Source of the DNA: Sulfurimonas sp. CG01_land_8_20_14_3_00_36_23
GTDB taxonomy: Bacteria > Campylobacterota > Campylobacteria > Campylobacterales > Sulfurimonadaceae
Assembly (NCBI GenBank): GCA_002781365.1
Contig: PETN01000023.1
Span: 1-49,829, forward strand
Direction: 5' to 3'
DNA length: 49,829 nucleotides
Both the position numbers and the translations under genes were made by a program. How positions within the stretch are numbered: position 1 is the stretch's first letter; each line of letters begins with the position of its first letter. A model generated the notes under the pieces. The model made no database searches and was not told the origin of the DNA. It worked only from the letters and a program-made list of their open reading frames with translations. Positions 1 to 49,829 of this stretch are shown one piece after another.

Positions 1-92
1 ATAAAATTAGCTGAAGATGTGGCATAAGGTTACAGGTGATGAAGGGAATTAAGATTTAAAAAAAGTTGTCTTGACTTTTTGGGGTAGCATAT

Positions 93-524
93 AGTATAGC
101 GTATCCGAGTGAGAAAGGGGGCTATAACATGCGCTGCAATATGTAAAAGAACAAACGGAGTATAGCGTATCCGAGTGAGAAAGGGGGCTATAACATGCTC
201 TGCAATACGTAAAAGAACAAACGGAGTATAGCGTATCCGAGTGAGAAAGGGGGCTATAACGACGGACTAGGTGTCTCTTGAGCTTCTATCAGTATAGCGT
301 ATCCGAGTGAGAAAGGGGGCTATAACGGCTCAGGTGTTTGCAATTCTGGTTGTAAAAGTATAGCGTATCCGAGTGAGAAAGGGGGCTATAACACCTAAAA
401 TGGAATTACCTTTTTTGTCGTAAGTATAGCGTATCCGAGTGAGAAAGGGGGCTATAACTACGAAGAGGCTATTGAAGAGTTTAGTGAGAGTATAGCGTAT
501 CCGAGTGAGAAAGGGGGCTATATA
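93..524 (-). CRISPR. CRISPR array, 7 repeats and 6 spacers, type II-C-like repeat
   Basis: Repeats of 36 bases start at 93, 159, 225, 291, 357, 423 and 489. On the + strand each begins AGTATAGCGTATCCGAG and ends GGGGGCTATAAC. All six spacers are exactly 30 bases, so the period is 66. The last copy (489-524) loses its final bases, which marks the old end of the array on the right. Read on the - strand the repeat begins GTTATAGCCCCCTTTCTCA and ends CGCTATACT. It closely resembles the Neisseria type II-C (Cas9) repeat as I remember it, including a -10-like box (TATACT) at its end, so crRNAs are probably transcribed leftward from a promoter in each repeat. No cas gene or convincing tracrRNA anti-repeat lies in the window; cas9-cas1-cas2 may lie left of base 1. 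Positions 1-92 hold AT-rich leader-like DNA with no supportable gene. Confidence 0.95.
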
Positions 525-546
525 AAAAGGGATTGGGAAATATCTT

Positions 547-575
547 TGGCATGTGGAATTAATTTCCACATACCA
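547..575 (-). terminator. Inverted pair of the 12-base word after rnj
   Basis: TGGCATGTGGAA (547-558) is followed after 5 bases by TTCCACATACCA (564-575). The arms are 12 bases with one difference, which becomes a G-U pair in RNA from the - strand. The hairpin sits 10 bases beyond the stop of rnj. Its T-run is weak, so termination is likely but not certain. Confidence 0.55.
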
Positions 576-584
576 ATGTTTTAG

Positions 585-2567
585 TTAAGAGACGAGAACG
601 TGAGGAACGATTAGAGGGTATCTTTTCATTTTTCTGTAGATATGTTTTCTAACAATTTGACGAAGGTCATTTTCAAGTGCTCTTGAGTTTTCAATCAATC
701 CACTTTTGAGGTGAAGTAAGAAGTGCTCTAAAACATCTTCCATCTCAAGCGCAAAAGCTTTGTCTTGTTTATCTGCCACTAAACCAAAAGTCGTAACATG
801 TGGTTTTTCCAACATCTTAGTCTCTTTGCGATCTACCTGTGCGACAATCACAACGATACCATCAGAAGCAAGTTTTTGACGATCAAGGATGATGTCATCT
901 TCTATTTGATGGTTATTTTGGTTGTCTATGTATGTTTTACCTGTTTTAACTGTTTTAACTTTTCTCATGTATTTAGGGGAGACTTCTATCTGCTCTCCAT
1001 CTGTCATAAGTAAAATATTTCTCTCAGGCACACCACACATGATAGCTGTCTCTTTATGCTTCATAACATGGTTATACTCACCGTGAATAGGTAAAAAGAA
1101 CTTAGGATTCACGAGACGAAGCATAAGTTTTTGCTCTTCCATAGAAGCATGTCCTGAAACGTGTATGTCTCTATCTCTAGCTACATTTGCGCCTGCACGT
1201 TGAAGATGGTTCAACATGCCTGAAATAGAGCCTTCATTCCCAGGAATCGCACGAGAAGAGAGGATAATCAAATCTGTTGGCTTGATTTTTATGTGTCTAT
1301 GTTCTCCGATAGACATTCTAAAAAGCGCAGAGTTTGGCTCACCCTGTGAACCTGTTGTTACTATGAGTACTTCTTTATCATTAAGTCTTGCAACTTCATC
1401 TGCATCTACAAAAATATTTTTTGGAAATTTTACATAGTCATACTGCATTGCCAGTTCTAAATTTCTCTCCATAGAGCGACCAATAACACAAACTTTACGT
1501 CCGTATTTAATACCATACTGTATCGCTTGTTGTACACGGTGAATATTTGAACTAAATGTCGAAAGAAGTACTCTTCCCTCAGCCTTTGAGAAAACACGGT
1601 CAAGTGCAGGTCCTACGCTTAGTTCTGAACCTGTTGGAGTTGTATTGTAAGAGTTTGTTGAGTCACTCATCAAACATAAAACACCTTTCTCTCCATAATG
1701 AGCCAATCTATGTAAATCCGCAGTATAGCCATCTACAGGAGTATAATCTATCTTAAAGTCACCCGTGTGAATAAGTGTTCCTGCTTTTGTAGTAATCGCT
1801 AAAGAGGAAGAGTCGATTATAGAGTGCGTCATGTGCATCCACTCGATTTCAAAATCTTCTCCAATTTTAACAATATCTCTTTTTTGAATCGGATTGAAAA
1901 ATCTTCTGTGCTCTTTAATATGGTGCTCATCAAATTTATTACCAATCATTGCTAATGGAAGGGATGTTCCATAGATTGGGAATTGCATCTCTTTATAAAG
2001 GTATGGCATTGCACCAATATGGTCTTCATGCGCATGCGTAATAATGACAGCAACTATCTTATGTTTTATCTCACGAAGGTACGTAAAATCTGGAATTAAG
2101 ATATCAACACCGTGCATATCTTCATCTGGGAAACTCATACCAACATCGACAAGAATTGCTTCTTTATCTGTTTCTATAACAGTGATATTTCCACCGATTT
2201 CACCGAGCCCACCAAGTGGGGTGATACGGATTTTAGCTGTAGAGTTTAAATCTAATTTATAGTGAGGATTAAGTCTTTGCTTATGTGCCTCTTGATTTTT
2301 AGCTACGAAAGTTTTTAAGTTTTCATCAATTGGTGTTGGTTGACGACGGTGACGATTTTTATTATTGTTACTATTGCTGTTAGCACTGTTGCTTTTGTTT
2401 CTGTTTTGATTGTTATTTGGCTTTGCGCCACCTGCTTGTTCGCCAGTTTTTGCATTTGCATTATCATTTGGCTTACGGTTGTTGTTATGTGGTCTTCTGT
2501 TGTTTGTTCTTGGTTTACTGTTTTCCTGAGGGTTACTTACTTGTGTCCCCTGATTCTCTTCTGCCAT
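585..2567 (-). CDS. rnj: Ribonuclease J
   Basis: Metallo-beta-lactamase/beta-CASP ribonuclease that matures and degrades RNA by 5'-3' exo- and endonucleolytic cleavage in the cytoplasm. The zinc motif HAHEDH is at residues 178-183, and further beta-CASP motifs include the SGHAS and PIHGEY segments. Residues 1 to about 100 are a low-complexity extension rich in Asn, Arg and Lys, as in Helicobacter RNase J, and may bind RNA or partners. At 660 residues it is long for the family because of this extension. The start is set by AAGGAGT about 8 bases upstream of ATG. The 5' end overlaps the 3' end of ksgA by 35 bases, so the two are translated as one operon. An inverted-repeat hairpin follows the stop. 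The ksgA-rnj pairing is usual in Campylobacterota. Confidence 0.95.
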   Translation of the reverse strand: MAEENQGTQVSNPQENSKPRTNNRRPHNNNRKPNDNANAKTGEQAGGAKPNNNQNRNKSNSANSNSNNNKNRHRRQPTPIDENLKTFVAKNQEAHKQRLNPHYKLDLNSTAKIRITPLGGLGEIGGNITVIETDKEAILVDVGMSFPDEDMHGVDILIPDFTYLREIKHKIVAVIITHAHEDHIGAMPYLYKEMQFPIYGTSLPLAMIGNKFDEHHIKEHRRFFNPIQKRDIVKIGEDFEIEWMHMTHSIIDSSSLAITTKAGTLIHTGDFKIDYTPVDGYTADLHRLAHYGEKGVLCLMSDSTNSYNTTPTGSELSVGPALDRVFSKAEGRVLLSTFSSNIHRVQQAIQYGIKYGRKVCVIGRSMERNLELAMQYDYVKFPKNIFVDADEVARLNDKEVLIVTTGSQGEPNSALFRMSIGEHRHIKIKPTDLIILSSRAIPGNEGSISGMLNHLQRAGANVARDRDIHVSGHASMEEQKLMLRLVNPKFFLPIHGEYNHVMKHKETAIMCGVPERNILLMTDGEQIEVSPKYMRKVKTVKTGKTYIDNQNNHQIEDDIILDRQKLASDGIVVIVAQVDRKETKMLEKPHVTTFGLVADKQDKAFALEMEDVLEHFLLHLKSGLIENSRALENDLRQIVRKHIYRKMKRYPLIVPHVLVS

Positions 2568-3348
2568 CCAAACTCCTTGTTATTTTATAGAGTTGGTGAT
2601 AGTCGCTTGTGGAAACTTGATGAGGTCGAATCGTTAATGTAAGATTTAGCTCTTCATAAGCCTCTTGAAGTAAGGTTTTATCATACACTGCCAATAGATT
2701 TTTCATCAGAGTTTTTCTTGGCTGCTTAAACGCTACCTTGAGCATTTGCTCGAAATTCTCATCACTTCTATCGGAGTTTTTTTGTATTAAAAACACTGCA
2801 GAGTCTATTTTGGGCGGTGGTTCGAATGCAGTTGGAGGAACTTTCACAACGATGTGTGCTTCGCCTATACTCTGAGTTATTACGCTCAAAGAACCAAATA
2901 CTTTTTCTCCATGTGTCGCACAAAATTTTTCTGCCACTTCAAGTTGTACCATTACAAGTATATTTTTACACATTGGATCTGCGAGTGCTTTTAGGATAAT
3001 ATTTGTTGCTATATAATAGGGCAAGTTTGCCACTAAATCATACGGCTCATCAACTAATTCACTCTTCCAAGCTTGTAGAACATCCCCACAATTTATGTGG
3101 AGTCGCTTGGTATCAATCTCTTCTTTAAATATACTATGTAATAGTTTACATAAATCGGTATCTACCTCAAAAGCTTCTACACTTTTGACATCAACTAAAA
3201 ATTTAGTTAAATCACCTAAGCCAGGTCCAATTTCTACGATTTTGTTATCGTTTTTGGGCATCGCTTGGATGATTTTTCTTAAAACTGTTTCATCTTTTAG
3301 GAAATTCTGTCCGAATTTCTTCTTAGCTACAACGCTATTTATATTCAT
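2533..3348 (-). CDS. ksgA: 16S rRNA (adenine1518/1519-N6)-dimethyltransferase
   Basis: Dimethylates two adjacent adenines near the 3' end of 16S rRNA using S-adenosylmethionine, a late step of small-subunit assembly. The SAM-binding motif I (VEIGPGLGDLT) is at residues 38-48 and the catalytic NLPYY at 108-112. The early KKFGQNFL segment and the 271-residue length are typical of KsgA/RsmA. It is the first gene of the leftward ksgA-rnj operon; the divergent hisF begins 145 bases away. The intergenic space holds both promoters and a parS-like site. Confidence 0.95.
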   Translation of the reverse strand: MNINSVVAKKKFGQNFLKDETVLRKIIQAMPKNDNKIVEIGPGLGDLTKFLVDVKSVEAFEVDTDLCKLLHSIFKEEIDTKRLHINCGDVLQAWKSELVDEPYDLVANLPYYIATNIILKALADPMCKNILVMVQLEVAEKFCATHGEKVFGSLSVITQSIGEAHIVVKVPPTAFEPPPKIDSAVFLIQKNSDRSDENFEQMLKVAFKQPRKTLMKNLLAVYDKTLLQEAYEELNLTLTIRPHQVSTSDYHQLYKITRSLDGRRESGDTSK

Positions 3349-3415
3349 GAGGTGCAGTTTATACTATTTTTGCTTATATTTAGGTAACGCCTCTCTTAAA
3401 TTTTTAAATTTGCAA

Positions 3416-3431
3416 TGTTTCATGTGAAACA
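3416..3431. other. parS-like ParB binding site (one mismatch)
   Basis: TGTTTCATGTGAAACA is a 16-base near-palindrome that differs at one position from the bacterial parS consensus TGTTTCACGTGAAACA. It lies in the ksgA/hisF intergenic space about 22 kb from dnaA, where chromosomal parS sites are expected. A second, better match lies at 6962-6977. Confidence 0.6.
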
Positions 3432-3492
3432 AATCTAAATGTAAGTCACAATGTGTATAATTTTACATACTATATGAGGCTTAAAAACTACT

Positions 3493-4251
3493 ATGAATTA
3501 TTTCGCAAAAAGAATCATTCCTTGTCTTGATGTAAAAGATGGACGCGTTGTCAAAGGTGTAAATTTTGTAGGTTTGAAAGATGCTGGCGACCCTGTAGAG
3601 GTGGCACGTCGCTACAATGAAGAGGGTGCTGATGAGCTTACATTTCTAGACATCACCGCTTCTAGTGACAACAGAGATACGATTGTAGATATTGTAGCGC
3701 AAGTGGCACGAGAGATTTTTATACCGCTCACAGTTGGCGGTGGAATAAGAAAACTAGATGATATTTATAAACTTTTAAATGTTGGTTGTGACAAAGTAAG
3801 CGTAAATTCTGCAGCAATCAAAAGACCAGAGCTTATCGATGAGGGTGCTAAAAGATTTGGTTCTCAATGCATTGTCACTGCAATAGACGTGAAAAAAGTG
3901 GGTGAAAAGTACCATGTGTTTTTAAATGGCGGGAGAGTTGATACTGGACTTGATGCCGTTCTCTGGGCAAAAGAGGTCGTAGATCGCGGAAGCGGAGAGA
4001 TACTTCTTACATCCATGGATGCAGATGGAACTAAAGCTGGTTTTGAGCTCAACATTACAGAACAGATTTCGCGCGCTGTTAGCGTTCCTGTTATCGCAAG
4101 TGGTGGAGCAGGAACGATGCAACATATCAAAGAAGCATTTGAACATGGTGCAGATGCCGCACTTGCCGCGAGTATTTTTCACTATAAGGAGATTGATATT
4201 ATGGAGTTAAAACACTACCTTCATGATAACAATATCCCTGTGAGACTTTAA
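3493..4251 (+). CDS. hisF: Imidazole glycerol phosphate synthase cyclase subunit HisF
   Basis: Cyclase half of the HisFH complex. It uses ammonia from HisH to convert PRFAR to imidazole glycerol phosphate and AICAR in histidine synthesis. The protein is a (beta/alpha)8 barrel of 252 residues, the usual length. The conserved [12 protein letters not shown] start carries catalytic Asp13, and the second catalytic Asp is Asp132 in TAIDVKK. Phosphate-binding loops VGGGI and ASGGAG are both present. The stop codon overlaps the next start (TAATG), so it is translationally coupled to the phosphorylase-like gene and rlmN. The other his genes are not in the window. Confidence 0.97.
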
Positions 4252-4793
4252 TGATTATATGTGCGGGGAATAACGAAACATTTGATTTTGCGCAACCAAT
4301 GGGAGTAGGGCTTATTGAAACAGCGATGAATCTAACAAGACTCTGTTTGTTTGACAAACCTGAATTTTTACTCTTTGTTGGTAGTGCTGGAAGTTATGGC
4401 GATAACAAAATATTTGACATCATAGAATCAAAAACAGCCTCAAATATTGAACTTGCTTTTCTAAGAGATGAAGCCTACACACCACTAGACAATGTTATTT
4501 CGACTAACACGACTAACAAAAAAGATATTATTGTAAACTCTTCAAACTATATTTCCACATGCCAAGAACTTACAAAAAAGTTTCTTGCTTTAGGAGTAGG
4601 TATCGAAAATATGGAGTTTTTTTCAGTTTTAAAAATTGCTCAAGAGTTTAATATCCCAGCTGGCGGTGTGTTTTGTATAACAAATTACACTAACAAAAAT
4701 GCGCATGAAGAGTTTTTGAAAAATCATGAAAAAGCAAAAGAGCTTTTAACTCGGCATGTGGAAACTAGAATAAAGGAACTAACAACTTCATGA
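4251..4793 (+). CDS. Purine nucleoside phosphorylase-like protein
   Basis: A short (180-residue) member of the nucleoside phosphorylase / MTA-SAH nucleosidase superfamily. Visible features are [10 protein letters not shown]-type early segment (here [12 protein letters not shown]), [19 protein letters not shown] (matching the family's substrate-binding E-x-E/M-E region) and a late [10 protein letters not shown]. The true substrate is unknown. It overlaps hisF by one base and rlmN by four (ATGA), so the three form one tight operon. It carries one exact copy of the 12-base word (4553-4564, read as STCQ) and a one-mismatch inverted copy at 4752-4763. The same gene order, with rlmN next, exists in Campylobacter as I recall. 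Confidence 0.7.
4553..4564 (+). repeat. 12-base word TTCCACATGCCA
   Basis: Exact copy inside the phosphorylase-like gene, in the frame that reads S-T-C-Q. See the finding on the dispersed word. Confidence 0.85.
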
Positions 4794-5866
4794 GTGAGCT
4801 AAAACAATCATTATTGGACTTCACACAAAAAGAGTTAGAAGCACTCATAAAACCAAGTTTTAGAGCCAAACAGATTTATGGCTGGTTATACCATCAATAT
4901 GCAGAAACTTACGATGATATGAAAAACATTCCAAAAGCCCTTAAAGAAGAGTTAGCAAAAAAATATCTTGTAAATCCGATGAAGATAGTAAAAAAAGAGC
5001 TCTCATCAGATGGAACCATCAAATACCTGTTTGAGCTTCAAGATGGAAAAACAGTAGAAGCTGTCTGGCTAAAGATGAAAGATACGCAACTTGACGACAA
5101 TGGTGAAGTTATTCAAGAAGCAAAATATACAATCTGTGTATCTACGCAAGTTGGATGTAAAGTAGGGTGTTCCTTCTGTTTAACAGCAAAAGGTGGCTTT
5201 ACTAGAGATTTAACTGCTGGTGAGATAGTTGCTCAGGTTGTCAATCTAAAAAGAGATAATGACCACAAACACAACAGAAAGATAAACATCGTCTATATGG
5301 GAATGGGTGAGCCACTTGATAATCTTAGCAATCTTGCTAAGGCGATAGAGATATTTAAAGAGGAAGAGGGGCTTTGTATTAGCGGTAAACGCCAAACAGT
5401 CTCTACAAGTGGTCTCAGCAACAAGATAGATAAACTTGGAGAGATGGATTTAGGCGTTCACATAGCTATCTCTCTTCATGCGGTTGATGATGAGCTTAGA
5501 ACGGAACTAATCCCGATGAATAAAGCGCACAACATCGCTTCTATTATAGAAGCTGTAAAACGCTTTCCGATAGACACTCGAAAAAGAGTTATGTTTGAGT
5601 ATCTGGTTATAAAAAACAAAAATGATGACATAGGCTCTGCAAAAAAATTAGTCAAGCTTTTAACTGACATCAAAGCAAAGGTAAATCTTATCTATTTTAA
5701 CCCCTATCCTGGGACAAGCTATGAAAGACCCTCAAAAAGTGATATGATTGCTTTCCAAGACTATTTAGTTCATCATGGCTTGCTTTGTACTATACGGGAC
5801 TCTAAAGGGATAGATATAAGCGCCGCTTGCGGTCAATTAAAAGAGAAAACAGAAGGAGAGAGATAA
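4790..5866 (+). CDS. rlmN: 23S rRNA (adenine2503-C2) / tRNA (adenine37-C2) methyltransferase
   Basis: Radical SAM enzyme that methylates C2 of A2503 in 23S rRNA and A37 in some tRNAs. The iron-sulfur cluster motif CxxxCxxC is Cys123, Cys127 and Cys130. The N-terminal helical accessory domain covers residues 1-90, and a C-terminal Cys in the SAACGQL segment is the methyl-accepting catalytic residue. The 358-residue length is normal. The start ATGA overlaps the previous stop. It is followed with a one-base overlap by a tiny membrane-protein gene. Confidence 0.96.
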
Positions 5867-5964
5867 TGGGTGGAGTAGAGATATTTCAGGTCGTTTTTCT
5901 AATAGTGGTTTTTGTTGGTGGTGTCATAGGCTTTATAAAAGCTGCGACGAGTGATAAAAAATAA
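5866..5964 (+). CDS. Tiny single-pass membrane protein (32 residues)
   Basis: Open frame from ATG at 5866 to TAA at 5964. The peptide starts [15 protein letters not shown] and ends AATSDKK, with one hydrophobic segment at about residues 6-24 and a basic tail. The start overlaps the rlmN stop by one base (TAATG) and is preceded by AAGGAG at a good distance, so translation is well supported. A small hydrophobic protein gene follows rlmN in Campylobacter jejuni too, as I recall, which suggests conserved linkage. Function is unknown. It is short enough to be missed by standard gene callers. Confidence 0.75.
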   Translation: MGGVEIFQVVFLIVVFVGGVIGFIKAATSDKK

Positions 5965-6044
5965 TCATATATGTAATAATTTAGAGATAAAAAAAGATAC
6001 AATATATGCTATAAATTATCAAACTCAAAATAAAGGAACAACTT

Positions 6045-6281
6045 ATGGCTGAGAAGACAAATACAGACAGAATCAAAGAGATATATAAACTTTGTAAAGC
6101 ACACTTTGGTGACATTCGCTTTGTAGGAATCAAATACCATAAAAAAATTGGTTGGATAGCAAAAGCACAATTTGATGGCGGTTTTGAGAACTTAACTGCT
6201 GATGGATTAACAAGTACTGAAGCATTAAGAAAACTTAGAAATCGTGTGAAAAAAATCATTAAAAGATACAATGCAGTATAG
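6045..6281 (+). CDS. Conserved hypothetical small basic protein
   Basis: 78 residues with the start MAEKTNTDRIKEIYKL and a basic C-terminal helix (RKLRNRVKKIIKRYNAV). There is no signal peptide or membrane segment, so it is probably cytoplasmic; the basic tail could contact nucleic acid, but that is inference. AAAGGA precedes the ATG. The upstream DNA has TACAAT and TATAAA boxes, so it probably has its own promoter. I do not recognise the family. Confidence 0.75.
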   Translation: MAEKTNTDRIKEIYKLCKAHFGDIRFVGIKYHKKIGWIAKAQFDGGFENLTADGLTSTEALRKLRNRVKKIIKRYNAV

Positions 6282-6744
6282 AAGATAGAGACATCTCTTT
6301 TTGACGCCATTATACTAAACGACCAACACACCAGGGAGGTCGTTTATAGGTGTAATAATACCTTAACTTTCTTATATAAAAATAATCCTCTTTTACCTAG
6401 AAACTAATCTTAAACAAAACATAATCATTTACATTGTTCAGTAATTCACCTAAAATGTGTAGTATTCACACAGTGTTGTAAGCTGTGAATATCTTCTGGT
6501 TTAAATAATACAAATTCATAAATTTTTTACTTGATTAAGAAAAAATTTATATAAAACACACCTGAAATTAAAATAGCTTCTTATCTATAGATTGCCCTAT
6601 TTATGGGCTTTAGACACTATTATGCAGTATTTCCAATTTGAAAAGAGAAGAGTTACTACAATTTATAAATAAGTTATTCACACTTCCGAGTTAAGGGGCT
6701 TGACTTCTGGCTTACTTTTGCTCTATTGTAAAGAATAAACTCTT
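6282..6744. other. Long AT-rich intergenic region with hairpin and DnaA-box-like sites
   Basis: No gene was found here. It holds a hairpin, AAACGACC (6317-6324) / GGTCGTTT (6338-6345) with a 13-base loop, which could terminate or process the transcript of the 78-residue gene. It also holds three TATTCACA-type sites: 6462-6470, 6484-6491 (reverse orientation, forming an inverted pair with the first) and TTATTCACA at 6674-6682. These match the DnaA boxes around dnaA in this window. Confidence 0.45.
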
Positions 6745-7656
6745 TTAGGCTTTCATACTCTCGAAGCAAATTTTCTCAAAATCTATATTACTTTTACAAT
6801 GATACTTGTTTGAGTAGAGCTCAAACTCTAACTCATTTGCATGGAGAAGAAGTCTTCTCGAACCACTCTTTTTGATTCTCTCTTCATCACTTAATTCTCT
6901 ATCTAAAAACTTAATCATCTCCTCTTCGCTCTGTCCATAGATAGGGTCACCAACAATTGGATGTTTCACGTGGAACAAATGCACTCTAATTTGATGTTGT
7001 CTTCCAGTATAAGGAGAGCACTCTACTAGAGTCATATTAGTTGAAGGAAAATATTTTAAAGGCTTTATATCTGTTTTAGAAGCTTTACCGCTCTCATGAA
7101 CTTTTACTACCATTCTTACCATCGCGCTATCGTCTTCTGATCTTAGTAAAGGAGCTTCAATACAAAGCTCCTCTTTAAGCTCACCATGAACCATTGCGAG
7201 ATACTTCTTTTTCATATCTCTCTCTTGGAACATCATCTTTATATCTCTTTCACTCTCTTTATTTCTTGCGCATAAGACAAGACCACTCGTCTCTTGGTCG
7301 ATTCTATGTGCAATGTTAGCATCACGCCCAAATTGATATTTAAGCTCATCTATTAAAGAGTAGGGTGTATTTCTATTTTGAGGATGAATAAGCACTCCAC
7401 TTGGTTTATCAAAAAGAACAAACTCATCATATACGGCATGTGGAACTAAACCTTTTGTGATTGGTTCAAAATAGATAAATTCAAATTCTCCCTCTATCTC
7501 TCCAGCTGTTCTGCACATAGGAACACCATCAACAAAGAGCCTTCCTTTGGCGATTAATCGTTGTGCCTCTTTTTGCGTATAATCTAACTCTTTCATCAGA
7601 TAGAGAAAAGCTTTCTGCTTTTTCTGTACAAACATTTTTTTTAAAACAAATGGCAA
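6745..7656 (-). CDS. RluA-family pseudouridine synthase
   Basis: Isomerises uridine to pseudouridine in rRNA or tRNA. An S4-like RNA-binding region occupies about residues 15-60 (YTQKEAQRLIAKGRLFVDG). The catalytic motif HRIDQETSGLVL carries the active Asp, and GRQHQIRVHL is the second family motif. At 303 residues it fits the RluC/RluD class; the exact target cannot be read from sequence. A perfect parS-type site is embedded at 6962-6977, in codons for FHVKH. A one-mismatch copy of the 12-base word is at 7434-7445 and reads VPHA in this gene. Confidence 0.9.
   Translation of the reverse strand: MPFVLKKMFVQKKQKAFLYLMKELDYTQKEAQRLIAKGRLFVDGVPMCRTAGEIEGEFEFIYFEPITKGLVPHAVYDEFVLFDKPSGVLIHPQNRNTPYSLIDELKYQFGRDANIAHRIDQETSGLVLCARNKESERDIKMMFQERDMKKKYLAMVHGELKEELCIEAPLLRSEDDSAMVRMVVKVHESGKASKTDIKPLKYFPSTNMTLVECSPYTGRQHQIRVHLFHVKHPIVGDPIYGQSEEEMIKFLDRELSDEERIKKSGSRRLLLHANELEFELYSNKYHCKSNIDFEKICFESMKA
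6962..6977. other. parS ParB binding site
   Basis: TGTTTCACGTGGAACA is the exact complement of the known 16-base parS form TGTTCCACGTGAAACA. It lies inside the pseudouridine synthase gene about 19 kb from dnaA. Intragenic parS sites near the origin are usual in bacteria. parA and parB are not in the window. Confidence 0.8.
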
Positions 7657-7756
7657 AGTTTAATCCCTTTTTTACAATAAATTCTGTAGAATAACTTACT
7701 TTAATATATGCTAATTTTAACATAATACATAAGATAATAATCACAAGGCTAAATAA

Positions 7757-9088
7757 ATGATCGAAAGATATTCCAGAAAAGAAATGAGCTCTAAATGGAC
7801 AATGCAAGCAAAATATCAAGCTTGGTTGGATGTAGAAAAAGCCGTTGTAAAAGCCTGGGCAAAACTTGGAAAGATTCCACAAGATGATGCTGATAAAATT
7901 GTAAAAAATGCTGGCTTCAGCATTGAGAGAATAGATGAGATAGAAGCTGTTACACGTCATGACCTTATAGCATTCACAACAAGTGTATCTGAAACGCTTG
8001 GCGAAGAGTCTAGATGGTTTCACTATGGTATGACAAGTTCCGACACTGTTGACACTGCAGTAGCACTTCAAATGAAATCTTCTTTAGAGTTAGTTATAGA
8101 AGACGTGAAAATGATTATGGAATCTATCAAAAAACGTGCGATGGAACACAAGATGACTTTGATGGTTGGAAGAAGTCATGGTATCCATGGTGAACCTATA
8201 ACATTTGGTCTTGTGTTAGCTGTTTGGTATGATGAGATGGCTCGACATTTAGAAAACTTAGAACAAACACTCGATGTAATAAGCGTAGGTCAAGTGAGTG
8301 GAGCGATGGGTAACTTTGCACACGCGCCTCTTGAACTTGAAGAGATTACATGTGAAGAGCTAGGACTTAAAGCTGCTCCTGCATCTAATCAAGTGATACA
8401 ACGTGATAGATATGCAAGACTCGCTACAACGCTTGCTTTGATGGCAAGCTCTATTGAGAAGTTTGCAGTTCAAGTTCGCCACTGGCAAAGAACTGAAGTT
8501 TACGAGTGTGAAGAGTATTTTGCAAAAGGTCAAAAAGGCTCATCAGCAATGCCTCATAAAAGAAACCCTATCCTAACAGAGAACATAACAGGTTTGGCGA
8601 GAATGATTCGAGCCTACGCTGTTCCTGCTATGGAAAATGTTGCTCTTTGGCATGAGAGAGATATTAGCCACTCTTCAACGGAGAGATTTTGGTTACCAGA
8701 TAGTTTTATAACAACGGACTTTATGTTACACCGCATGAATAACGTTATAGCGAACTTAACTGTCTATCCTGAAAATATGATGAGAAATCTAAACCTAACA
8801 GGTGGACTTGTTTTCTCTCAAAGAGTACTACTTGAACTTCCACTTAAGGGTGTAAGCCGTGAAGATGCGTACAGAATAGTTCAAAGAAATGCTATGAAAG
8901 TTTGGGAAGAGATACAGCAAGGAAAACCAACAACAAATGAAGCTGGAGAGAGTTTGTATCTTAACCATTTGTTAGCAGATGAAGAGTTGAGAAATAGTCT
9001 AAGTGAAGAGCAAATCCGTGAGTGTTTTAATTATGACTACTATACAAAAAATGTAGATAGAATTTTCGCAAGAGTTTTCAAAAAATAA
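7757..9088 (+). CDS. purB: Adenylosuccinate lyase
   Basis: Cleaves SAICAR and adenylosuccinate, releasing fumarate, in purine synthesis. The fumarase/aspartase superfamily signature GSSAMPHKRNP is at residues 261-271 and the catalytic His is in GRSHGIHGEP (about 139-147). The length of 443 is normal. An AAGG sits upstream of the ATG. nrdA follows after 9 bases, so the two are co-transcribed, linking purine synthesis with deoxynucleotide production. The same purB-nrdA pairing occurs in Campylobacter. Confidence 0.97.
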   Translation: MIERYSRKEMSSKWTMQAKYQAWLDVEKAVVKAWAKLGKIPQDDADKIVKNAGFSIERIDEIEAVTRHDLIAFTTSVSETLGEESRWFHYGMTSSDTVDTAVALQMKSSLELVIEDVKMIMESIKKRAMEHKMTLMVGRSHGIHGEPITFGLVLAVWYDEMARHLENLEQTLDVISVGQVSGAMGNFAHAPLELEEITCEELGLKAAPASNQVIQRDRYARLATTLALMASSIEKFAVQVRHWQRTEVYECEEYFAKGQKGSSAMPHKRNPILTENITGLARMIRAYAVPAMENVALWHERDISHSSTERFWLPDSFITTDFMLHRMNNVIANLTVYPENMMRNLNLTGGLVFSQRVLLELPLKGVSREDAYRIVQRNAMKVWEEIQQGKPTTNEAGESLYLNHLLADEELRNSLSEEQIRECFNYDYYTKNVDRIFARVFKK

Positions 9089-9097
9089 GGGGGCACC

Positions 9098-11464
9098 ATG
9101 GTAACAATTATTAAAAGAAATGGACGAACAGAACAACTAGACATTAGTAAGATTCAAAAATATACCTCTGCAGCTGTTAAAGATTTAACCAATGTTTCTC
9201 AAAGTGAGTTAGAAGTAGATGCTCAAATTCACTTTCGTGATGGTATAACCTCCGAAGAGATACAAAAGACTCTTATTAAAACTGCTGTGGATAAGATAGA
9301 CATAGATGCACCTAACTGGACGTTTGTTGCCTCACGCCTCTTTCTCTTTAACTTATACCATCAAGTAAACGGCTTTACTGGGTATGGCTCTTTAGAAAAC
9401 TACTTTTCACGTGGTGAAAAAGAGGGGAGAATCCTTTTTGGGCTCAAAGAGATGTACGACCTTGAGAGACTAGAGAAACATATAAAACCAGAGAGAGATT
9501 TGCTCTTTAACTATCTTGGTGTCAAGACTCTTAATGATAGGTATCTTATCAAAGATAGAAAATCAAATCCTATAGAACTTCCGCAACACATGTTCATGGC
9601 AATCGCTATGTTCTTAGCGCAAAGGGAAGAAAATCGTGAAGAGTGGGCAATCAAGTTTTATAACATGATTTCTCTCTTTGAAGTTATGCTTGCAACTCCA
9701 ACCCTCTCTAATGCTCGTACAACAAGACACCAATTGAGTTCATGCTACATCGGTTCTACTCCTGACAATATAGAAGGTATTTTCGATGCATACAAAGAGA
9801 TGGCAATGCTCTCTAAATTTGGTGGAGGAATTGGATGGGACTGGACACAAGTTCGCTCCATGGGTTCCTTTATCGATGGGCATAAAAATGCGGCAGGCGG
9901 AACAGTTCCTTTCCTGAAAATTACAAATGACATCGCTATTGCTGTCGATCAACTTGGAACGAGAAAAGGTGCTATTGCTGTTTATCTTGAACCTTGGCAC
10001 ATCGATATAAATGACTTTTTGGATCTAAAGAAAAACTCTGGAGAGGAGCGTCGTCGTGCGCATGATCTGTTTCCTGCACTTTGGCTCAATGACTTGTTTA
10101 TGCAAAGAGTTCAAGAAGATGGAATCTGGACACTTTTTGATCCATACGATTGTGGAGATTTAGCAAAACTTCATGGTGAAGATTTCAATAAAAAATATGC
10201 TGAATATGAGCAAAATGAATCTCTTATCAAAGAGAGAATTAAAGCAAAAGATTTATGGAAAAAAATCTTAACATCTTATTTTGAAACAGGTTCTCCTTTC
10301 CTCTGCTTTAAAGATAATGCTAACAGAGCTAACCCAAATGATCACTATGGTGTTATCAGAAGTTCAAATCTTTGTACAGAGATATTTCAAAATACAGAGC
10401 CAAATCACTATAAAATAAAACTCATTTTTGAAAATGGTGAGAGTATTAGTTATGAAGAGGATGAACTTGTTACTGTAGATAGCGGACTCACAAAACAGGC
10501 AAAAAAAGTAACAGCACTAGACTCTCTTGGCGGAATACCTATCTATGTTGTGGAGAAAGAAAAGATAGATGGAGCCACTGCAGTTTGTAACTTGGCTTCT
10601 GTAAATCTATCTCGAATCAACACCAAAGAGGACATAGACAGAATCGTTCCAACGGCTATCCGTTGTTTGGATAATGTTATTGATCTGAACTTTTATCCTG
10701 TAGAAAAAGTAAAACGTACAAACATGAGAAGTCGTTCTATTGGTCTAGGTGTTATGGGTGAAGCGCAGATGTTAGCAGAGCAAGGAATCATGTGGGGTTC
10801 ACAAGAGCATTTTGATAAAGTAGATGAAATCATGGAAGCTGTTAGTTATAACGCAATCAATTCATCCTCAGACATAGCAGCAGAAAAAGGAAGCTATCCT
10901 GAATTTGAAGGCTCAAAATGGAGTAGAGGAATACTACCGATGGACCATGCAAATGCAGAGGTAAGAAACCTTGTTGACCGTGGAGGTCTCTTTGCACCTA
11001 CATACGAATGGGATGCTTTAAGAAGTAAAATTAAAAAGCAAGGGATGAGAAATGGTTATCTTATGGCAATTGCGCCTACAAGCTCTATCTCTATTCTTAC
11101 AGGAACCACACAAGCTATAGAACCTGTATTTAAGAGAAAATGGTTTGAAGAGAACTTATCTGGTCTTATCCCTGTTGTAGTACCGAACTTATCTCCAGAT
11201 ACATGGGGCTACTACACACCAGCGTATGAGCTCGATCAAAGAATCCTCATTAAAGCTGCCGCTATACGTCAAAAATGGCTCGACCAAGGTCAAAGTCTCA
11301 ATATCTTTATAACGCTTGACAAAGCGAGCGGAAAGTACTTAAATGACATCTATATGATGGCTTGGAAGCTTGGACTTAAATCTACTTATTATCTCCGTTC
11401 ACAATCACCTGAGATGGCAAGCGACGTAGAAGATAGATCTATGGAGTGTGTTGGTTGCCAATAG
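9098..11464 (+). CDS. nrdA: Ribonucleoside-diphosphate reductase alpha subunit (class I)
   Basis: Large subunit of class I ribonucleotide reductase; reduces NDPs to dNDPs using a radical supplied by NrdB (36,618-37,640 here). The ATP-cone regulatory domain covers about residues 1-95 (VTIIKRNGRTEQLDISKI). The catalytic barrel includes LSSCYIG, the SSNLCTEI and CNLASVNLS segments, and the C-terminal redox pair is in MECVGCQ. GGGGG lies just before the ATG. At 788 residues it is normal; the stretch around residues 435-495 is a family insertion and not an intein, since no splice residues are evident. Confidence 0.96.
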   Translation: MVTIIKRNGRTEQLDISKIQKYTSAAVKDLTNVSQSELEVDAQIHFRDGITSEEIQKTLIKTAVDKIDIDAPNWTFVASRLFLFNLYHQVNGFTGYGSLENYFSRGEKEGRILFGLKEMYDLERLEKHIKPERDLLFNYLGVKTLNDRYLIKDRKSNPIELPQHMFMAIAMFLAQREENREEWAIKFYNMISLFEVMLATPTLSNARTTRHQLSSCYIGSTPDNIEGIFDAYKEMAMLSKFGGGIGWDWTQVRSMGSFIDGHKNAAGGTVPFLKITNDIAIAVDQLGTRKGAIAVYLEPWHIDINDFLDLKKNSGEERRRAHDLFPALWLNDLFMQRVQEDGIWTLFDPYDCGDLAKLHGEDFNKKYAEYEQNESLIKERIKAKDLWKKILTSYFETGSPFLCFKDNANRANPNDHYGVIRSSNLCTEIFQNTEPNHYKIKLIFENGESISYEEDELVTVDSGLTKQAKKVTALDSLGGIPIYVVEKEKIDGATAVCNLASVNLSRINTKEDIDRIVPTAIRCLDNVIDLNFYPVEKVKRTNMRSRSIGLGVMGEAQMLAEQGIMWGSQEHFDKVDEIMEAVSYNAINSSSDIAAEKGSYPEFEGSKWSRGILPMDHANAEVRNLVDRGGLFAPTYEWDALRSKIKKQGMRNGYLMAIAPTSSISILTGTTQAIEPVFKRKWFEENLSGLIPVVVPNLSPDTWGYYTPAYELDQRILIKAAAIRQKWLDQGQSLNIFITLDKASGKYLNDIYMMAWKLGLKSTYYLRSQSPEMASDVEDRSMECVGCQ

Positions 11465-11504
11465 GTCTTCAAGTCTATCTAACATCCTACAGCAAAGAGT
11501 ATCT

Positions 11505-11870
11505 ATGAAGCCACTTTTTGCAAAAGATTTAGAACCCTTTTTAGATAGATTCAGCCATTTCCGTGATACTGAATTACGGCATGTGGAAATTGTATCACCT
11601 ACTGTAATCTCAGTACTCTTTGCAGTACAGGATAGAGCACGGGATTTTGATTGGATTACAGTAGAGTTAGAGTTCAATGGCGTAAGCGATGCAAAGCTTA
11701 TAGATTCAAGCAAGCTCTCTTTCCTTGATATGAGTGAAGGATTAAATATCCTCTACGAAGAGAATACATTTGCATTTGGCATTGGTAGATGTGATACAAA
11801 ATCAAGCATTCAAACTTCCACATGCTACATTGTAAGTTCTAGTTTAAAATATAAGCAGGGTTCTTTTTAA
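11505..11870 (+). CDS. Conserved hypothetical protein downstream of nrdA
   Basis: 121 residues from the ATG at 11,505 (MKPLFAKDLEPFLDRF). A GTG at 11,448 would give 140 residues but overlaps the end of nrdA and adds an unstructured tail, so the ATG is preferred although its ribosome site is weak. There is no signal peptide or membrane segment; the protein looks like a small alpha/beta cytoplasmic domain. Two near-copies of the 12-base word flank its middle (11,577-11,588 and 11,816-11,827). I do not recognise the family. Confidence 0.65.
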   Translation: MKPLFAKDLEPFLDRFSHFRDTELRHVEIVSPTVISVLFAVQDRARDFDWITVELEFNGVSDAKLIDSSKLSFLDMSEGLNILYEENTFAFGIGRCDTKSSIQTSTCYIVSSSLKYKQGSF

Positions 11871-11896
11871 GATATACGGACTAAGACGTAGAAAAT

Positions 11897-11908
11897 TTCC
11901 ACATGCCA
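11897..11908 (+). repeat. 12-base word TTCCACATGCCA
   Basis: Exact copy in the 60-base gap between the nrdA-side hypothetical gene and the PilZ gene, two convergent genes. It is the last exact copy before a 13.7 kb stretch without any. Confidence 0.85.
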
Positions 11909-11930
11909 AGAATCTCTCTTGAAATAGATA

Positions 11931-13772
11931 CTAAAACTGTCTAGCTATCTTCTTAACCTCTACAATAATCTCTTTTTGTCTATTGTAGACATACTCCATC
12001 AAAATGGATTCATTCACATCATCTTTAAGAAGTTCACATACGATTTTGCAAATTCCATCCTTGCAAGTACTAAGGATAACTTTGGCTTCTACAGAAATCT
12101 TTACACTTCCTTCAAGACTGTTTCTATTTGGCAAAACAAAGGAGAGCATGACAGTATCTGCTCTTATATGATCTACCAGTTTGGCATATTTTAGTTGTAC
12201 AGCAATCGAACTAATGGATATATCTAAAATTTCACCGCTTAATGTAGCACCAAATTGAGAGATAATGATGGGAGTTCTTGCAGAGCAAGAGACTCTGCTA
12301 TATTTTCTCGCATTTGCATTTCCATTTACAAAAGAAAAACCTTCAACAAGTGCTATCTTCTTTTCCAAATTTATAAATTTAACTTTCGCTTTGATATCTT
12401 GACTGAAACTTGAGGATTGTAAAACTGTCTCCTTTTCAAGCTTCATCACAATACCTTGAAAATGCTCAAATTTGATGTATACGCCATCTTCGTTATATTT
12501 AACAATAGTAGCCGATGTATTAATACAAAGGCCTTTATAGATGTTTAAAAGCTTAATTTGGATGCTATTTGTATATACTTCCCGTAAAAGGTGTTTAATA
12601 GACTCTTGCTCATCCATTTTGTCATGTGCATTTCCAATATAGATGAGTTTATCCTTAGCAATATCTTTTTGGGTAATACTCTTGTTGGATATTTTCCCAA
12701 GTGTGCTTAAAATATCATTTAAATCTAAAGTAGTTGTATCAAAAGCATAGATATCAATAAAAGGATTAAACTGCTGTTCACTCAAAAATCCAGAAATTTT
12801 ATGTTGAAAATTGTCCGCTTTACTCTTTAAGAGTTCTAATGTAATATCTTCAAAAATTACAATATAAAAATCACTGTCATACTGTGCAAGAATGATTTTT
12901 TTATCTACAATTTTATCTACTTCAAATAAAAAATCTTTAAGAAAGCCTTCTACTTCAACCTTACTCCAATCATTTTGAAGACTCTTAAGATTCTCAATTT
13001 GAATCGTCATAAACGAAATCTTCTTGCTTGAGATGCTTTGTTCAATAAATTTTTCTTTCACAACTTCTATAAAGCTGATTCTGTTTGAGACAAAACTGAG
13101 CTCATCTTCGGACGAGACATGCTCTTTTAAAAGCTCAAGAAAAATAAATTTCTCCTCTACCTTTTCTGTTGTGCTACTTCTTATATCAAAGTATGCATTG
13201 CTGTTTTCATGAAGGGTGAGCTGTTGCTGCGTGACTGTATCCTGAGAAAGCAGCTCATGAAGAGGAAGTTGTTTACAAATGTTTTTCTCAACTTGGGATA
13301 AATCTTTCCATCCGAATGTATCAAAGAGTTTTTGGCTAGCATAGGTGAGTTCGTTATTTTTAAAAAAAATAAAACTCTCTGTTTTCAGGACAATCTGACC
13401 TAACATATTGTGAAGATGCTCTTCTTGATTGAGTTTATAATCACTTCTCAACTTTAGAATAAGCCTATTAACATCTTGATTTGCTGTTATAATTGTCTTT
13501 GCTTTTAATAAAAAAGCCAATTGAAAGAGTGTGAGGCTGTATTCATTTGGAACAATAAAATAGATTAAAGAATCTATTTTATCTTCAAATAACTTTTTGA
13601 ATTTTTCTGATATATCTTTATCAACTTTATAAACCTCTACGATATATACCCCATAGCTAGCCAATGTCTCTATGGTACTTATATCAATAGACACACTCCC
13701 CTCAAAGGAGTTCAAGATACTCTTTGCTTGAGGGGAATCTGTTGTTTTACAGTATAAATGGCAGATATTCAT
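11931..13772 (-). CDS. PAS / degenerate GGDEF / PilZ signalling protein
   Basis: 613 residues. The N-terminal 100 residues form an unrecognised alpha/beta domain. A PAS-like domain follows at about 110-200, then a GGDEF-fold domain at about 210-370 in which the active GGDEF loop is replaced by AQYDSDFYIVIF, so cyclase activity is unlikely. The C-terminal third is PilZ-like: R489-K-Y-S-R493 matches the c-di-GMP-binding RxxxR, while the second motif, expected DxSxxG, reads DISISS from Asp517 with Ser in place of Gly. It probably reads a second messenger rather than making it. There is no membrane segment. It is the last gene of the leftward block, 73 bases after ppnP, so it may have its own promoter. 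Confidence 0.7.
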   Translation of the reverse strand: MNICHLYCKTTDSPQAKSILNSFEGSVSIDISTIETLASYGVYIVEVYKVDKDISEKFKKLFEDKIDSLIYFIVPNEYSLTLFQLAFLLKAKTIITANQDVNRLILKLRSDYKLNQEEHLHNMLGQIVLKTESFIFFKNNELTYASQKLFDTFGWKDLSQVEKNICKQLPLHELLSQDTVTQQQLTLHENSNAYFDIRSSTTEKVEEKFIFLELLKEHVSSEDELSFVSNRISFIEVVKEKFIEQSISSKKISFMTIQIENLKSLQNDWSKVEVEGFLKDFLFEVDKIVDKKIILAQYDSDFYIVIFEDITLELLKSKADNFQHKISGFLSEQQFNPFIDIYAFDTTTLDLNDILSTLGKISNKSITQKDIAKDKLIYIGNAHDKMDEQESIKHLLREVYTNSIQIKLLNIYKGLCINTSATIVKYNEDGVYIKFEHFQGIVMKLEKETVLQSSSFSQDIKAKVKFINLEKKIALVEGFSFVNGNANARKYSRVSCSARTPIIISQFGATLSGEILDISISSIAVQLKYAKLVDHIRADTVMLSFVLPNRNSLEGSVKISVEAKVILSTCKDGICKIVCELLKDDVNESILMEYVYNRQKEIIVEVKKIARQF

Positions 13773-13845
13773 TTTTGCTACCCGAGTTTATAATCCATAT
13801 AGAAATTATAATTTTTTTTGTGTACTTAGCTATTATATTAATTTT

Positions 13846-14160
13846 TTACTTAATATATGAACAGCAGTAATCGGTAACACTTAGAACATTGATATCAAAA
13901 GCGCTATTTGCTTCCACCTCAAATGAGCATGGACCACTCATAGAAACGAAGCTATCGCTCCCTGGGAGTTTCAGTTCAAAACTGCCTGAATATATCTCCA
14001 TAATCTCTTTATCAGCTGTATTGAAAGTATAGTTACCCTCTAGCATAATCCCTAAAGATTTTATGGAGCCATCTTCAAACTCAACTGTGCGACTCGTCAC
14101 TTTTCCAGAGTAGTAAATATTAGCTTCTTTTACTACACTTACATTTTTAAACTTTGACAT
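13846..14160 (-). CDS. ppnP: Pyrimidine/purine nucleoside phosphorylase PpnP
   Basis: A 104-residue single-domain cupin of the former UPF0345/DUF1255 family, which phosphorolyses several nucleosides to base and ribose-1-phosphate. Recognised from the overall pattern: [20 protein letters not shown], then [13 protein letters not shown] and [12 protein letters not shown]. The start lies inside the 3' end of the histidine kinase gene (14-base overlap), so it is translationally coupled to it, an odd pairing for a nucleoside-salvage enzyme. A role in ligand sensing or in salvage under control of the kinase cannot be read from sequence. Confidence 0.88.
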
Positions 14161-16198
14161 TACTTACCTTTTTGATTGAAAATATTGATTCGGTTCCAAG
14201 TCCGGAACCTTCGCTCTTAAGTATAACATCTCCACCCAAAATTTTTGCCATTTTTTTACTAAGAGAGAGTCCTAAGCCTGTACCCTTATGTGTTTTTTGC
14301 ATAACATTTTCAACCTGTGTAAAGTCAGTAAACAATCTGTCCAAATCTTCACTCGATATACCGATACCATTATCTTTTATACTTACATAAAGTGTTTTAT
14401 CATCTTCATAAAGCTCTACGACTATGTTTCCCTCTTTTGTAAATTTTATAGAGTTAGATAAGAGATTTAGGACAATCTGCTGAAACATCTTAGGGTCTGT
14501 ATCATAAATAGTATTTTCAATTTTATCATGGTTGAAGAGTAAATTTAAATCTTTTTCAGATGCGAGTGGGGAGAGCATGTTGCAGCTAGCTTGAACAATA
14601 CGCAATATATCAACACTCTGAATTTGAGCTTCCATTTTTCCGGCTTCAATCTTGGCAATATCTAAAATTTCATTTATCATTTCAAGTAGATATTGTGCTG
14701 AAGATTCAATGTTTCCGACTGTTTCTATCTGATCGTCTGTCAACTCTTCATAAGTAATCAAAAATTGAGCAAATCCGATAATAGCATTCAGAGGTGTACG
14801 GAGTTCATGTGACATACTCGATATAAAAGCTGATTTAGCATCTGAAACAGAGAGAGTACGCTTTATCAAGCGAATCTTATCGAGTTGAAGCGTAATCATA
14901 GAAGCGATAGCATTATAAAAATCTCGCTCTTTCTTGTCTTCGAATTTTTCGATGCCTAAAGCTATAGAACCAAAGTAGACTTTTTCATTTTTCTCAAAGT
15001 CACTCACATAAAGTTTTATCAACTCTCTATCAATTGCCCAGCTATTTTCTTCAATAAAATACAAATCTTTGTTACTTGTTAAAGTTGAAATCTCCTCTAT
15101 AGAAACTTTCACACACTCCTCTTCACTTTTCGTTTGGATAATAGTGTTAAACACTTTGATAAGCTGTGTAAAACGTTCTAATCTCAGCCTGTTTTCATTT
15201 TCAAGCTTGATAAGTGAGACGGAAGTTGTCTTAATCATTTTGTTAAAAGATTGTGTTAGGATTGAAATTTCATCTTTTGAAGTTGTTTCCAACTGTATGG
15301 AGTAATTTTTTGTGTTAACAATCTCATCAGCAACTGCGGTTAACTCCTCAATTGGCTTTACTATACCTCTAGCATAATAGAAAGAAGCATAAATGATGAA
15401 CGCAAAAATAAGAACTGACACATAAAGCATGAAACGGATAAAGTCATACAGATAGGCTAATGCATAACTCTTATCTACCGCGTATACGATGTACCAGTCA
15501 TGCATAGGGGCAGCAATTCTTTTATAAACTATGACCTCAGAAGAGCCAAGAATGCCCTCTTCATCTTTATCAATATAAAGATTTAAAGAGAGATGTTCGC
15601 CTATGATAAGACCATTTTTATGATTGAGCATATAGGCATGTATATTGTTATCATGCGTAAGATAGATGTCTAAGTTTTCTAGGTTAAATTCCAAAACTAT
15701 GTATCCAAGCTCTTTTTTCTTGTCAAAAGAAGCGTATATTTTTGAATAGGTATAAAAGGTTTTTGCTTCTATATAATCCCCACTATTCTCAGTTAATTTA
15801 TTAAGATTAAACTCTTTATGTATACTCTCTTTGTCTGAAGATGAAGTTATCATTGCCTGCATATTTACTGTCATCAATTTGATTTGCTGACCCATATCGT
15901 TTGCTTTTTGATTTAAAAGCCTTGAGATCCTTTTATCAATATCATCCACTAGCATATCATCCATTAAATCAAGTGAACTTAAAAAAGAGACCTCTTTAGA
16001 TAGAGAAGTTAAATGGTTATTGAGAAACTTTGATACACTCTTTGTTCTATCTAACTGCTCACCTATAATATTGTTAACTATCTTTGCTTCACTTAAAAAG
16101 ATTGCATAAATCAAGAGTGTCAAAAATGGAAGGAAGCCAATTCCTATAAAGACCACAAGGAGTTTGTTTCGTAAAGATTTTCTTACAAAATCAAACAT
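14147..16198 (-). CDS. Membrane sensor histidine kinase
   Basis: 683 residues. Membrane segments lie at about 13-35 and 254-276 and enclose a periplasmic Cache-like sensor of roughly 215 residues. A HAMP region follows (279-332), then a GAF-like region (345-445), a HisKA domain with phospho-acceptor His464 in [11 protein letters not shown], and a HATPase domain with N (LLSNSIKF), G1 (DNGIGIS) and G2 (GTGLGLSLS) boxes. All catalytic motifs are intact. It follows its likely partner receiver by 12 bases and overlaps ppnP. The upstream periplasmic binding protein and barrel suggest that it senses a periplasmic ligand or redox state (inference). Confidence 0.93.
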
Positions 16199-16210
16199 TG
16201 CTTTGCATTC

Positions 16211-16588
16211 TCACTCATGAGAGTGATTTTTTAATGCATTTTTCACCCTCGCTCCAAAATCTATGATGTTAAATGGTTTTGCTAGGTACTCATCCGCACC
16301 ACACGCTAAAGCTTTAGAGATAGAGTTGGTATCTGAAAGAGCGGAGAGAACAATAAGAGGAATATCTGACAATTTTTCATCATCTTTTATAATTTTAGTT
16401 GCTTCATAACCATCCATAACGGGCATCATCAAATCCATTAAAATCACATCTATCTTTGTGCTTTGTAAAACATCAATCGCCTCTTGTCCATTTTTGGCTT
16501 CAACAACAGAAAATCCCTCTTTATTTAGTATCTTTGATGCCAACTTTCTATTCATGAGTTCATCATCACAAACAAGTACTATCTTCAC
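16211..16588 (-). CDS. Single-domain CheY-like response regulator
   Basis: 125 residues, only a receiver domain. The acidic pair is DD at 8-9, the phospho-acceptor is Asp52 in ILMDLMMPVMDG, and the conserved Lys is in LAKPFN. With no output domain it must act by protein contact (motor, kinase or another receiver) or as a phosphorelay sink. It starts one base after the stop of the periplasmic protein gene and lies 12 bases before the kinase gene, so it is very likely the kinase's partner. Confidence 0.92.
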   Translation of the reverse strand: MKIVLVCDDELMNRKLASKILNKEGFSVVEAKNGQEAIDVLQSTKIDVILMDLMMPVMDGYEATKIIKDDEKLSDIPLIVLSALSDTNSISKALACGADEYLAKPFNIIDFGARVKNALKNHSHE

Positions 16589-17002
16589 TTATTCACTCCA
16601 CTTATAGATAACTTTTAAATCATCATCAAAATTCTTTGCATCTATATATCCAATTGCACCGTCAACATTTTTCACAAAAGCTTTGATACTCTCTTGTGAC
16701 TTCATGCTCACTGGTGGTCTATGCCCCATATAGTGCTCTTTCGTCCAGTATATTTTCAATCTCTGAAAACTTAAATGCAGTACCTCTTGCTCAAACTTTA
16801 GCCTCAAAGGGTCTCTTGCATCGAGGTTGATAGGAACTACCTCTATGTCATTTACAAATGTCAATTTCTTTAAGAAGATAGCTTTAACTTGGCTTATTGA
16901 TAAGTCTTCCATATTTTTATTGCAAATAACAACATAATCATCAGCAAGGGTAAAAGATGAAAAAAACAGACCTATTACAAATATTCCAGCTAATCTTTTC
17001 AT
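16589..17002 (-). CDS. Phosphate-ABC-binding-like periplasmic protein
   Basis: 137 residues with a signal peptide (MKRLAGIFVIGLFFSSFTLA, cleavage after about residue 20). The mature part resembles the PstS-like (PBP-like) fold: DLSISQVKAIFLKK, then GHRPPVSMKSQESIKAFVKN and GAIGYI. It is much shorter than PstS and there are no transporter genes nearby, so it is more likely a sensing accessory for the adjacent kinase than a transport component. The first base of its start codon overlaps the stop of the barrel gene. Confidence 0.75.
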   Translation of the reverse strand: MKRLAGIFVIGLFFSSFTLADDYVVICNKNMEDLSISQVKAIFLKKLTFVNDIEVVPINLDARDPLRLKFEQEVLHLSFQRLKIYWTKEHYMGHRPPVSMKSQESIKAFVKNVDGAIGYIDAKNFDDDLKVIYKWSE

Positions 17003-17991
17003 TAAAAAATCACCGAAAGAGAGAACATTAACTTATCTTGTAAATCATGTGAATTAAGTTCATATTCAGACTTAATCGCAATTGGGAATAGCGGTCTATA
17101 TGTATATGTAAAAACTGCTAATTGCCCTACATCAGCACTAAGCCTGTCATCATAGGATTCAACCCTTATACTTCCTATATGTTGCTCCGTAAATCTATAC
17201 AAGCCTTGTACATACCCGGCCAATGAAGTTATTTCCCTTTGTCCTTGTTGGTATCCTAGTTCTGTAGAGAATTGAAATTTATCACTATCATATTTTCCAG
17301 ATAAAAGCGCATAATGAAGAAACTCTGTATCATCGAAAGCATTTGTTTGATGGAAGTATCCACCATCTAGCTTTAGAGTGTAGTCATCTTTCTCATAGAC
17401 AACATTAAGTCCGTAGTGCTGATCTAGCTTATAGTTATTATAGTTATCATCAAAATCATCATTATTTTGATAAATTACTCCTATTTTCAGGCCATAGTCA
17501 CTATAGGTTGAATAAGAGACTACTGCACCAGTTGTATAGTTTGGAAATATAATATCCGAAGTCATTGGATTGAAGATTGTTTGTCGTAATGCATTTACAG
17601 GTAAAAGATTCCAAAGGCCGATAGGGGAGTTGTATTTCCCTAGTGTTACAGCGAAATTTTCATTGTATATATAGTCAAAATATAATCTTTCCACATGCAG
17701 GTCTCTATCTTTTGTAATAGAGTAGCTATTAGGATATTGACTGTGTGTATAGAAATCTTTATATTCCACTTCTGCCATGTAGGATAACTTCTCAAAGGTA
17801 CCATAAGCAAGAAGCGCTATATCATTGAGTCTATAAGTTGTAACTGCTTTAGATTGTGCATAATCTGCAGAGAAATAACCTCCGACATAGAGTGGTAGGG
17901 ATGCAACTTGCACACCCTTCCCAAGTTCATACTCATCCTCTGCTTGTAAAATAAAAAAACAAAGAAATAAAATAGTAATAATCTTATTCAT
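17002..17991 (-). CDS. Outer-membrane beta-barrel (porin-like) protein
   Basis: 329 residues from the ATG at 17,991, chosen because AAAGGGAG lies just upstream and a signal peptide begins there (MNKIITILFLCFFILQA). A longer frame from 18,012 would bury the signal peptide. The mature protein alternates short amphipathic strands rich in Tyr and Asp (for example LYVGGYFSADYAQ, YLDFYTHS-like strands) and ends in a terminal Phe (MFSLSVIF), the usual outer-membrane assembly signal. It resembles small phosphate/organic porin-type barrels, but the substrate is unknown. It sits 31 bases after dsbD and overlaps the periplasmic protein gene. Confidence 0.75.
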   Translation of the reverse strand: MNKIITILFLCFFILQAEDEYELGKGVQVASLPLYVGGYFSADYAQSKAVTTYRLNDIALLAYGTFEKLSYMAEVEYKDFYTHSQYPNSYSITKDRDLHVERLYFDYIYNENFAVTLGKYNSPIGLWNLLPVNALRQTIFNPMTSDIIFPNYTTGAVVSYSTYSDYGLKIGVIYQNNDDFDDNYNNYKLDQHYGLNVVYEKDDYTLKLDGGYFHQTNAFDDTEFLHYALLSGKYDSDKFQFSTELGYQQGQREITSLAGYVQGLYRFTEQHIGSIRVESYDDRLSADVGQLAVFTYTYRPLFPIAIKSEYELNSHDLQDKLMFSLSVIF

Positions 17992-18022
17992 TAGAACTCC
18001 CTTTACTCTCACCCCTAAGACC

Positions 18023-19783
18023 TTAAATACTATTTATATGGTCTAAAAACTCTTGAGGTGGCTTATAACCAAATATCTTTTTAGCTTTTATCTCTTCTAA
18101 ATTTTCATCGAAAAAGAGAATTGCAGGTGGTCCAAATACTCCATATTTTTTAGATAACGCTTTCTCATCTGCACTATTTTTCGTAACATCTGCTTGAATC
18201 AGAACAAAAGAACTTAATGCATTTTGAACATCTGCATTAGAGAAAGTATTGTGTTCTAACTCTTTACAAGAGGTACACCAGTCAGCATAAAAATCTAGCA
18301 TTATCTTTTTGCCTTTATTTTTTGCCAAAACTGCATCTAACTCAGCAATAGAGTGCACTTTTGTGAAACTATTTGTTTTCACGCTTACAGAGCTAGTTGA
18401 AACAACACCTGCTGATGTAAATTTTTCTAATGGATTGAGTGGATTAGTTGCTCCACTTAATAAACCAAGCAACAAAGATGCACCTAGCATAAAGATAACT
18501 ACACCCAAGCCTTTAAACAGCGCGTTCCATGATCTTTTATCATCTTTCAGTGCTTCAAACACTCCAAGATAAACAGATGAGATGATTAATAGTAAAGCCC
18601 ATAAAAGCATTGAAATCGAATCTGGTAATATACGAGCCAACATCCAAATAGCAATAGCAAGCATGATAACACCAAATACTTTAGAAACAGTTGTCATCCA
18701 ACCACCAGGACGAGGCATAAATTTACCTGCTCCAATTCCCACAAGAAGAAGTGGTGCCCCCATACCTAAACTCATAACAAAGAGTGCCAATCCACCCAGC
18801 ATAGCATCACCTGTTTGACCTATATAAACAAGCGCTCCTGCCAACGGTGGAGCAACACATGGCCCAACGATTAATGCAGATAAAAACCCCATAACTGCTA
18901 CGCCTGCAAAACCACCTTTATTTCCAGCTTTGTTAGAAGTATTAGATAGTTTACTCTGTAAAGAAGAAGGAAGTCCAATTTCAAAAAATCCAAACATTGA
19001 GATAGCCAAGATAACAAAGATAGCTGCAAAAGCAGACAATACCCATGGATTTTGTAAAGATGCCTGAATGTTACCACCAAAGAGTCCAGCTAAAACACCA
19101 GCCATTGTATACGCCATACTCATTGCTAGCACATAAACAAGAGAGAGCATAAAACCTTTTCTTGCCGTCATCCCTTCACCTTGAGAAACGATGATAGATG
19201 AGAGAATAGGAATCATTGGAAAAACACATGGAGTAAGTGCTAAAAGAAGTCCAAATCCAAAAAATGTTAACAAGATAAGAGAGATGTTACCACTTTTAAA
19301 TGTATCCGTGATTGCATCTGTTTCAGAACCTGAGTTCGTAGTTTCATTTGCTACTACAGCAGATGCTTGTTCTAATTTTGATGCATCTATTTTAAGTGTA
19401 AACTCATTTTCTAAAGGTTCATAACATAAACCTTTCTCTGAACAACCTTGATACTTAACAACTGCAACTATCTCATCTGCATCACTGTTTTTTGTCAAAG
19501 GCATATCTAGCACTATCGACTTAGTAAACACTTGTTCGCCGCCATGATCTACACTTGCGGGATAGTTTATAGCACCTAAAACAATAGCACTATCTTTAAG
19601 TGAAATACTCAACTTATCTTTGTATAGATAGATAGATTCAGCCAACTCAATCTTCACTATTAGTTTGTTCTCTTTTACTTCTGCACTAGGTTTAAATGCA
19701 TCTTCTGGCATTAAAAAACTACCTGAGCCACCCAAGCCAAATAACGAAAAGTACATCGCTACTAAAATTAAAATATATCTCAT
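18023..19783 (-). CDS. dsbD: Thiol:disulfide interchange protein DsbD
   Basis: 586 residues with all three parts of full-length DsbD. An N-terminal signal and periplasmic alpha domain contain the Cys pair in QGCSEKGLCYEP. Eight membrane segments follow, with Cys in LTPCVFPMIP and VGPCVAPPLAG. The C-terminal thioredoxin domain has C503-T-S-C506. It passes electrons from cytoplasmic thioredoxin to periplasmic thiols. In this operon, with a TlpA-like protein, two c-type cytochromes and a lipoprotein ending in GGCGCR, its likely job is to keep the cysteines of these partners reduced (inference). Confidence 0.95.
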   Translation of the reverse strand: MRYILILVAMYFSLFGLGGSGSFLMPEDAFKPSAEVKENKLIVKIELAESIYLYKDKLSISLKDSAIVLGAINYPASVDHGGEQVFTKSIVLDMPLTKNSDADEIVAVVKYQGCSEKGLCYEPLENEFTLKIDASKLEQASAVVANETTNSGSETDAITDTFKSGNISLILLTFFGFGLLLALTPCVFPMIPILSSIIVSQGEGMTARKGFMLSLVYVLAMSMAYTMAGVLAGLFGGNIQASLQNPWVLSAFAAIFVILAISMFGFFEIGLPSSLQSKLSNTSNKAGNKGGFAGVAVMGFLSALIVGPCVAPPLAGALVYIGQTGDAMLGGLALFVMSLGMGAPLLLVGIGAGKFMPRPGGWMTTVSKVFGVIMLAIAIWMLARILPDSISMLLWALLLIISSVYLGVFEALKDDKRSWNALFKGLGVVIFMLGASLLLGLLSGATNPLNPLEKFTSAGVVSTSSVSVKTNSFTKVHSIAELDAVLAKNKGKKIMLDFYADWCTSCKELEHNTFSNADVQNALSSFVLIQADVTKNSADEKALSKKYGVFGPPAILFFDENLEEIKAKKIFGYKPPQEFLDHINSI

Positions 19784-19803
19784 TTTTTTACCTTTATTAT
19801 AAT

Positions 19804-20724
19804 TTACAAATTATTTAAATTAATAGAGTCTAGTTTTAAATCTCTACAATTGTTAAACGATATGTTGGAGCCTTTATCAATCGAAATCGTTGAAAAATTC
19901 AATCTTTTCGAAAAAGAACTCACATAAGCCAAATCTTTGTTAAACATAGCAGTGGCAAAGGCATCTAACATATCTATGTTAAATCCATTTTGGATTACTG
20001 TCATAGAACTATAGATATTGGATGACTCACCACTCTTTTTATTTAATATATGGTTATTCTCTTTTGTTTTTATAAATCTCTCATAATCACCACTTGTCGA
20101 GATTGAAATTGGCTCTTTAGATGTTTTGATATATCCTAAATTCCCTTCCGAGAATGGATCCCTTAAAGCTATAGTATAACTTTTTCCAAAACTTACTATT
20201 TCTCCACCAACATTAACCAAACTCTTTGTCGCACCATTTTGCTTCAAAAAAGATACTATTTTTTTAGCAACATAACCTTTGCCAATGCCACCTAGATCTA
20301 ATCGCATACCTTTTTTTGCTAAAAAGATACTATTTTCAGAGAGCTCAATGAACCTATAATCCACAAGCTCTTTTTGCTTGTCAATCATTTTTTTAGTCGC
20401 GACTTCCTGGTTTGAAAATCCAAAATGGTATGCTCCATGACTAAGAGCTCCCATGGTAATATCAAACTCTCCATCGCTTAATCTAGAGGCTTCTATACAT
20501 CTTTGAAAAAGTGCAATATCTTCATCGTTGCACTCTCTCTTTTCTAAACCCGAAGAAGCATTTATCTGACTTAGAAAAGACTCTTTTTTATACGCGCTGT
20601 ATCTATCTTCAAACTCTTTCGCCAAGCCGTAAGCTTGAAGCAAAACACTCTTTGAAACATTGGCACGAATGAGCAACTTCGTGCTCATAATATTTGCTTC
20701 TAATGCCTTTTCAAAAAGTGCCAC
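19804..20724 (-). CDS. apbE: FAD:protein FMN transferase (ApbE), no signal peptide
   Basis: Transfers FMN from FAD onto a Thr or Ser of target proteins. Family motifs are present: FDITMGAL, MRLDLGGIGKGYVAKK, VNVGGEI and DMLDAFATAM with the metal-binding Asp. The start is GTG at 20,724 with AAGG six bases upstream. The protein begins MALFEKALEANIMSTKLLI, so it has no signal peptide or lipobox, unlike most ApbE proteins, and should be cytoplasmic unless the start is wrong. It sits 8 bases after the DUF3570 gene, whose product carries a target-like motif. Confidence 0.9.
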   Translation of the reverse strand: MALFEKALEANIMSTKLLIRANVSKSVLLQAYGLAKEFEDRYSAYKKESFLSQINASSGLEKRECNDEDIALFQRCIEASRLSDGEFDITMGALSHGAYHFGFSNQEVATKKMIDKQKELVDYRFIELSENSIFLAKKGMRLDLGGIGKGYVAKKIVSFLKQNGATKSLVNVGGEIVSFGKSYTIALRDPFSEGNLGYIKTSKEPISISTSGDYERFIKTKENNHILNKKSGESSNIYSSMTVIQNGFNIDMLDAFATAMFNKDLAYVSSFSKRLNFSTISIDKGSNISFNNCRDLKLDSINLNNL

Positions 20725-20732
20725 TCTACGCC

Positions 20733-21854
20733 TTAAAATTCATAATCAACTTTTAAAGTTGTATATATCGCCTGTATATTACTGTCCCCATGCCAACTCT
20801 TAATATTAGCATTGTTGCTCGTTTGATATAAATCCACACTTGCCGTAAATTTATATTGACTCGTTGGCGACGGTTTATAGATAAATGGAATACCTAAATC
20901 ATAAGAGTCAAATGCGCTCGTACGATAATCGATAGCGAAATATGGATCAGTTGCGCTATAAGTTCCAAGCTCTTTTGAAAAATTTGCTTTACTTTGAGTA
21001 TAGTATCTCACTCTTATTCCTGAGGTTAGCTTAGAGTTAAATTCATGCATCCACTCTACATTAAGAGTATGAGATGATATATCCCAATCATCTGTGTAAT
21101 ATCTGTACGCATAGTTAATGCTATTTTCATCACTTAAAAGATTTACACCCTTCACAGCAAAAGCATCCCCTGACCTTGTGCTTGGGTACTTTTCAAACTT
21201 AGCAAAACCATCTTGTAAAACATAGTGATACGTTGATGATAGAAAACCTTCACTCCAGAGTTTTGAGTAAACAAATTGTATCGATGCGGTCGGGCTAATC
21301 AATTGATTGACTGAAATATCGATTTTTCCCTCTTTTCTACTATTGTTGGGCACTAAAACTCTATGTGTTACTGGACTCCATGTGTCATCTGACTGTGAAA
21401 TACCAATACCAACCGCAGTATTTTCCTCATTGAGTTGTCTCACATAGTTTAGAAAGATTGCTTTACCATCATAGTCATTTTCAGTTGAAAGATAAAATCC
21501 ACCACTTACCGCATTTTCTCCATCTTCATAAGCCATCAAAAATGTAGGAGCATATCTCATCTCATCAAAACCCTCTTTAGCAGAAGCACCAACAACTGTA
21601 TCCGCTATAACAGGGCTACCACCGTTTGTAATACTGGCAGCAGTAATAGCATCTATTCTCATTGAAAAACCAACTAAAAGATTTTTAGAGAGTGTTTTCA
21701 TAAGTGAAAATGTTGGCGAATAAACCGTAACGTCACTCGAGTCACTATAAGTATTAATACCTACAGAAGCACTATCTTTAAGACTCGAAGCATACGTTTT
21801 TAAAAATGGTGTTAGTAGCAAAATACCAACAAAAAATGATTTTATTACCTGCAT
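20733..21854 (-). CDS. DUF3570 outer-membrane protein with ApbE-target-like motif
   Basis: 373 residues from the ATG at 21,854, chosen because AAGGAGG lies six bases upstream; an alternative TTG is two codons earlier. A signal peptide ends near Tyr-Ala-Ser at about residue 22. The rest looks like an outer-membrane barrel (alternating aromatic strands, terminal VDYEF). Recognised as DUF3570. Near the N-terminus, D68-A-I-T-A-A-S74-I-T resembles the ApbE consensus Dx(x)(S/T)(G/A)A(T/S)xT, so Ser74 could carry covalent FMN. The ribosome site and start lie inside the end of the DUF4266 gene (10-base overlap), and apbE follows 8 bases later. Function of the family is uncharacterised to my knowledge. 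Confidence 0.82.
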   Translation of the reverse strand: MQVIKSFFVGILLLTPFLKTYASSLKDSASVGINTYSDSSDVTVYSPTFSLMKTLSKNLLVGFSMRIDAITAASITNGGSPVIADTVVGASAKEGFDEMRYAPTFLMAYEDGENAVSGGFYLSTENDYDGKAIFLNYVRQLNEENTAVGIGISQSDDTWSPVTHRVLVPNNSRKEGKIDISVNQLISPTASIQFVYSKLWSEGFLSSTYHYVLQDGFAKFEKYPSTRSGDAFAVKGVNLLSDENSINYAYRYYTDDWDISSHTLNVEWMHEFNSKLTSGIRVRYYTQSKANFSKELGTYSATDPYFAIDYRTSAFDSYDLGIPFIYKPSPTSQYKFTASVDLYQTSNNANIKSWHGDSNIQAIYTTLKVDYEF

Positions 21855-22060
21855 CCACAACCTCCTTGAAAGCTACTATCTCCGCCAGCTGAAGCTTCAC
21901 GAATTAAAAAAATGTGTCCCTCTTGTTCTGCACGTGCATCCACTGGACTTAGTCTCATTTTATCTTGAGCAAAATACTCTTTTTCGTAAGGCATAACACG
22001 CACCAAACGCTCAGAACATCCACTCAATAATAAAAGAGCAATTAAAACTAAATATTGCAT
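21845..22060 (-). CDS. DUF4266 small lipoprotein ending GGCGCR
   Basis: 71 residues. The lipobox LLSGCS makes Cys15 the lipidated residue. The middle matches DUF4266 (VMPYEKEYFAQDKM), and the C-terminus ends in QGGCGCR, the family's characteristic Gly/Cys tail. The CxC pair could bind a metal or form a redox-active thiol site at the outer membrane. The codons of this tail also supply the Shine-Dalgarno AAGGAGG for the DUF3570 gene, so the two products are tightly coupled. It starts 8 bases after the TlpA-like gene. Confidence 0.85.
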   Translation of the reverse strand: MQYLVLIALLLLSGCSERLVRVMPYEKEYFAQDKMRLSPVDARAEQEGHIFLIREASAGGDSSFQGGCGCR

Positions 22061-22068
22061 ATCTCAAC

Positions 22069-22563
22069 CTACTTTAATTTATTGATTTCTTGTTTTAGCT
22101 CTTCAATCTCTTTATTATTCAAACTTCCTACGATAACAAGTTTAATAACACCATTTTTATCAATCAAATACGATGATGGCATCGCAACTGCTCTATAAGC
22201 TTTTGGCAATTTTTTTGAAACATCGTGAAGAGAAATAAAAGGTGTTGCAAAGCCCACTTCACCCTCAACACTATTTAAAAACTTTTTAGCATCTGCTGGG
22301 TCTTTATCAATACTTACAGCAACGATTTTAAATCCGCTCTTATACTCTTTTTGAAGTTTAAAAAACTCTGGCATCTCTTCTTTACAACCGCTGCACCAAC
22401 TAGCCCAAAGATTAAGAAGAACTACTTCACCCTTAAAATCACTCATAGAGTAATTTTTTGAATTATCCAGCGTAGGAAGATTAAAAGCAACAGCTTTATC
22501 CCCCTCTGAAACACCTGCGAACAAACTTAACGCTAACGAGATTAATACTATTATTTTTTTCAT
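22069..22563 (-). CDS. TlpA/ResA-like periplasmic thioredoxin
   Basis: 164 residues with a signal peptide (MKKIIVLISLALSLFAGVSE). The redox site is WC57-S-G-C60 in LLNLWASWCSGCKEEMPEF, with the later cis-Pro region AMPSSYLID. Proteins of this family reduce disulfides of apocytochromes and other periplasmic partners and take electrons from DsbD or CcdA; dsbD is in the same operon. It lies between the cytochrome genes and DUF4266, so likely clients are the haem-binding CxxCH motifs and the DUF4266 cysteines. Confidence 0.92.
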   Translation of the reverse strand: MKKIIVLISLALSLFAGVSEGDKAVAFNLPTLDNSKNYSMSDFKGEVVLLNLWASWCSGCKEEMPEFFKLQKEYKSGFKIVAVSIDKDPADAKKFLNSVEGEVGFATPFISLHDVSKKLPKAYRAVAMPSSYLIDKNGVIKLVIVGSLNNKEIEELKQEINKLK

Positions 22564-22572
22564 GTTTTTTTC

Positions 22573-23172
22573 CTATTTACAATAACTTATTTGACCAGCA
22601 CTAATATACAAACGAGAAGTTGTTATACCATGGCATGTGTTACAAGCGATTTGATTCGTAGCATCCGCTGAATTTGTTATATCATAACTTGCCCCACTAA
22701 ATTTATGCACCGCTGTTGACTGAGCTAGATTGATACCTGAGACTCTATCTACGACTCTCATAAGATAATCTCCAGTTGGAGGAGTTGAGTTAGCAACTCT
22801 AGCAAGTCCAAAGATATTTCCCTGTCCCTTATAACCTTTCGAGTTTGCATCATAGGAGTCAGCGGTTGAATAAGCAACACTAAAATCTGTATTGCGTACA
22901 AACTGAAGTGCCAAATCAGCATTACAGCTATCAGTTAACTCTTGTGAGTTGTTAAAATCTGTAGCAGTTGCGTTTTTAAACAGAGTTCCCGCTAAAACAA
23001 GCTTTCTATCTGTTGCTAAGTCCACATTATGACAAGCTAAACAATCTCTACCTTGAAAGTGCCAGCCGCTAGTTGTAGCAGCTGTAGCACTTCCTCCCTC
23101 TTCTCCCTCTTCACTACATCCACTCAAAAGAAAAGATGTAGCTAACAGAAAGAGCAATGTGTAATATTTCAT
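22573..23172 (-). CDS. Dihaem c-type cytochrome lipoprotein
   Basis: 199 residues. The lipobox LLSGCS makes Cys19 the lipid anchor. Two haem motifs are present, C44-L-A-C-H48 and C177-N-T-C-H181. Two further Cys (83 and 198) could form a disulfide. An acidic Gly/Glu linker follows the anchor. The N-terminal part around the first haem resembles the first haem region of the neighbouring tetrahaem protein (a short CxxCH then a segment with L-x-A-G-T-x-F), suggesting common origin. It is expected at the outer or inner membrane, depending on Lol sorting, as an electron carrier. Confidence 0.85.
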   Translation of the reverse strand: MKYYTLLFLLATSFLLSGCSEEGEEGGSATAATTSGWHFQGRDCLACHNVDLATDRKLVLAGTLFKNATATDFNNSQELTDSCNADLALQFVRNTDFSVAYSTADSYDANSKGYKGQGNIFGLARVANSTPPTGDYLMRVVDRVSGINLAQSTAVHKFSGASYDITNSADATNQIACNTCHGITTSRLYISAGQISYCK

Positions 23173-23181
23173 TTAACCTCC

Positions 23182-24369
23182 TTAGTTGTTTTGAGCACCA
23201 AGCTCAATCCATTTCTTAATATCAAGGTAATCTTGACTCGTAGCAGTAAAGACTGTTCCTCCATTATGGGAGATAGTATTGGTTGCTTTTTGTAAAAGAG
23301 CAGAACTTGTTGGCGTTGTTGTATTTACTTGTGCAACTACACTAGTATAATTTCCTACAAGGAATGTTCGTCCACTTGTACTAGAGTGACAAGCATTACA
23401 TTTATTTGTTAATATTGTCGCTACATTACCTGAATAAGTAGAAGTCGTCGGTGCTGTTGCCGTTGTACCTGTTACAGTACCTAGTGCTGCACCACCTGCT
23501 ATCCAAGCTCTAATTGTTGTATATCTTGTTTCAGAAGTAACTAAAATAGTACCGCCACTATGAGAAGTTCCAATTGCTTTTGTTAACAAGAGTGAATTAT
23601 CTGGTGATGTAGTATTAACATCTGCAACTATATTGTTATACGATGCCGTTACATTTCCATCTGAACTATAGAGTACTGTACCTGTTGTTCCACCAGCGTG
23701 GCAAGCAGTAGTGCTACAATTTGCAACAATAATAGGCAATACATCCGCTTGAAAAACTCCTGCAGTTACTGTACTTGTTGTACTCGTACCAGTTCCTGTG
23801 CTTCCTGCTGTTGCTCCAGCAAATGAAGTAATTCTTCCTGGTGCACTGTTTGTTCCAGTTTCTGTATGACAAGAGTTACAATCTAAATGTGTTCTAGTAT
23901 TGTGTGAATTTGTAGCAGAAGCATTTACAACTGTAAAAGTATTATCTACAACCTGACCTGTAAAGTCATAAGCACTAGTCAATGCAGGTGCATCACTACT
24001 CTTAACATAGGAGTTTCCGCTTCCACGTTTAGTTTTGATTCTATACGTAATTTTTTGTCCTGTGCTTAAGAGTGCTTGCAACGAATAGCCACTTGCAGCT
24101 TGATTAGCTGAAGATGTGTTAAGTTGATTAAAAACTGTTCCAGCAGATAAAAGATAATCTTCTCTTCCGTTTGGTCCATGACATACTGAACATGCTACAC
24201 CTTGATTATGAACAGTTATTGAAGATGACGTATTTGTACTATTATAATTGTCATCATAGTTTTCATCATCACTATGACTATCATCACCGCCATCACTACT
24301 CGTGCTTGTTGAACCACATCCTACCAACATAAATGCTAGTAATAAGCTTAATAAGAATTTTTTTCTCAT
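23182..24369 (-). CDS. Tetrahaem c-type cytochrome lipoprotein
   Basis: 395 residues. The lipobox MLVGCG makes Cys18 the lipid anchor, followed by an acidic Asp/Ser linker. Haem motifs are C60-S-V-C-H64, C164-N-S-C-H168, C218-S-T-T-A-C223-H224 (a CX4CH form) and C324-N-A-C-H328. The C-terminal half is a tandem repeat of about 85-100 residues, each unit containing one haem motif followed by a distal segment ending W-I-x-x-G-A, like planctomycete-type cytochrome domains. It is the first gene of the operon after the regulator, with a direct-repeat operator candidate in front. Confidence 0.85.
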   Translation of the reverse strand: MRKKFLLSLLLAFMLVGCGSTSTSSDGGDDSHSDDENYDDNYNSTNTSSSITVHNQGVACSVCHGPNGREDYLLSAGTVFNQLNTSSANQAASGYSLQALLSTGQKITYRIKTKRGSGNSYVKSSDAPALTSAYDFTGQVVDNTFTVVNASATNSHNTRTHLDCNSCHTETGTNSAPGRITSFAGATAGSTGTGTSTTSTVTAGVFQADVLPIIVANCSTTACHAGGTTGTVLYSSDGNVTASYNNIVADVNTTSPDNSLLLTKAIGTSHSGGTILVTSETRYTTIRAWIAGGAALGTVTGTTATAPTTSTYSGNVATILTNKCNACHSSTSGRTFLVGNYTSVVAQVNTTTPTSSALLQKATNTISHNGGTVFTATSQDYLDIKKWIELGAQNN

Positions 24370-24394
24370 TTTTGCCCCTTTTTTATTGATTTTT

Positions 24395-24432
24395 AGAATA
24401 GTAATATTAGTTTATGAAGATAAAATGAAGAT
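24395..24432 (-). promoter_or_regulatory. Direct-repeat operator and -10 box for the cytochrome operon
   Basis: On the + strand ATGAAGAT occurs at 24,414-24,421 and again at 24,425-24,432, an 11-base period typical of OmpR/PhoB-family sites. On the - strand this reads ATCTTCAT twice, followed by a -10-like TATTCT (24,400-24,395). The repeats would overlap the -35 position, the usual place for an activator. The regulator gene lies immediately upstream. Confidence 0.5.
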
Positions 24433-24440
24433 TTAATAAA

Positions 24441-25109
24441 TCAAGAAGATTTACTAACTCTATAGCCCACGCCCCTAATATTTACAATAAAATCTTTTCT
24501 ATCAAGTTTTTTTCTTAAGTTTTTTATATGAACATCTACAATATTGCTATGCTTTATAGAGTAGTTATCTTTGTTAATATGCTCGCTTAGTTGATAACGT
24601 GTAAGCACCACATTTGGGTTTTGCATAAACAGCTCAAGTAAATCATACTCTGAGCCTGTAAGTTCAACAAGTTTATCATCCACAAAAACTTCATGTGTAG
24701 TTATGTTTAAAGTCACTCCATTAAAACTAATGACGGCCGACTTTTCCTTGCTCTCTCTTCTTAAAAGGGCTCTCATTCGCGCCAAAAGTTCAACATTTGA
24801 GTAGGGCTTGCAAAGATAATCATCCGCACCAGAATCTAAAACGGCTACGCGCGAATCAATCTCTGAGTTTGCAGAAAGCATTAAGACTGGTGTTTTAATC
24901 TCCATTTCCCGAATCTCTTTGAGCAAAACCAGACCATCACCATCACCAAGATTCCAATCAAGAAGTATAAGAGAGTAGTTGTTCTTATCTATATAGTCTT
25001 GTGCTTCCCTATAGCCAGAAGCTACATCGCAGTCATATTTTTCACTCTTTAACATCATAAAGAGTTGTTTTGCCGTTAGTTCGTTATCTTCCACAATCAG
25101 AATATCCAA
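24441..25109 (-). CDS. OmpR-family response regulator
   Basis: 222 residues. The receiver domain has DN at 8-9, phospho-acceptor Asp51 in LLDWNLGDGDG and the Lys of CKPYSN. The C-terminal winged-helix domain includes LVELTGSEYDLLELFM and the late VDVHIKNLRKKL and VRGVGYRV-like end (NIRGVGYRV). No kinase gene is adjacent; the kinase at 14,147-16,198 in the same block could be a partner beside its own CheY-like receiver. It probably controls the cytochrome/DUF3570 operon through the direct repeat 9 bases beyond its stop. Confidence 0.93.
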   Translation of the reverse strand: MDILIVEDNELTAKQLFMMLKSEKYDCDVASGYREAQDYIDKNNYSLILLDWNLGDGDGLVLLKEIREMEIKTPVLMLSANSEIDSRVAVLDSGADDYLCKPYSNVELLARMRALLRRESKEKSAVISFNGVTLNITTHEVFVDDKLVELTGSEYDLLELFMQNPNVVLTRYQLSEHINKDNYSIKHSNIVDVHIKNLRKKLDRKDFIVNIRGVGYRVSKSS

Positions 25110-25150
25110 AAGTCCTCCTAAACGTTAGTTTAAAGTATTATAACTACATT

Positions 25151-25630
25151 TTATTTCATTTTCAATTTAACTCTTTGGGAGTGAGTTATTGCTACTGCCA
25201 TAGCATCCGAAATATCTAAAGGCTTTATCTCTTTTTTTATATTTAATAATCTTTGCACCATAAAAGCAACCTGCTCCTTTTGTGCTTTTGCTTTTCCTGT
25301 AAGTGCTTTTTTCACTTGCAATGCCGTGTATTCATGAAATGCCCCAAACTCCTGAAGAAGCTTCAGCATTATCGCACCACGAAATTGAGCCAACTTTATA
25401 GTAGTCGCTGGATTGTGTGCATAAAAGATATCTTCCATAGCTACTTCATCTATCTTATGCTTTTTAAAAATCATCTCTAATCCCTCTGCCATTTGAGGAA
25501 TCTGAAACTGTAAATCTTCTGCTTTCATTTTTATAAGTCCAGCTTCTAAAAGTGCTATCTTCCCATTTTCCAGTGTTATGAGTGCGTACCCCATATTTCT
25601 TGTTCCTGGGTCTATTCCTAGTATTGTCAT
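25151..25630 (-). CDS. ruvC: Holliday junction resolvase RuvC
   Basis: 159 residues from the ATG at 25,630 ([16 protein letters not shown]), with AGGACAG upstream. A longer frame to 25,696 adds 22 residues encoded by an inverted repeat and is rejected. RuvC cuts Holliday junctions with RuvAB. The first catalytic Asp is Asp7, and the catalytic Glu is in [12 protein letters not shown]. Length and order are typical. It is divergent from dnaA; the 252-base space between them is oriC1. The same ruvC-dnaA arrangement is known in other Campylobacterota. Confidence 0.95.
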
Positions 25631-25640
25631 TTCTGTCCTG

Positions 25641-25697
25641 TTTGGCATGTGGAATTGTTTTGATAGATTATATACAAATTTATTTCCACATGCCAAA
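25641..25697. repeat. Inverted pair of the 12-base word beside oriC1
   Basis: TGGCATGTGGAA (25,643-25,654) and TTCCACATGCCA (25,684-25,695), both exact, extend to perfect 14-base arms (25,641-25,654 and 25,684-25,697) with a 29-base AT-rich loop. The site lies between divergent ruvC and dnaA, so it is not a normal gene-end terminator. The nearest DnaA box begins 10 bases away. Confidence 0.9.
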
Positions 25698-25706
25698 AAG
25701 ATTTAA

Positions 25707-25820
25707 CTATTCACTCTATTCACATTTTAGTTATTCACACTCTTTTAACATAACTTATGCAAAAAATTGATACTATTCACATGAAAAGTGTAAAGAAGAA
25801 GCAAATTTCTTTGCTTTTTT
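25707..25820 (+). other. oriC1: DnaA boxes upstream of dnaA
   Basis: Boxes in one orientation are CTATTCACT (25,707-25,715), CTATTCACA (25,716-25,724), TTATTCACA (25,731-25,739) and CTATTCACA (25,773-25,781). The first two abut. A terminator-like hairpin, AAGCAAA/TTTGCTT (25,799-25,816) followed by TTTT, comes next, about 65 bases before dnaA. This matches the first half of the bipartite origin known in Helicobacter and relatives. Confidence 0.75.
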
Positions 25821-25882
25821 AACTTTGGAACCGTAAGCGTTGTCTAAAAGACCGCTGAGGACTAACTATAATAAGGTTTTAA

Positions 25883-27187
25883 ATGGAAATAGGTCAAGAG
25901 GTATTGTTACTTTTAAAAGAAGAGATAACAGAGTCGGAATACAATAGATATATAAAACAATTATCGTATGATTCTAAAAAGTCAACAAGTGATTTAGCCG
26001 TATTTTATGCTCCTAATGCCCTTGTATGCAACTGGATTAAAAGCAAATATACTCAAAAAATTGCACATCTTTTTGAAGTTAAAAACAACTCAAAAGTGAC
26101 TGTTTCTATCTCTTTAAAAAATCAACTCGACAAAAGAAAGATTAAAAAAGCTACAGAACAAAAAACAGGACATTCACTTTTAAATCCTTCACATATTTTT
26201 GATAACTTTATGGTTGGGGGTTCCAACCAATTTGCTTATGCAGCAGTAAAAAGTGTGAGTGAAAAAGCGGGTCAGCTCTACAATCCCCTTTTCATATATG
26301 GAGGGGTTGGATTAGGTAAAACACACCTTATGCAAGCAGCTGGAAATGTTTTTCAAAATCAAGGCAAGACCGTTATTTACACAACTGTTGAGCAATTTTT
26401 AAATGATTTTATCCGTCATGTTAGAAACAAAACAATGGAAAGATTTCAAGAGAAATATAGAAAATGTGATGTTCTTCTCATTGATGATATTCAGTTTTTA
26501 AGTAACAAAGAGGGCATACAAGAGGAATTTTTTCACACCTTTGAGGCACTTAAAGGCGCAGGAAAGCAGATTATTTTAACAGCAGACAAACATCCCAAAA
26601 AAATAGGTGGACTTGAAAAACGTCTTCAAAGTCGCTTTGAACATGGTCTTGTTGCAGATATTCAACCTCCAGAGCTTGAAACGAAAATAGCAATTATAGA
26701 AAACAAATGTGAAATAAATAAGGTAAAACTTACTAAAGATATTATAAATTATATTGCAACGGTTATAGAGAGTAATGTTCGTGAGATAGAAGGAATACTC
26801 TCTAAGCTTCATGCCTATTCCCAACTTATGCATGTGGATATTGATTTGGCATTTACAAAAAATGTGTTAAAAGATCAAGTACAAGAGAACCGCGCGAATC
26901 TTACTATGGACATAATAACTAACAGCGTCTCAAAAGACTTAAATATTAAACCAAGTGAAATTCGCTCGAAAGGGAGAAGCAAAAACCTTGTATATGCTAG
27001 AAGAATTGCTATCTATATTTGTCGAGAACTCACTCAAAGTACTATGCCTCAACTTGCACAATATTTTGGTATGAAGGATCATACAGCTATAAGCCACACG
27101 CTTAAAAAAATAAATGAATTAATTGTAAATGACGAAGATTTTAAAGTAAAAATTGATGAATTAACGAATAAAATTACTTCCGTTTAA
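25883..27187 (+). CDS. dnaA: Chromosomal replication initiator DnaA
   Basis: 434 residues. Domain I is at about 1-80, with a short linker to 105. The AAA+ domain has Walker A GGVGLGKTH (140-148) and Walker B LLIDDIQFL. The C-terminal DNA-binding domain has the box-binding helix MKDHTAISHTLKKI (from residue 397). DnaA binds the boxes on both sides of its own gene and opens the duplex. TATAAT lies at 25,867-25,872, only 10 bases before the ATG, with AAGG between, so the leader is very short. Boxes upstream suggest self-repression. Confidence 0.98.
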   Translation: MEIGQEVLLLLKEEITESEYNRYIKQLSYDSKKSTSDLAVFYAPNALVCNWIKSKYTQKIAHLFEVKNNSKVTVSISLKNQLDKRKIKKATEQKTGHSLLNPSHIFDNFMVGGSNQFAYAAVKSVSEKAGQLYNPLFIYGGVGLGKTHLMQAAGNVFQNQGKTVIYTTVEQFLNDFIRHVRNKTMERFQEKYRKCDVLLIDDIQFLSNKEGIQEEFFHTFEALKGAGKQIILTADKHPKKIGGLEKRLQSRFEHGLVADIQPPELETKIAIIENKCEINKVKLTKDIINYIATVIESNVREIEGILSKLHAYSQLMHVDIDLAFTKNVLKDQVQENRANLTMDIITNSVSKDLNIKPSEIRSKGRSKNLVYARRIAIYICRELTQSTMPQLAQYFGMKDHTAISHTLKKINELIVNDEDFKVKIDELTNKITSV

Positions 27188-27368
27188 TAAAAAAGTAAAA
27201 AAAAAAGTAAAAAAAGATATAATCATCTATGTGAACACATGTGAAAAGAGTTTGATAGATTCATCACATCAGAGTAACTCTTAAAATAGGGGTTTTATAG
27301 TGCTATTCACATATTCACTAAGACCTACTACTACATACTAAAATTATATAAAATATATAGGATTTGCT
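27188..27368. other. oriC2 and dnaN promoter region
   Basis: Between dnaA and dnaN lie a poly-A rich stretch, a -10 box TATAAT (27,218-27,223), DnaA-box-like CTATTCACA (27,303-27,311) and ATATTCACT (27,311-27,319), and an A/T-only stretch at about 27,340-27,360 suited to unwinding. Reverse-oriented TGTGAA sites occur near 27,230. In Helicobacter the unwinding element lies in this second part of the origin. Confidence 0.6.
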
Positions 27369-28436
27369 ATGAAAATAACAATTTCAAAATCAATATTAGA
27401 AAATATTCTAATACATGCTGGACCATTTCTAGAAAAAAAAGATACTTCACAGATTACATCCCATGTTTATCTAAATGTTTCTGACTTAAAATTAACTCTA
27501 AGAGCTACAGATTTTGAAATCGGGTATGAAGTTGTTACTGATAAAATAAATGTTCTTCAAGAAGGAAGCGTAACCGCTAATGGTAAAAAGTTTTTAGATA
27601 TTATTAGAATTTTAAAAGATGGGAACATTAACTTAGAAGTAAAAAATGAAATATTATATATTTCTCAAGCACACTCTAATTTCAAACTCCCTACTTTTTC
27701 TCATAGTGAATTTCCATCATTTCCTACTTATGAAGGCAAAGCTAGAATATCAATAAACTCTCTTTCTCTTATTGATTCTCTAAAAAAAATAACTCCTGCT
27801 ATTGATACGAACAATCCTAAATTTGAATTAAATGGGGCTTTAATTGAAATTAAACAAGATGTTATAAATTTTGCTTCTACAGATACACGTCGTTTAGCAG
27901 TTGTAACTCTTCAAAATCAAAGTTCAAGTGAATTATCTGTTATTCTTCCAAAAAAAGCCATTATCGAGATTCAAAAATTATTTTTTGATAATATAGAAAT
28001 TTATTATGATGAAACAAATTTAATCATCCACTCTGACCAATATACTTTTTTCACAAAACTAATCAATGGGAAATTTCCTGAATACTCAAGAATTATTCCT
28101 AAAGAGATAGCAAATAGTTTAATCTTACCAAAAGCTATTATGATTGAATCTATAAAACAAATCACTACAATTTCAACAGATGTAAAAATCACTTTTTTAA
28201 ATGATTTAATACTCTTTGAATCACTAAGCGATGACAACATCGAAGCTAAAACAGAAATCAATTTTAATACAGGTTTTTCAACACCTTTTACAATTGCAAT
28301 CAACAGTAGATATCTGTTAGACTTTTTAAGCAGTATTAATAATTCAGAATTTACTATAGGCCTCAACGAAGGAAATCTTCCTTTTATCTTGAGTGATGAA
28401 AACTTTAAAACAGTCATAATGCCAATAGTTATATAA
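27369..28436 (+). CDS. dnaN: DNA polymerase III beta subunit (sliding clamp)
   Basis: 355 residues forming three repeated clamp folds; dimerises around DNA and tethers polymerase III and other partners. Recognised by MKITISKSILENIL, the middle segment FASTDTRRLAVV (family A-T-D-x-x-R-L) and the C-terminal end TVIMPIVI, corresponding to the usual ...MPMRL tail of the partner-binding domain. Length is typical for the phylum. Base use is more AT-rich than in gyrB next door. A hairpin and poly-C tract follow. Confidence 0.97.
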   Translation: MKITISKSILENILIHAGPFLEKKDTSQITSHVYLNVSDLKLTLRATDFEIGYEVVTDKINVLQEGSVTANGKKFLDIIRILKDGNINLEVKNEILYISQAHSNFKLPTFSHSEFPSFPTYEGKARISINSLSLIDSLKKITPAIDTNNPKFELNGALIEIKQDVINFASTDTRRLAVVTLQNQSSSELSVILPKKAIIEIQKLFFDNIEIYYDETNLIIHSDQYTFFTKLINGKFPEYSRIIPKEIANSLILPKAIMIESIKQITTISTDVKITFLNDLILFESLSDDNIEAKTEINFNTGFSTPFTIAINSRYLLDFLSSINNSEFTIGLNEGNLPFILSDENFKTVIMPIVI

Positions 28437-28448
28437 ATCACTCTTATC

Positions 28449-28484
28449 ATCATTCCTTAAACATAAGGAATGATTTCCCCCCCC
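28449..28484 (+). terminator. Hairpin after dnaN followed by a C8 tract
   Basis: ATCATTCCTT (28,449-28,458) and AAGGAATGAT (28,465-28,474) form a perfect 10-base stem with loop AAACAT. TTT and then eight C (28,477-28,484) follow, and a C5 run lies at 28,497-28,501. The hairpin may end or attenuate dnaN mRNA. The poly-C tract is unusual in such AT-rich DNA. Confidence 0.6.
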
Positions 28485-28531
28485 TCGTTTTAAATTCCCC
28501 CTCAAACTTATTTTTAGAAAAAAAATGATAG

Positions 28532-30880
<2,349 letters not shown>

Positions 30881-30885
30881 ACTTT

Positions 30886-32283
30886 ATGCTACTTCCAGAG
30901 ACAAAAGAGAGGGAATACCGTTTTAAGTTAGCACTTAGAATAGGACTTCCTATTTTTGCTTTAGTTATCGCCCTCATTTCCAAATCATTTATTAGCAACT
31001 ATGAAAGTTTAGATACTTTTTTTTATATAGAGATTACGCTTCTTATTGCATTTAGTATCTATTTCATTTTTTATATTATTTACAGTAGTTTTGATGTGAA
31101 GATAACAGATGAGGTTACTAAAACATTCACAAGAGAGTATCTCTATAAGTTTCTAAAAAAAGAGATAAAAGATAATAATAACTACACCCTTATACTTATA
31201 AGCGTAGACAACATACCTGACATCAACACTCTTTATGGAATAAAAAATGGAGATAAGATACTTCATAAAACAGCTTCATGGATTGGTGAATTTTTTGAAG
31301 AAAAAGGCATAAGTAACTTTCCTCTAGGGCACATAAAAGGTGGAGATTTTATTATTGGGCTCAAAGGTAATAAGAATTTATATAGTGCTATGCTAGAGTT
31401 GATGTTATTAAAAAGCGAAAACTTTAAAATAGATGCAATGGAAGTCAAAATATCAGGCGCTATAACCGATACCTATTTTTCAACTGATTTAGATTATCTT
31501 ATAGAAAATTTATTTGAATTACAAATAAATAAAAGAAATTCCCCACAAGAAGAAGATATAAATCCCAGCGAATTAGAGTCTTTCGTCATAAACGCAATGA
31601 ACCAAAAAAGATTTATTGTTTTAACACAAGATGTTTTTCAAAAAGACAAAGCAGTTTTCAAAGAGTGTTTTATAAAACTCAAAACCCCTCAAAATAGCAT
31701 AATACATCAAAAAAGTTATATGAAAGTTATCAATAGACTTGGACTTATGCTTGAGTATGATTTAATGATTTTGGAAACAATTTTTTCTAAGCATGCTCTA
31801 TTTGGAGAGGAGATTATAGCCATAACAGTATCTCCAACTTCTCTAAGAAATCAAAATTTTCTTTCAAGAACAAAAGAACTTTTAGAGGCAAACACCACAA
31901 TTAAACATAAAATCATGTTTATATTCTCCGAGAGAGAGTATTATTCACAAATTAGTAGATATAATGCAAGCTTAAAATCTCTGAGAAATATGGGTGTTCT
32001 GATAGCTGTCGATAGGCTTGGTTCATTGCATACAAGCTTTTTGTATTTAAGAGATCTCGACATAGACGTGATTCGATTTGATGCTCTTTACATAAAAGAG
32101 ATACAAAAGAAAGAATATGTGAATATCTTAGATGGCTTAAATGTTATGGCGCATAATAGTGGTGTTAAAACGTGGATGAAAATGCTTGAGAGCAAAGAGA
32201 GTGTAAGCTTTATCGAAGAGTTAGCTATTGATTTTTCCCAAGGTAATTTTTTAGCACCACTAGTAAAAATTTATGAGAGTTAA
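30886..32283 (+). CDS. Membrane protein with degenerate GGDEF and EAL domains
   Basis: 465 residues. Two membrane segments occupy about residues 17-37 and 45-68. A GGDEF-fold domain follows (about 75-195), in which the signature reads KGGDFIIGL, lacking the catalytic Glu-Glu. The C-terminal EAL-fold domain (about 215-460) lacks the EAL tripeptide and metal-binding acidic residues: positions expected as N-x-S, D-D-F-G-T-G and K-I-D read VSPTSL, DRLGSLHTS and RFDALYI. Both domains are probably inactive for c-di-GMP turnover and may serve as receptor or scaffold. It starts 5 bases after gyrB, so it is co-transcribed with it. Confidence 0.75.
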   Translation: MLLPETKEREYRFKLALRIGLPIFALVIALISKSFISNYESLDTFFYIEITLLIAFSIYFIFYIIYSSFDVKITDEVTKTFTREYLYKFLKKEIKDNNNYTLILISVDNIPDINTLYGIKNGDKILHKTASWIGEFFEEKGISNFPLGHIKGGDFIIGLKGNKNLYSAMLELMLLKSENFKIDAMEVKISGAITDTYFSTDLDYLIENLFELQINKRNSPQEEDINPSELESFVINAMNQKRFIVLTQDVFQKDKAVFKECFIKLKTPQNSIIHQKSYMKVINRLGLMLEYDLMILETIFSKHALFGEEIIAITVSPTSLRNQNFLSRTKELLEANTTIKHKIMFIFSEREYYSQISRYNASLKSLRNMGVLIAVDRLGSLHTSFLYLRDLDIDVIRFDALYIKEIQKKEYVNILDGLNVMAHNSGVKTWMKMLESKESVSFIEELAIDFSQGNFLAPLVKIYES

Positions 32284-32295
32284 ATAAGGATTAAA

Positions 32296-32682
32296 ATGAA
32301 ATATGGCGAAAAAATAGTAAGTGAATTTGATGTTGAAAAAGATTTAGAAATTTGGCCGAATGTACATAAAAGAGATTATCTGATTAAAATGACTCTTCCT
32401 GAATTTTCTTGCCTCTGCCCAAGAAGCGGTTATCCTGATTTTGCAACAATTTATTTGGAATACACACCCGATGAGTGGGTTGTAGAGCTAAAAGCTATAA
32501 AACTCTATATCAACTCTTTTCGTGAGAAACATGTTTCCCATGAGAACTCCGCGAATGAGATATATGAAGTTTTAGAGAGAAAGCTAAAGCCAAAATATAT
32601 GAAAGTGGTCGCTGATTATAATCCAAGAGGAAATGTTCATACAGTCATAGAAATTGATAGTTCAAAAATGTGCAAAAATTAA
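32296..32682 (+). CDS. queF: NADPH-dependent preQ0 reductase QueF
   Basis: Reduces 7-cyano-7-deazaguanine to 7-aminomethyl-7-deazaguanine in queuosine synthesis. 128 residues, the short (YkvM-type) form. The catalytic Cys is in SCLCPRSGYPDFAT, and the family motif ELKAIKLYINSFREKHVSHE is present in full. AAGGA lies before the ATG. It is 12 bases after the GGDEF/EAL gene, within the gyrB operon. Confidence 0.96.
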   Translation: MKYGEKIVSEFDVEKDLEIWPNVHKRDYLIKMTLPEFSCLCPRSGYPDFATIYLEYTPDEWVVELKAIKLYINSFREKHVSHENSANEIYEVLERKLKPKYMKVVADYNPRGNVHTVIEIDSSKMCKN

Positions 32683-32691
32683 GGAAAACAG

Positions 32692-33165
32692 ATGTTTAAT
32701 AAAATTTTCAGTAAAAATAGTTCAAAAGAAGAGAAGAGTGAAGAAAAAGATTCTCTCTTGATTCAAAGACTTCCTAGCATGAATTTAACCGATATGAGAC
32801 TTTATGTTAAAAACAGTATTCATGAGATGGAATCTACTGAAAATGGTCTTGTTGAGATTTTAAAGAGATTGACACTTGAAGATGAAACAAGCTCAAAAAG
32901 ATACATTGAAAGCGATAATATGGATAGTAAAATCAAAAAAGCTTTTGACTTAGTTATTGTTATTGCTGAACATAAAAAAATTACACTTGACGCAGTAGAG
33001 TTAATTCAAGAGTTTATCAATGTCTATCAAGGTATTATTCTTAATTTTGACAGACAAAATAAACAGATTTACGAGTCTAAACTAAGAACTGCCCTTGAAA
33101 AGTCGATTGAAGGTGTAAACCAAAGAACAGCGTTGCAAAGAAAAATGGATGTTTTAGGAAGCTAG
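32692..33165 (+). CDS. Conserved hypothetical protein after queF
   Basis: 157 residues, no signal peptide or membrane segment. The charged N-terminus (FNKIFSKNSSKEEKSEEKD) leads into a mostly helical body with possible coiled-coil stretches around 65-100 and 130-150. AAGGAAAA precedes the ATG. It is the last gene of the rightward gyrB-queF run, and its 3' end overlaps the convergent cca gene by 12 bases. I do not recognise a family. Confidence 0.75.
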   Translation: MFNKIFSKNSSKEEKSEEKDSLLIQRLPSMNLTDMRLYVKNSIHEMESTENGLVEILKRLTLEDETSSKRYIESDNMDSKIKKAFDLVIVIAEHKKITLDAVELIQEFINVYQGIILNFDRQNKQIYESKLRTALEKSIEGVNQRTALQRKMDVLGS

Positions 33166-34404
33166 ATAGTTTTTTAGCCAGACCAGAGCATCTGCATGTG
33201 TACTAAATTTACCATCCATTTGTGCTTCATAGGCATCTTCTAAGATATTTGAAAACTCTTTTGAGGGGGAAATTCCACATGCCAATATATCTCGACCTTT
33301 TAGAAGAGGCTGCATCTTCTTATTAAAAATATCTAGCTCTTTAGCTCTTCCCTCTATAGCATCGCAAATCAGAAAAAGTTTGTTGTTTTTCTCTTTATAG
33401 AGAGCCCTGTTTAAAATCAAAAGCTCTTCTATATTGACTCTTGTAGCAAGTCTAAAAAGTTCCGAGTCTTTAAGCAAAGAGAGGATTGGATTATTTACTA
33501 AAGGCAAAACTTTTGTATACAGCTCTTTTTCATTACTCAGTTTTGAGATAAAACCCATCGTGCTAACAGTGTCAAGTTTATAACAGGTTGCGGCTAACAT
33601 TAAAAAAGTGTTAGTTTGCTCGTTTTGAGTTTTAAGTGTCACGAGGTTGTCAATTATACGCAGAGTCTCTTCCCAATCGTCTCTTCCCAATAGATTTAAT
33701 TCTGGAAAATAGTTGAGGATATGAAGCTCTTTTAAAAGCTTAAAACCAAGAGATGGTTTTTGTGATTTTAAGAGAAGTTTTTTTATCTCTATAAAAATAC
33801 GCTCTTTAGAGAGTTGACTTAGCAGGTCTGATGCAACCATCTCTGAACAAAGCTCGAAGAGCTCCTTGTCCATATTTAGGTTAAATCTCGCACAAAATTG
33901 AATCGCTCTATAAACCCTTAATGGATCCTCTTTGAAACTTATCTTATCTACAGCCTTTAGAATTCCATCTTTTAAATCTTCAACTCCATGAAAAGGGTCA
34001 AGTATCTTTTTTGTAATTACATCGTAAGCGATAGTGTTTATTGTGAAGTCTCTTCTTCGTGTTGCAGTGATAAAGTCTAAATTTGCTTGAATATGAACGT
34101 CAAAGCCTGAATGTCCTTCTGCGGTTTTATTATCAACTCTTGGCAAGGTGAAATCCAAATCCAAATCGTCTAGCTTTAACTTGCAAACCCCAAAACTTTT
34201 ACCAACTCTGTTCACGCTTCCAAACTCTTTTAATAGAGATTCTAATTTATCGAAGGAAGATATGCCATAAACTTCAATATCTATGTCTTTTGAATCAATA
34301 TTTAAAAATTTATCACGAACAAATCCTCCAATGATGATAGGAGATGCTTCATGCTTTTTCAATTTATCAAATATAATATTTAATTTATTTGGATAATCAA
34401 GCAT
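33154..34404 (-). CDS. cca: tRNA nucleotidyltransferase (CCA-adding or A-adding)
   Basis: Class II tRNA nucleotidyltransferase of 416 residues. GGFVRDKFL and the metal-binding SKDIDIEVYG (DxD) form the catalytic head; TRRRDFTINTIAYD and DPLRVYRAIQFCARF are the neck motifs. It adds or repairs the CCA end. Whether it adds all three bases or only A cannot be settled here, since some bacteria split the job. One exact copy of the 12-base word is at 33,273-33,284, reading L-A-C-G-I in this gene. Confidence 0.92.
   Translation of the reverse strand: MLDYPNKLNIIFDKLKKHEASPIIIGGFVRDKFLNIDSKDIDIEVYGISSFDKLESLLKEFGSVNRVGKSFGVCKLKLDDLDLDFTLPRVDNKTAEGHSGFDVHIQANLDFITATRRRDFTINTIAYDVITKKILDPFHGVEDLKDGILKAVDKISFKEDPLRVYRAIQFCARFNLNMDKELFELCSEMVASDLLSQLSKERIFIEIKKLLLKSQKPSLGFKLLKELHILNYFPELNLLGRDDWEETLRIIDNLVTLKTQNEQTNTFLMLAATCYKLDTVSTMGFISKLSNEKELYTKVLPLVNNPILSLLKDSELFRLATRVNIEELLILNRALYKEKNNKLFLICDAIEGRAKELDIFNKKMQPLLKGRDILACGISPSKEFSNILEDAYEAQMDGKFSTHADALVWLKNYLAS
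33273..33284 (+). repeat. 12-base word TTCCACATGCCA
   Basis: Exact copy inside cca, antisense to the gene, where it reads L-A-C-G. This differs from the PHA or STC readings elsewhere. Confidence 0.85.
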
Positions 34405-34577
34405 AATTTTCTCTAAAATTTGGATTTGTTCTATTCTGAAAATAAACTATTATAAAAATTTAATTTGATTACTAGAATAAAACGAGTATTTTATAATAGT
34501 AATTTTACTCTTTTTTTAATAGTCAATTTAGCATATTTGACAAGTATATCACTACTTTTACGATTTTATAACATTTA

Positions 34578-34641
34578 TTAGGGTACAATCGCGAAAATTT
34601 TTACCCTAAGTTTCAAAAGTATTTTATGAAACTCAAGAAGG
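34578..34641 (+). promoter_or_regulatory. typA promoter with two inverted repeats
   Basis: TTAGGGTA (34,578-34,585) / TACCCTAA (34,602-34,609) is a perfect 8-base inverted repeat that overlaps a -10-like TACAAT (34,584-34,589). A second one, AGTTTCA (34,609-34,615) / TGAAACT (34,627-34,633), ends just before the ribosome site AAGGA (34,637-34,641). The first could be an operator and the second a leader hairpin. The rest of the 244-base gap is AT-rich without other signals. Confidence 0.45.
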
Positions 34642-34648
34642 ACTACTT

Positions 34649-36451
34649 ATGCAAAAAATTAGGAACATTGCCGTTATCGCTCACGTTGACCACGGTAAAA
34701 CTACATTAGTTGATGGACTATTGGAACAATCAGGAACATACGGTGCTCATGAGCAACATGCTGAAAGAGCAATGGATAGCAATGATTTAGAAAAAGAGCG
34801 TGGTATTACGATTCTTTCTAAAAATACAGCAATCCGTTATAAAGACTATAAGATTAATATTATTGACACTCCGGGTCACGCTGACTTCGGTGGAGAAGTT
34901 GAGCGTGTTCTTAAGATGGTTGATGGTGTTTTAGTACTTGTGGATGCTTACGAGGGTGTTATGCCTCAAACTAAGTTTGTTGTTAAGAAAATGTTAGCAC
35001 TTGGTAAAAAACCAATTGTTGTTATTAACAAAATTGACAAACCTTCAGCGGATCCTGAGCGTGTTGTAGATGAGATGTTTGACCTATTTGCTGCAATGGG
35101 CGCAACAGATGATCAACAAGATTTCCCAATTATTTATGCTGCTGCTCGTGATGGTATGGCTAAACTTAATATGTCTGATCCTGATGGGAACTTTGAATGT
35201 ATCTTTGAAACAATTTTAAATAGCATTCCTGAGCCAGAGGGTGACAGAGAAAATGCAACACAAGCACAAGTATTTACACTTGACTATGACAACTATGTTG
35301 GTAAAATAGGTATCTCTCGTATCTTCAACGGTGTTGTAAGAAAAGGTGACAACATCATGCTTGCAAAAGCTGATGGCGAACTTGTAAAAGGTAAGATTTC
35401 TAAACTTATCGGTTTTCATGGCCTTAACCGTATGGAGATTCAAGAAGCTGAAGCTGGAGATATCGTTGCATTTGCAGGGATGGAAACTGTGGATGTTGGA
35501 GATACAGTTTGTGATCCTGCAAACCCAATGCCACTTGACCCAATGCACATTGAAGAGCCAACTTTAACAGTTGTTTTTGCTGTAAATGATTCTCCTCTTG
35601 CAGGTAAAGAGGGCAAACACGTTACTTCTAACAAACTTCGTGAAAGACTTGAGTTTGAGATGAATACAAACGTTGCGATGAGACTTGAAATTGTTGGTGA
35701 GGGTAAATTTAAAGTTTCAGGTCGTGGTGAGCTTCAAATTACTGTACTTGCTGAAAATATGCGTCGTGAAGATTTTGAATTTTCTATCTCTCGCCCAGAA
35801 GTTATCGTTAAAGAGATTGAAGGCGTGAAATGTGAGCCATTTGAGCACCTAGTAATCGATGTTCCTGAAGAGTTAAGTGGTTCTGTTATTGAGCGTTTAG
35901 GTAAGAGAAAAGCAGAGATGAAATCAATGCTTCCAATGGGTCAAGGTTTCCAAAGAATCGAGTTTGAAATTCCTGCGCGTGCACTTATCGGTTTTAGAGG
36001 TCAGTTCTTAACAGATACAAAGGGTGAAGGTATCATGAATCACTCTTTTTTAGAGTTCCGTCCTTACTCTGGAATAGTTGAGTCTCGTTCTTATGGTGCT
36101 TTGGTTTCTATGACTCCTGGTTCTACTTTAGCATTCTCACTCTTTGGTATTCAAGACCGTGGTGTTCTTTTCATCGGTGTTCAGACTGAAGTTTACGAAG
36201 GTATGATTATCGGTGAGCACTCACGTTCAAACGATTTAGTTGTTAACCCGATTAAGGGTAAAGCACAATCAAATGTACGTTCATCGGGTGCGGATGAAGC
36301 GATTAAACTTATTCCTTTCAGAGATATGTCACTAGAGCGTGCTTTAGAGTGGATTGAAGATGATGAACTTCTCGAAGTAACTCCAAAATCTGTACGTATT
36401 CGTAAAAAATTCTTGACTGAAGCAGAGAGAAAAAGACACTCTCGTAAATAG
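34649..36451 (+). CDS. typA: Ribosome-associated GTPase TypA/BipA
   Basis: 600 residues, the usual length. G motifs are AHVDHGKTT (G1), DTPGHADF (G3), NKIDKP (G4) and a SAA-equivalent YAAARDG (G5). Elongation-factor-like domains II, III and V follow, with a TypA-specific C-terminal domain. It binds the ribosome and aids large-subunit assembly and stress growth. The leader carries a hairpin just upstream of the ribosome site, and the gene is followed by a strong hairpin made from the 12-base word. Confidence 0.97.
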
Positions 36452-36463
36452 TTAAACCCCTAC

Positions 36464-36503
36464 TTTCCACATGCCAATCTTTTAGCATGTGGAAACTTCT
36501 TTT
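36464..36503 (+). terminator. typA terminator formed by an inverted pair of the 12-base word
   Basis: TTTCCACATGC (36,464-36,474) pairs with GCATGTGGAAA (36,485-36,495) over 11 perfect base pairs with a 10-base loop, followed by CTTCTTTTT. The left arm holds an exact TTCCACATGCCA; the right arm is TAGCATGTGGAA. It is 13 bases past the typA stop. Confidence 0.85.
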
Positions 36504-36617
36504 TCCCAAACATATCTTCTCCCAACACTATAAAAATAATAACTCTTTTTCATCTCTTTAAAGAAGAAAGAACCTTGCTAAAGATATAATCACAAACTAT
36601 AAATTTTGGAGCATGTT

Positions 36618-37640
36618 ATGAAAAGAAAAGAGATATATAATCCTAATTCAACAGAAAATGTCAATGACAGAAAAGTCTTCGGTGGTAATCCAACAGGTAT
36701 ATTTGAGTTAAATAATATCAAATACCAGTGGGCATATAATCTTTGGGAAATGATGTTAAATAACACTTGGTTTCCAAAAGAGGTGGATATGACACGGGAT
36801 GTGAATGATTATAAAAATCTAACAGATGCAGAAAAAACTGCTTATGACAAGGCTTTATCTCAGCTCATTTTCATGGATTCACTCCAAACTAATAACTTAA
36901 TTGATAACGTGAACCCGTATGTTACTGCTCCTGAAATCAATCTTATTTTAGTGCGTCAAAGTTTTGAAGAGGCACTCCATTCACAAAGCTATGCTGTTAT
37001 GGTAGACAGTATTTCAACAAACTCAGCTGAGATTTATGATTTATGGCGCCGCGACATGATGCTAAAGAATAAAAATGATACGATTGCAAAAGTGTATCAA
37101 GAGCTTGCGAAAACACCATCTGAATATAACTTTGTGAAGGCATGTTTTGCAAATCAAATTTTAGAGGGTATCTACTTTTACAGTGGCTTTACTTACATCT
37201 ATACACTTGCTCGTTCTGGGAAGATGCTTGGCTCTGCGCAGATGATTCGTTTTATTCAAAGAGATGAAGTGACGCATCTTGTACTTTTTCAAAACCTTAT
37301 TAACACGCTTCGTAAAGAGCGACCTGATCTCTTCTCAGAGAAGTTAAGAGCGGAAGTTATTGAGATGTTTAAAGAGGCGGTCGAGCTCGAATCAGAATGG
37401 GGTAAATATATCACGCAGGGACAAATCTTAGGATTGACAGATGACATCGTTGGACAATATATTAAATTTTTAGCAGATGAGAGATTAAACGCAGTTGGAT
37501 TTGATAAACTTTATAATGTTGAAAATCCTATTAAATGGGTGAACGATTTTGCGAAATTCAATGATCAAAAAACGAACTTTTTTGAAGGAACTGTTACGAA
37601 CTATTCAAAAGGCAGTTTAAGCTTTGGCGACGATTTCTAA
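36618..37640 (+). CDS. nrdB: Ribonucleoside-diphosphate reductase beta subunit
   Basis: 340 residues from the ATG at 36,618, which has GGAG 7 bases upstream; a TTG at 36,606 is less likely. Class I small subunit that holds the di-metal site and the radical. Metal-ligand helices include [16 protein letters not shown], with the likely radical Tyr in HSQSY, and [13 protein letters not shown]. It partners with NrdA at 9,098-11,464; the two genes are far apart, as in Campylobacter. The 3' end overlaps the next gene by 17 bases. Confidence 0.95.
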
Positions 37641-38367
37641 CACGAGTGCGCATACCCTTTGCCCACTCTCTTTTGTAACCACTCCAAACTATGAAGCGAA
37701 CCTACGCACACTCCTAACACTTATACAAACAGCCCAAACAAACTCCATTCTCGTTGCACCTGAAGTTTGCTTAACAGGTTTTGATTACGAAAATTTGGAC
37801 GCTGTTTTAAACTTTTTTCCACATGCCATAGAAGCGATAAAAAAAAACTCCATAGATAAAACTGTTATAGTAACACTTATTGAAAAAAGAGAGTCACATG
37901 TTTTTAATATGTTGAAAATTTTTCATAATGGCGAAGTCGTTTATGAGAGAGCCAAAGCAAAACTTTTTCGTTTGGGTGAAGAGCATAAGCACTTTGATGA
38001 GGGTGAAGAGCAGCATGTGGAAATCGTAGAGGTGGATGGCATAAAGATAGGTGTGCTTATCTGCTTTGAACTTCGTTTTAAAGGTTTATGGAAGAGACTT
38101 GAAGGTGCGGATGTTATTGCCGTGCCATCGTGGTGGGGCGCGCCCAGAGCAGAGCATTTTTCAACACTAACAAAAGCTTTGGCTGTTATGAATCAGTGTT
38201 ATGTTATCGCGACGGATAGTCAAAACGAAGCGTGTACAAAAATAAGCAGAGTTATCACTCCCCAAGGCAAAGAGTTCCCTAAAGGGAATAACTCTTGCTC
38301 AGAGGTAGTTTACGATAAAAAAGAGATTGCATTAATGCGTCGATATTTGGATGTGGGAATTGGATAG
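37624..38367 (+). CDS. Carbon-nitrogen hydrolase (nitrilase superfamily)
   Basis: 247 residues from a TTG start that overlaps nrdB by 17 bases. The catalytic triad is visible: Glu47 in [10 protein letters not shown], Lys113 in AKAKLFRL and Cys147 in LICFELRF. Members hydrolyse amides or nitriles; the substrate cannot be told. It is coupled to pcm by another 17-base overlap. Exact 12-base word at 37,817-37,828 (reads PHA) and a two-mismatch copy at 38,011. Confidence 0.88.
37817..37828 (+). repeat. 12-base word TTCCACATGCCA
   Basis: Exact copy inside the nitrilase-family gene, reading P-H-A. It is the only exact copy not followed by A. Confidence 0.85.
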
Positions 38368-38998
38368 AATTACAGCGACAAAAACAGCTCGTTTGGCAGA
38401 TGAGTGCCATAAACAATTTAAACTAGATAATCAAGTCAGAGATGCAATCGCATCCACAAATAGAGAGATGTTTGTGCCCATAGGCTTTAAACACAACGCC
38501 TATAAGCTCGATGCCCTGCCTATGGGTTCTGCGCAATGGATTAGCTCCCCTCTTACAGTAGCAAAGATGACACAATATTTGGAACCAAAGGGTGCAGACA
38601 GAGTTTTAGAGATTGGGTGTGGTAGTGGTTATCAAGCTGCTGTTCTCTCTCACATCTTCCGTGGTGTATTTACGATTGAGCGGATTGAACCTTTGATGTT
38701 AGAAGCAAAGAAGCGTTTTAGAGAACTCAAAATTCAAAATATTCACACAAGAACAGATGATGGACAAAATGGGTGGGTTCAGTACGCTCCCTATGATAGG
38801 ATTCTTTTTTCTGCAACCGCAAAGGAGATTCCAGCAAAGCTTTTTGAACAGCTCAGTGATGGAGGGGTACTTGTCGCTCCAATGCAAAAAGGCTCCAAAC
38901 AGTTTATTATGAGATTTACAAAAAATGGCTCTTCAATCAAAAGCGAAGAGCTTGAAGAGTGTGATTTTGTGCCTGTTTTGGATGGTGTTCAAAAGTAA
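38351..38998 (+). CDS. pcm: Protein-L-isoaspartate O-methyltransferase
   Basis: 215 residues. Repairs isoaspartyl damage in proteins using SAM. Motif I is VLEIGCGSGYQAAVL, preceded by the family-specific LPMGSAQWISSPLTVAKM (usual G-Q-T-I-S-x-P). YDRILFSATAKEIP and GGVLVAPM follow. The ATG lies within the nitrilase gene (17-base overlap), so the two are translated together. Confidence 0.95.
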   Translation: MWELDRITATKTARLADECHKQFKLDNQVRDAIASTNREMFVPIGFKHNAYKLDALPMGSAQWISSPLTVAKMTQYLEPKGADRVLEIGCGSGYQAAVLSHIFRGVFTIERIEPLMLEAKKRFRELKIQNIHTRTDDGQNGWVQYAPYDRILFSATAKEIPAKLFEQLSDGGVLVAPMQKGSKQFIMRFTKNGSSIKSEELEECDFVPVLDGVQK

Positions 38999-39065
38999 TT
39001 TTACAGACTCAAGAACATCAAGAATATTTATAGTAAAATTATAACAATTCAAAGAAGGATAGAGT

Positions 39066-39899
39066 ATGGAAGAAGTGTATGGTATTGAGTACAGCAAACC
39101 AGAAGTAGTTCTTTTACAAGAGACAGGCATAGGTGTGAGTGAAGCGGCGGCTCGAACTTGCTATGATTCATTTGCAAATAGCGAAAATGAAGTTGTCCAA
39201 TACATTGAAGAGAATATGCCTACGCATGAAATGTGCGGAGATTTAAACAGCATAGAGGGCTCTTCTCTTCTTGATAATCTCGCTTGGACACACTTCCACC
39301 ACTCTATTTTAGAACATGCAAATTTGAGCTTTTTAGTGCGCGGTACCTCGCGTGGTGTTTTGCAAGAACACGCGAGACATCGTATACAAGCTATAAGTGT
39401 AAGAAGTACACGCTACACAATGAGTTCGATTATTAACGCTTTTGTGGCTTCAAAACATGGCGGAGATAAGGCATTTTTTATCGATAAAATTTTAAGTTTT
39501 GATATGTTCGTTACAAACGACGAAGAGTATAACAAGATAGAAATCGGTGCAGTGTATGATAAGTTGGAGTACCAATCAAAAAAATTAGAAGATTTTATCT
39601 CCATTGCAGTCGCACCGAGTTCAATTCCTTTGATAGAAGAGTTTGATGGCTATGCAGAGCCACTCTTTAACGCTTTAGAGTCTGGCAAGAAAAAACGTAA
39701 TGTTGGAGATGCTTTTAAACATATTATTACCGACAATGTAAAAGTGGATATGGTTGTAACTTTTAATCTCAGAAGTTTAAAGAATTACTTTACGCTAAGA
39801 GATAGTGGTGCGGCATATTTTCAAATCAGATGGTTGGCTCAAGCTATGATGAGGGCAACCCCTTCAAAATATCTCGATCTGATTGTTAAAAAGAGATAG
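39066..39899 (+). CDS. thyX: Flavin-dependent thymidylate synthase ThyX
   Basis: 277 residues. Makes dTMP from dUMP with methylene-THF and FAD/NADPH. The ThyX motif RHR-x7-S is present in ARHRIQAISVRSTRY. LRSLKNYFTLRDSGAAYFQIR near the C-terminus covers another conserved substrate-binding part. AAGGA lies before the ATG. A small lipoprotein gene follows after 9 bases. It works in the same nucleotide economy as nrdA/nrdB and dgt in this window. Confidence 0.95.
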   Translation: MEEVYGIEYSKPEVVLLQETGIGVSEAAARTCYDSFANSENEVVQYIEENMPTHEMCGDLNSIEGSSLLDNLAWTHFHHSILEHANLSFLVRGTSRGVLQEHARHRIQAISVRSTRYTMSSIINAFVASKHGGDKAFFIDKILSFDMFVTNDEEYNKIEIGAVYDKLEYQSKKLEDFISIAVAPSSIPLIEEFDGYAEPLFNALESGKKKRNVGDAFKHIITDNVKVDMVVTFNLRSLKNYFTLRDSGAAYFQIRWLAQAMMRATPSKYLDLIVKKR

Positions 39900-39904
39900 G
39901 GAGT

Positions 39905-39916
39905 TGGCATGTGGAA
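39905..39916 (-). repeat. 12-base word containing a start codon
   Basis: Exact TGGCATGTGGAA; its ATG is the start codon of the small lipoprotein gene (M-W-K). Confidence 0.85.
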
Positions 39917-40133
39917 ATTATATTTAGGAGTTGCCCTCATTTTTGGAGGCTGCTCAAACCTTACGTTTAATGCACTTATGTGTGATAAGATTGCTTCTGA
40001 CCCAAATGCTGTGATTCCACAAGAGTGTGTAAAATATAGTGAAGAAGAGGCTGAAAAAGCTTATAACAAAACGAAAGATCAAAAACAAACGAGTAATGAA
40101 GAGATTTTAAAGTTTAATAAAGAGGAGAAGTAG
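39909..40133 (+). CDS. Small putative lipoprotein
   Basis: 74 residues. The hydrophobic leader MWKLYLGVALIFGGC ends in a lipobox-like FGGC, so Cys15 is probably lipidated. Two further Cys (25 and 40) could form a disulfide, and the C-terminal third is very charged and helical. GGGAG lies 6 bases before the ATG. Function unknown. The start codon is part of a copy of the dispersed word. It is directly convergent with the next gene. Confidence 0.7.
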   Translation: MWKLYLGVALIFGGCSNLTFNALMCDKIASDPNAVIPQECVKYSEEEAEKAYNKTKDQKQTSNEEILKFNKEEK

Positions 40134-40155
40134 CTATTTGCTATCTTCTGCTTTT
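40125..40155 (+). terminator. Possible terminator between two abutting convergent genes
   Basis: An imperfect stem, AGAAGTAGC / GCTATCTTCT, is followed on the + strand by GCTTTTTT. It spans both stop codons. The stem contains bulges, so confidence is low. Confidence 0.35.
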
Positions 40156-40943
40156 TTAAGTGCTTGAATATTTATCTTTCTACCTGGTACTTTAGGTACA
40201 TAATCTTTTGGAGTTCCATCGTGACGGTGGTTTCTATCTCCTGTTTTTCCTGAAAAGAGAGCTTTTCCATTTTCATCTTTTCCAAGATATTGTGAGCTTT
40301 TTTTCTTTTTATCCCAAGAGTCAGACTTCGAAGCATCTTTGTTGTAAGGTTTTTTTGCAGGACGCTTCTCATCTCTAGCTGGTTTATCAGCATATTTTTT
40401 CTCGCCTCTCTCTTCGTTGTTTCTGGGCTTATACTCTTTTTTCTCAGCTTTGAAATCATTGCTTTTTTGCTTATACTCTTTTTTCTCGCCTCTCTCTTCG
40501 TTACTTCTAGGCTTGAACTCTTTTTTTATCGGCACTGCTTTTTGAACAATCGTCTCAAAACCTTCGATATTTTCTTGCATCAGTGTTCTTCCTAAAAGAG
40601 TCTCGATTGGATAGACAAGGCTTTGCTCTGCTGGGTCGAGTAAAATGAGCGCGTGAGAGGTTGTTCTTGCTATACGGCTCATATAGACAATAGCTTTTTG
40701 CGGTAGATTGTAGCTAATGAGAAGTTCGCATGTTAAATCAGGAAGCTTTGCTAAATCATCATCGTTTAGCAGTGTCACATTTTCTGCTTTACTAATTACT
40801 TCACTATCGTTTGCTGTAATAACTAAAATAGTTTTATCACTGTTTTTAGAAATAAGCAACTCTAAAAGTTCTTGCTTTTGCTCTGTTTTACATGGGTGAA
40901 TACGGTGGTTGTGACGCTTTAAAGTGCTTGGAGTAGATGACAT
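40134..40943 (-). CDS. Helicase-C-like domain protein with a basic tail
   Basis: 269 residues. Residues about 25-105 look like a worn second RecA domain of a DEAD-box helicase: KTILVITANDSEV, LISYNLPQKAIVYMSRIARTTSHALILLDP aligns by eye with the family's NYDLP...[12 protein letters not shown]...VDP, but the key Arg-Gly-Arg-Thr-Gly residues are mostly lost. There is no first RecA domain and no Walker motif. The C-terminal 160 residues are Lys/Arg/Glu-rich with repeated E-E-R-G-E-K-K-E-Y-K units, suited to RNA binding. It is divergent from the intact helicase gene rhlE, 119 bases away. Confidence 0.65.
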   Translation of the reverse strand: MSSTPSTLKRHNHRIHPCKTEQKQELLELLISKNSDKTILVITANDSEVISKAENVTLLNDDDLAKLPDLTCELLISYNLPQKAIVYMSRIARTTSHALILLDPAEQSLVYPIETLLGRTLMQENIEGFETIVQKAVPIKKEFKPRSNEERGEKKEYKQKSNDFKAEKKEYKPRNNEERGEKKYADKPARDEKRPAKKPYNKDASKSDSWDKKKKSSQYLGKDENGKALFSGKTGDRNHRHDGTPKDYVPKVPGRKINIQALKKAEDSK

Positions 40944-41062
40944 AAAAAATCCTTGAATGAGTGGCGTAATTATAGCGTAAAAGGAGCGTCAGAATTCCAT
41001 TTTTAAAACTCGACCTAACTTATGCTACAATGCCCTAAAATTAGCATACTTTAGGACTATAA

Positions 41063-42298
41063 ATGCCATTTAAACAACTCGGACTTTCTGAGCCATTGCT
41101 TCGTGCAATCAAAGAACAGGGATATAGCGAACCTACTCCCGTACAAAAAGAAGCAATCCCAATTATATTAAGCAAAAGAGATGTGCTCGCAGGTGCACAG
41201 ACAGGAACTGGCAAGACAGCTGGTTTCACACTTCCAATGCTAGAACTTCTTAGCAGACACAAACCACATGCAGGAAAACCTGCTGTTCGTGCTTTGATTT
41301 TAACACCAACAAGAGAGCTCGCAGCACAGGTAGCTGAGAGTGTTCAACTTTATGGAAAATTTCTTCCTTTTAAATCTATGGTCATTTTTGGTGGAGTGAA
41401 AATCAACCCTCAAATTGTTGCGCTACGAAAAGGTGTGGATATTATCATAGCAACTCCTGGTCGGCTTCTTGATCACGTTTCTCAAAAAACAGTAGATCTC
41501 TCAAAAGTCGATTTTTTGATTTTGGATGAAGCAGATAGAATGTTAGACATGGGTTTCATAAACGATATTAGAAAAGTATTGGCAATTTTGCCACAAACAC
41601 GTCAAACACTTCTCTTTTCAGCTACTTTTTCTGATGAGATTAAAAAGCTAACAGACAAAATTCTTAAATCCCCAGCCCTTGTAGAAGTTGCACAAAGAAA
41701 TATCTCCTCTTCACAAGTAACGCAGGTAATTCACCCTGTAGATAAAGAGAGAAAGCGTGAACTTCTTTCACACCTTATATCTAAAGGTGATTGGAAACAG
41801 GTTTTAGTTTTTACACGTACAAAACATGGGGCAAATCGTTTGGCAGACCAACTTGAAAAAGATGGTATAAGTGCTGCAGCTATTCACGGAAACAAAAGTC
41901 AAAATGCACGAACCAAAGCCCTCGCAGACTTTAAAGATGGTACGGTAAGAGTCCTGGTTGCGACAGATATCGCGGCAAGAGGGATAGATATAGATCAGCT
42001 TCCACATGTCGTAAATTATGAGCTTCCAAATGTTCCTGAGGATTATGTGCATCGTATAGGACGAACAGGACGTGCAGGGCATAATGGAGAGGCTATGTCT
42101 CTTGTTTGTGTAGATGAACTTGAGTTTCTTGCAAGTATTGAAAAGCTTATCAAAAAAGATATACACAAGTTTGTCATCAAAGGTTTCGCTCCAGACCCTT
42201 CGATAAAAGCAGAGCCCATTCAGAAAAAAAGAGGGGGAGGCTCAAACGGTAGAGCTCGTCCAAGTAACCGTGCTCCTGCTTCAAAAGGTAGAAGATAG
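41063..42298 (+). CDS. rhlE: DEAD-box ATP-dependent RNA helicase (RhlE type)
   Basis: 411 residues. Q motif ([14 protein letters not shown]), motif I AQTGTGKT, motif [10 protein letters not shown], motif III SAT, and motifs V-VI with [10 protein letters not shown] and [12 protein letters not shown] are all intact. The C-terminus ends in a short Gly/Arg/Ser-rich basic tail, as in RhlE. It unwinds RNA, with likely roles in ribosome assembly and mRNA decay alongside RNase J. The protein encoded on the other side of its promoter looks like a decayed relative of its second domain. Confidence 0.92.
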
Positions 42299-42335
42299 CA
42301 AACCTCTCATTCCAAAGGAGTATCTTTGGATGAGA

Positions 42336-42364
42336 ATCCACATGCCAATAAGTTCCACATGCCA
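42336..42364 (+). repeat. Tandem copies of the 12-base word after rhlE
   Basis: ATCCACATGCCA (42,336-42,347, one mismatch) and an exact TTCCACATGCCA (42,353-42,364) in direct orientation, 17 bases apart, in the rhlE-argB gap. Confidence 0.85.
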
Positions 42365-42433
42365 AACCAATTTTCTTTTTATTTTAATGCTTTGTGCTAT
42401 AATTTTTTCGTTAAAAAGCCCTAAAGGATTCTA

Positions 42434-43285
42434 TTGATTAAAAAAATTGAAACAGCGCAAACACTCCTCGAGGCTCTCCCTTATATTAAAAAATATGCAA
42501 ATGAGACTTTTGTTATTAAATATGGCGGTTCAGCGCAAATAAATCCAGAACTCAAAGATAAGTTTGCTCAGGATATTATACTTCTGTATCTTGTGGGAAT
42601 TAAGCCTGTTATCGTTCATGGTGGCGGCAATAAAATTAACGAGATGCTCGACAAGCTTCAGATAAAGAGTGAGTTTGTAGATGGTATGAGAGTCACTGAT
42701 GCACAGGTGATGGAAGTAGTTGAGATGGTTCTCAGCGGCAATATAAATAAAGAGATAACGACACTTCTGAATATGCATGGAGCAAAAGCTCTGGGTATAA
42801 CAGGAAAAGATGCGAACTTTATAACAGCCATTCCAAAGGATAACGGGAAGTATGGTCTCGTTGGTGAGATTGTGAATATTGACAGTAAAGTCATTCAGAA
42901 TTTGATTGATGACAAGTTCATTCCCGTAGTTGCTCCAATCGCATCAGGAAATGAGATAAACCACCCAGGGTTTAACATAAACGCAGATTTAGCAGCAAGT
43001 AAAATTGCCGCATCTCTTAAGGCAAGAAAGATTATCTTTATGACAGATATAGCGGGCGTAATGGATAAAGAGAAAAATCTTTTAACAACGCTTACACAAG
43101 AAGAGATTAGCAACTATAAAGCAGATGGAACGATTCATGGAGGTATGATACCAAAAGTAGATGCCTGCCTTGAAGCGGTAAGAGGCGGTGTGGAAAAAGC
43201 ACATATTATTGATGGACGTGTTGAGCACTCTATTTTATTAGAGATATTTACAAGCGAAGGCGTTGGTACAGTTATAAAAGGATAG
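42434..43285 (+). CDS. argB: Acetylglutamate kinase
   Basis: Phosphorylates N-acetylglutamate, second step of arginine synthesis. 283 residues of the amino-acid kinase fold. VIKYGGSAQ (usual K-x-G-G), VHGGGNKIN and GFNINADLAASKIAASL are conserved. The start is a TTG with AAAGGA upstream; no ATG is available nearby. A GGMIPKVDACLEAV segment near the C-terminus fits the family. It stands alone without other arg genes. Confidence 0.95.
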   Translation: MIKKIETAQTLLEALPYIKKYANETFVIKYGGSAQINPELKDKFAQDIILLYLVGIKPVIVHGGGNKINEMLDKLQIKSEFVDGMRVTDAQVMEVVEMVLSGNINKEITTLLNMHGAKALGITGKDANFITAIPKDNGKYGLVGEIVNIDSKVIQNLIDDKFIPVVAPIASGNEINHPGFNINADLAASKIAASLKARKIIFMTDIAGVMDKEKNLLTTLTQEEISNYKADGTIHGGMIPKVDACLEAVRGGVEKAHIIDGRVEHSILLEIFTSEGVGTVIKG

Positions 43286-43339
43286 TTTTATAAAGTACGA
43301 ACAGAGAATAAAAATTAAAATAAATTAAAAGGTGATTTT

Positions 43340-43897
43340 ATGAGTGTAGAAAAAGAGTTAGTAGCAAGAAGTGGCGGTGTATGTGAACTTTGTGGAAGTA
43401 GTGAAGGGCTTGGAGCTGTAGAAGTGAAACCATCAGACGCAACCGCAGAGCAATCTATTTATCTATGTTCCACATGCCAAGAGCAGATGAATAATCCAGA
43501 AGCAATGGATGAAAACCATCTAAACTGTTTAAATGACAGCATGTGGAGTGAAACGCCTGCTGTAAAAGTTGCATCGTATATTCTGCTAAACAGACTTGGT
43601 CGTCAAGATCTTATAGAGATGATGTACTTAGAGGAAGCGGAACAAAAATGGGCAGATTCGGCTCTCAATGCTTCTGCAAATAAAATCGTTCATAAAGATG
43701 CAAACGGTGTTATTCTTCAAGCTGGAGACAGCGTTGTGATTTTAAAAGATTTAGAAGTGAAGGGCGCAGGTTTTACTGCTAAACGCGGAACTACAGTCAC
43801 ACGTATTGCACTTCCAGCAGATATTGATGATCATATAGAAGGTCGTGTGAACGGCACAAAAATCTTCTTAAAAACAGAGTTTTTGAAAAAAGCATAA
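43340..43897 (+). CDS. PhnA/YjdM-family zinc-ribbon protein
   Basis: 185 residues. The N-terminal zinc ribbon has C15-x-x-C18 and C43-S-T-C46. The C-terminal SH3-like domain matches PhnA (DANGVILQAGDSVVILKDLEVKG, KRGTTVTRI). Despite the name, these proteins are not part of the phosphonate lyase, and the role is unknown. One exact 12-base word (43,468-43,479) encodes the S-T-C-Q of the second zinc-binding pair. Confidence 0.9.
   Translation: MSVEKELVARSGGVCELCGSSEGLGAVEVKPSDATAEQSIYLCSTCQEQMNNPEAMDENHLNCLNDSMWSETPAVKVASYILLNRLGRQDLIEMMYLEEAEQKWADSALNASANKIVHKDANGVILQAGDSVVILKDLEVKGAGFTAKRGTTVTRIALPADIDDHIEGRVNGTKIFLKTEFLKKA
43468..43479 (+). repeat. 12-base word TTCCACATGCCA
   Basis: Exact copy inside the PhnA-like gene; its codons supply the second zinc-ribbon Cys pair (C-S-T-C-Q). 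Confidence 0.85.
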
Positions 43898-43913
43898 ACT
43901 ATAAATACCACAG

Positions 43914-43938
43914 TAGTGCACACTTTTGTGTTGCACTA
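43914..43938 (+). terminator. Hairpin after the PhnA-like gene
   Basis: TAGTGCA-CAC (43,914-43,923), loop TTTT, then GTG-T-TGCACTA (43,928-43,938): ten base pairs with one bulged T. No T-run follows, so it may protect the 3' end or end transcription weakly before the diguanylate cyclase gene. Confidence 0.45.
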
Positions 43939-43960
43939 AATCCCTAAATAAAAGACAGAT

Positions 43961-45124
43961 ATGAATCCTTTAAAAACAATAGCTATAAATATTTTAATTC
44001 CCTTATTTATATCTGCAGTTTTTTCTCTTATGATATTTTATAATGAGAAAATTCCAAAGCTTATTTTTACTCTTGTTCCTTATCTTTTTTATGCAATAAG
44101 CATCCTGGTGTTATGGGTTTCTTGGCACTTTAATAGAAATAGATTTATCTTTATTATGCTTCCTCTGGTATTTATACATATTGGGTTTGAGCATTTCAGC
44201 GCTGTAAATGCTAGTAATTTATTTTTGTACACTTCTGTGCTTTACCCTCTACATCTCATCATTTTTTTAGCCCTTAAAGAGCGTGGTCTTTTTTCGATTT
44301 GGGGTATTTTTAAGATTGCATTTTTCGTAGCAGAGGTAGCTTTGGTCTTGTATCTTGTCTATTTTCCCAGCGAGACGATACATAGTTATTTAAACATTAA
44401 AATGTTTGCATTCTCATCTTATCCGCTTCAAGATGTGGCTGTTGCTATTGGTATCTTTGTCTTTTTTGTTCTGACATCATTGGTTCTGTTTAACCGATAT
44501 TTAATATACAATAGCACATTTTTAGTTATTGCACTTACTTTTTACACTGGTTTTTATTTCCTAAAACTTCCACATGCCAATGAACTCTCTCTTTTGGCGA
44601 TTGGTGTGATTGTATTTGGACTGTTGATTCGAGAGTCTTACAGACTTGCTTTTTATGATGAACTCACAGCATTACCGGGAAGAAGGGCTCTTGTAGAAGA
44701 TATGGCAAAACTGGGAATGAAATATTGTCTTGCTATGATTGACATAGATTTTTTCAAAAAGTTTAATGATACGTATGGACATGATACTGGTGATGAGGTT
44801 CTTAAAATGGTTGCAAGCAAACTAGCGCAGGTTAGTGGTGGCGGTAAAGCGTACAGGTATGGCGGAGAAGAATTTGTTCTGCTTTTTCCATCCAAAGGTA
44901 TCGATGATGCCTATCTGCACACAGATATATTAAGAGACACAATCTCAAAAAGTCCATTTAGTGTCAGAAATAAAAATAGTTTTAAAACTATCTATATAAA
45001 TATTTCTGCTGGAGTTGTTCAAAATACTCCAAAAGACAAAGACCCATTCGCTGTTATGAAAAGAGCTGATAATGCACTTTACAAGGCTAAAGAAGCAGGG
45101 CGAAATAAAGTTATCAAGGGATAG
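43961..45124 (+). CDS. Membrane diguanylate cyclase
   Basis: 387 residues. The N-terminal ~220 residues have about seven hydrophobic segments, an unnamed membrane sensor. The GGDEF domain begins at AFYDELTALPGRRALVEDM and has an intact active loop in YRYGGEEFVLLF, so c-di-GMP synthesis is expected. MIDIDFFKKFNDTYGHDTGDEVL is also canonical. It ends 2 bases before dgt. An exact 12-base word (44,568-44,579) lies in the last membrane part and reads P-H-A. It is the only active-looking cyclase in the window. Confidence 0.9.
   Translation: MNPLKTIAINILIPLFISAVFSLMIFYNEKIPKLIFTLVPYLFYAISILVLWVSWHFNRNRFIFIMLPLVFIHIGFEHFSAVNASNLFLYTSVLYPLHLIIFLALKERGLFSIWGIFKIAFFVAEVALVLYLVYFPSETIHSYLNIKMFAFSSYPLQDVAVAIGIFVFFVLTSLVLFNRYLIYNSTFLVIALTFYTGFYFLKLPHANELSLLAIGVIVFGLLIRESYRLAFYDELTALPGRRALVEDMAKLGMKYCLAMIDIDFFKKFNDTYGHDTGDEVLKMVASKLAQVSGGGKAYRYGGEEFVLLFPSKGIDDAYLHTDILRDTISKSPFSVRNKNSFKTIYINISAGVVQNTPKDKDPFAVMKRADNALYKAKEAGRNKVIKG
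44568..44579 (+). repeat. 12-base word TTCCACATGCCA
   Basis: Exact copy inside the diguanylate cyclase gene, reading P-H-A between membrane segments. Confidence 0.85.
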
Positions 45125-45126
45125 GG

Positions 45127-46224
45127 ATGAAACCAGAAAATAGATTTTATGCAATAGATAAAGATTTTAGAAACCCTTACGCAAGGGATAGAGATAGAAT
45201 TATTCACTCTGGAAGTTTTAGAAAACTTGAGTATAAGACACAGGTATTTTTAAACCAAGAGGGTGATTTTTTTAGAACCCGTCTCACACACTCTATAGAG
45301 GTCTCTCAGATTGCACGCTCTATAACCTCTACGCTTGGCTTAAATGAGTCTCTCTCAGAGGCTATCGCATTAGCGCATGATTTAGGACATACTCCTTTTG
45401 GGCATGTTGGTGGCGACACCTTAGATGAGTGCCTTAAAGCAGATGGCTTCAAGTATGGTTTTGAGCATAACTTTCAGAGCTATAGAGTTGTCTCTCTTTT
45501 AGAAAAAAGATACAAAGCTTTTAATGGTCTTAATCTTACTTTTGCAACTCTTGAGGGAATTTTAAAGCACTCTTACCCCTATAAAAAAAGTTTCTTACCT
45601 CCTCTCATCCATGAACAGTTTAATCTCGACACGCACCCCTCCATAGAGGCAATGGTCGTTGACCGTGCGGATGAAATTGCTTACATAAGTCATGATATTG
45701 ATGATGGGGTAAACTCTGGACTTTTAAGTTTTGAAGATCTTAAAGAGAGTGAACTTATTTGTGAAATTTTAGAGAAAGTTTCAAAAGAGGGGATAGGGCA
45801 AGAAGAGGATGAGATGTTCCGTTATCGTTTTAGTTCCCATCTGATAAATCATCTAGTTTACTCTCTTTTAGAGTATTCAAAAAGCCGCGTAGAAGTTGAT
45901 GAGGTATTAAGTGCTACACTCGATAGTAAAACTCAAATTCCTATAGGTTTTGAACCAGAGTTAGAGACCAAAATCAAAAAGTTAAAGAAAATACTTTTTA
46001 CTAAACTCTATCAGCATAAAAAGATAGTTATAAAAATGTATGCAGGAAAACAAGCGATTAAGGGACTTTACCATGGACTTATGGAAGAGGAAAAAATGCT
46101 CCCTGAGTTCTATCTCAAACAGCTTGATGGAAGAAACAAGCATAGGGTCATTGCGGATTATATCGCTTCGATGAGTGATAGACATGCACTAAGTTTTTAT
46201 AATGAAATGTATGGAAAGATATAA
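45127..46224 (+). CDS. dgt: dGTP triphosphohydrolase-like HD protein
   Basis: 365 residues, HD superfamily. FRTRLTHSIEVSQIARSI and ALAHDLGHTPFGH carry the metal-binding His and Asp residues; YKTQVF and LEYKT-type early segment match the short (type 2) dGTPase-like group. It hydrolyses dNTPs to nucleoside and triphosphate, balancing the pools made by the NrdAB reductase and ThyX. AAGGGATAGGG precedes the ATG. Confidence 0.92.
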   Translation: MKPENRFYAIDKDFRNPYARDRDRIIHSGSFRKLEYKTQVFLNQEGDFFRTRLTHSIEVSQIARSITSTLGLNESLSEAIALAHDLGHTPFGHVGGDTLDECLKADGFKYGFEHNFQSYRVVSLLEKRYKAFNGLNLTFATLEGILKHSYPYKKSFLPPLIHEQFNLDTHPSIEAMVVDRADEIAYISHDIDDGVNSGLLSFEDLKESELICEILEKVSKEGIGQEEDEMFRYRFSSHLINHLVYSLLEYSKSRVEVDEVLSATLDSKTQIPIGFEPELETKIKKLKKILFTKLYQHKKIVIKMYAGKQAIKGLYHGLMEEEKMLPEFYLKQLDGRNKHRVIADYIASMSDRHALSFYNEMYGKI

Positions 46225-46270
46225 CTAAATTTTGATTTTTGAGTGTGGAAGTTGTTTTTGAGAGGATAAA

Positions 46271-46290
46271 CGCTAGCCCGAAGGCTAGTG
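46271..46290 (-). terminator. rpsU terminator with UUCG loop
   Basis: On the - strand CACTAGCC-TTCG-GGCTAGCG forms an 8-base-pair stem (one wobble) closed by a UUCG tetraloop, starting right after the rpsU stop codon. TTTATCCTCT follows. Confidence 0.75.
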
Positions 46291-46291
46291 C

Positions 46292-46504
46292 TTATAGGCG
46301 TGATTCGTAACGTCTCATCATATAAAGACGTTTAAGCATTTTCTTGCGAGAAGCAATTTTGAATTTCTTAAGCTTTTCAGTTGCTGTTTCGTGGAAACGG
46401 CGAGCACGAGCTTCAGTAACGATTAAATTACGGTCAGTCTGCTTTTTGAAACGGCGGTAAGATGCATCAAAACTATCATCATGACGAAGTATAATACCAG
46501 GCAT
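46292..46504 (-). CDS. rpsU: Ribosomal protein S21
   Basis: 70 residues, small basic ribosomal protein of the 30S subunit, near the mRNA exit and anti-SD region. [22 protein letters not shown] and [22 protein letters not shown] match the family. Its promoter has an extended -10 on the - strand, TGCTATACT, and GGGTG lies before the start. It is divergent from dnaG, as in the usual rpsU-dnaG neighbourhood but in opposite orientation. Confidence 0.97.
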
Positions 46505-46543
46505 ATCACATCACCCACTTTCTTTAAAATTTTTCGAAGCGGA

Positions 46544-46549
46544 AGTATA
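46544..46549 (-). promoter_or_regulatory. rpsU -10 box
   Basis: TATACT on the - strand, preceded by TGC (extended -10), about 40 bases before the rpsU start. The same GCTATACT ends every CRISPR repeat on the - strand, which supports its use as a promoter there. Confidence 0.6.
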
Positions 46550-46608
46550 GCATGAATTTATCTATTTACAAAGCGTAGCCGCACATTTGGTTTTAAACCA
46601 CTTCAAGA

Positions 46609-46614
46609 TATAAT
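46609..46614 (+). promoter_or_regulatory. dnaG -10 box, possible leaderless start
   Basis: TATAAT ends 6 bases before the dnaG ATG, so a standard start site seven bases downstream would be the A of the ATG. No Shine-Dalgarno sequence is present in front of this ATG. Confidence 0.5.
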
Positions 46615-46620
46615 TTCTCT

Positions 46621-48279
46621 ATGATTACCCAAGACTCCATAGAAGCTTTAAAAGCACGACTTGATGTTGTTGATGTTGTAGGTTCGTATATAGAACTGAA
46701 AAAAGCTGGAGCAAACTTCAAGGCACCATGTCCCTTCCATGATGAAAAAACAGGCTCATTTGTTGTGAGTCCCTCCAAACAGATTTATCACTGTTTTGGA
46801 TGTGGCGCTGGGGGTGACAGTGTTAAGTTTGTTATGGAGTATGAAAAGTTAAACTACCCAGAAGCACTTGAAAAACTCGCTTCCTCTTACAACTTTTCGC
46901 TCTCTTATACAGATAACAAAGATAACAAACCCCGCTCACAACTTATGGAAAAAGTGAGTGAGTGGTATCAAGGTCTTCTCACTTCAAAGCCGAGTGCACT
47001 CTCTTATATCAAAGAGCGTGGCATCTATGAGAGCAGTGTTGAAAAGTTTGGTATTGGTTATGCCCCTGACTCAAACGCTACGATAAACTACATAAAATCC
47101 CAAATGCTTAATATGTCCGAAGCAGTGGATATGGGTGTCGTTGGTTACAATGAAGAGAATAGAACAACTTACGCAAGATTTATAGAGAGAATTACCTTTC
47201 CCATCCACTCTGCAAATGGAACTGTGGTAGGTTTTGGTGGACGTACTATTACTGGTCATCAAGCCAAATATATCAACTCTCCTGAAACAAAGTTCTTTAA
47301 TAAATCTAGACTTTTCTATGCATACCATCACGCAAAGCATGATATTTACAAAAAACATGAGATTATCATTACCGAAGGGTATCTTGATGTTGTCATGCTG
47401 CATCAAGCAGGTTTTACAAATGCTGTTGCAACTCTGGGAACGGCACTGACGGTGGAACATCTCCCTCTTTTAAGAAAGGGCGAGGCAAAAGTTATTATGG
47501 CGTATGATGGTGATGGAGCAGGCCGTGCAGCAGCGCTTAAAGCGGCTAAACTTTTGAGTGCTTCTGGTTTTAATGGCGGTGTTGTTATTTTTGAGGGGGG
47601 ACAAGACCCTGCTGATATGGTGCAAAAAGGTGCGATTGAAGAGCTCTCAGATATGTTTAGAAAACCAAAACCTTTTATCGAGTTTGTCATAGATGAGACA
47701 CTCTCTCTTTACAACCTCTCCGATCCAAAAGCAAAAGAGACAGCTATGCATGAGGGCATAGCCTATCTCAAAACTCTTTCAGCAATGCTTCAAGAGGAGT
47801 ATAAACCCTACTTGGCATCACGCTTAGGGATAAGCCCCTCTTTTGTTCGACTAACAAACAAACCACAAACAAACCAAAACAATCCACTCATTCAAAAAAA
47901 TTCTCATAGAGATATGTGGGAGTTGAGTCTTATTAAAACAGTTTTGGAACATCCTCATTTAATCGACCAGATATTAGATGCTCTTGACCCATCTCTTCTG
48001 CAATTTCACTCACAAGAGTTTGCAATGGCAATCCAAGGCAACCGAGAAGCTCCGACACTTATGGCGATTTTAGTAGATGAGACTATTGTAGCGCTTAAAG
48101 ATGAGAAAGCGCTTCGTGCGGAGCTGATAGCTTTCTTATCGAAGCATTACGAGAGAAAGCTAAAGAAGATAAATATGCAGAGTTCTGTCTCTTTTGAGGA
48201 AAAAGCTTTTTATATTCGCCTGTATCGCGGCAAGATTGCAAAATTAAAACAAGGTGAACTGGTAACAGCGAGAGATTGA
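46621..48279 (+). CDS. dnaG: DNA primase
   Basis: 552 residues. The N-terminal zinc finger uses C37, H40, C58 and C61 (APCPFHDEKTGSF, HCFGCGAGGD). The RNA polymerase/TOPRIM core has EGYLDVVMLHQAGF and MAYDGDGAGRAAALKAAK. A C-terminal helicase-binding domain follows. It makes RNA primers at the fork. The start has no ribosome site and a TATAAT just 6 bases upstream, suggesting a leaderless mRNA. Confidence 0.96.
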   Translation: MITQDSIEALKARLDVVDVVGSYIELKKAGANFKAPCPFHDEKTGSFVVSPSKQIYHCFGCGAGGDSVKFVMEYEKLNYPEALEKLASSYNFSLSYTDNKDNKPRSQLMEKVSEWYQGLLTSKPSALSYIKERGIYESSVEKFGIGYAPDSNATINYIKSQMLNMSEAVDMGVVGYNEENRTTYARFIERITFPIHSANGTVVGFGGRTITGHQAKYINSPETKFFNKSRLFYAYHHAKHDIYKKHEIIITEGYLDVVMLHQAGFTNAVATLGTALTVEHLPLLRKGEAKVIMAYDGDGAGRAAALKAAKLLSASGFNGGVVIFEGGQDPADMVQKGAIEELSDMFRKPKPFIEFVIDETLSLYNLSDPKAKETAMHEGIAYLKTLSAMLQEEYKPYLASRLGISPSFVRLTNKPQTNQNNPLIQKNSHRDMWELSLIKTVLEHPHLIDQILDALDPSLLQFHSQEFAMAIQGNREAPTLMAILVDETIVALKDEKALRAELIAFLSKHYERKLKKINMQSSVSFEEKAFYIRLYRGKIAKLKQGELVTARD

Positions 48280-48356
48280 GCTCTCTGTTACTCTTGTGTT
48301 TTAATATTTTGTAGAAATTTTAGTTATACTAACATTACTCTAACAAAGGGGCTTTT

Positions 48357-48758
48357 ATGGCAGGCGTACATTTTGCATTTGAAGATTACAAACAACTACT
48401 AAGATTAAGCATAGGGATAGCACAGAGACTCGATGAGAATCGAGCTGAGAGTTTCACTCTTCTTTATTGTGATTTCTCCGGAGTTTCAAAAGACGTGATT
48501 GAGGAAGCTTTGGGTGAGATACTTAGAACATCCGATTCCATTGTCAATTTTGGAGGAGACTACTTTTTTGTTCTCCCTTATACGGATAAATATGGAGCAG
48601 AGATTGTAAAAAAACACTTTGATAAATTTTTTGATACATTTTTAAAATCTTTTCTGGTGAGTTATCCCGTAGATGGAGAGAGCGAAGAGGAACTCACCGA
48701 GACATTGCAAAACAGCGTGAAAACTTTCCACAAAAAAGATTTAGCCTATTTAGACTAG
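48357..48758 (+). CDS. Small GGDEF-like protein, probably inactive
   Basis: 133 residues, no membrane segment. ESFTLLYCDFSGVSKDV and IVNFGGDYFFVLPYTD, followed by an amphipathic helix, have the pattern of a minimal GGDEF fold, with the signature reduced to GGDYF and no second acidic residue. It is shorter than a full cyclase domain (about 160-170 residues) and lacks the N-terminal helix with the substrate loop. It could be an adaptor that pairs with other GGDEF domains (inference). AGGGG precedes the ATG. Its stop codon lies in a bidirectional terminator. Confidence 0.7.
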   Translation: MAGVHFAFEDYKQLLRLSIGIAQRLDENRAESFTLLYCDFSGVSKDVIEEALGEILRTSDSIVNFGGDYFFVLPYTDKYGAEIVKKHFDKFFDTFLKSFLVSYPVDGESEEELTETLQNSVKTFHKKDLAYLD

Positions 48759-48766
48759 GCTATTTT
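48742..48766. terminator. Bidirectional terminator between convergent genes
   Basis: TAGCCTA (48,742-48,748) and TAGGCTA (48,756-48,762) with a 7-base loop; TTTT follows on the + strand, and the - strand reads into ATCTTTTTTG. The stem contains the stop codons of both converging genes. Confidence 0.75.
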
Positions 48767-49002
48767 ACAAATCCATACTCTTTTGAATTTTTATAAAAAG
48801 AGATAGCTTCTGCTATCTTTTGCTCTTTATAGATCTTCTTATCACATACGATTCTGCATGTTATTTGTGGATTTTTCGAGGCTTCTTCATTTAAGAGGCT
48901 CACTTTTTTTTCAAAAGCAGACAAATCACTACAGTGCTCCCCCTCACTTTCCGCCCCAAAAATCACTAAAGCCAGTAAGAGTAATAAAAATATTTTTTTC
49001 AT
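48760..49002 (-). CDS. Small secreted hypothetical protein
   Basis: 80 residues from the ATG at 49,002, where a clear signal peptide starts (MKKIFLLLLLALVIFGAESE). A frame from 49,053 would add 17 residues before the signal. The mature part of about 60 residues has three Cys (around HCSDL and CRIVCDKK) and many charged residues. No family is recognised. It is convergent with the GGDEF-like gene and divergent from the flagellar gene. Confidence 0.65.
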   Translation of the reverse strand: MKKIFLLLLLALVIFGAESEGEHCSDLSAFEKKVSLLNEEASKNPQITCRIVCDKKIYKEQKIAEAISFYKNSKEYGFVK

Positions 49003-49063
49003 GCTGCTATATCGGCATTTAGAGAATAATATTTGAGCTAATTTCTTAGACATTTACAAATAA

Positions 49064-49079
49064 TGGAATACATAATGCT
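49064..49079 (+). promoter_or_regulatory. Candidate sigma-54 promoter
   Basis: TGGAATACATAATGCT keeps the invariant GG-N10-GC spacing of sigma-54 promoters (GG at 49,065-49,066, GC at 49,077-49,078), about 50 bases before the FliK-like start. Hook and hook-length genes are RpoN-controlled in Campylobacterota. The flanking bases fit only partly. Confidence 0.4.
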
Positions 49080-49129
49080 AGTTTTCTAAAAAACCATGAA
49101 TATTTTAAGTAGGTATTTAGGAGAATAAA

Positions 49130-49829
49130 ATGATTTCAGTAGATGTAAAATCAGACAAAAGCTCGTCATCACCTCTGAATTTGTCCTCGACACAAAAGAA
49201 GACAACTTCATCCTTTTCAGACCTTTTAAGAGGGGCAAGTGAGAAAAAAGATGCTAAAGTTATCCAAAATGGTGCTTTAGTATTAGATCTCTCAACTACA
49301 AAAAATGAGACAAAAAGCGTAAAAACAGTTTCTAAAAGTGATGCACTCCTCTCTCTCTTAAAAAATGAGAAGATTGAGAAAAGTGAAACAAAAGAGCTCT
49401 TAGAGTTAAATCCTAAGTTCGCACAAACTCTTAGTGTTCAAGAGATGAAAGTTTTAGTCAAAGATGCCAAAAATTATTTAAAATCGCAGATACTTGAAAG
49501 TGTGGATTATAAAAAGTCACAAATCAAAGATTTGCCCAAAACCTTAAAGGGATTGGTGGAATTAGCTAAAAAAGTAGGCATCGATATTTATAAAATCAGT
49601 GTTGAAGAAGTTCAAGCGAAGAAAACACCTCTTAAAGCAGACCTCAAAGCTGAAGTTCCACATGCTAAAGAAGCAGCTTTTAAAGCAGAGGTAAAAACAG
49701 AAGTAAAAGCAGAAATTCCACATGCCAAAGAAGTAGCACTTAAAACAGAAGTAAAAGCAGAAATTCCACATGCCAAAGAAAAAGAAGTAGCACTTAAAAC
49801 AGAAGTAAAAACAGAAGTTCCACATGCCA
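49130..49829 (+). CDS. fliK: FliK-like flagellar hook-length control protein (partial)
   Basis: Open frame from the ATG at 49,130 (AGGAG upstream) without a stop to the window end, so at least 233 residues. The Lys/Ser/Thr/Glu-rich disordered N-terminal part (SSFSDLLRGASEKKD, GALVLDLS, LLSLLKNEKIEKSE) fits the N-terminal ruler region of FliK. From about residue 174 a repeat appears, K-A/T-E-(V/I)-P-H-A-K-E, four times, each encoded by the 12-base word. A candidate sigma-54 promoter in front supports a flagellar role. The C-terminal domain that would confirm FliK lies outside the window. Confidence 0.6.
   Translation, partial: MISVDVKSDKSSSSPLNLSSTQKKTTSSFSDLLRGASEKKDAKVIQNGALVLDLSTTKNETKSVKTVSKSDALLSLLKNEKIEKSETKELLELNPKFAQTLSVQEMKVLVKDAKNYLKSQILESVDYKKSQIKDLPKTLKGLVELAKKVGIDIYKISVEEVQAKKTPLKADLKAEVPHAKEAAFKAEVKTEVKAEIPHAKEVALKTEVKAEIPHAKEKEVALKTEVKTEVPHA
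49656..49829 (+). repeat. Four copies of the 12-base word in a protein repeat
   Basis: TTCCACATGCTA at 49,656-49,667, then exact TTCCACATGCCA at 49,716-49,727, 49,764-49,775 and 49,818-49,829 (the window's last base). Units are 60, 48 and 54 bases long, so the number and length of units vary. All copies keep one reading frame, encoding (V/I)PHAKE. Confidence 0.95.

Follow-up and report, generated by a model that had tools for sequence, protein, structure and literature searches.

A probable two-component-regulated outer-membrane redox cassette that may take the place of a multihaem cytochrome in Sulfurimonas

Organization of the locus

Thirteen close-set ORFs were found on the minus strand at positions 11931-24369 of the window (the whole analyzed stretch of 49,829 nucleotides) from the genome of a sulfur-oxidising Sulfurimonas. 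All 13 leftward genes reported in the first-pass annotation were present, with their tight spacing and the last gap of 73 bp; the other intergenic gaps ranged from -16 to 31 bp and varied with start choice. The unit boundary had to be moved, as the true first gene, which encodes an OmpR-type regulator (24441-25109) and is located 71 bp upstream of the first haem gene, had been left outside. A terminator scan, which is weak evidence, detected no minus-strand terminators between the genes of the unit. The features of the locus were as follows.

24441..25109, minus strand: OmpR/PhoB-type response regulator, receiver and Trans_reg_C (Pfam); linked to the redox payload and the operator
24414..24431, minus strand: operator-like direct repeat TCTTCAT-TTTA-TCTTCAT, 11-bp period, 44 bp ahead of the first redox gene
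23182..24369, minus strand: lipoprotein c-type cytochrome, three CXXCH and one CX4CH (motif count)
22573..23172, minus strand: dihaem lipoprotein cytochrome, two CXXCH (motif count)
22069..22563, minus strand: TlpA-like thioredoxin, secreted, CSGC (Redoxin/AhpC-TSA; Pfam)
21845..22060, minus strand: DUF4266 lipoprotein, C-terminal GGCGCR (CXC; Pfam, alignment)
20733..21860, minus strand: DUF3570 outer-membrane barrel, putative ApbE substrate (Pfam, AF2, PDB fold matches, motif alignment)
19804..20724, minus strand: ApbE flavin transferase without signal peptide (Pfam, alignment)
18023..19783, minus strand: DsbD transmembrane thiol-electron transporter (Pfam)
17002..18012, minus strand: Porin_O_P-like barrel, sensor-module member (Pfam, neighbourhoods)
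16589..17002, minus strand: half-PstS, a secreted protein equivalent to one lobe of a PstS-type binding protein (fold match)
16211..16588, minus strand: lone receiver domain; REC-HD-GYP orthologue in relatives (Pfam, comparison)
14147..16198, minus strand: sensor histidine kinase with periplasmic N-terminal region, HAMP, HisKA and HATPase (Pfam, tree)
13846..14160, minus strand: PpnP nucleoside phosphorylase (Pfam)
11931..13772, minus strand: degenerate GGDEF and weak PilZ protein, peripheral (Pfam), with a promoter-like site of its own in the 73-bp gap

Pfam matches and motifs agreed with the product list of that annotation for the redox and sensor products. The PAS domain listed for the last gene was not found; this gene instead encodes a degenerate GGDEF domain (YDSDF at the signature position) with a weak PilZ match. 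It occurred in none of the compared neighbourhoods, and ppnP followed the kinase gene only in the dnaA-locus relatives. Both had been counted as members of the unit and are regarded here as peripheral.

Sensor module

Pfam supported the assignment of PpnP, the kinase (HisKA/HATPase/HAMP), the receiver and the Porin_O_P-like barrel. The PstS-like protein had no Pfam match and folded as one PstS lobe of 137 aa; its best matches gave query TM-scores of 0.62-0.65 and target TM-scores of 0.34-0.38. A role as a phosphate sensor of the PstS kind was rejected, since the protein is only half of the two-lobed PstS. Judging from sequence comparison, the lone receiver is a remnant of the REC-HD-GYP protein of relatives.

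In three-component sensing of the AioXSR/ArrXSR type, a PstS/PhnD-type binding protein acts with a kinase and a regulator. Like these systems, the locus encodes a periplasmic protein of PstS fold next to a histidine kinase and a regulator; it differs from them in that the protein is a single PstS lobe and is paired with a porin.

The half-PstS suggests an anion-like ligand, and the locus might accordingly serve metal or oxyanion assimilation or detoxification, in which Fe(III) or an oxyanion would be reduced at the surface and sensed by the half-PstS/kinase module. The VIT1 iron transporters that Meheust et al. (PMC8238504) noted in 25 clusters with DUF3570 would fit such a role. However, iron and anion transporters are absent in and beside the unit, and the PstS phosphate-binding loop was read as replaced in the single lobe. 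We therefore regard this role as possible but not probable.

Recurrence and exchange at one chromosomal site

The gene order OmpR > haem > haem > TlpA > DUF4266 > DUF3570 > ApbE > (DsbD) > porin > half-PstS > REC > HK was found in many genomes of the genus, a recurrence far beyond what chance would give. Two Aquificota MAGs, L145 and L147, also had the cassette order. In at least 14 Campylobacterota loci, the redox half adjoins the sensor half. A neighbourhood search for the same set in other genomes had been proposed as a check, and the halves were found together in genomes from across Sulfurimonas and in Aquificota MAGs.

In the relatives L105 and L106, the same site was arranged as dnaA-ruvC-ompR-[9 haem]-porin-pstS'-rec-hk-ppnP, with nrdA-purB beyond the dnaA-locus array in L105. 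The nine-haem lipoproteins matched MtrC/MtrF domains II/IV (PF22113, 1e-11 to 5e-14). In a quick kinase tree, the kinase of the window (starred) grouped with those of nine-haem loci; the long branches of L140 and L147 met in this tree, and their positions were left unused. The redox genes form a payload, set between ompR and the porin gene, that is exchangeable. The two payloads showed zero overlap among 135 genomes, which was not significant (p 0.07-0.13), and both were found together in one Helicobacteraceae MAG (L140). Since mutual exclusion was not significant, the case rests on the site exchange, which suggests that the DUF3570 cassette and the nine-haem cytochrome do the same cell-surface job.

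Regulator and operator-like repeat

The repeat TCTTCAT-N4-TCTTCAT was located ahead of both payload types, in most cases with 39-49 bp between it and the first gene. When 495 kb of DUF3570 loci were scanned allowing up to 1 mismatch, 14 of the 20 sites were followed at a distance of 20-100 bp by a haem, TlpA or porin gene, against 0.14 expected. The receiver and Trans_reg_C domains of the regulator, together with the 11-bp direct repeat as putative operator, identify a two-component system of the OmpR/PhoB type, and we infer that the regulator binds this box. The OmpR regulator was present in 37 of the 135 genus genomes. Among these genomes, which are not independent samples, the box was found in 32/37 with OmpR and 18/98 without (odds ratio 28, p 3e-13). 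Likewise, OmpR was found in 29/36 genomes with either payload and 8/99 without (odds ratio 47, p 7e-16; again not independent samples), so that seven payload genomes are missing the regulator. The box search of the organism's own genome was noisy, with 12 exact matches, about half of which fell in an intergenic repeat (AATTTTAATCTATCTAAATGAAGA...) that is dispersed and has no relation to the unit.

These data also bear on whether the redox and sensor genes are two functionally unrelated operons, adjacent by happenstance. Many genomes carry the sensor module but neither payload, and in L054, L062 and L065 a DUF3570 cluster is present with no sensor module. However, the adjacency is repeated, even in divergent DUF3570 lineages (L041, L045, L182 and L208), the operator-like repeat is shared also where ompR is not a direct neighbour (L059, L061 and L140), and regulator, box and payload are strongly associated at the genome level. 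A chance neighbourhood is therefore very unlikely. The co-occurring halves and the shared repeat before the first redox gene agree with the single envelope redox unit with built-in sensing that had been proposed.

Haem, thiol and flavin proteins of the payload

The first haem protein, previously called tetrahaem, has three CXXCH motifs, while its fourth site is CX4CH; the two CXXCH motifs of the dihaem lipoprotein were found as reported. Lipoboxes were recognized by sequence in the two haem proteins and DUF4266 (LVGC|G, LSGC|S and LSGC|S). DsbD (PF02683, transmembrane domain 1.1e-93), ApbE (PF02424, 1.3e-53), DUF3570 (PF12094, 6.6e-41) and DUF4266 (PF14086, 1.5e-13) are clustered in the unit. 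The best Pfam matches of the TlpA-like protein were Redoxin, AhpC-TSA and Thioredoxin_8, and a PF13899 match was restricted to the DsbD C-terminus. The C-terminal GGCGC of DUF4266 was present in 31/31 aligned sequences.

The DsbD of the unit is the sole full-length DsbD in the genome and therefore probably has housekeeping duties, and the TlpA-like protein is similar to cytochrome-maturation thioredoxins. DsbD, TlpA and DUF4266 could accordingly form an envelope thiol-redox or repair system that keeps exported haem proteins and thiols reduced, in c-type cytochrome maturation or protein repair, with the flavin barrel as a side branch. Such housekeeping leaves the barrel, ApbE, the operator control and the nine-haem exchange unexplained, and DsbD is missing from many otherwise complete cassettes. 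We consider it unlikely as the main function.

The DUF3570 protein was modelled by AF2 as a 16-strand barrel (pLDDT 81) with the flavin-motif loop on the extracellular side, and its PDB fold matches were outer-membrane barrels. Its motifs, DAITAAS and DTVVGAS (TAAS, VGAS; about residues 70-93), are degenerate in the clade of the window compared with D-x-x-[S/T]-G-A-[S/T], which is strict in a divergent clade of the alignment. The acceptor serines are conserved in the degenerate motifs, and when Gly was changed to Ala in a model protein, about 50% of the flavinylation was retained. Flavin on the DUF3570 barrel, as had been proposed, is plausible.

Neither the ApbE of the unit nor the only other ApbE of the genome has a signal peptide. 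Signal peptides were found in 0/29 aligned Campylobacterota ApbEs after over-extended starts were discounted, and an extracytosolic ApbE was thus not recognized among them. This suggests that flavin may be attached before export. In the cluster definition of Meheust et al., a signal is needed in only one of ApbE, FMN-binding, DUF3570 and DUF2271 proteins (PMC8238504); DUF3570 supplies it here, and therefore the unit can belong to this class.

Comparison with known systems

The system had been proposed as undescribed. Its core is not, because Meheust et al. (2021, PMC8238504) described the 'DsbD system' of flavinylation-associated clusters, with DsbD, ApbE, DUF3570, thioredoxin and DUF4266, and a flavinylated DUF3570 protein, shown for Chlorobium luteolum only. 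The unit shares with it DsbD, ApbE, DUF3570, a thioredoxin-like protein (here TlpA-like; PF13899 in PMC8238504) and DUF4266 with a C-terminal CXC. It differs in having two haem lipoproteins, the porin, the half-PstS, the kinase and the OmpR regulator with its operator, as well as degenerate flavin motifs, an ApbE without signal peptide and a payload whose place can be taken by a nine-haem cytochrome. What is known is the redox core TlpA/DUF4266/DUF3570/ApbE/DsbD; no description of the surrounding arrangement was found, and the literature on multihaem genes of Sulfurimonas, on the operator and on DUF3570 from later than 2021 yielded nothing beyond PMC8238504.

The nine-haem lipoprotein of relatives links the site to MtrC/MtrF-type outer-membrane cytochromes. 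In contrast, the window encodes no such protein, its payload is based on flavin, thiols and small haem proteins, and the genome has 0 matches to the MtrB/PioB barrel that would mark a porin-cytochrome conduit. Flavinylated and haem carriers are known to replace each other in respiratory enzymes such as fumarate reductases and alcohol oxidase (Meheust et al., 2021, PMC8238504). In the present case the exchange involves an entire outer-membrane cassette instead of a domain, and it takes place at one site with one regulator and operator.

Proposed function and significance

We propose, with a probability of roughly 0.6, that the locus encodes a two-component-regulated outer-membrane electron-transfer cassette substituting for a multihaem cytochrome. 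The porin, half-PstS, histidine kinase and receiver would form a sensing module that, together with the OmpR-type regulator, controls the cassette through the repeat before the first haem gene. The payload, consisting of the known DsbD-DUF3570 flavinylation core and two haem lipoproteins, would fill the role of the single nine-haem MtrC/MtrF-like lipoprotein in close relatives. Electrons would pass from cytosolic thioredoxin through DsbD and the TlpA-like protein to the CXC lipoprotein DUF4266, and then through the DUF3570 barrel flavins and the lipid-anchored haems to an acceptor located at the outer membrane or outside it.

A further step is offered tentatively and is rather doubtful: that the payloads are interchangeable at one regulated locus and that DUF3570 receives its flavins from ApbE while still in the cytoplasm, ahead of Sec export and outer-membrane insertion, and presents them on extracellular loops. 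If true, the result would be a surface electron-transfer machine that spares haem and in which covalent flavin is carried across two membranes.

Use of solid MnO2 by Sulfurimonas strains has been reported, according to passages in PMC11748539 and PMC9122950 that cite such work, and no described porin-cytochrome conduit accounting for it was found in the literature. What DUF3570-based electron transfer serves for has been a question since 2021, and the swap with an MtrC-like nine-haem cytochrome is a concrete clue pointing to surface electron transfer. The regulator and operator offer a means of switching the system on. If flavin is truly attached before export, the view of ApbE modification of outer-membrane proteins would change.

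Gene content and limits of the unit

The window derives from a 2.43-Mb Campylobacterota genome. All thirteen minus-strand genes claimed by the first-pass annotation were found, and their family assignments were upheld apart from two corrections. The start of the unit had been placed one gene too late, as an OmpR-type regulator gene precedes the thirteen. The last gene lies behind a 73-bp gap as described, but encodes a degenerate GGDEF/PilZ protein instead of a PAS/PilZ protein; the gap contains a promoter-like site of its own.

11931-24369, minus strand: the thirteen genes
16211-16588, minus strand: lone receiver
24414-24431: direct repeat TCTTCAT-N4-TCTTCAT
24441-25109: OmpR-type regulator, first gene of the unit

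The degenerate GGDEF/PilZ gene after the operon was seen only in the window. Most relatives encode a REC-HD-GYP protein of the c-di-GMP phosphodiesterase type (e.g., 8587-9654 in comparison locus L105) in place of the lone receiver, the HD-GYP domain being gone from the window's copy.

The core (TlpA, DUF4266, DUF3570, ApbE and DsbD) belongs to the same kind as the 285 DsbD-containing flavinylation clusters reported by Meheust et al. 2021 (PMC8238504), which usually contain ApbE, DUF3570, a thioredoxin-like protein and a DUF4266 protein with a C-terminal CXC. Therefore, "undescribed system", as the unit had tentatively been called, does not hold for the core.

Recurrence of the gene order

A neighborhood search, proposed earlier, recovered a recurring gene order within the GTDB genus of the window (named Sulfurimonas among its members; 135 genomes), where DUF3570 was present in 22 genomes: OmpR, haem lipoprotein(s), TlpA, DUF4266, DUF3570, ApbE, (DsbD), porin, a single-lobed PstS-like protein (half-PstS), REC and kinase. 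Half-PstS was detected in 19 of the 22 genomes with DUF3570 versus 50 of the 113 without (p 3e-4; p 5e-6 when restricted to close homologues). The same sensor module (porin to kinase) adjoins a divergent DUF3570 lineage (24-28% identity) in L041, L045 and the Sulfurovum MAGs L182 and L208, and the haem, core and sensor set also occurs in two Aquificota MAGs.

Outside Campylobacterota, large dihaem proteins of the HZS_alpha/TolB or PSCyt3 (DUF1588) type often flank DUF3570 clusters (L153, L159, L160, L186, L197); in L153, the sole pair tested, PSCyt3 is followed by a DUF1501 protein. Such partners (HZS_alpha/TolB-type, or PSCyt3 with DUF1501) stand at several non-Campylobacterota DUF3570 loci and at none of 21 Bacteroidota loci. 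The flavin-barrel/dihaem pairing recurs outside Campylobacterota.

Exchange of the redox payload

A search by half-PstS located the sensor module in 69 of the 135 genomes; DUF3570 was often missing there. In L104-L106, L109, L116-L118 and L121, a single gene with nine CXXCH motifs (567-776 aa, with lipobox) precedes the porin gene; all three nine-haem proteins tested (L104, L105, L140) matched PF22113, the MtrC/MtrF domain II/IV family. L105 and L106 represent the window's own chromosomal site, arranged as dnaA, ruvC, ompR, [nine-haem], porin, half-PstS, REC, kinase and ppnP, with nrdA and purB further along in L105. DNA similarity spans ompR and the stretch from porin to REC, excluding the payload between ompR and porin. 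The window's kinase clustered with those of three nine-haem loci on a starred branch. None of the 14 genomes with the nine-haem gene carried DUF3570, which is not significant alone among 135 genomes; both payloads occur together in L140, outside the genus. An operon encoding a MacB/LolD-like ABC transporter, a COX1-like membrane protein and YceI lies behind the same repeat, with the sensor module nearby, and is possibly a third payload:

L127, 12236-17669
L128, 11427-16198
L133, 10865-15630

An operator-like repeat

The direct repeat sits in the stretch separating ompR from the first payload gene; in the window, its distance to the start codon is 44 bp. Its 11-bp period is typical of PhoB/OmpR-type sites. 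The distance to the first gene, which encodes a haem protein, nine-haem protein, TlpA (divergent clusters) or porin, is usually 39-49 bp. Some boxes ahead of TlpA in divergent clusters have one mismatch, and the box is kept in L059, L061 and L140, which have no ompR next to it. Allowing up to one mismatch, 495 kb of DUF3570 loci held 20 sites, of which 14 preceded a haem, TlpA or porin gene by 20-100 bp (0.14 expected); permuted boxes gave 1.35 sites on average. Among genomes that are related to one another, the exact box was found genome-wide in 32/37 with the regulator versus 18/98 without, and the regulator in 29/36 payload genomes versus 8/99 others. Neither of the two Aquificota loci showed the box. 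In a subset not including the window, the first half-site overlaps the last ompR codons (TCT TCA TAA). A dispersed intergenic repeat (AATTTTAATCTATCTAAATGAAGA...TGAAGATAAATCTC) with operator-like half-sites occurs on contigs C49, C51, C52, C67 and C86 of the window's genome (L237-L246).

Barrel models and proposed flavin attachment

AlphaFold2 (14 sequences) modeled DUF3570 as a 16-strand barrel (mean pLDDT 81), whose PDB neighbors were outer-membrane barrels. Turns from even to odd strands span 2-7 residues, the long loops being those from odd to even strands; given a periplasmic N-terminus, the model places the 25-residue flavin-motif loop (pLDDT 32-49, low confidence) outside the cell. The PstS-like protein was confidently modeled as a single PstS lobe (pLDDT 90). 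A Chlorobium DUF3570 protein is flavinylated at two motifs (Meheust et al. 2021, PMC8238504); those of the window are DAITAAS and DTVVGAS. The acceptor serines are kept in nearly all homologues, and the Gly and Ser/Thr positions are variable; in a model protein, about half of the flavinylation was left after a Gly-to-Ala change. A third motif, SGAS, occurs in the divergent Campylobacterota lineage (L043, L045, L066, L068), in a loop between strands 7 and 8 that is also predicted to be extracellular.

DUF3570, TlpA and DUF4266 carry clear export signals, unlike ApbE. The 29 ApbEs aligned from DUF3570 clusters of Campylobacterota all begin directly with the mature domain, and only over-extended ORFs, three in number, passed a crude hydrophobicity test. 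The second ApbE of the genome (contig C1, 71933-72628; L253) also lacks a signal peptide, therefore no periplasmic ApbE is predicted in this genome. The possibilities are that the flavin is attached in the cytoplasm, ahead of export, that ApbE leaves the cytoplasm by an unrecognized route, or that the target of these ApbEs is a different one. In Klebsiella, a cytosolic ApbE is known to act on a cytosolic target.

The unit is best read as a two-component-regulated outer-membrane electron-transfer cassette, standing in for a multihaem surface cytochrome. Its gene content, its recurrence, the payload exchange and the operator-like repeat are established by the present analysis. It would be fed from DsbD via thiol carriers; we infer the flavin attachment, the path and direction of the electrons and their acceptor.

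Follow-up and report, generated by a model that had tools for sequence, protein, structure and literature searches.

The locus examined here raises the question of how a DUF3570 protein with a predicted export signal could acquire covalent flavin from an FMN transferase (ApbE) whose adjacent gene encodes no export signal at all. The window, i.e. the whole 49,829-nt stretch of DNA that was analysed, carries these genes in a cluster whose features all lie on the minus strand. Its order of transcription is: a lipoprotein with three CXXCH motifs and one CX4CH (23182..24369), a lipoprotein with two CXXCH haem motifs (22573..23172), a TlpA/ResA-like periplasmic thioredoxin (22069..22563; domain match and CSGC sequence), a small DUF4266 lipoprotein with C-terminal GGCGCR (21845..22060; PF14086 and translation), the DUF3570 protein (20733..21854), ApbE (19804..20724) and a full-length DsbD (18023..19783; DsbD_N, DsbD_TM and thioredoxin domains, NCBIfam DsbD above cut-off). 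The five genes from thioredoxin to DsbD are contiguous by their Pfam matches, the two haem-motif lipoproteins keep the same order in relatives L024, L025 and L026, and the C-terminal CGC-type motif of DUF4266 is kept in 86/86 sequences. DUF4266 and DUF3570 share 10 bases (21845-21854), the latter starting within the codons for the CGC of the former, and this pattern recurs in relatives with an MRMQ or MWMQ start, which suggests coupled translation. The named relatives nearest to the window DUF3570 come from Sulfurimonas and other Campylobacterota; none was found in the viral contigs searched. Some 2-3 Mb genomes of the phylum Bacteroidota have several DUF3570 genes in a row (e.g. G1043:C45:32553-40488).

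The window ApbE matches PF02424 (E 1.3e-53, 182.6 bits) and aligns to 13 solved FMN transferase sequences (best E 4.3e-27). Its GTG start at 20724 falls 8 bases past the DUF3570 stop, an in-frame stop stands five codons (ILRRR) 5' of that GTG, and the conserved Met of the core comes at position 13, only 12 residues after the start. With the frame closed and the core Met this near, no signal peptide is possible whichever start codon is used, and neither the signal peptide nor the lipobox that marks exported ApbEs was found. The earlier note had given both the spacing and the missing export signal correctly, and had offered three ways out: of these, a misread start is excluded by the closed frame, a second ApbE acting outside finds no support since the only other ApbE found in the window genome is also leaderless, and flavinylation before export is the one left, comparative sequence evidence speaking in its favour. 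The assembly, with completeness rated 100%, has one DUF3570 cluster and two ApbE matches; no exported ApbE was found in it. A search of the same genome for an FMN_bind protein, considered as an alternative substrate, gave no match, and that candidate was rejected.

The DUF3570 protein matches PF12094 (E 6.6e-41, 140.9 bits against a Pfam cut-off of 25) and reads from an ATG at 21854 to a stop at 20733. Its first ~24 residues (21783..21854, cleavage site placed by eye) look like a signal peptide, in line with the export stated before, and an N-terminal hydrophobic stretch is present in 53/55 DUF3570 relatives whose linked ApbE is leaderless. Two ApbE-type motifs are there, with predicted acceptors Ser74 and Ser91: site 1, D68-A-I-T-A-A-S74-I-T (21627..21653), and site 2, D85-T-V-V-G-A-S91-A (21579..21602). 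In an alignment of 70 of the 74 full-length proteins (L092 and L101, duplicates of L018 and L021, are excluded from DUF3570 counts), position 74 is Ser or Thr in 65/70, position 91 in 69/70, and position 68 is Asp or Glu in 63/70; position 88 of site 2 is Val in the window protein and Ser or Thr in 66/70. The pattern [ST][GSA]A[ST] occurs 116 times in the 2304 residues of the site-bearing loop of the 70 proteins and 6 times in the 21469 residues of mature sequence outside it, loop 4 not counted, and is absent from the loop in three proteins. Among window ORFs of at least 100 aa, DUF3570 is the sole match to [DE]xxx[GA]A[ST]x[ST]. The interpretation in the earlier note thus stood as to motif, conservation and leaderless enzyme; it had missed the second site, the barrel described below and the published flavinylation of the family.

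A third candidate site, Dxx[ST][GS]A[ST], appears in the predicted β7-β8 loop of 12/70 aligned proteins, all from Campylobacterota-type loci, and also in L018 and L020-L023. The carriers, with divergent Campylobacterota DUF3570, are L018, L020-L023, L046, L047, L056, L062-L065, L069, L072, L077, L095 and L106.

That published work, the only one naming DUF3570 or DUF4266 in the literature searched (Meheust et al. 2021, PMC8238504), describes in its available text DUF3570 as an ApbE substrate with two conserved [ST]GA[ST] motifs. The Chlorobium luteolum protein was flavinylated by its cognate ApbE when truncated constructs of the two were expressed together in E. coli, and lost its flavin only when both serines were changed, S-to-A tests included; most of the DUF3570 was in the cell pellet. 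Coexpression of such constructs suggests that ApbE accepts DUF3570 under cytosolic conditions. Within that source, covalent FMN on DUF3570 is reported for C. luteolum only. By its motifs and this relative, we infer that the window DUF3570 very probably carries covalent flavin, presumably FMN. The flavinylation motif of DUF3570 is therefore known biology, and the pairing of a leaderless ApbE with an exported substrate is a real and, as shown below, widespread puzzle.

The answer that we regard as probable is that the cytosolic ApbE flavinylates the unfolded DUF3570 precursor, and that Sec and BAM then bring it to the outer membrane, where it would act as a redox protein of the cell surface supplied by DsbD, the TlpA-like thioredoxin and DUF4266. 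The cytosol already contains FAD, and an ApbE working there does not depend on export of this cofactor. The leaderless enzyme would move FMN from cytosolic FAD to Ser74 of the unfolded precursor, and probably to Ser91 as well; the flavinylated chain would be exported by Sec and folded by BAM into an outer-membrane barrel of 16 strands, its flavins in loop 2. Electrons may then pass from cytosolic thioredoxin through DsbD and the TlpA-like thioredoxin to the CXC tail of DUF4266, for which redox cycling of the CGC motif has been suggested in the available text of PMC8238504, and go on to an acceptor that is extracellular or a haem; the upstream haem lipoproteins, whose order is kept as noted above, may be partners. 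Passage of the flavin through Sec appears feasible on size, since the open pore reaches up to ~2.4 nm with rigid adducts, larger than FMN, according to the part of a review available (PMC6028853). The compartment, the timing, the surface exposure and the electron route are all deduced here from genes and models.

The barrel part of this scheme comes from an AlphaFold2 model of the window DUF3570, which has 16 long strands (mean pLDDT 88.8, pTM 0.84). All 50 of the Foldseek matches listed are outer-membrane proteins (barrels or barrel-bearing transporters), as are all 50 of the matches listed under VIA. The C-terminal residue is Phe, and is F, Y or W in 65/85 relatives; the protein thus combines an even strand number, barrel matches and a C-terminal aromatic BAM signal. 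In outer-membrane barrels both termini lie in the periplasm, which would put the β3-β4 loop with both acceptors (residues 71-97, 21564..21644) on the extracellular side. A model of a relative with three motifs (mean pLDDT 87.2) agrees in topology: sites 1 and 2 fall at the β3 end and in the β3-β4 loop, and site 3, predicted to be extracellular too, lies where the β7-β8 loop ends. We would accordingly place the DUF3570 flavin sites on the extracellular side, with the flavins of loop 2 predicted to sit either on the extracellular face or inside the mouth or lumen of the barrel. After BAM insertion such sites would lie beyond the reach of a periplasmic enzyme, which would give a reason for early modification.

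The exposure of the flavins is the part of this scheme with a competitor of some weight, one that overlaps it on timing and differs on where the flavins end up: the loop may sit in the barrel lumen, or its sites be reached from the periplasm, making DUF3570 a periplasmic redox module mounted on a barrel. Loop 71-97 is poorly modelled, with pLDDT below 50 over residues 77-94, and the partners DsbD, TlpA-like protein and DUF4266 all belong to the periplasmic side. However, given periplasmic termini, the loop is extracellular in both models, and the 11 residues that never vary in the alignment (E125, D127, G203, P224, Y250, Y253, D255, D256, W257, R283 and Q287) are all modelled no more than 5 residues from strand ends on the extracellular side. 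We consider hidden flavins rather unlikely.

How common the leaderless arrangement is bears on the proposed cytosolic modification of DUF3570. Genome contigs were searched with the DUF3570 alignment, and linked ApbEs were extracted by profiles built from those loci; an ApbE was scored as having a leader if a hydrophobic nine-residue window followed any possible start, a hydrophobicity rule of our own and not SignalP. In the first set 63/72 DUF3570-linked ApbEs are leaderless, compared with 2/51 other ApbEs (50 from 49 genomes, and the second of the window genome). The 49 genomes derive from 50 of the 58 contig loci in which an ApbE is linked, L080 being left out. Without curation the linked ApbEs of this set stand at 61 leaderless and 11 with signal, and the others at 4 and 47. 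DUF3570 is present in 29/398 Pseudomonadota and 118/395 Bacteroidota genomes, and a draw from these two phyla (100 loci scanned) brought in 50 further linked ApbEs that are leaderless and 19 that bear a signal, for a combined 113/141 leaderless and 28/141 with a signal peptide. All linked ApbEs of the Pseudomonadota draw are leaderless, the exported ones of this second draw belonging to Bacteroidota-phylum loci; overall, the 28 come mostly from Flavobacteria-like and Ignavibacteria-like loci, with some gammaproteobacterial ones. Five cases were curated by hand: L036 and L064 were counted as leaderless because the hydrophobic stretch falls within the DUF3570 overlap, L188 and L192 as exported, their core being preceded by a hydrophobic stretch where there is no canonical start, and, in the second set, L259 as leaderless. 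Rows whose ApbE match begins past model position 30 were dropped (L156, L159 and L212, all with a hydrophobic N-terminus), as were the partial L079 and L037.

On an ApbE tree of 160 of the 192 rows (a second tree has 87 rows) the leader state changes at least four times, and leaderless ApbEs fall into three groups: (i) one in Bacteroidota, among exported DUF3570-linked enzymes; (ii) the Campylobacterota/Aquificota group of the window; and (iii) a large group spanning several phyla. The sister of the window group (support 99) is a set of ten exported ApbEs from the same kinds of genome; close to seven of these lies a small ORF with a motif of the ITGAT/ISGAT type. The two leaderless enzymes among the other ApbEs, namely the second of the window genome and another from a genome of the Mangrovimicrobium type, are both placed inside the large leaderless group, which is mostly DUF3570-linked. 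A single clade of all leaderless ApbEs was rejected (AU p 0.00013), so the leader changed more than once; holding the window group and the large group together was not rejected (AU p 0.197), and that leaderless ApbEs arose three times separately is likely, though short of proof. Since the leader state changes only ~4 times on the tree, the very small Fisher p values for the counts above are not independent evidence, and an independent-pairs test on leader state is without power.

The motif itself differs between two sorts of Bacteroidota loci. Beside leaderless ApbEs the DUF3570 reads DHYTSASSD (L070-L105), and beside exported Flavobacteria-type ApbEs it reads SAYTSASSS, with the Asp lost (L273-L306). 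The residue at position -6, Asp or Ser, thus tracks the ApbE compartment in Bacteroidota, as seen in two groups only, which is not proof.

These counts also bear on a second alternative, that ApbE acts outside after all, either exported without a classical signal or through an undetected exported ApbE that flavinylates DUF3570 in the periplasm. Characterised ApbEs are mostly periplasmic lipoproteins whose location is needed for function, according to the available part of a review (PMC12052999), and DUF3570 clusters with an exported ApbE do exist; their 28 signal-bearing enzymes imply that periplasmic flavinylation of DUF3570 presumably works too, with modification before insertion presumably being their route. 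Yet in 9/49 genomes the single ApbE match is the leaderless DUF3570-linked one, and these, like the window genome, yielded no exported ApbE, so an exported ApbE is not a general solution. Leaderless groups this widespread, with a single origin rejected, are also hard to square with a need for export, and we hold action outside to be quite improbable.

Another possibility is that the ApbEs of leaderless clusters modify some other, cytosolic protein, DUF3570 being a degenerate, unmodified relative. The second leaderless ApbE of the window genome (L028:7868-9234, contig C1 near 71.9-73.2 kb) starts 5 bases after the gene of an EF-hand protein that lacks a signal and has QSQSGAS close to its N-terminus, and by this example leaderless ApbEs may have cytosolic substrates. 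Against this for DUF3570, the flavinylation sites are kept in the DUF3570s of leaderless clusters within an otherwise variable loop, and ApbE-DUF3570 adjacency is conserved across phyla; there seems very little chance that DUF3570 has been abandoned as a substrate. Homologues of the EF-hand protein occur in 15/81 genomes of the family; among 20 such loci the N-terminal [VI]QxQS[GS]AS is kept in 6 (L313-L317, L328) and an ApbE adjoins in 4. The EF-hand protein is thus a possible new cytosolic ApbE substrate.

Finally, gene starts are often wrong in general, but a misannotated apbE start with a signal peptide encoded further upstream can be dismissed, barring frameshift or sequencing error, by the stop before the GTG and by relatives whose frame is likewise closed. 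Among the linked ApbEs, the frame closes within 24 residues of the core Met in 42/72 of the first set and 27/69 of the second.

Cytosolic flavinylation of the DUF3570 precursor may extend well beyond this locus. We would give an even chance to the broader proposal that DUF3570s form a class of outer-membrane proteins flavinylated in the cytosol, passing Sec with FMN attached and displaying surface flavins as a haem-free or haem-assisted outlet through the outer membrane, with more than one ApbE lineage having changed its leader in serving them. In the literature examined, as far as it was available, flavinylation of exported proteins has been described as a periplasmic or extracytosolic step performed by an exported ApbE; a leaderless enzyme with an exported substrate makes Sec passage of FMN-bearing proteins directly testable. 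If the proposal is true, the flavinylation step needs no FAD export, and in many environmental bacteria DUF3570 becomes a candidate carrier of electrons to the cell surface. DUF3570 as a barrel, its ApbE as usually leaderless, and cytosolic flavinylation of an exported protein are unstated in the available text of PMC8238504, PMC12052999 and PMC11334425 and in the literature searched, a scope outside which preprints and most subscription papers fell.

The closest known systems are the clusters of Meheust et al. 2021 (PMC8238504), where ApbE, DUF3570, DUF4266, a thioredoxin-like protein and DsbD likewise lie side by side and DUF3570 has two motifs; in its available text that study describes extracytosolic ApbE, whereas a leaderless ApbE, a barrel and a third motif go unmentioned, and the words barrel, porin, cytoplasmic and intracellular do not occur in its main text. 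Cytosolic ApbEs have been noted for cytosolic fumarate reductases, and in the part available (PMC12052999) the cytoplasmic ApbE of Klebsiella with its soluble fumarate reductase shares with our case the lack of a signal on the enzyme and, as proposed here, its action in the cytosol; there, however, the substrate stays cytosolic, whereas DUF3570 has a signal-like N-terminus and a predicted barrel. The FMN_bind proteins NqrC and RnfG, served by periplasmic ApbE, share the phosphoester FMN chemistry and a Dxx[ST]GA[ST]-type motif, but differ in fold, in their inner-membrane/periplasmic location and in having an exported ApbE, and the window genome yielded no FMN_bind match. In Mtr-type porin-cytochrome conduits an outer-membrane barrel is proposed to pass electrons outward, as it is here for DUF3570; unlike those conduits, DUF3570 has no decahaem in its barrel, and would carry covalent flavins instead.
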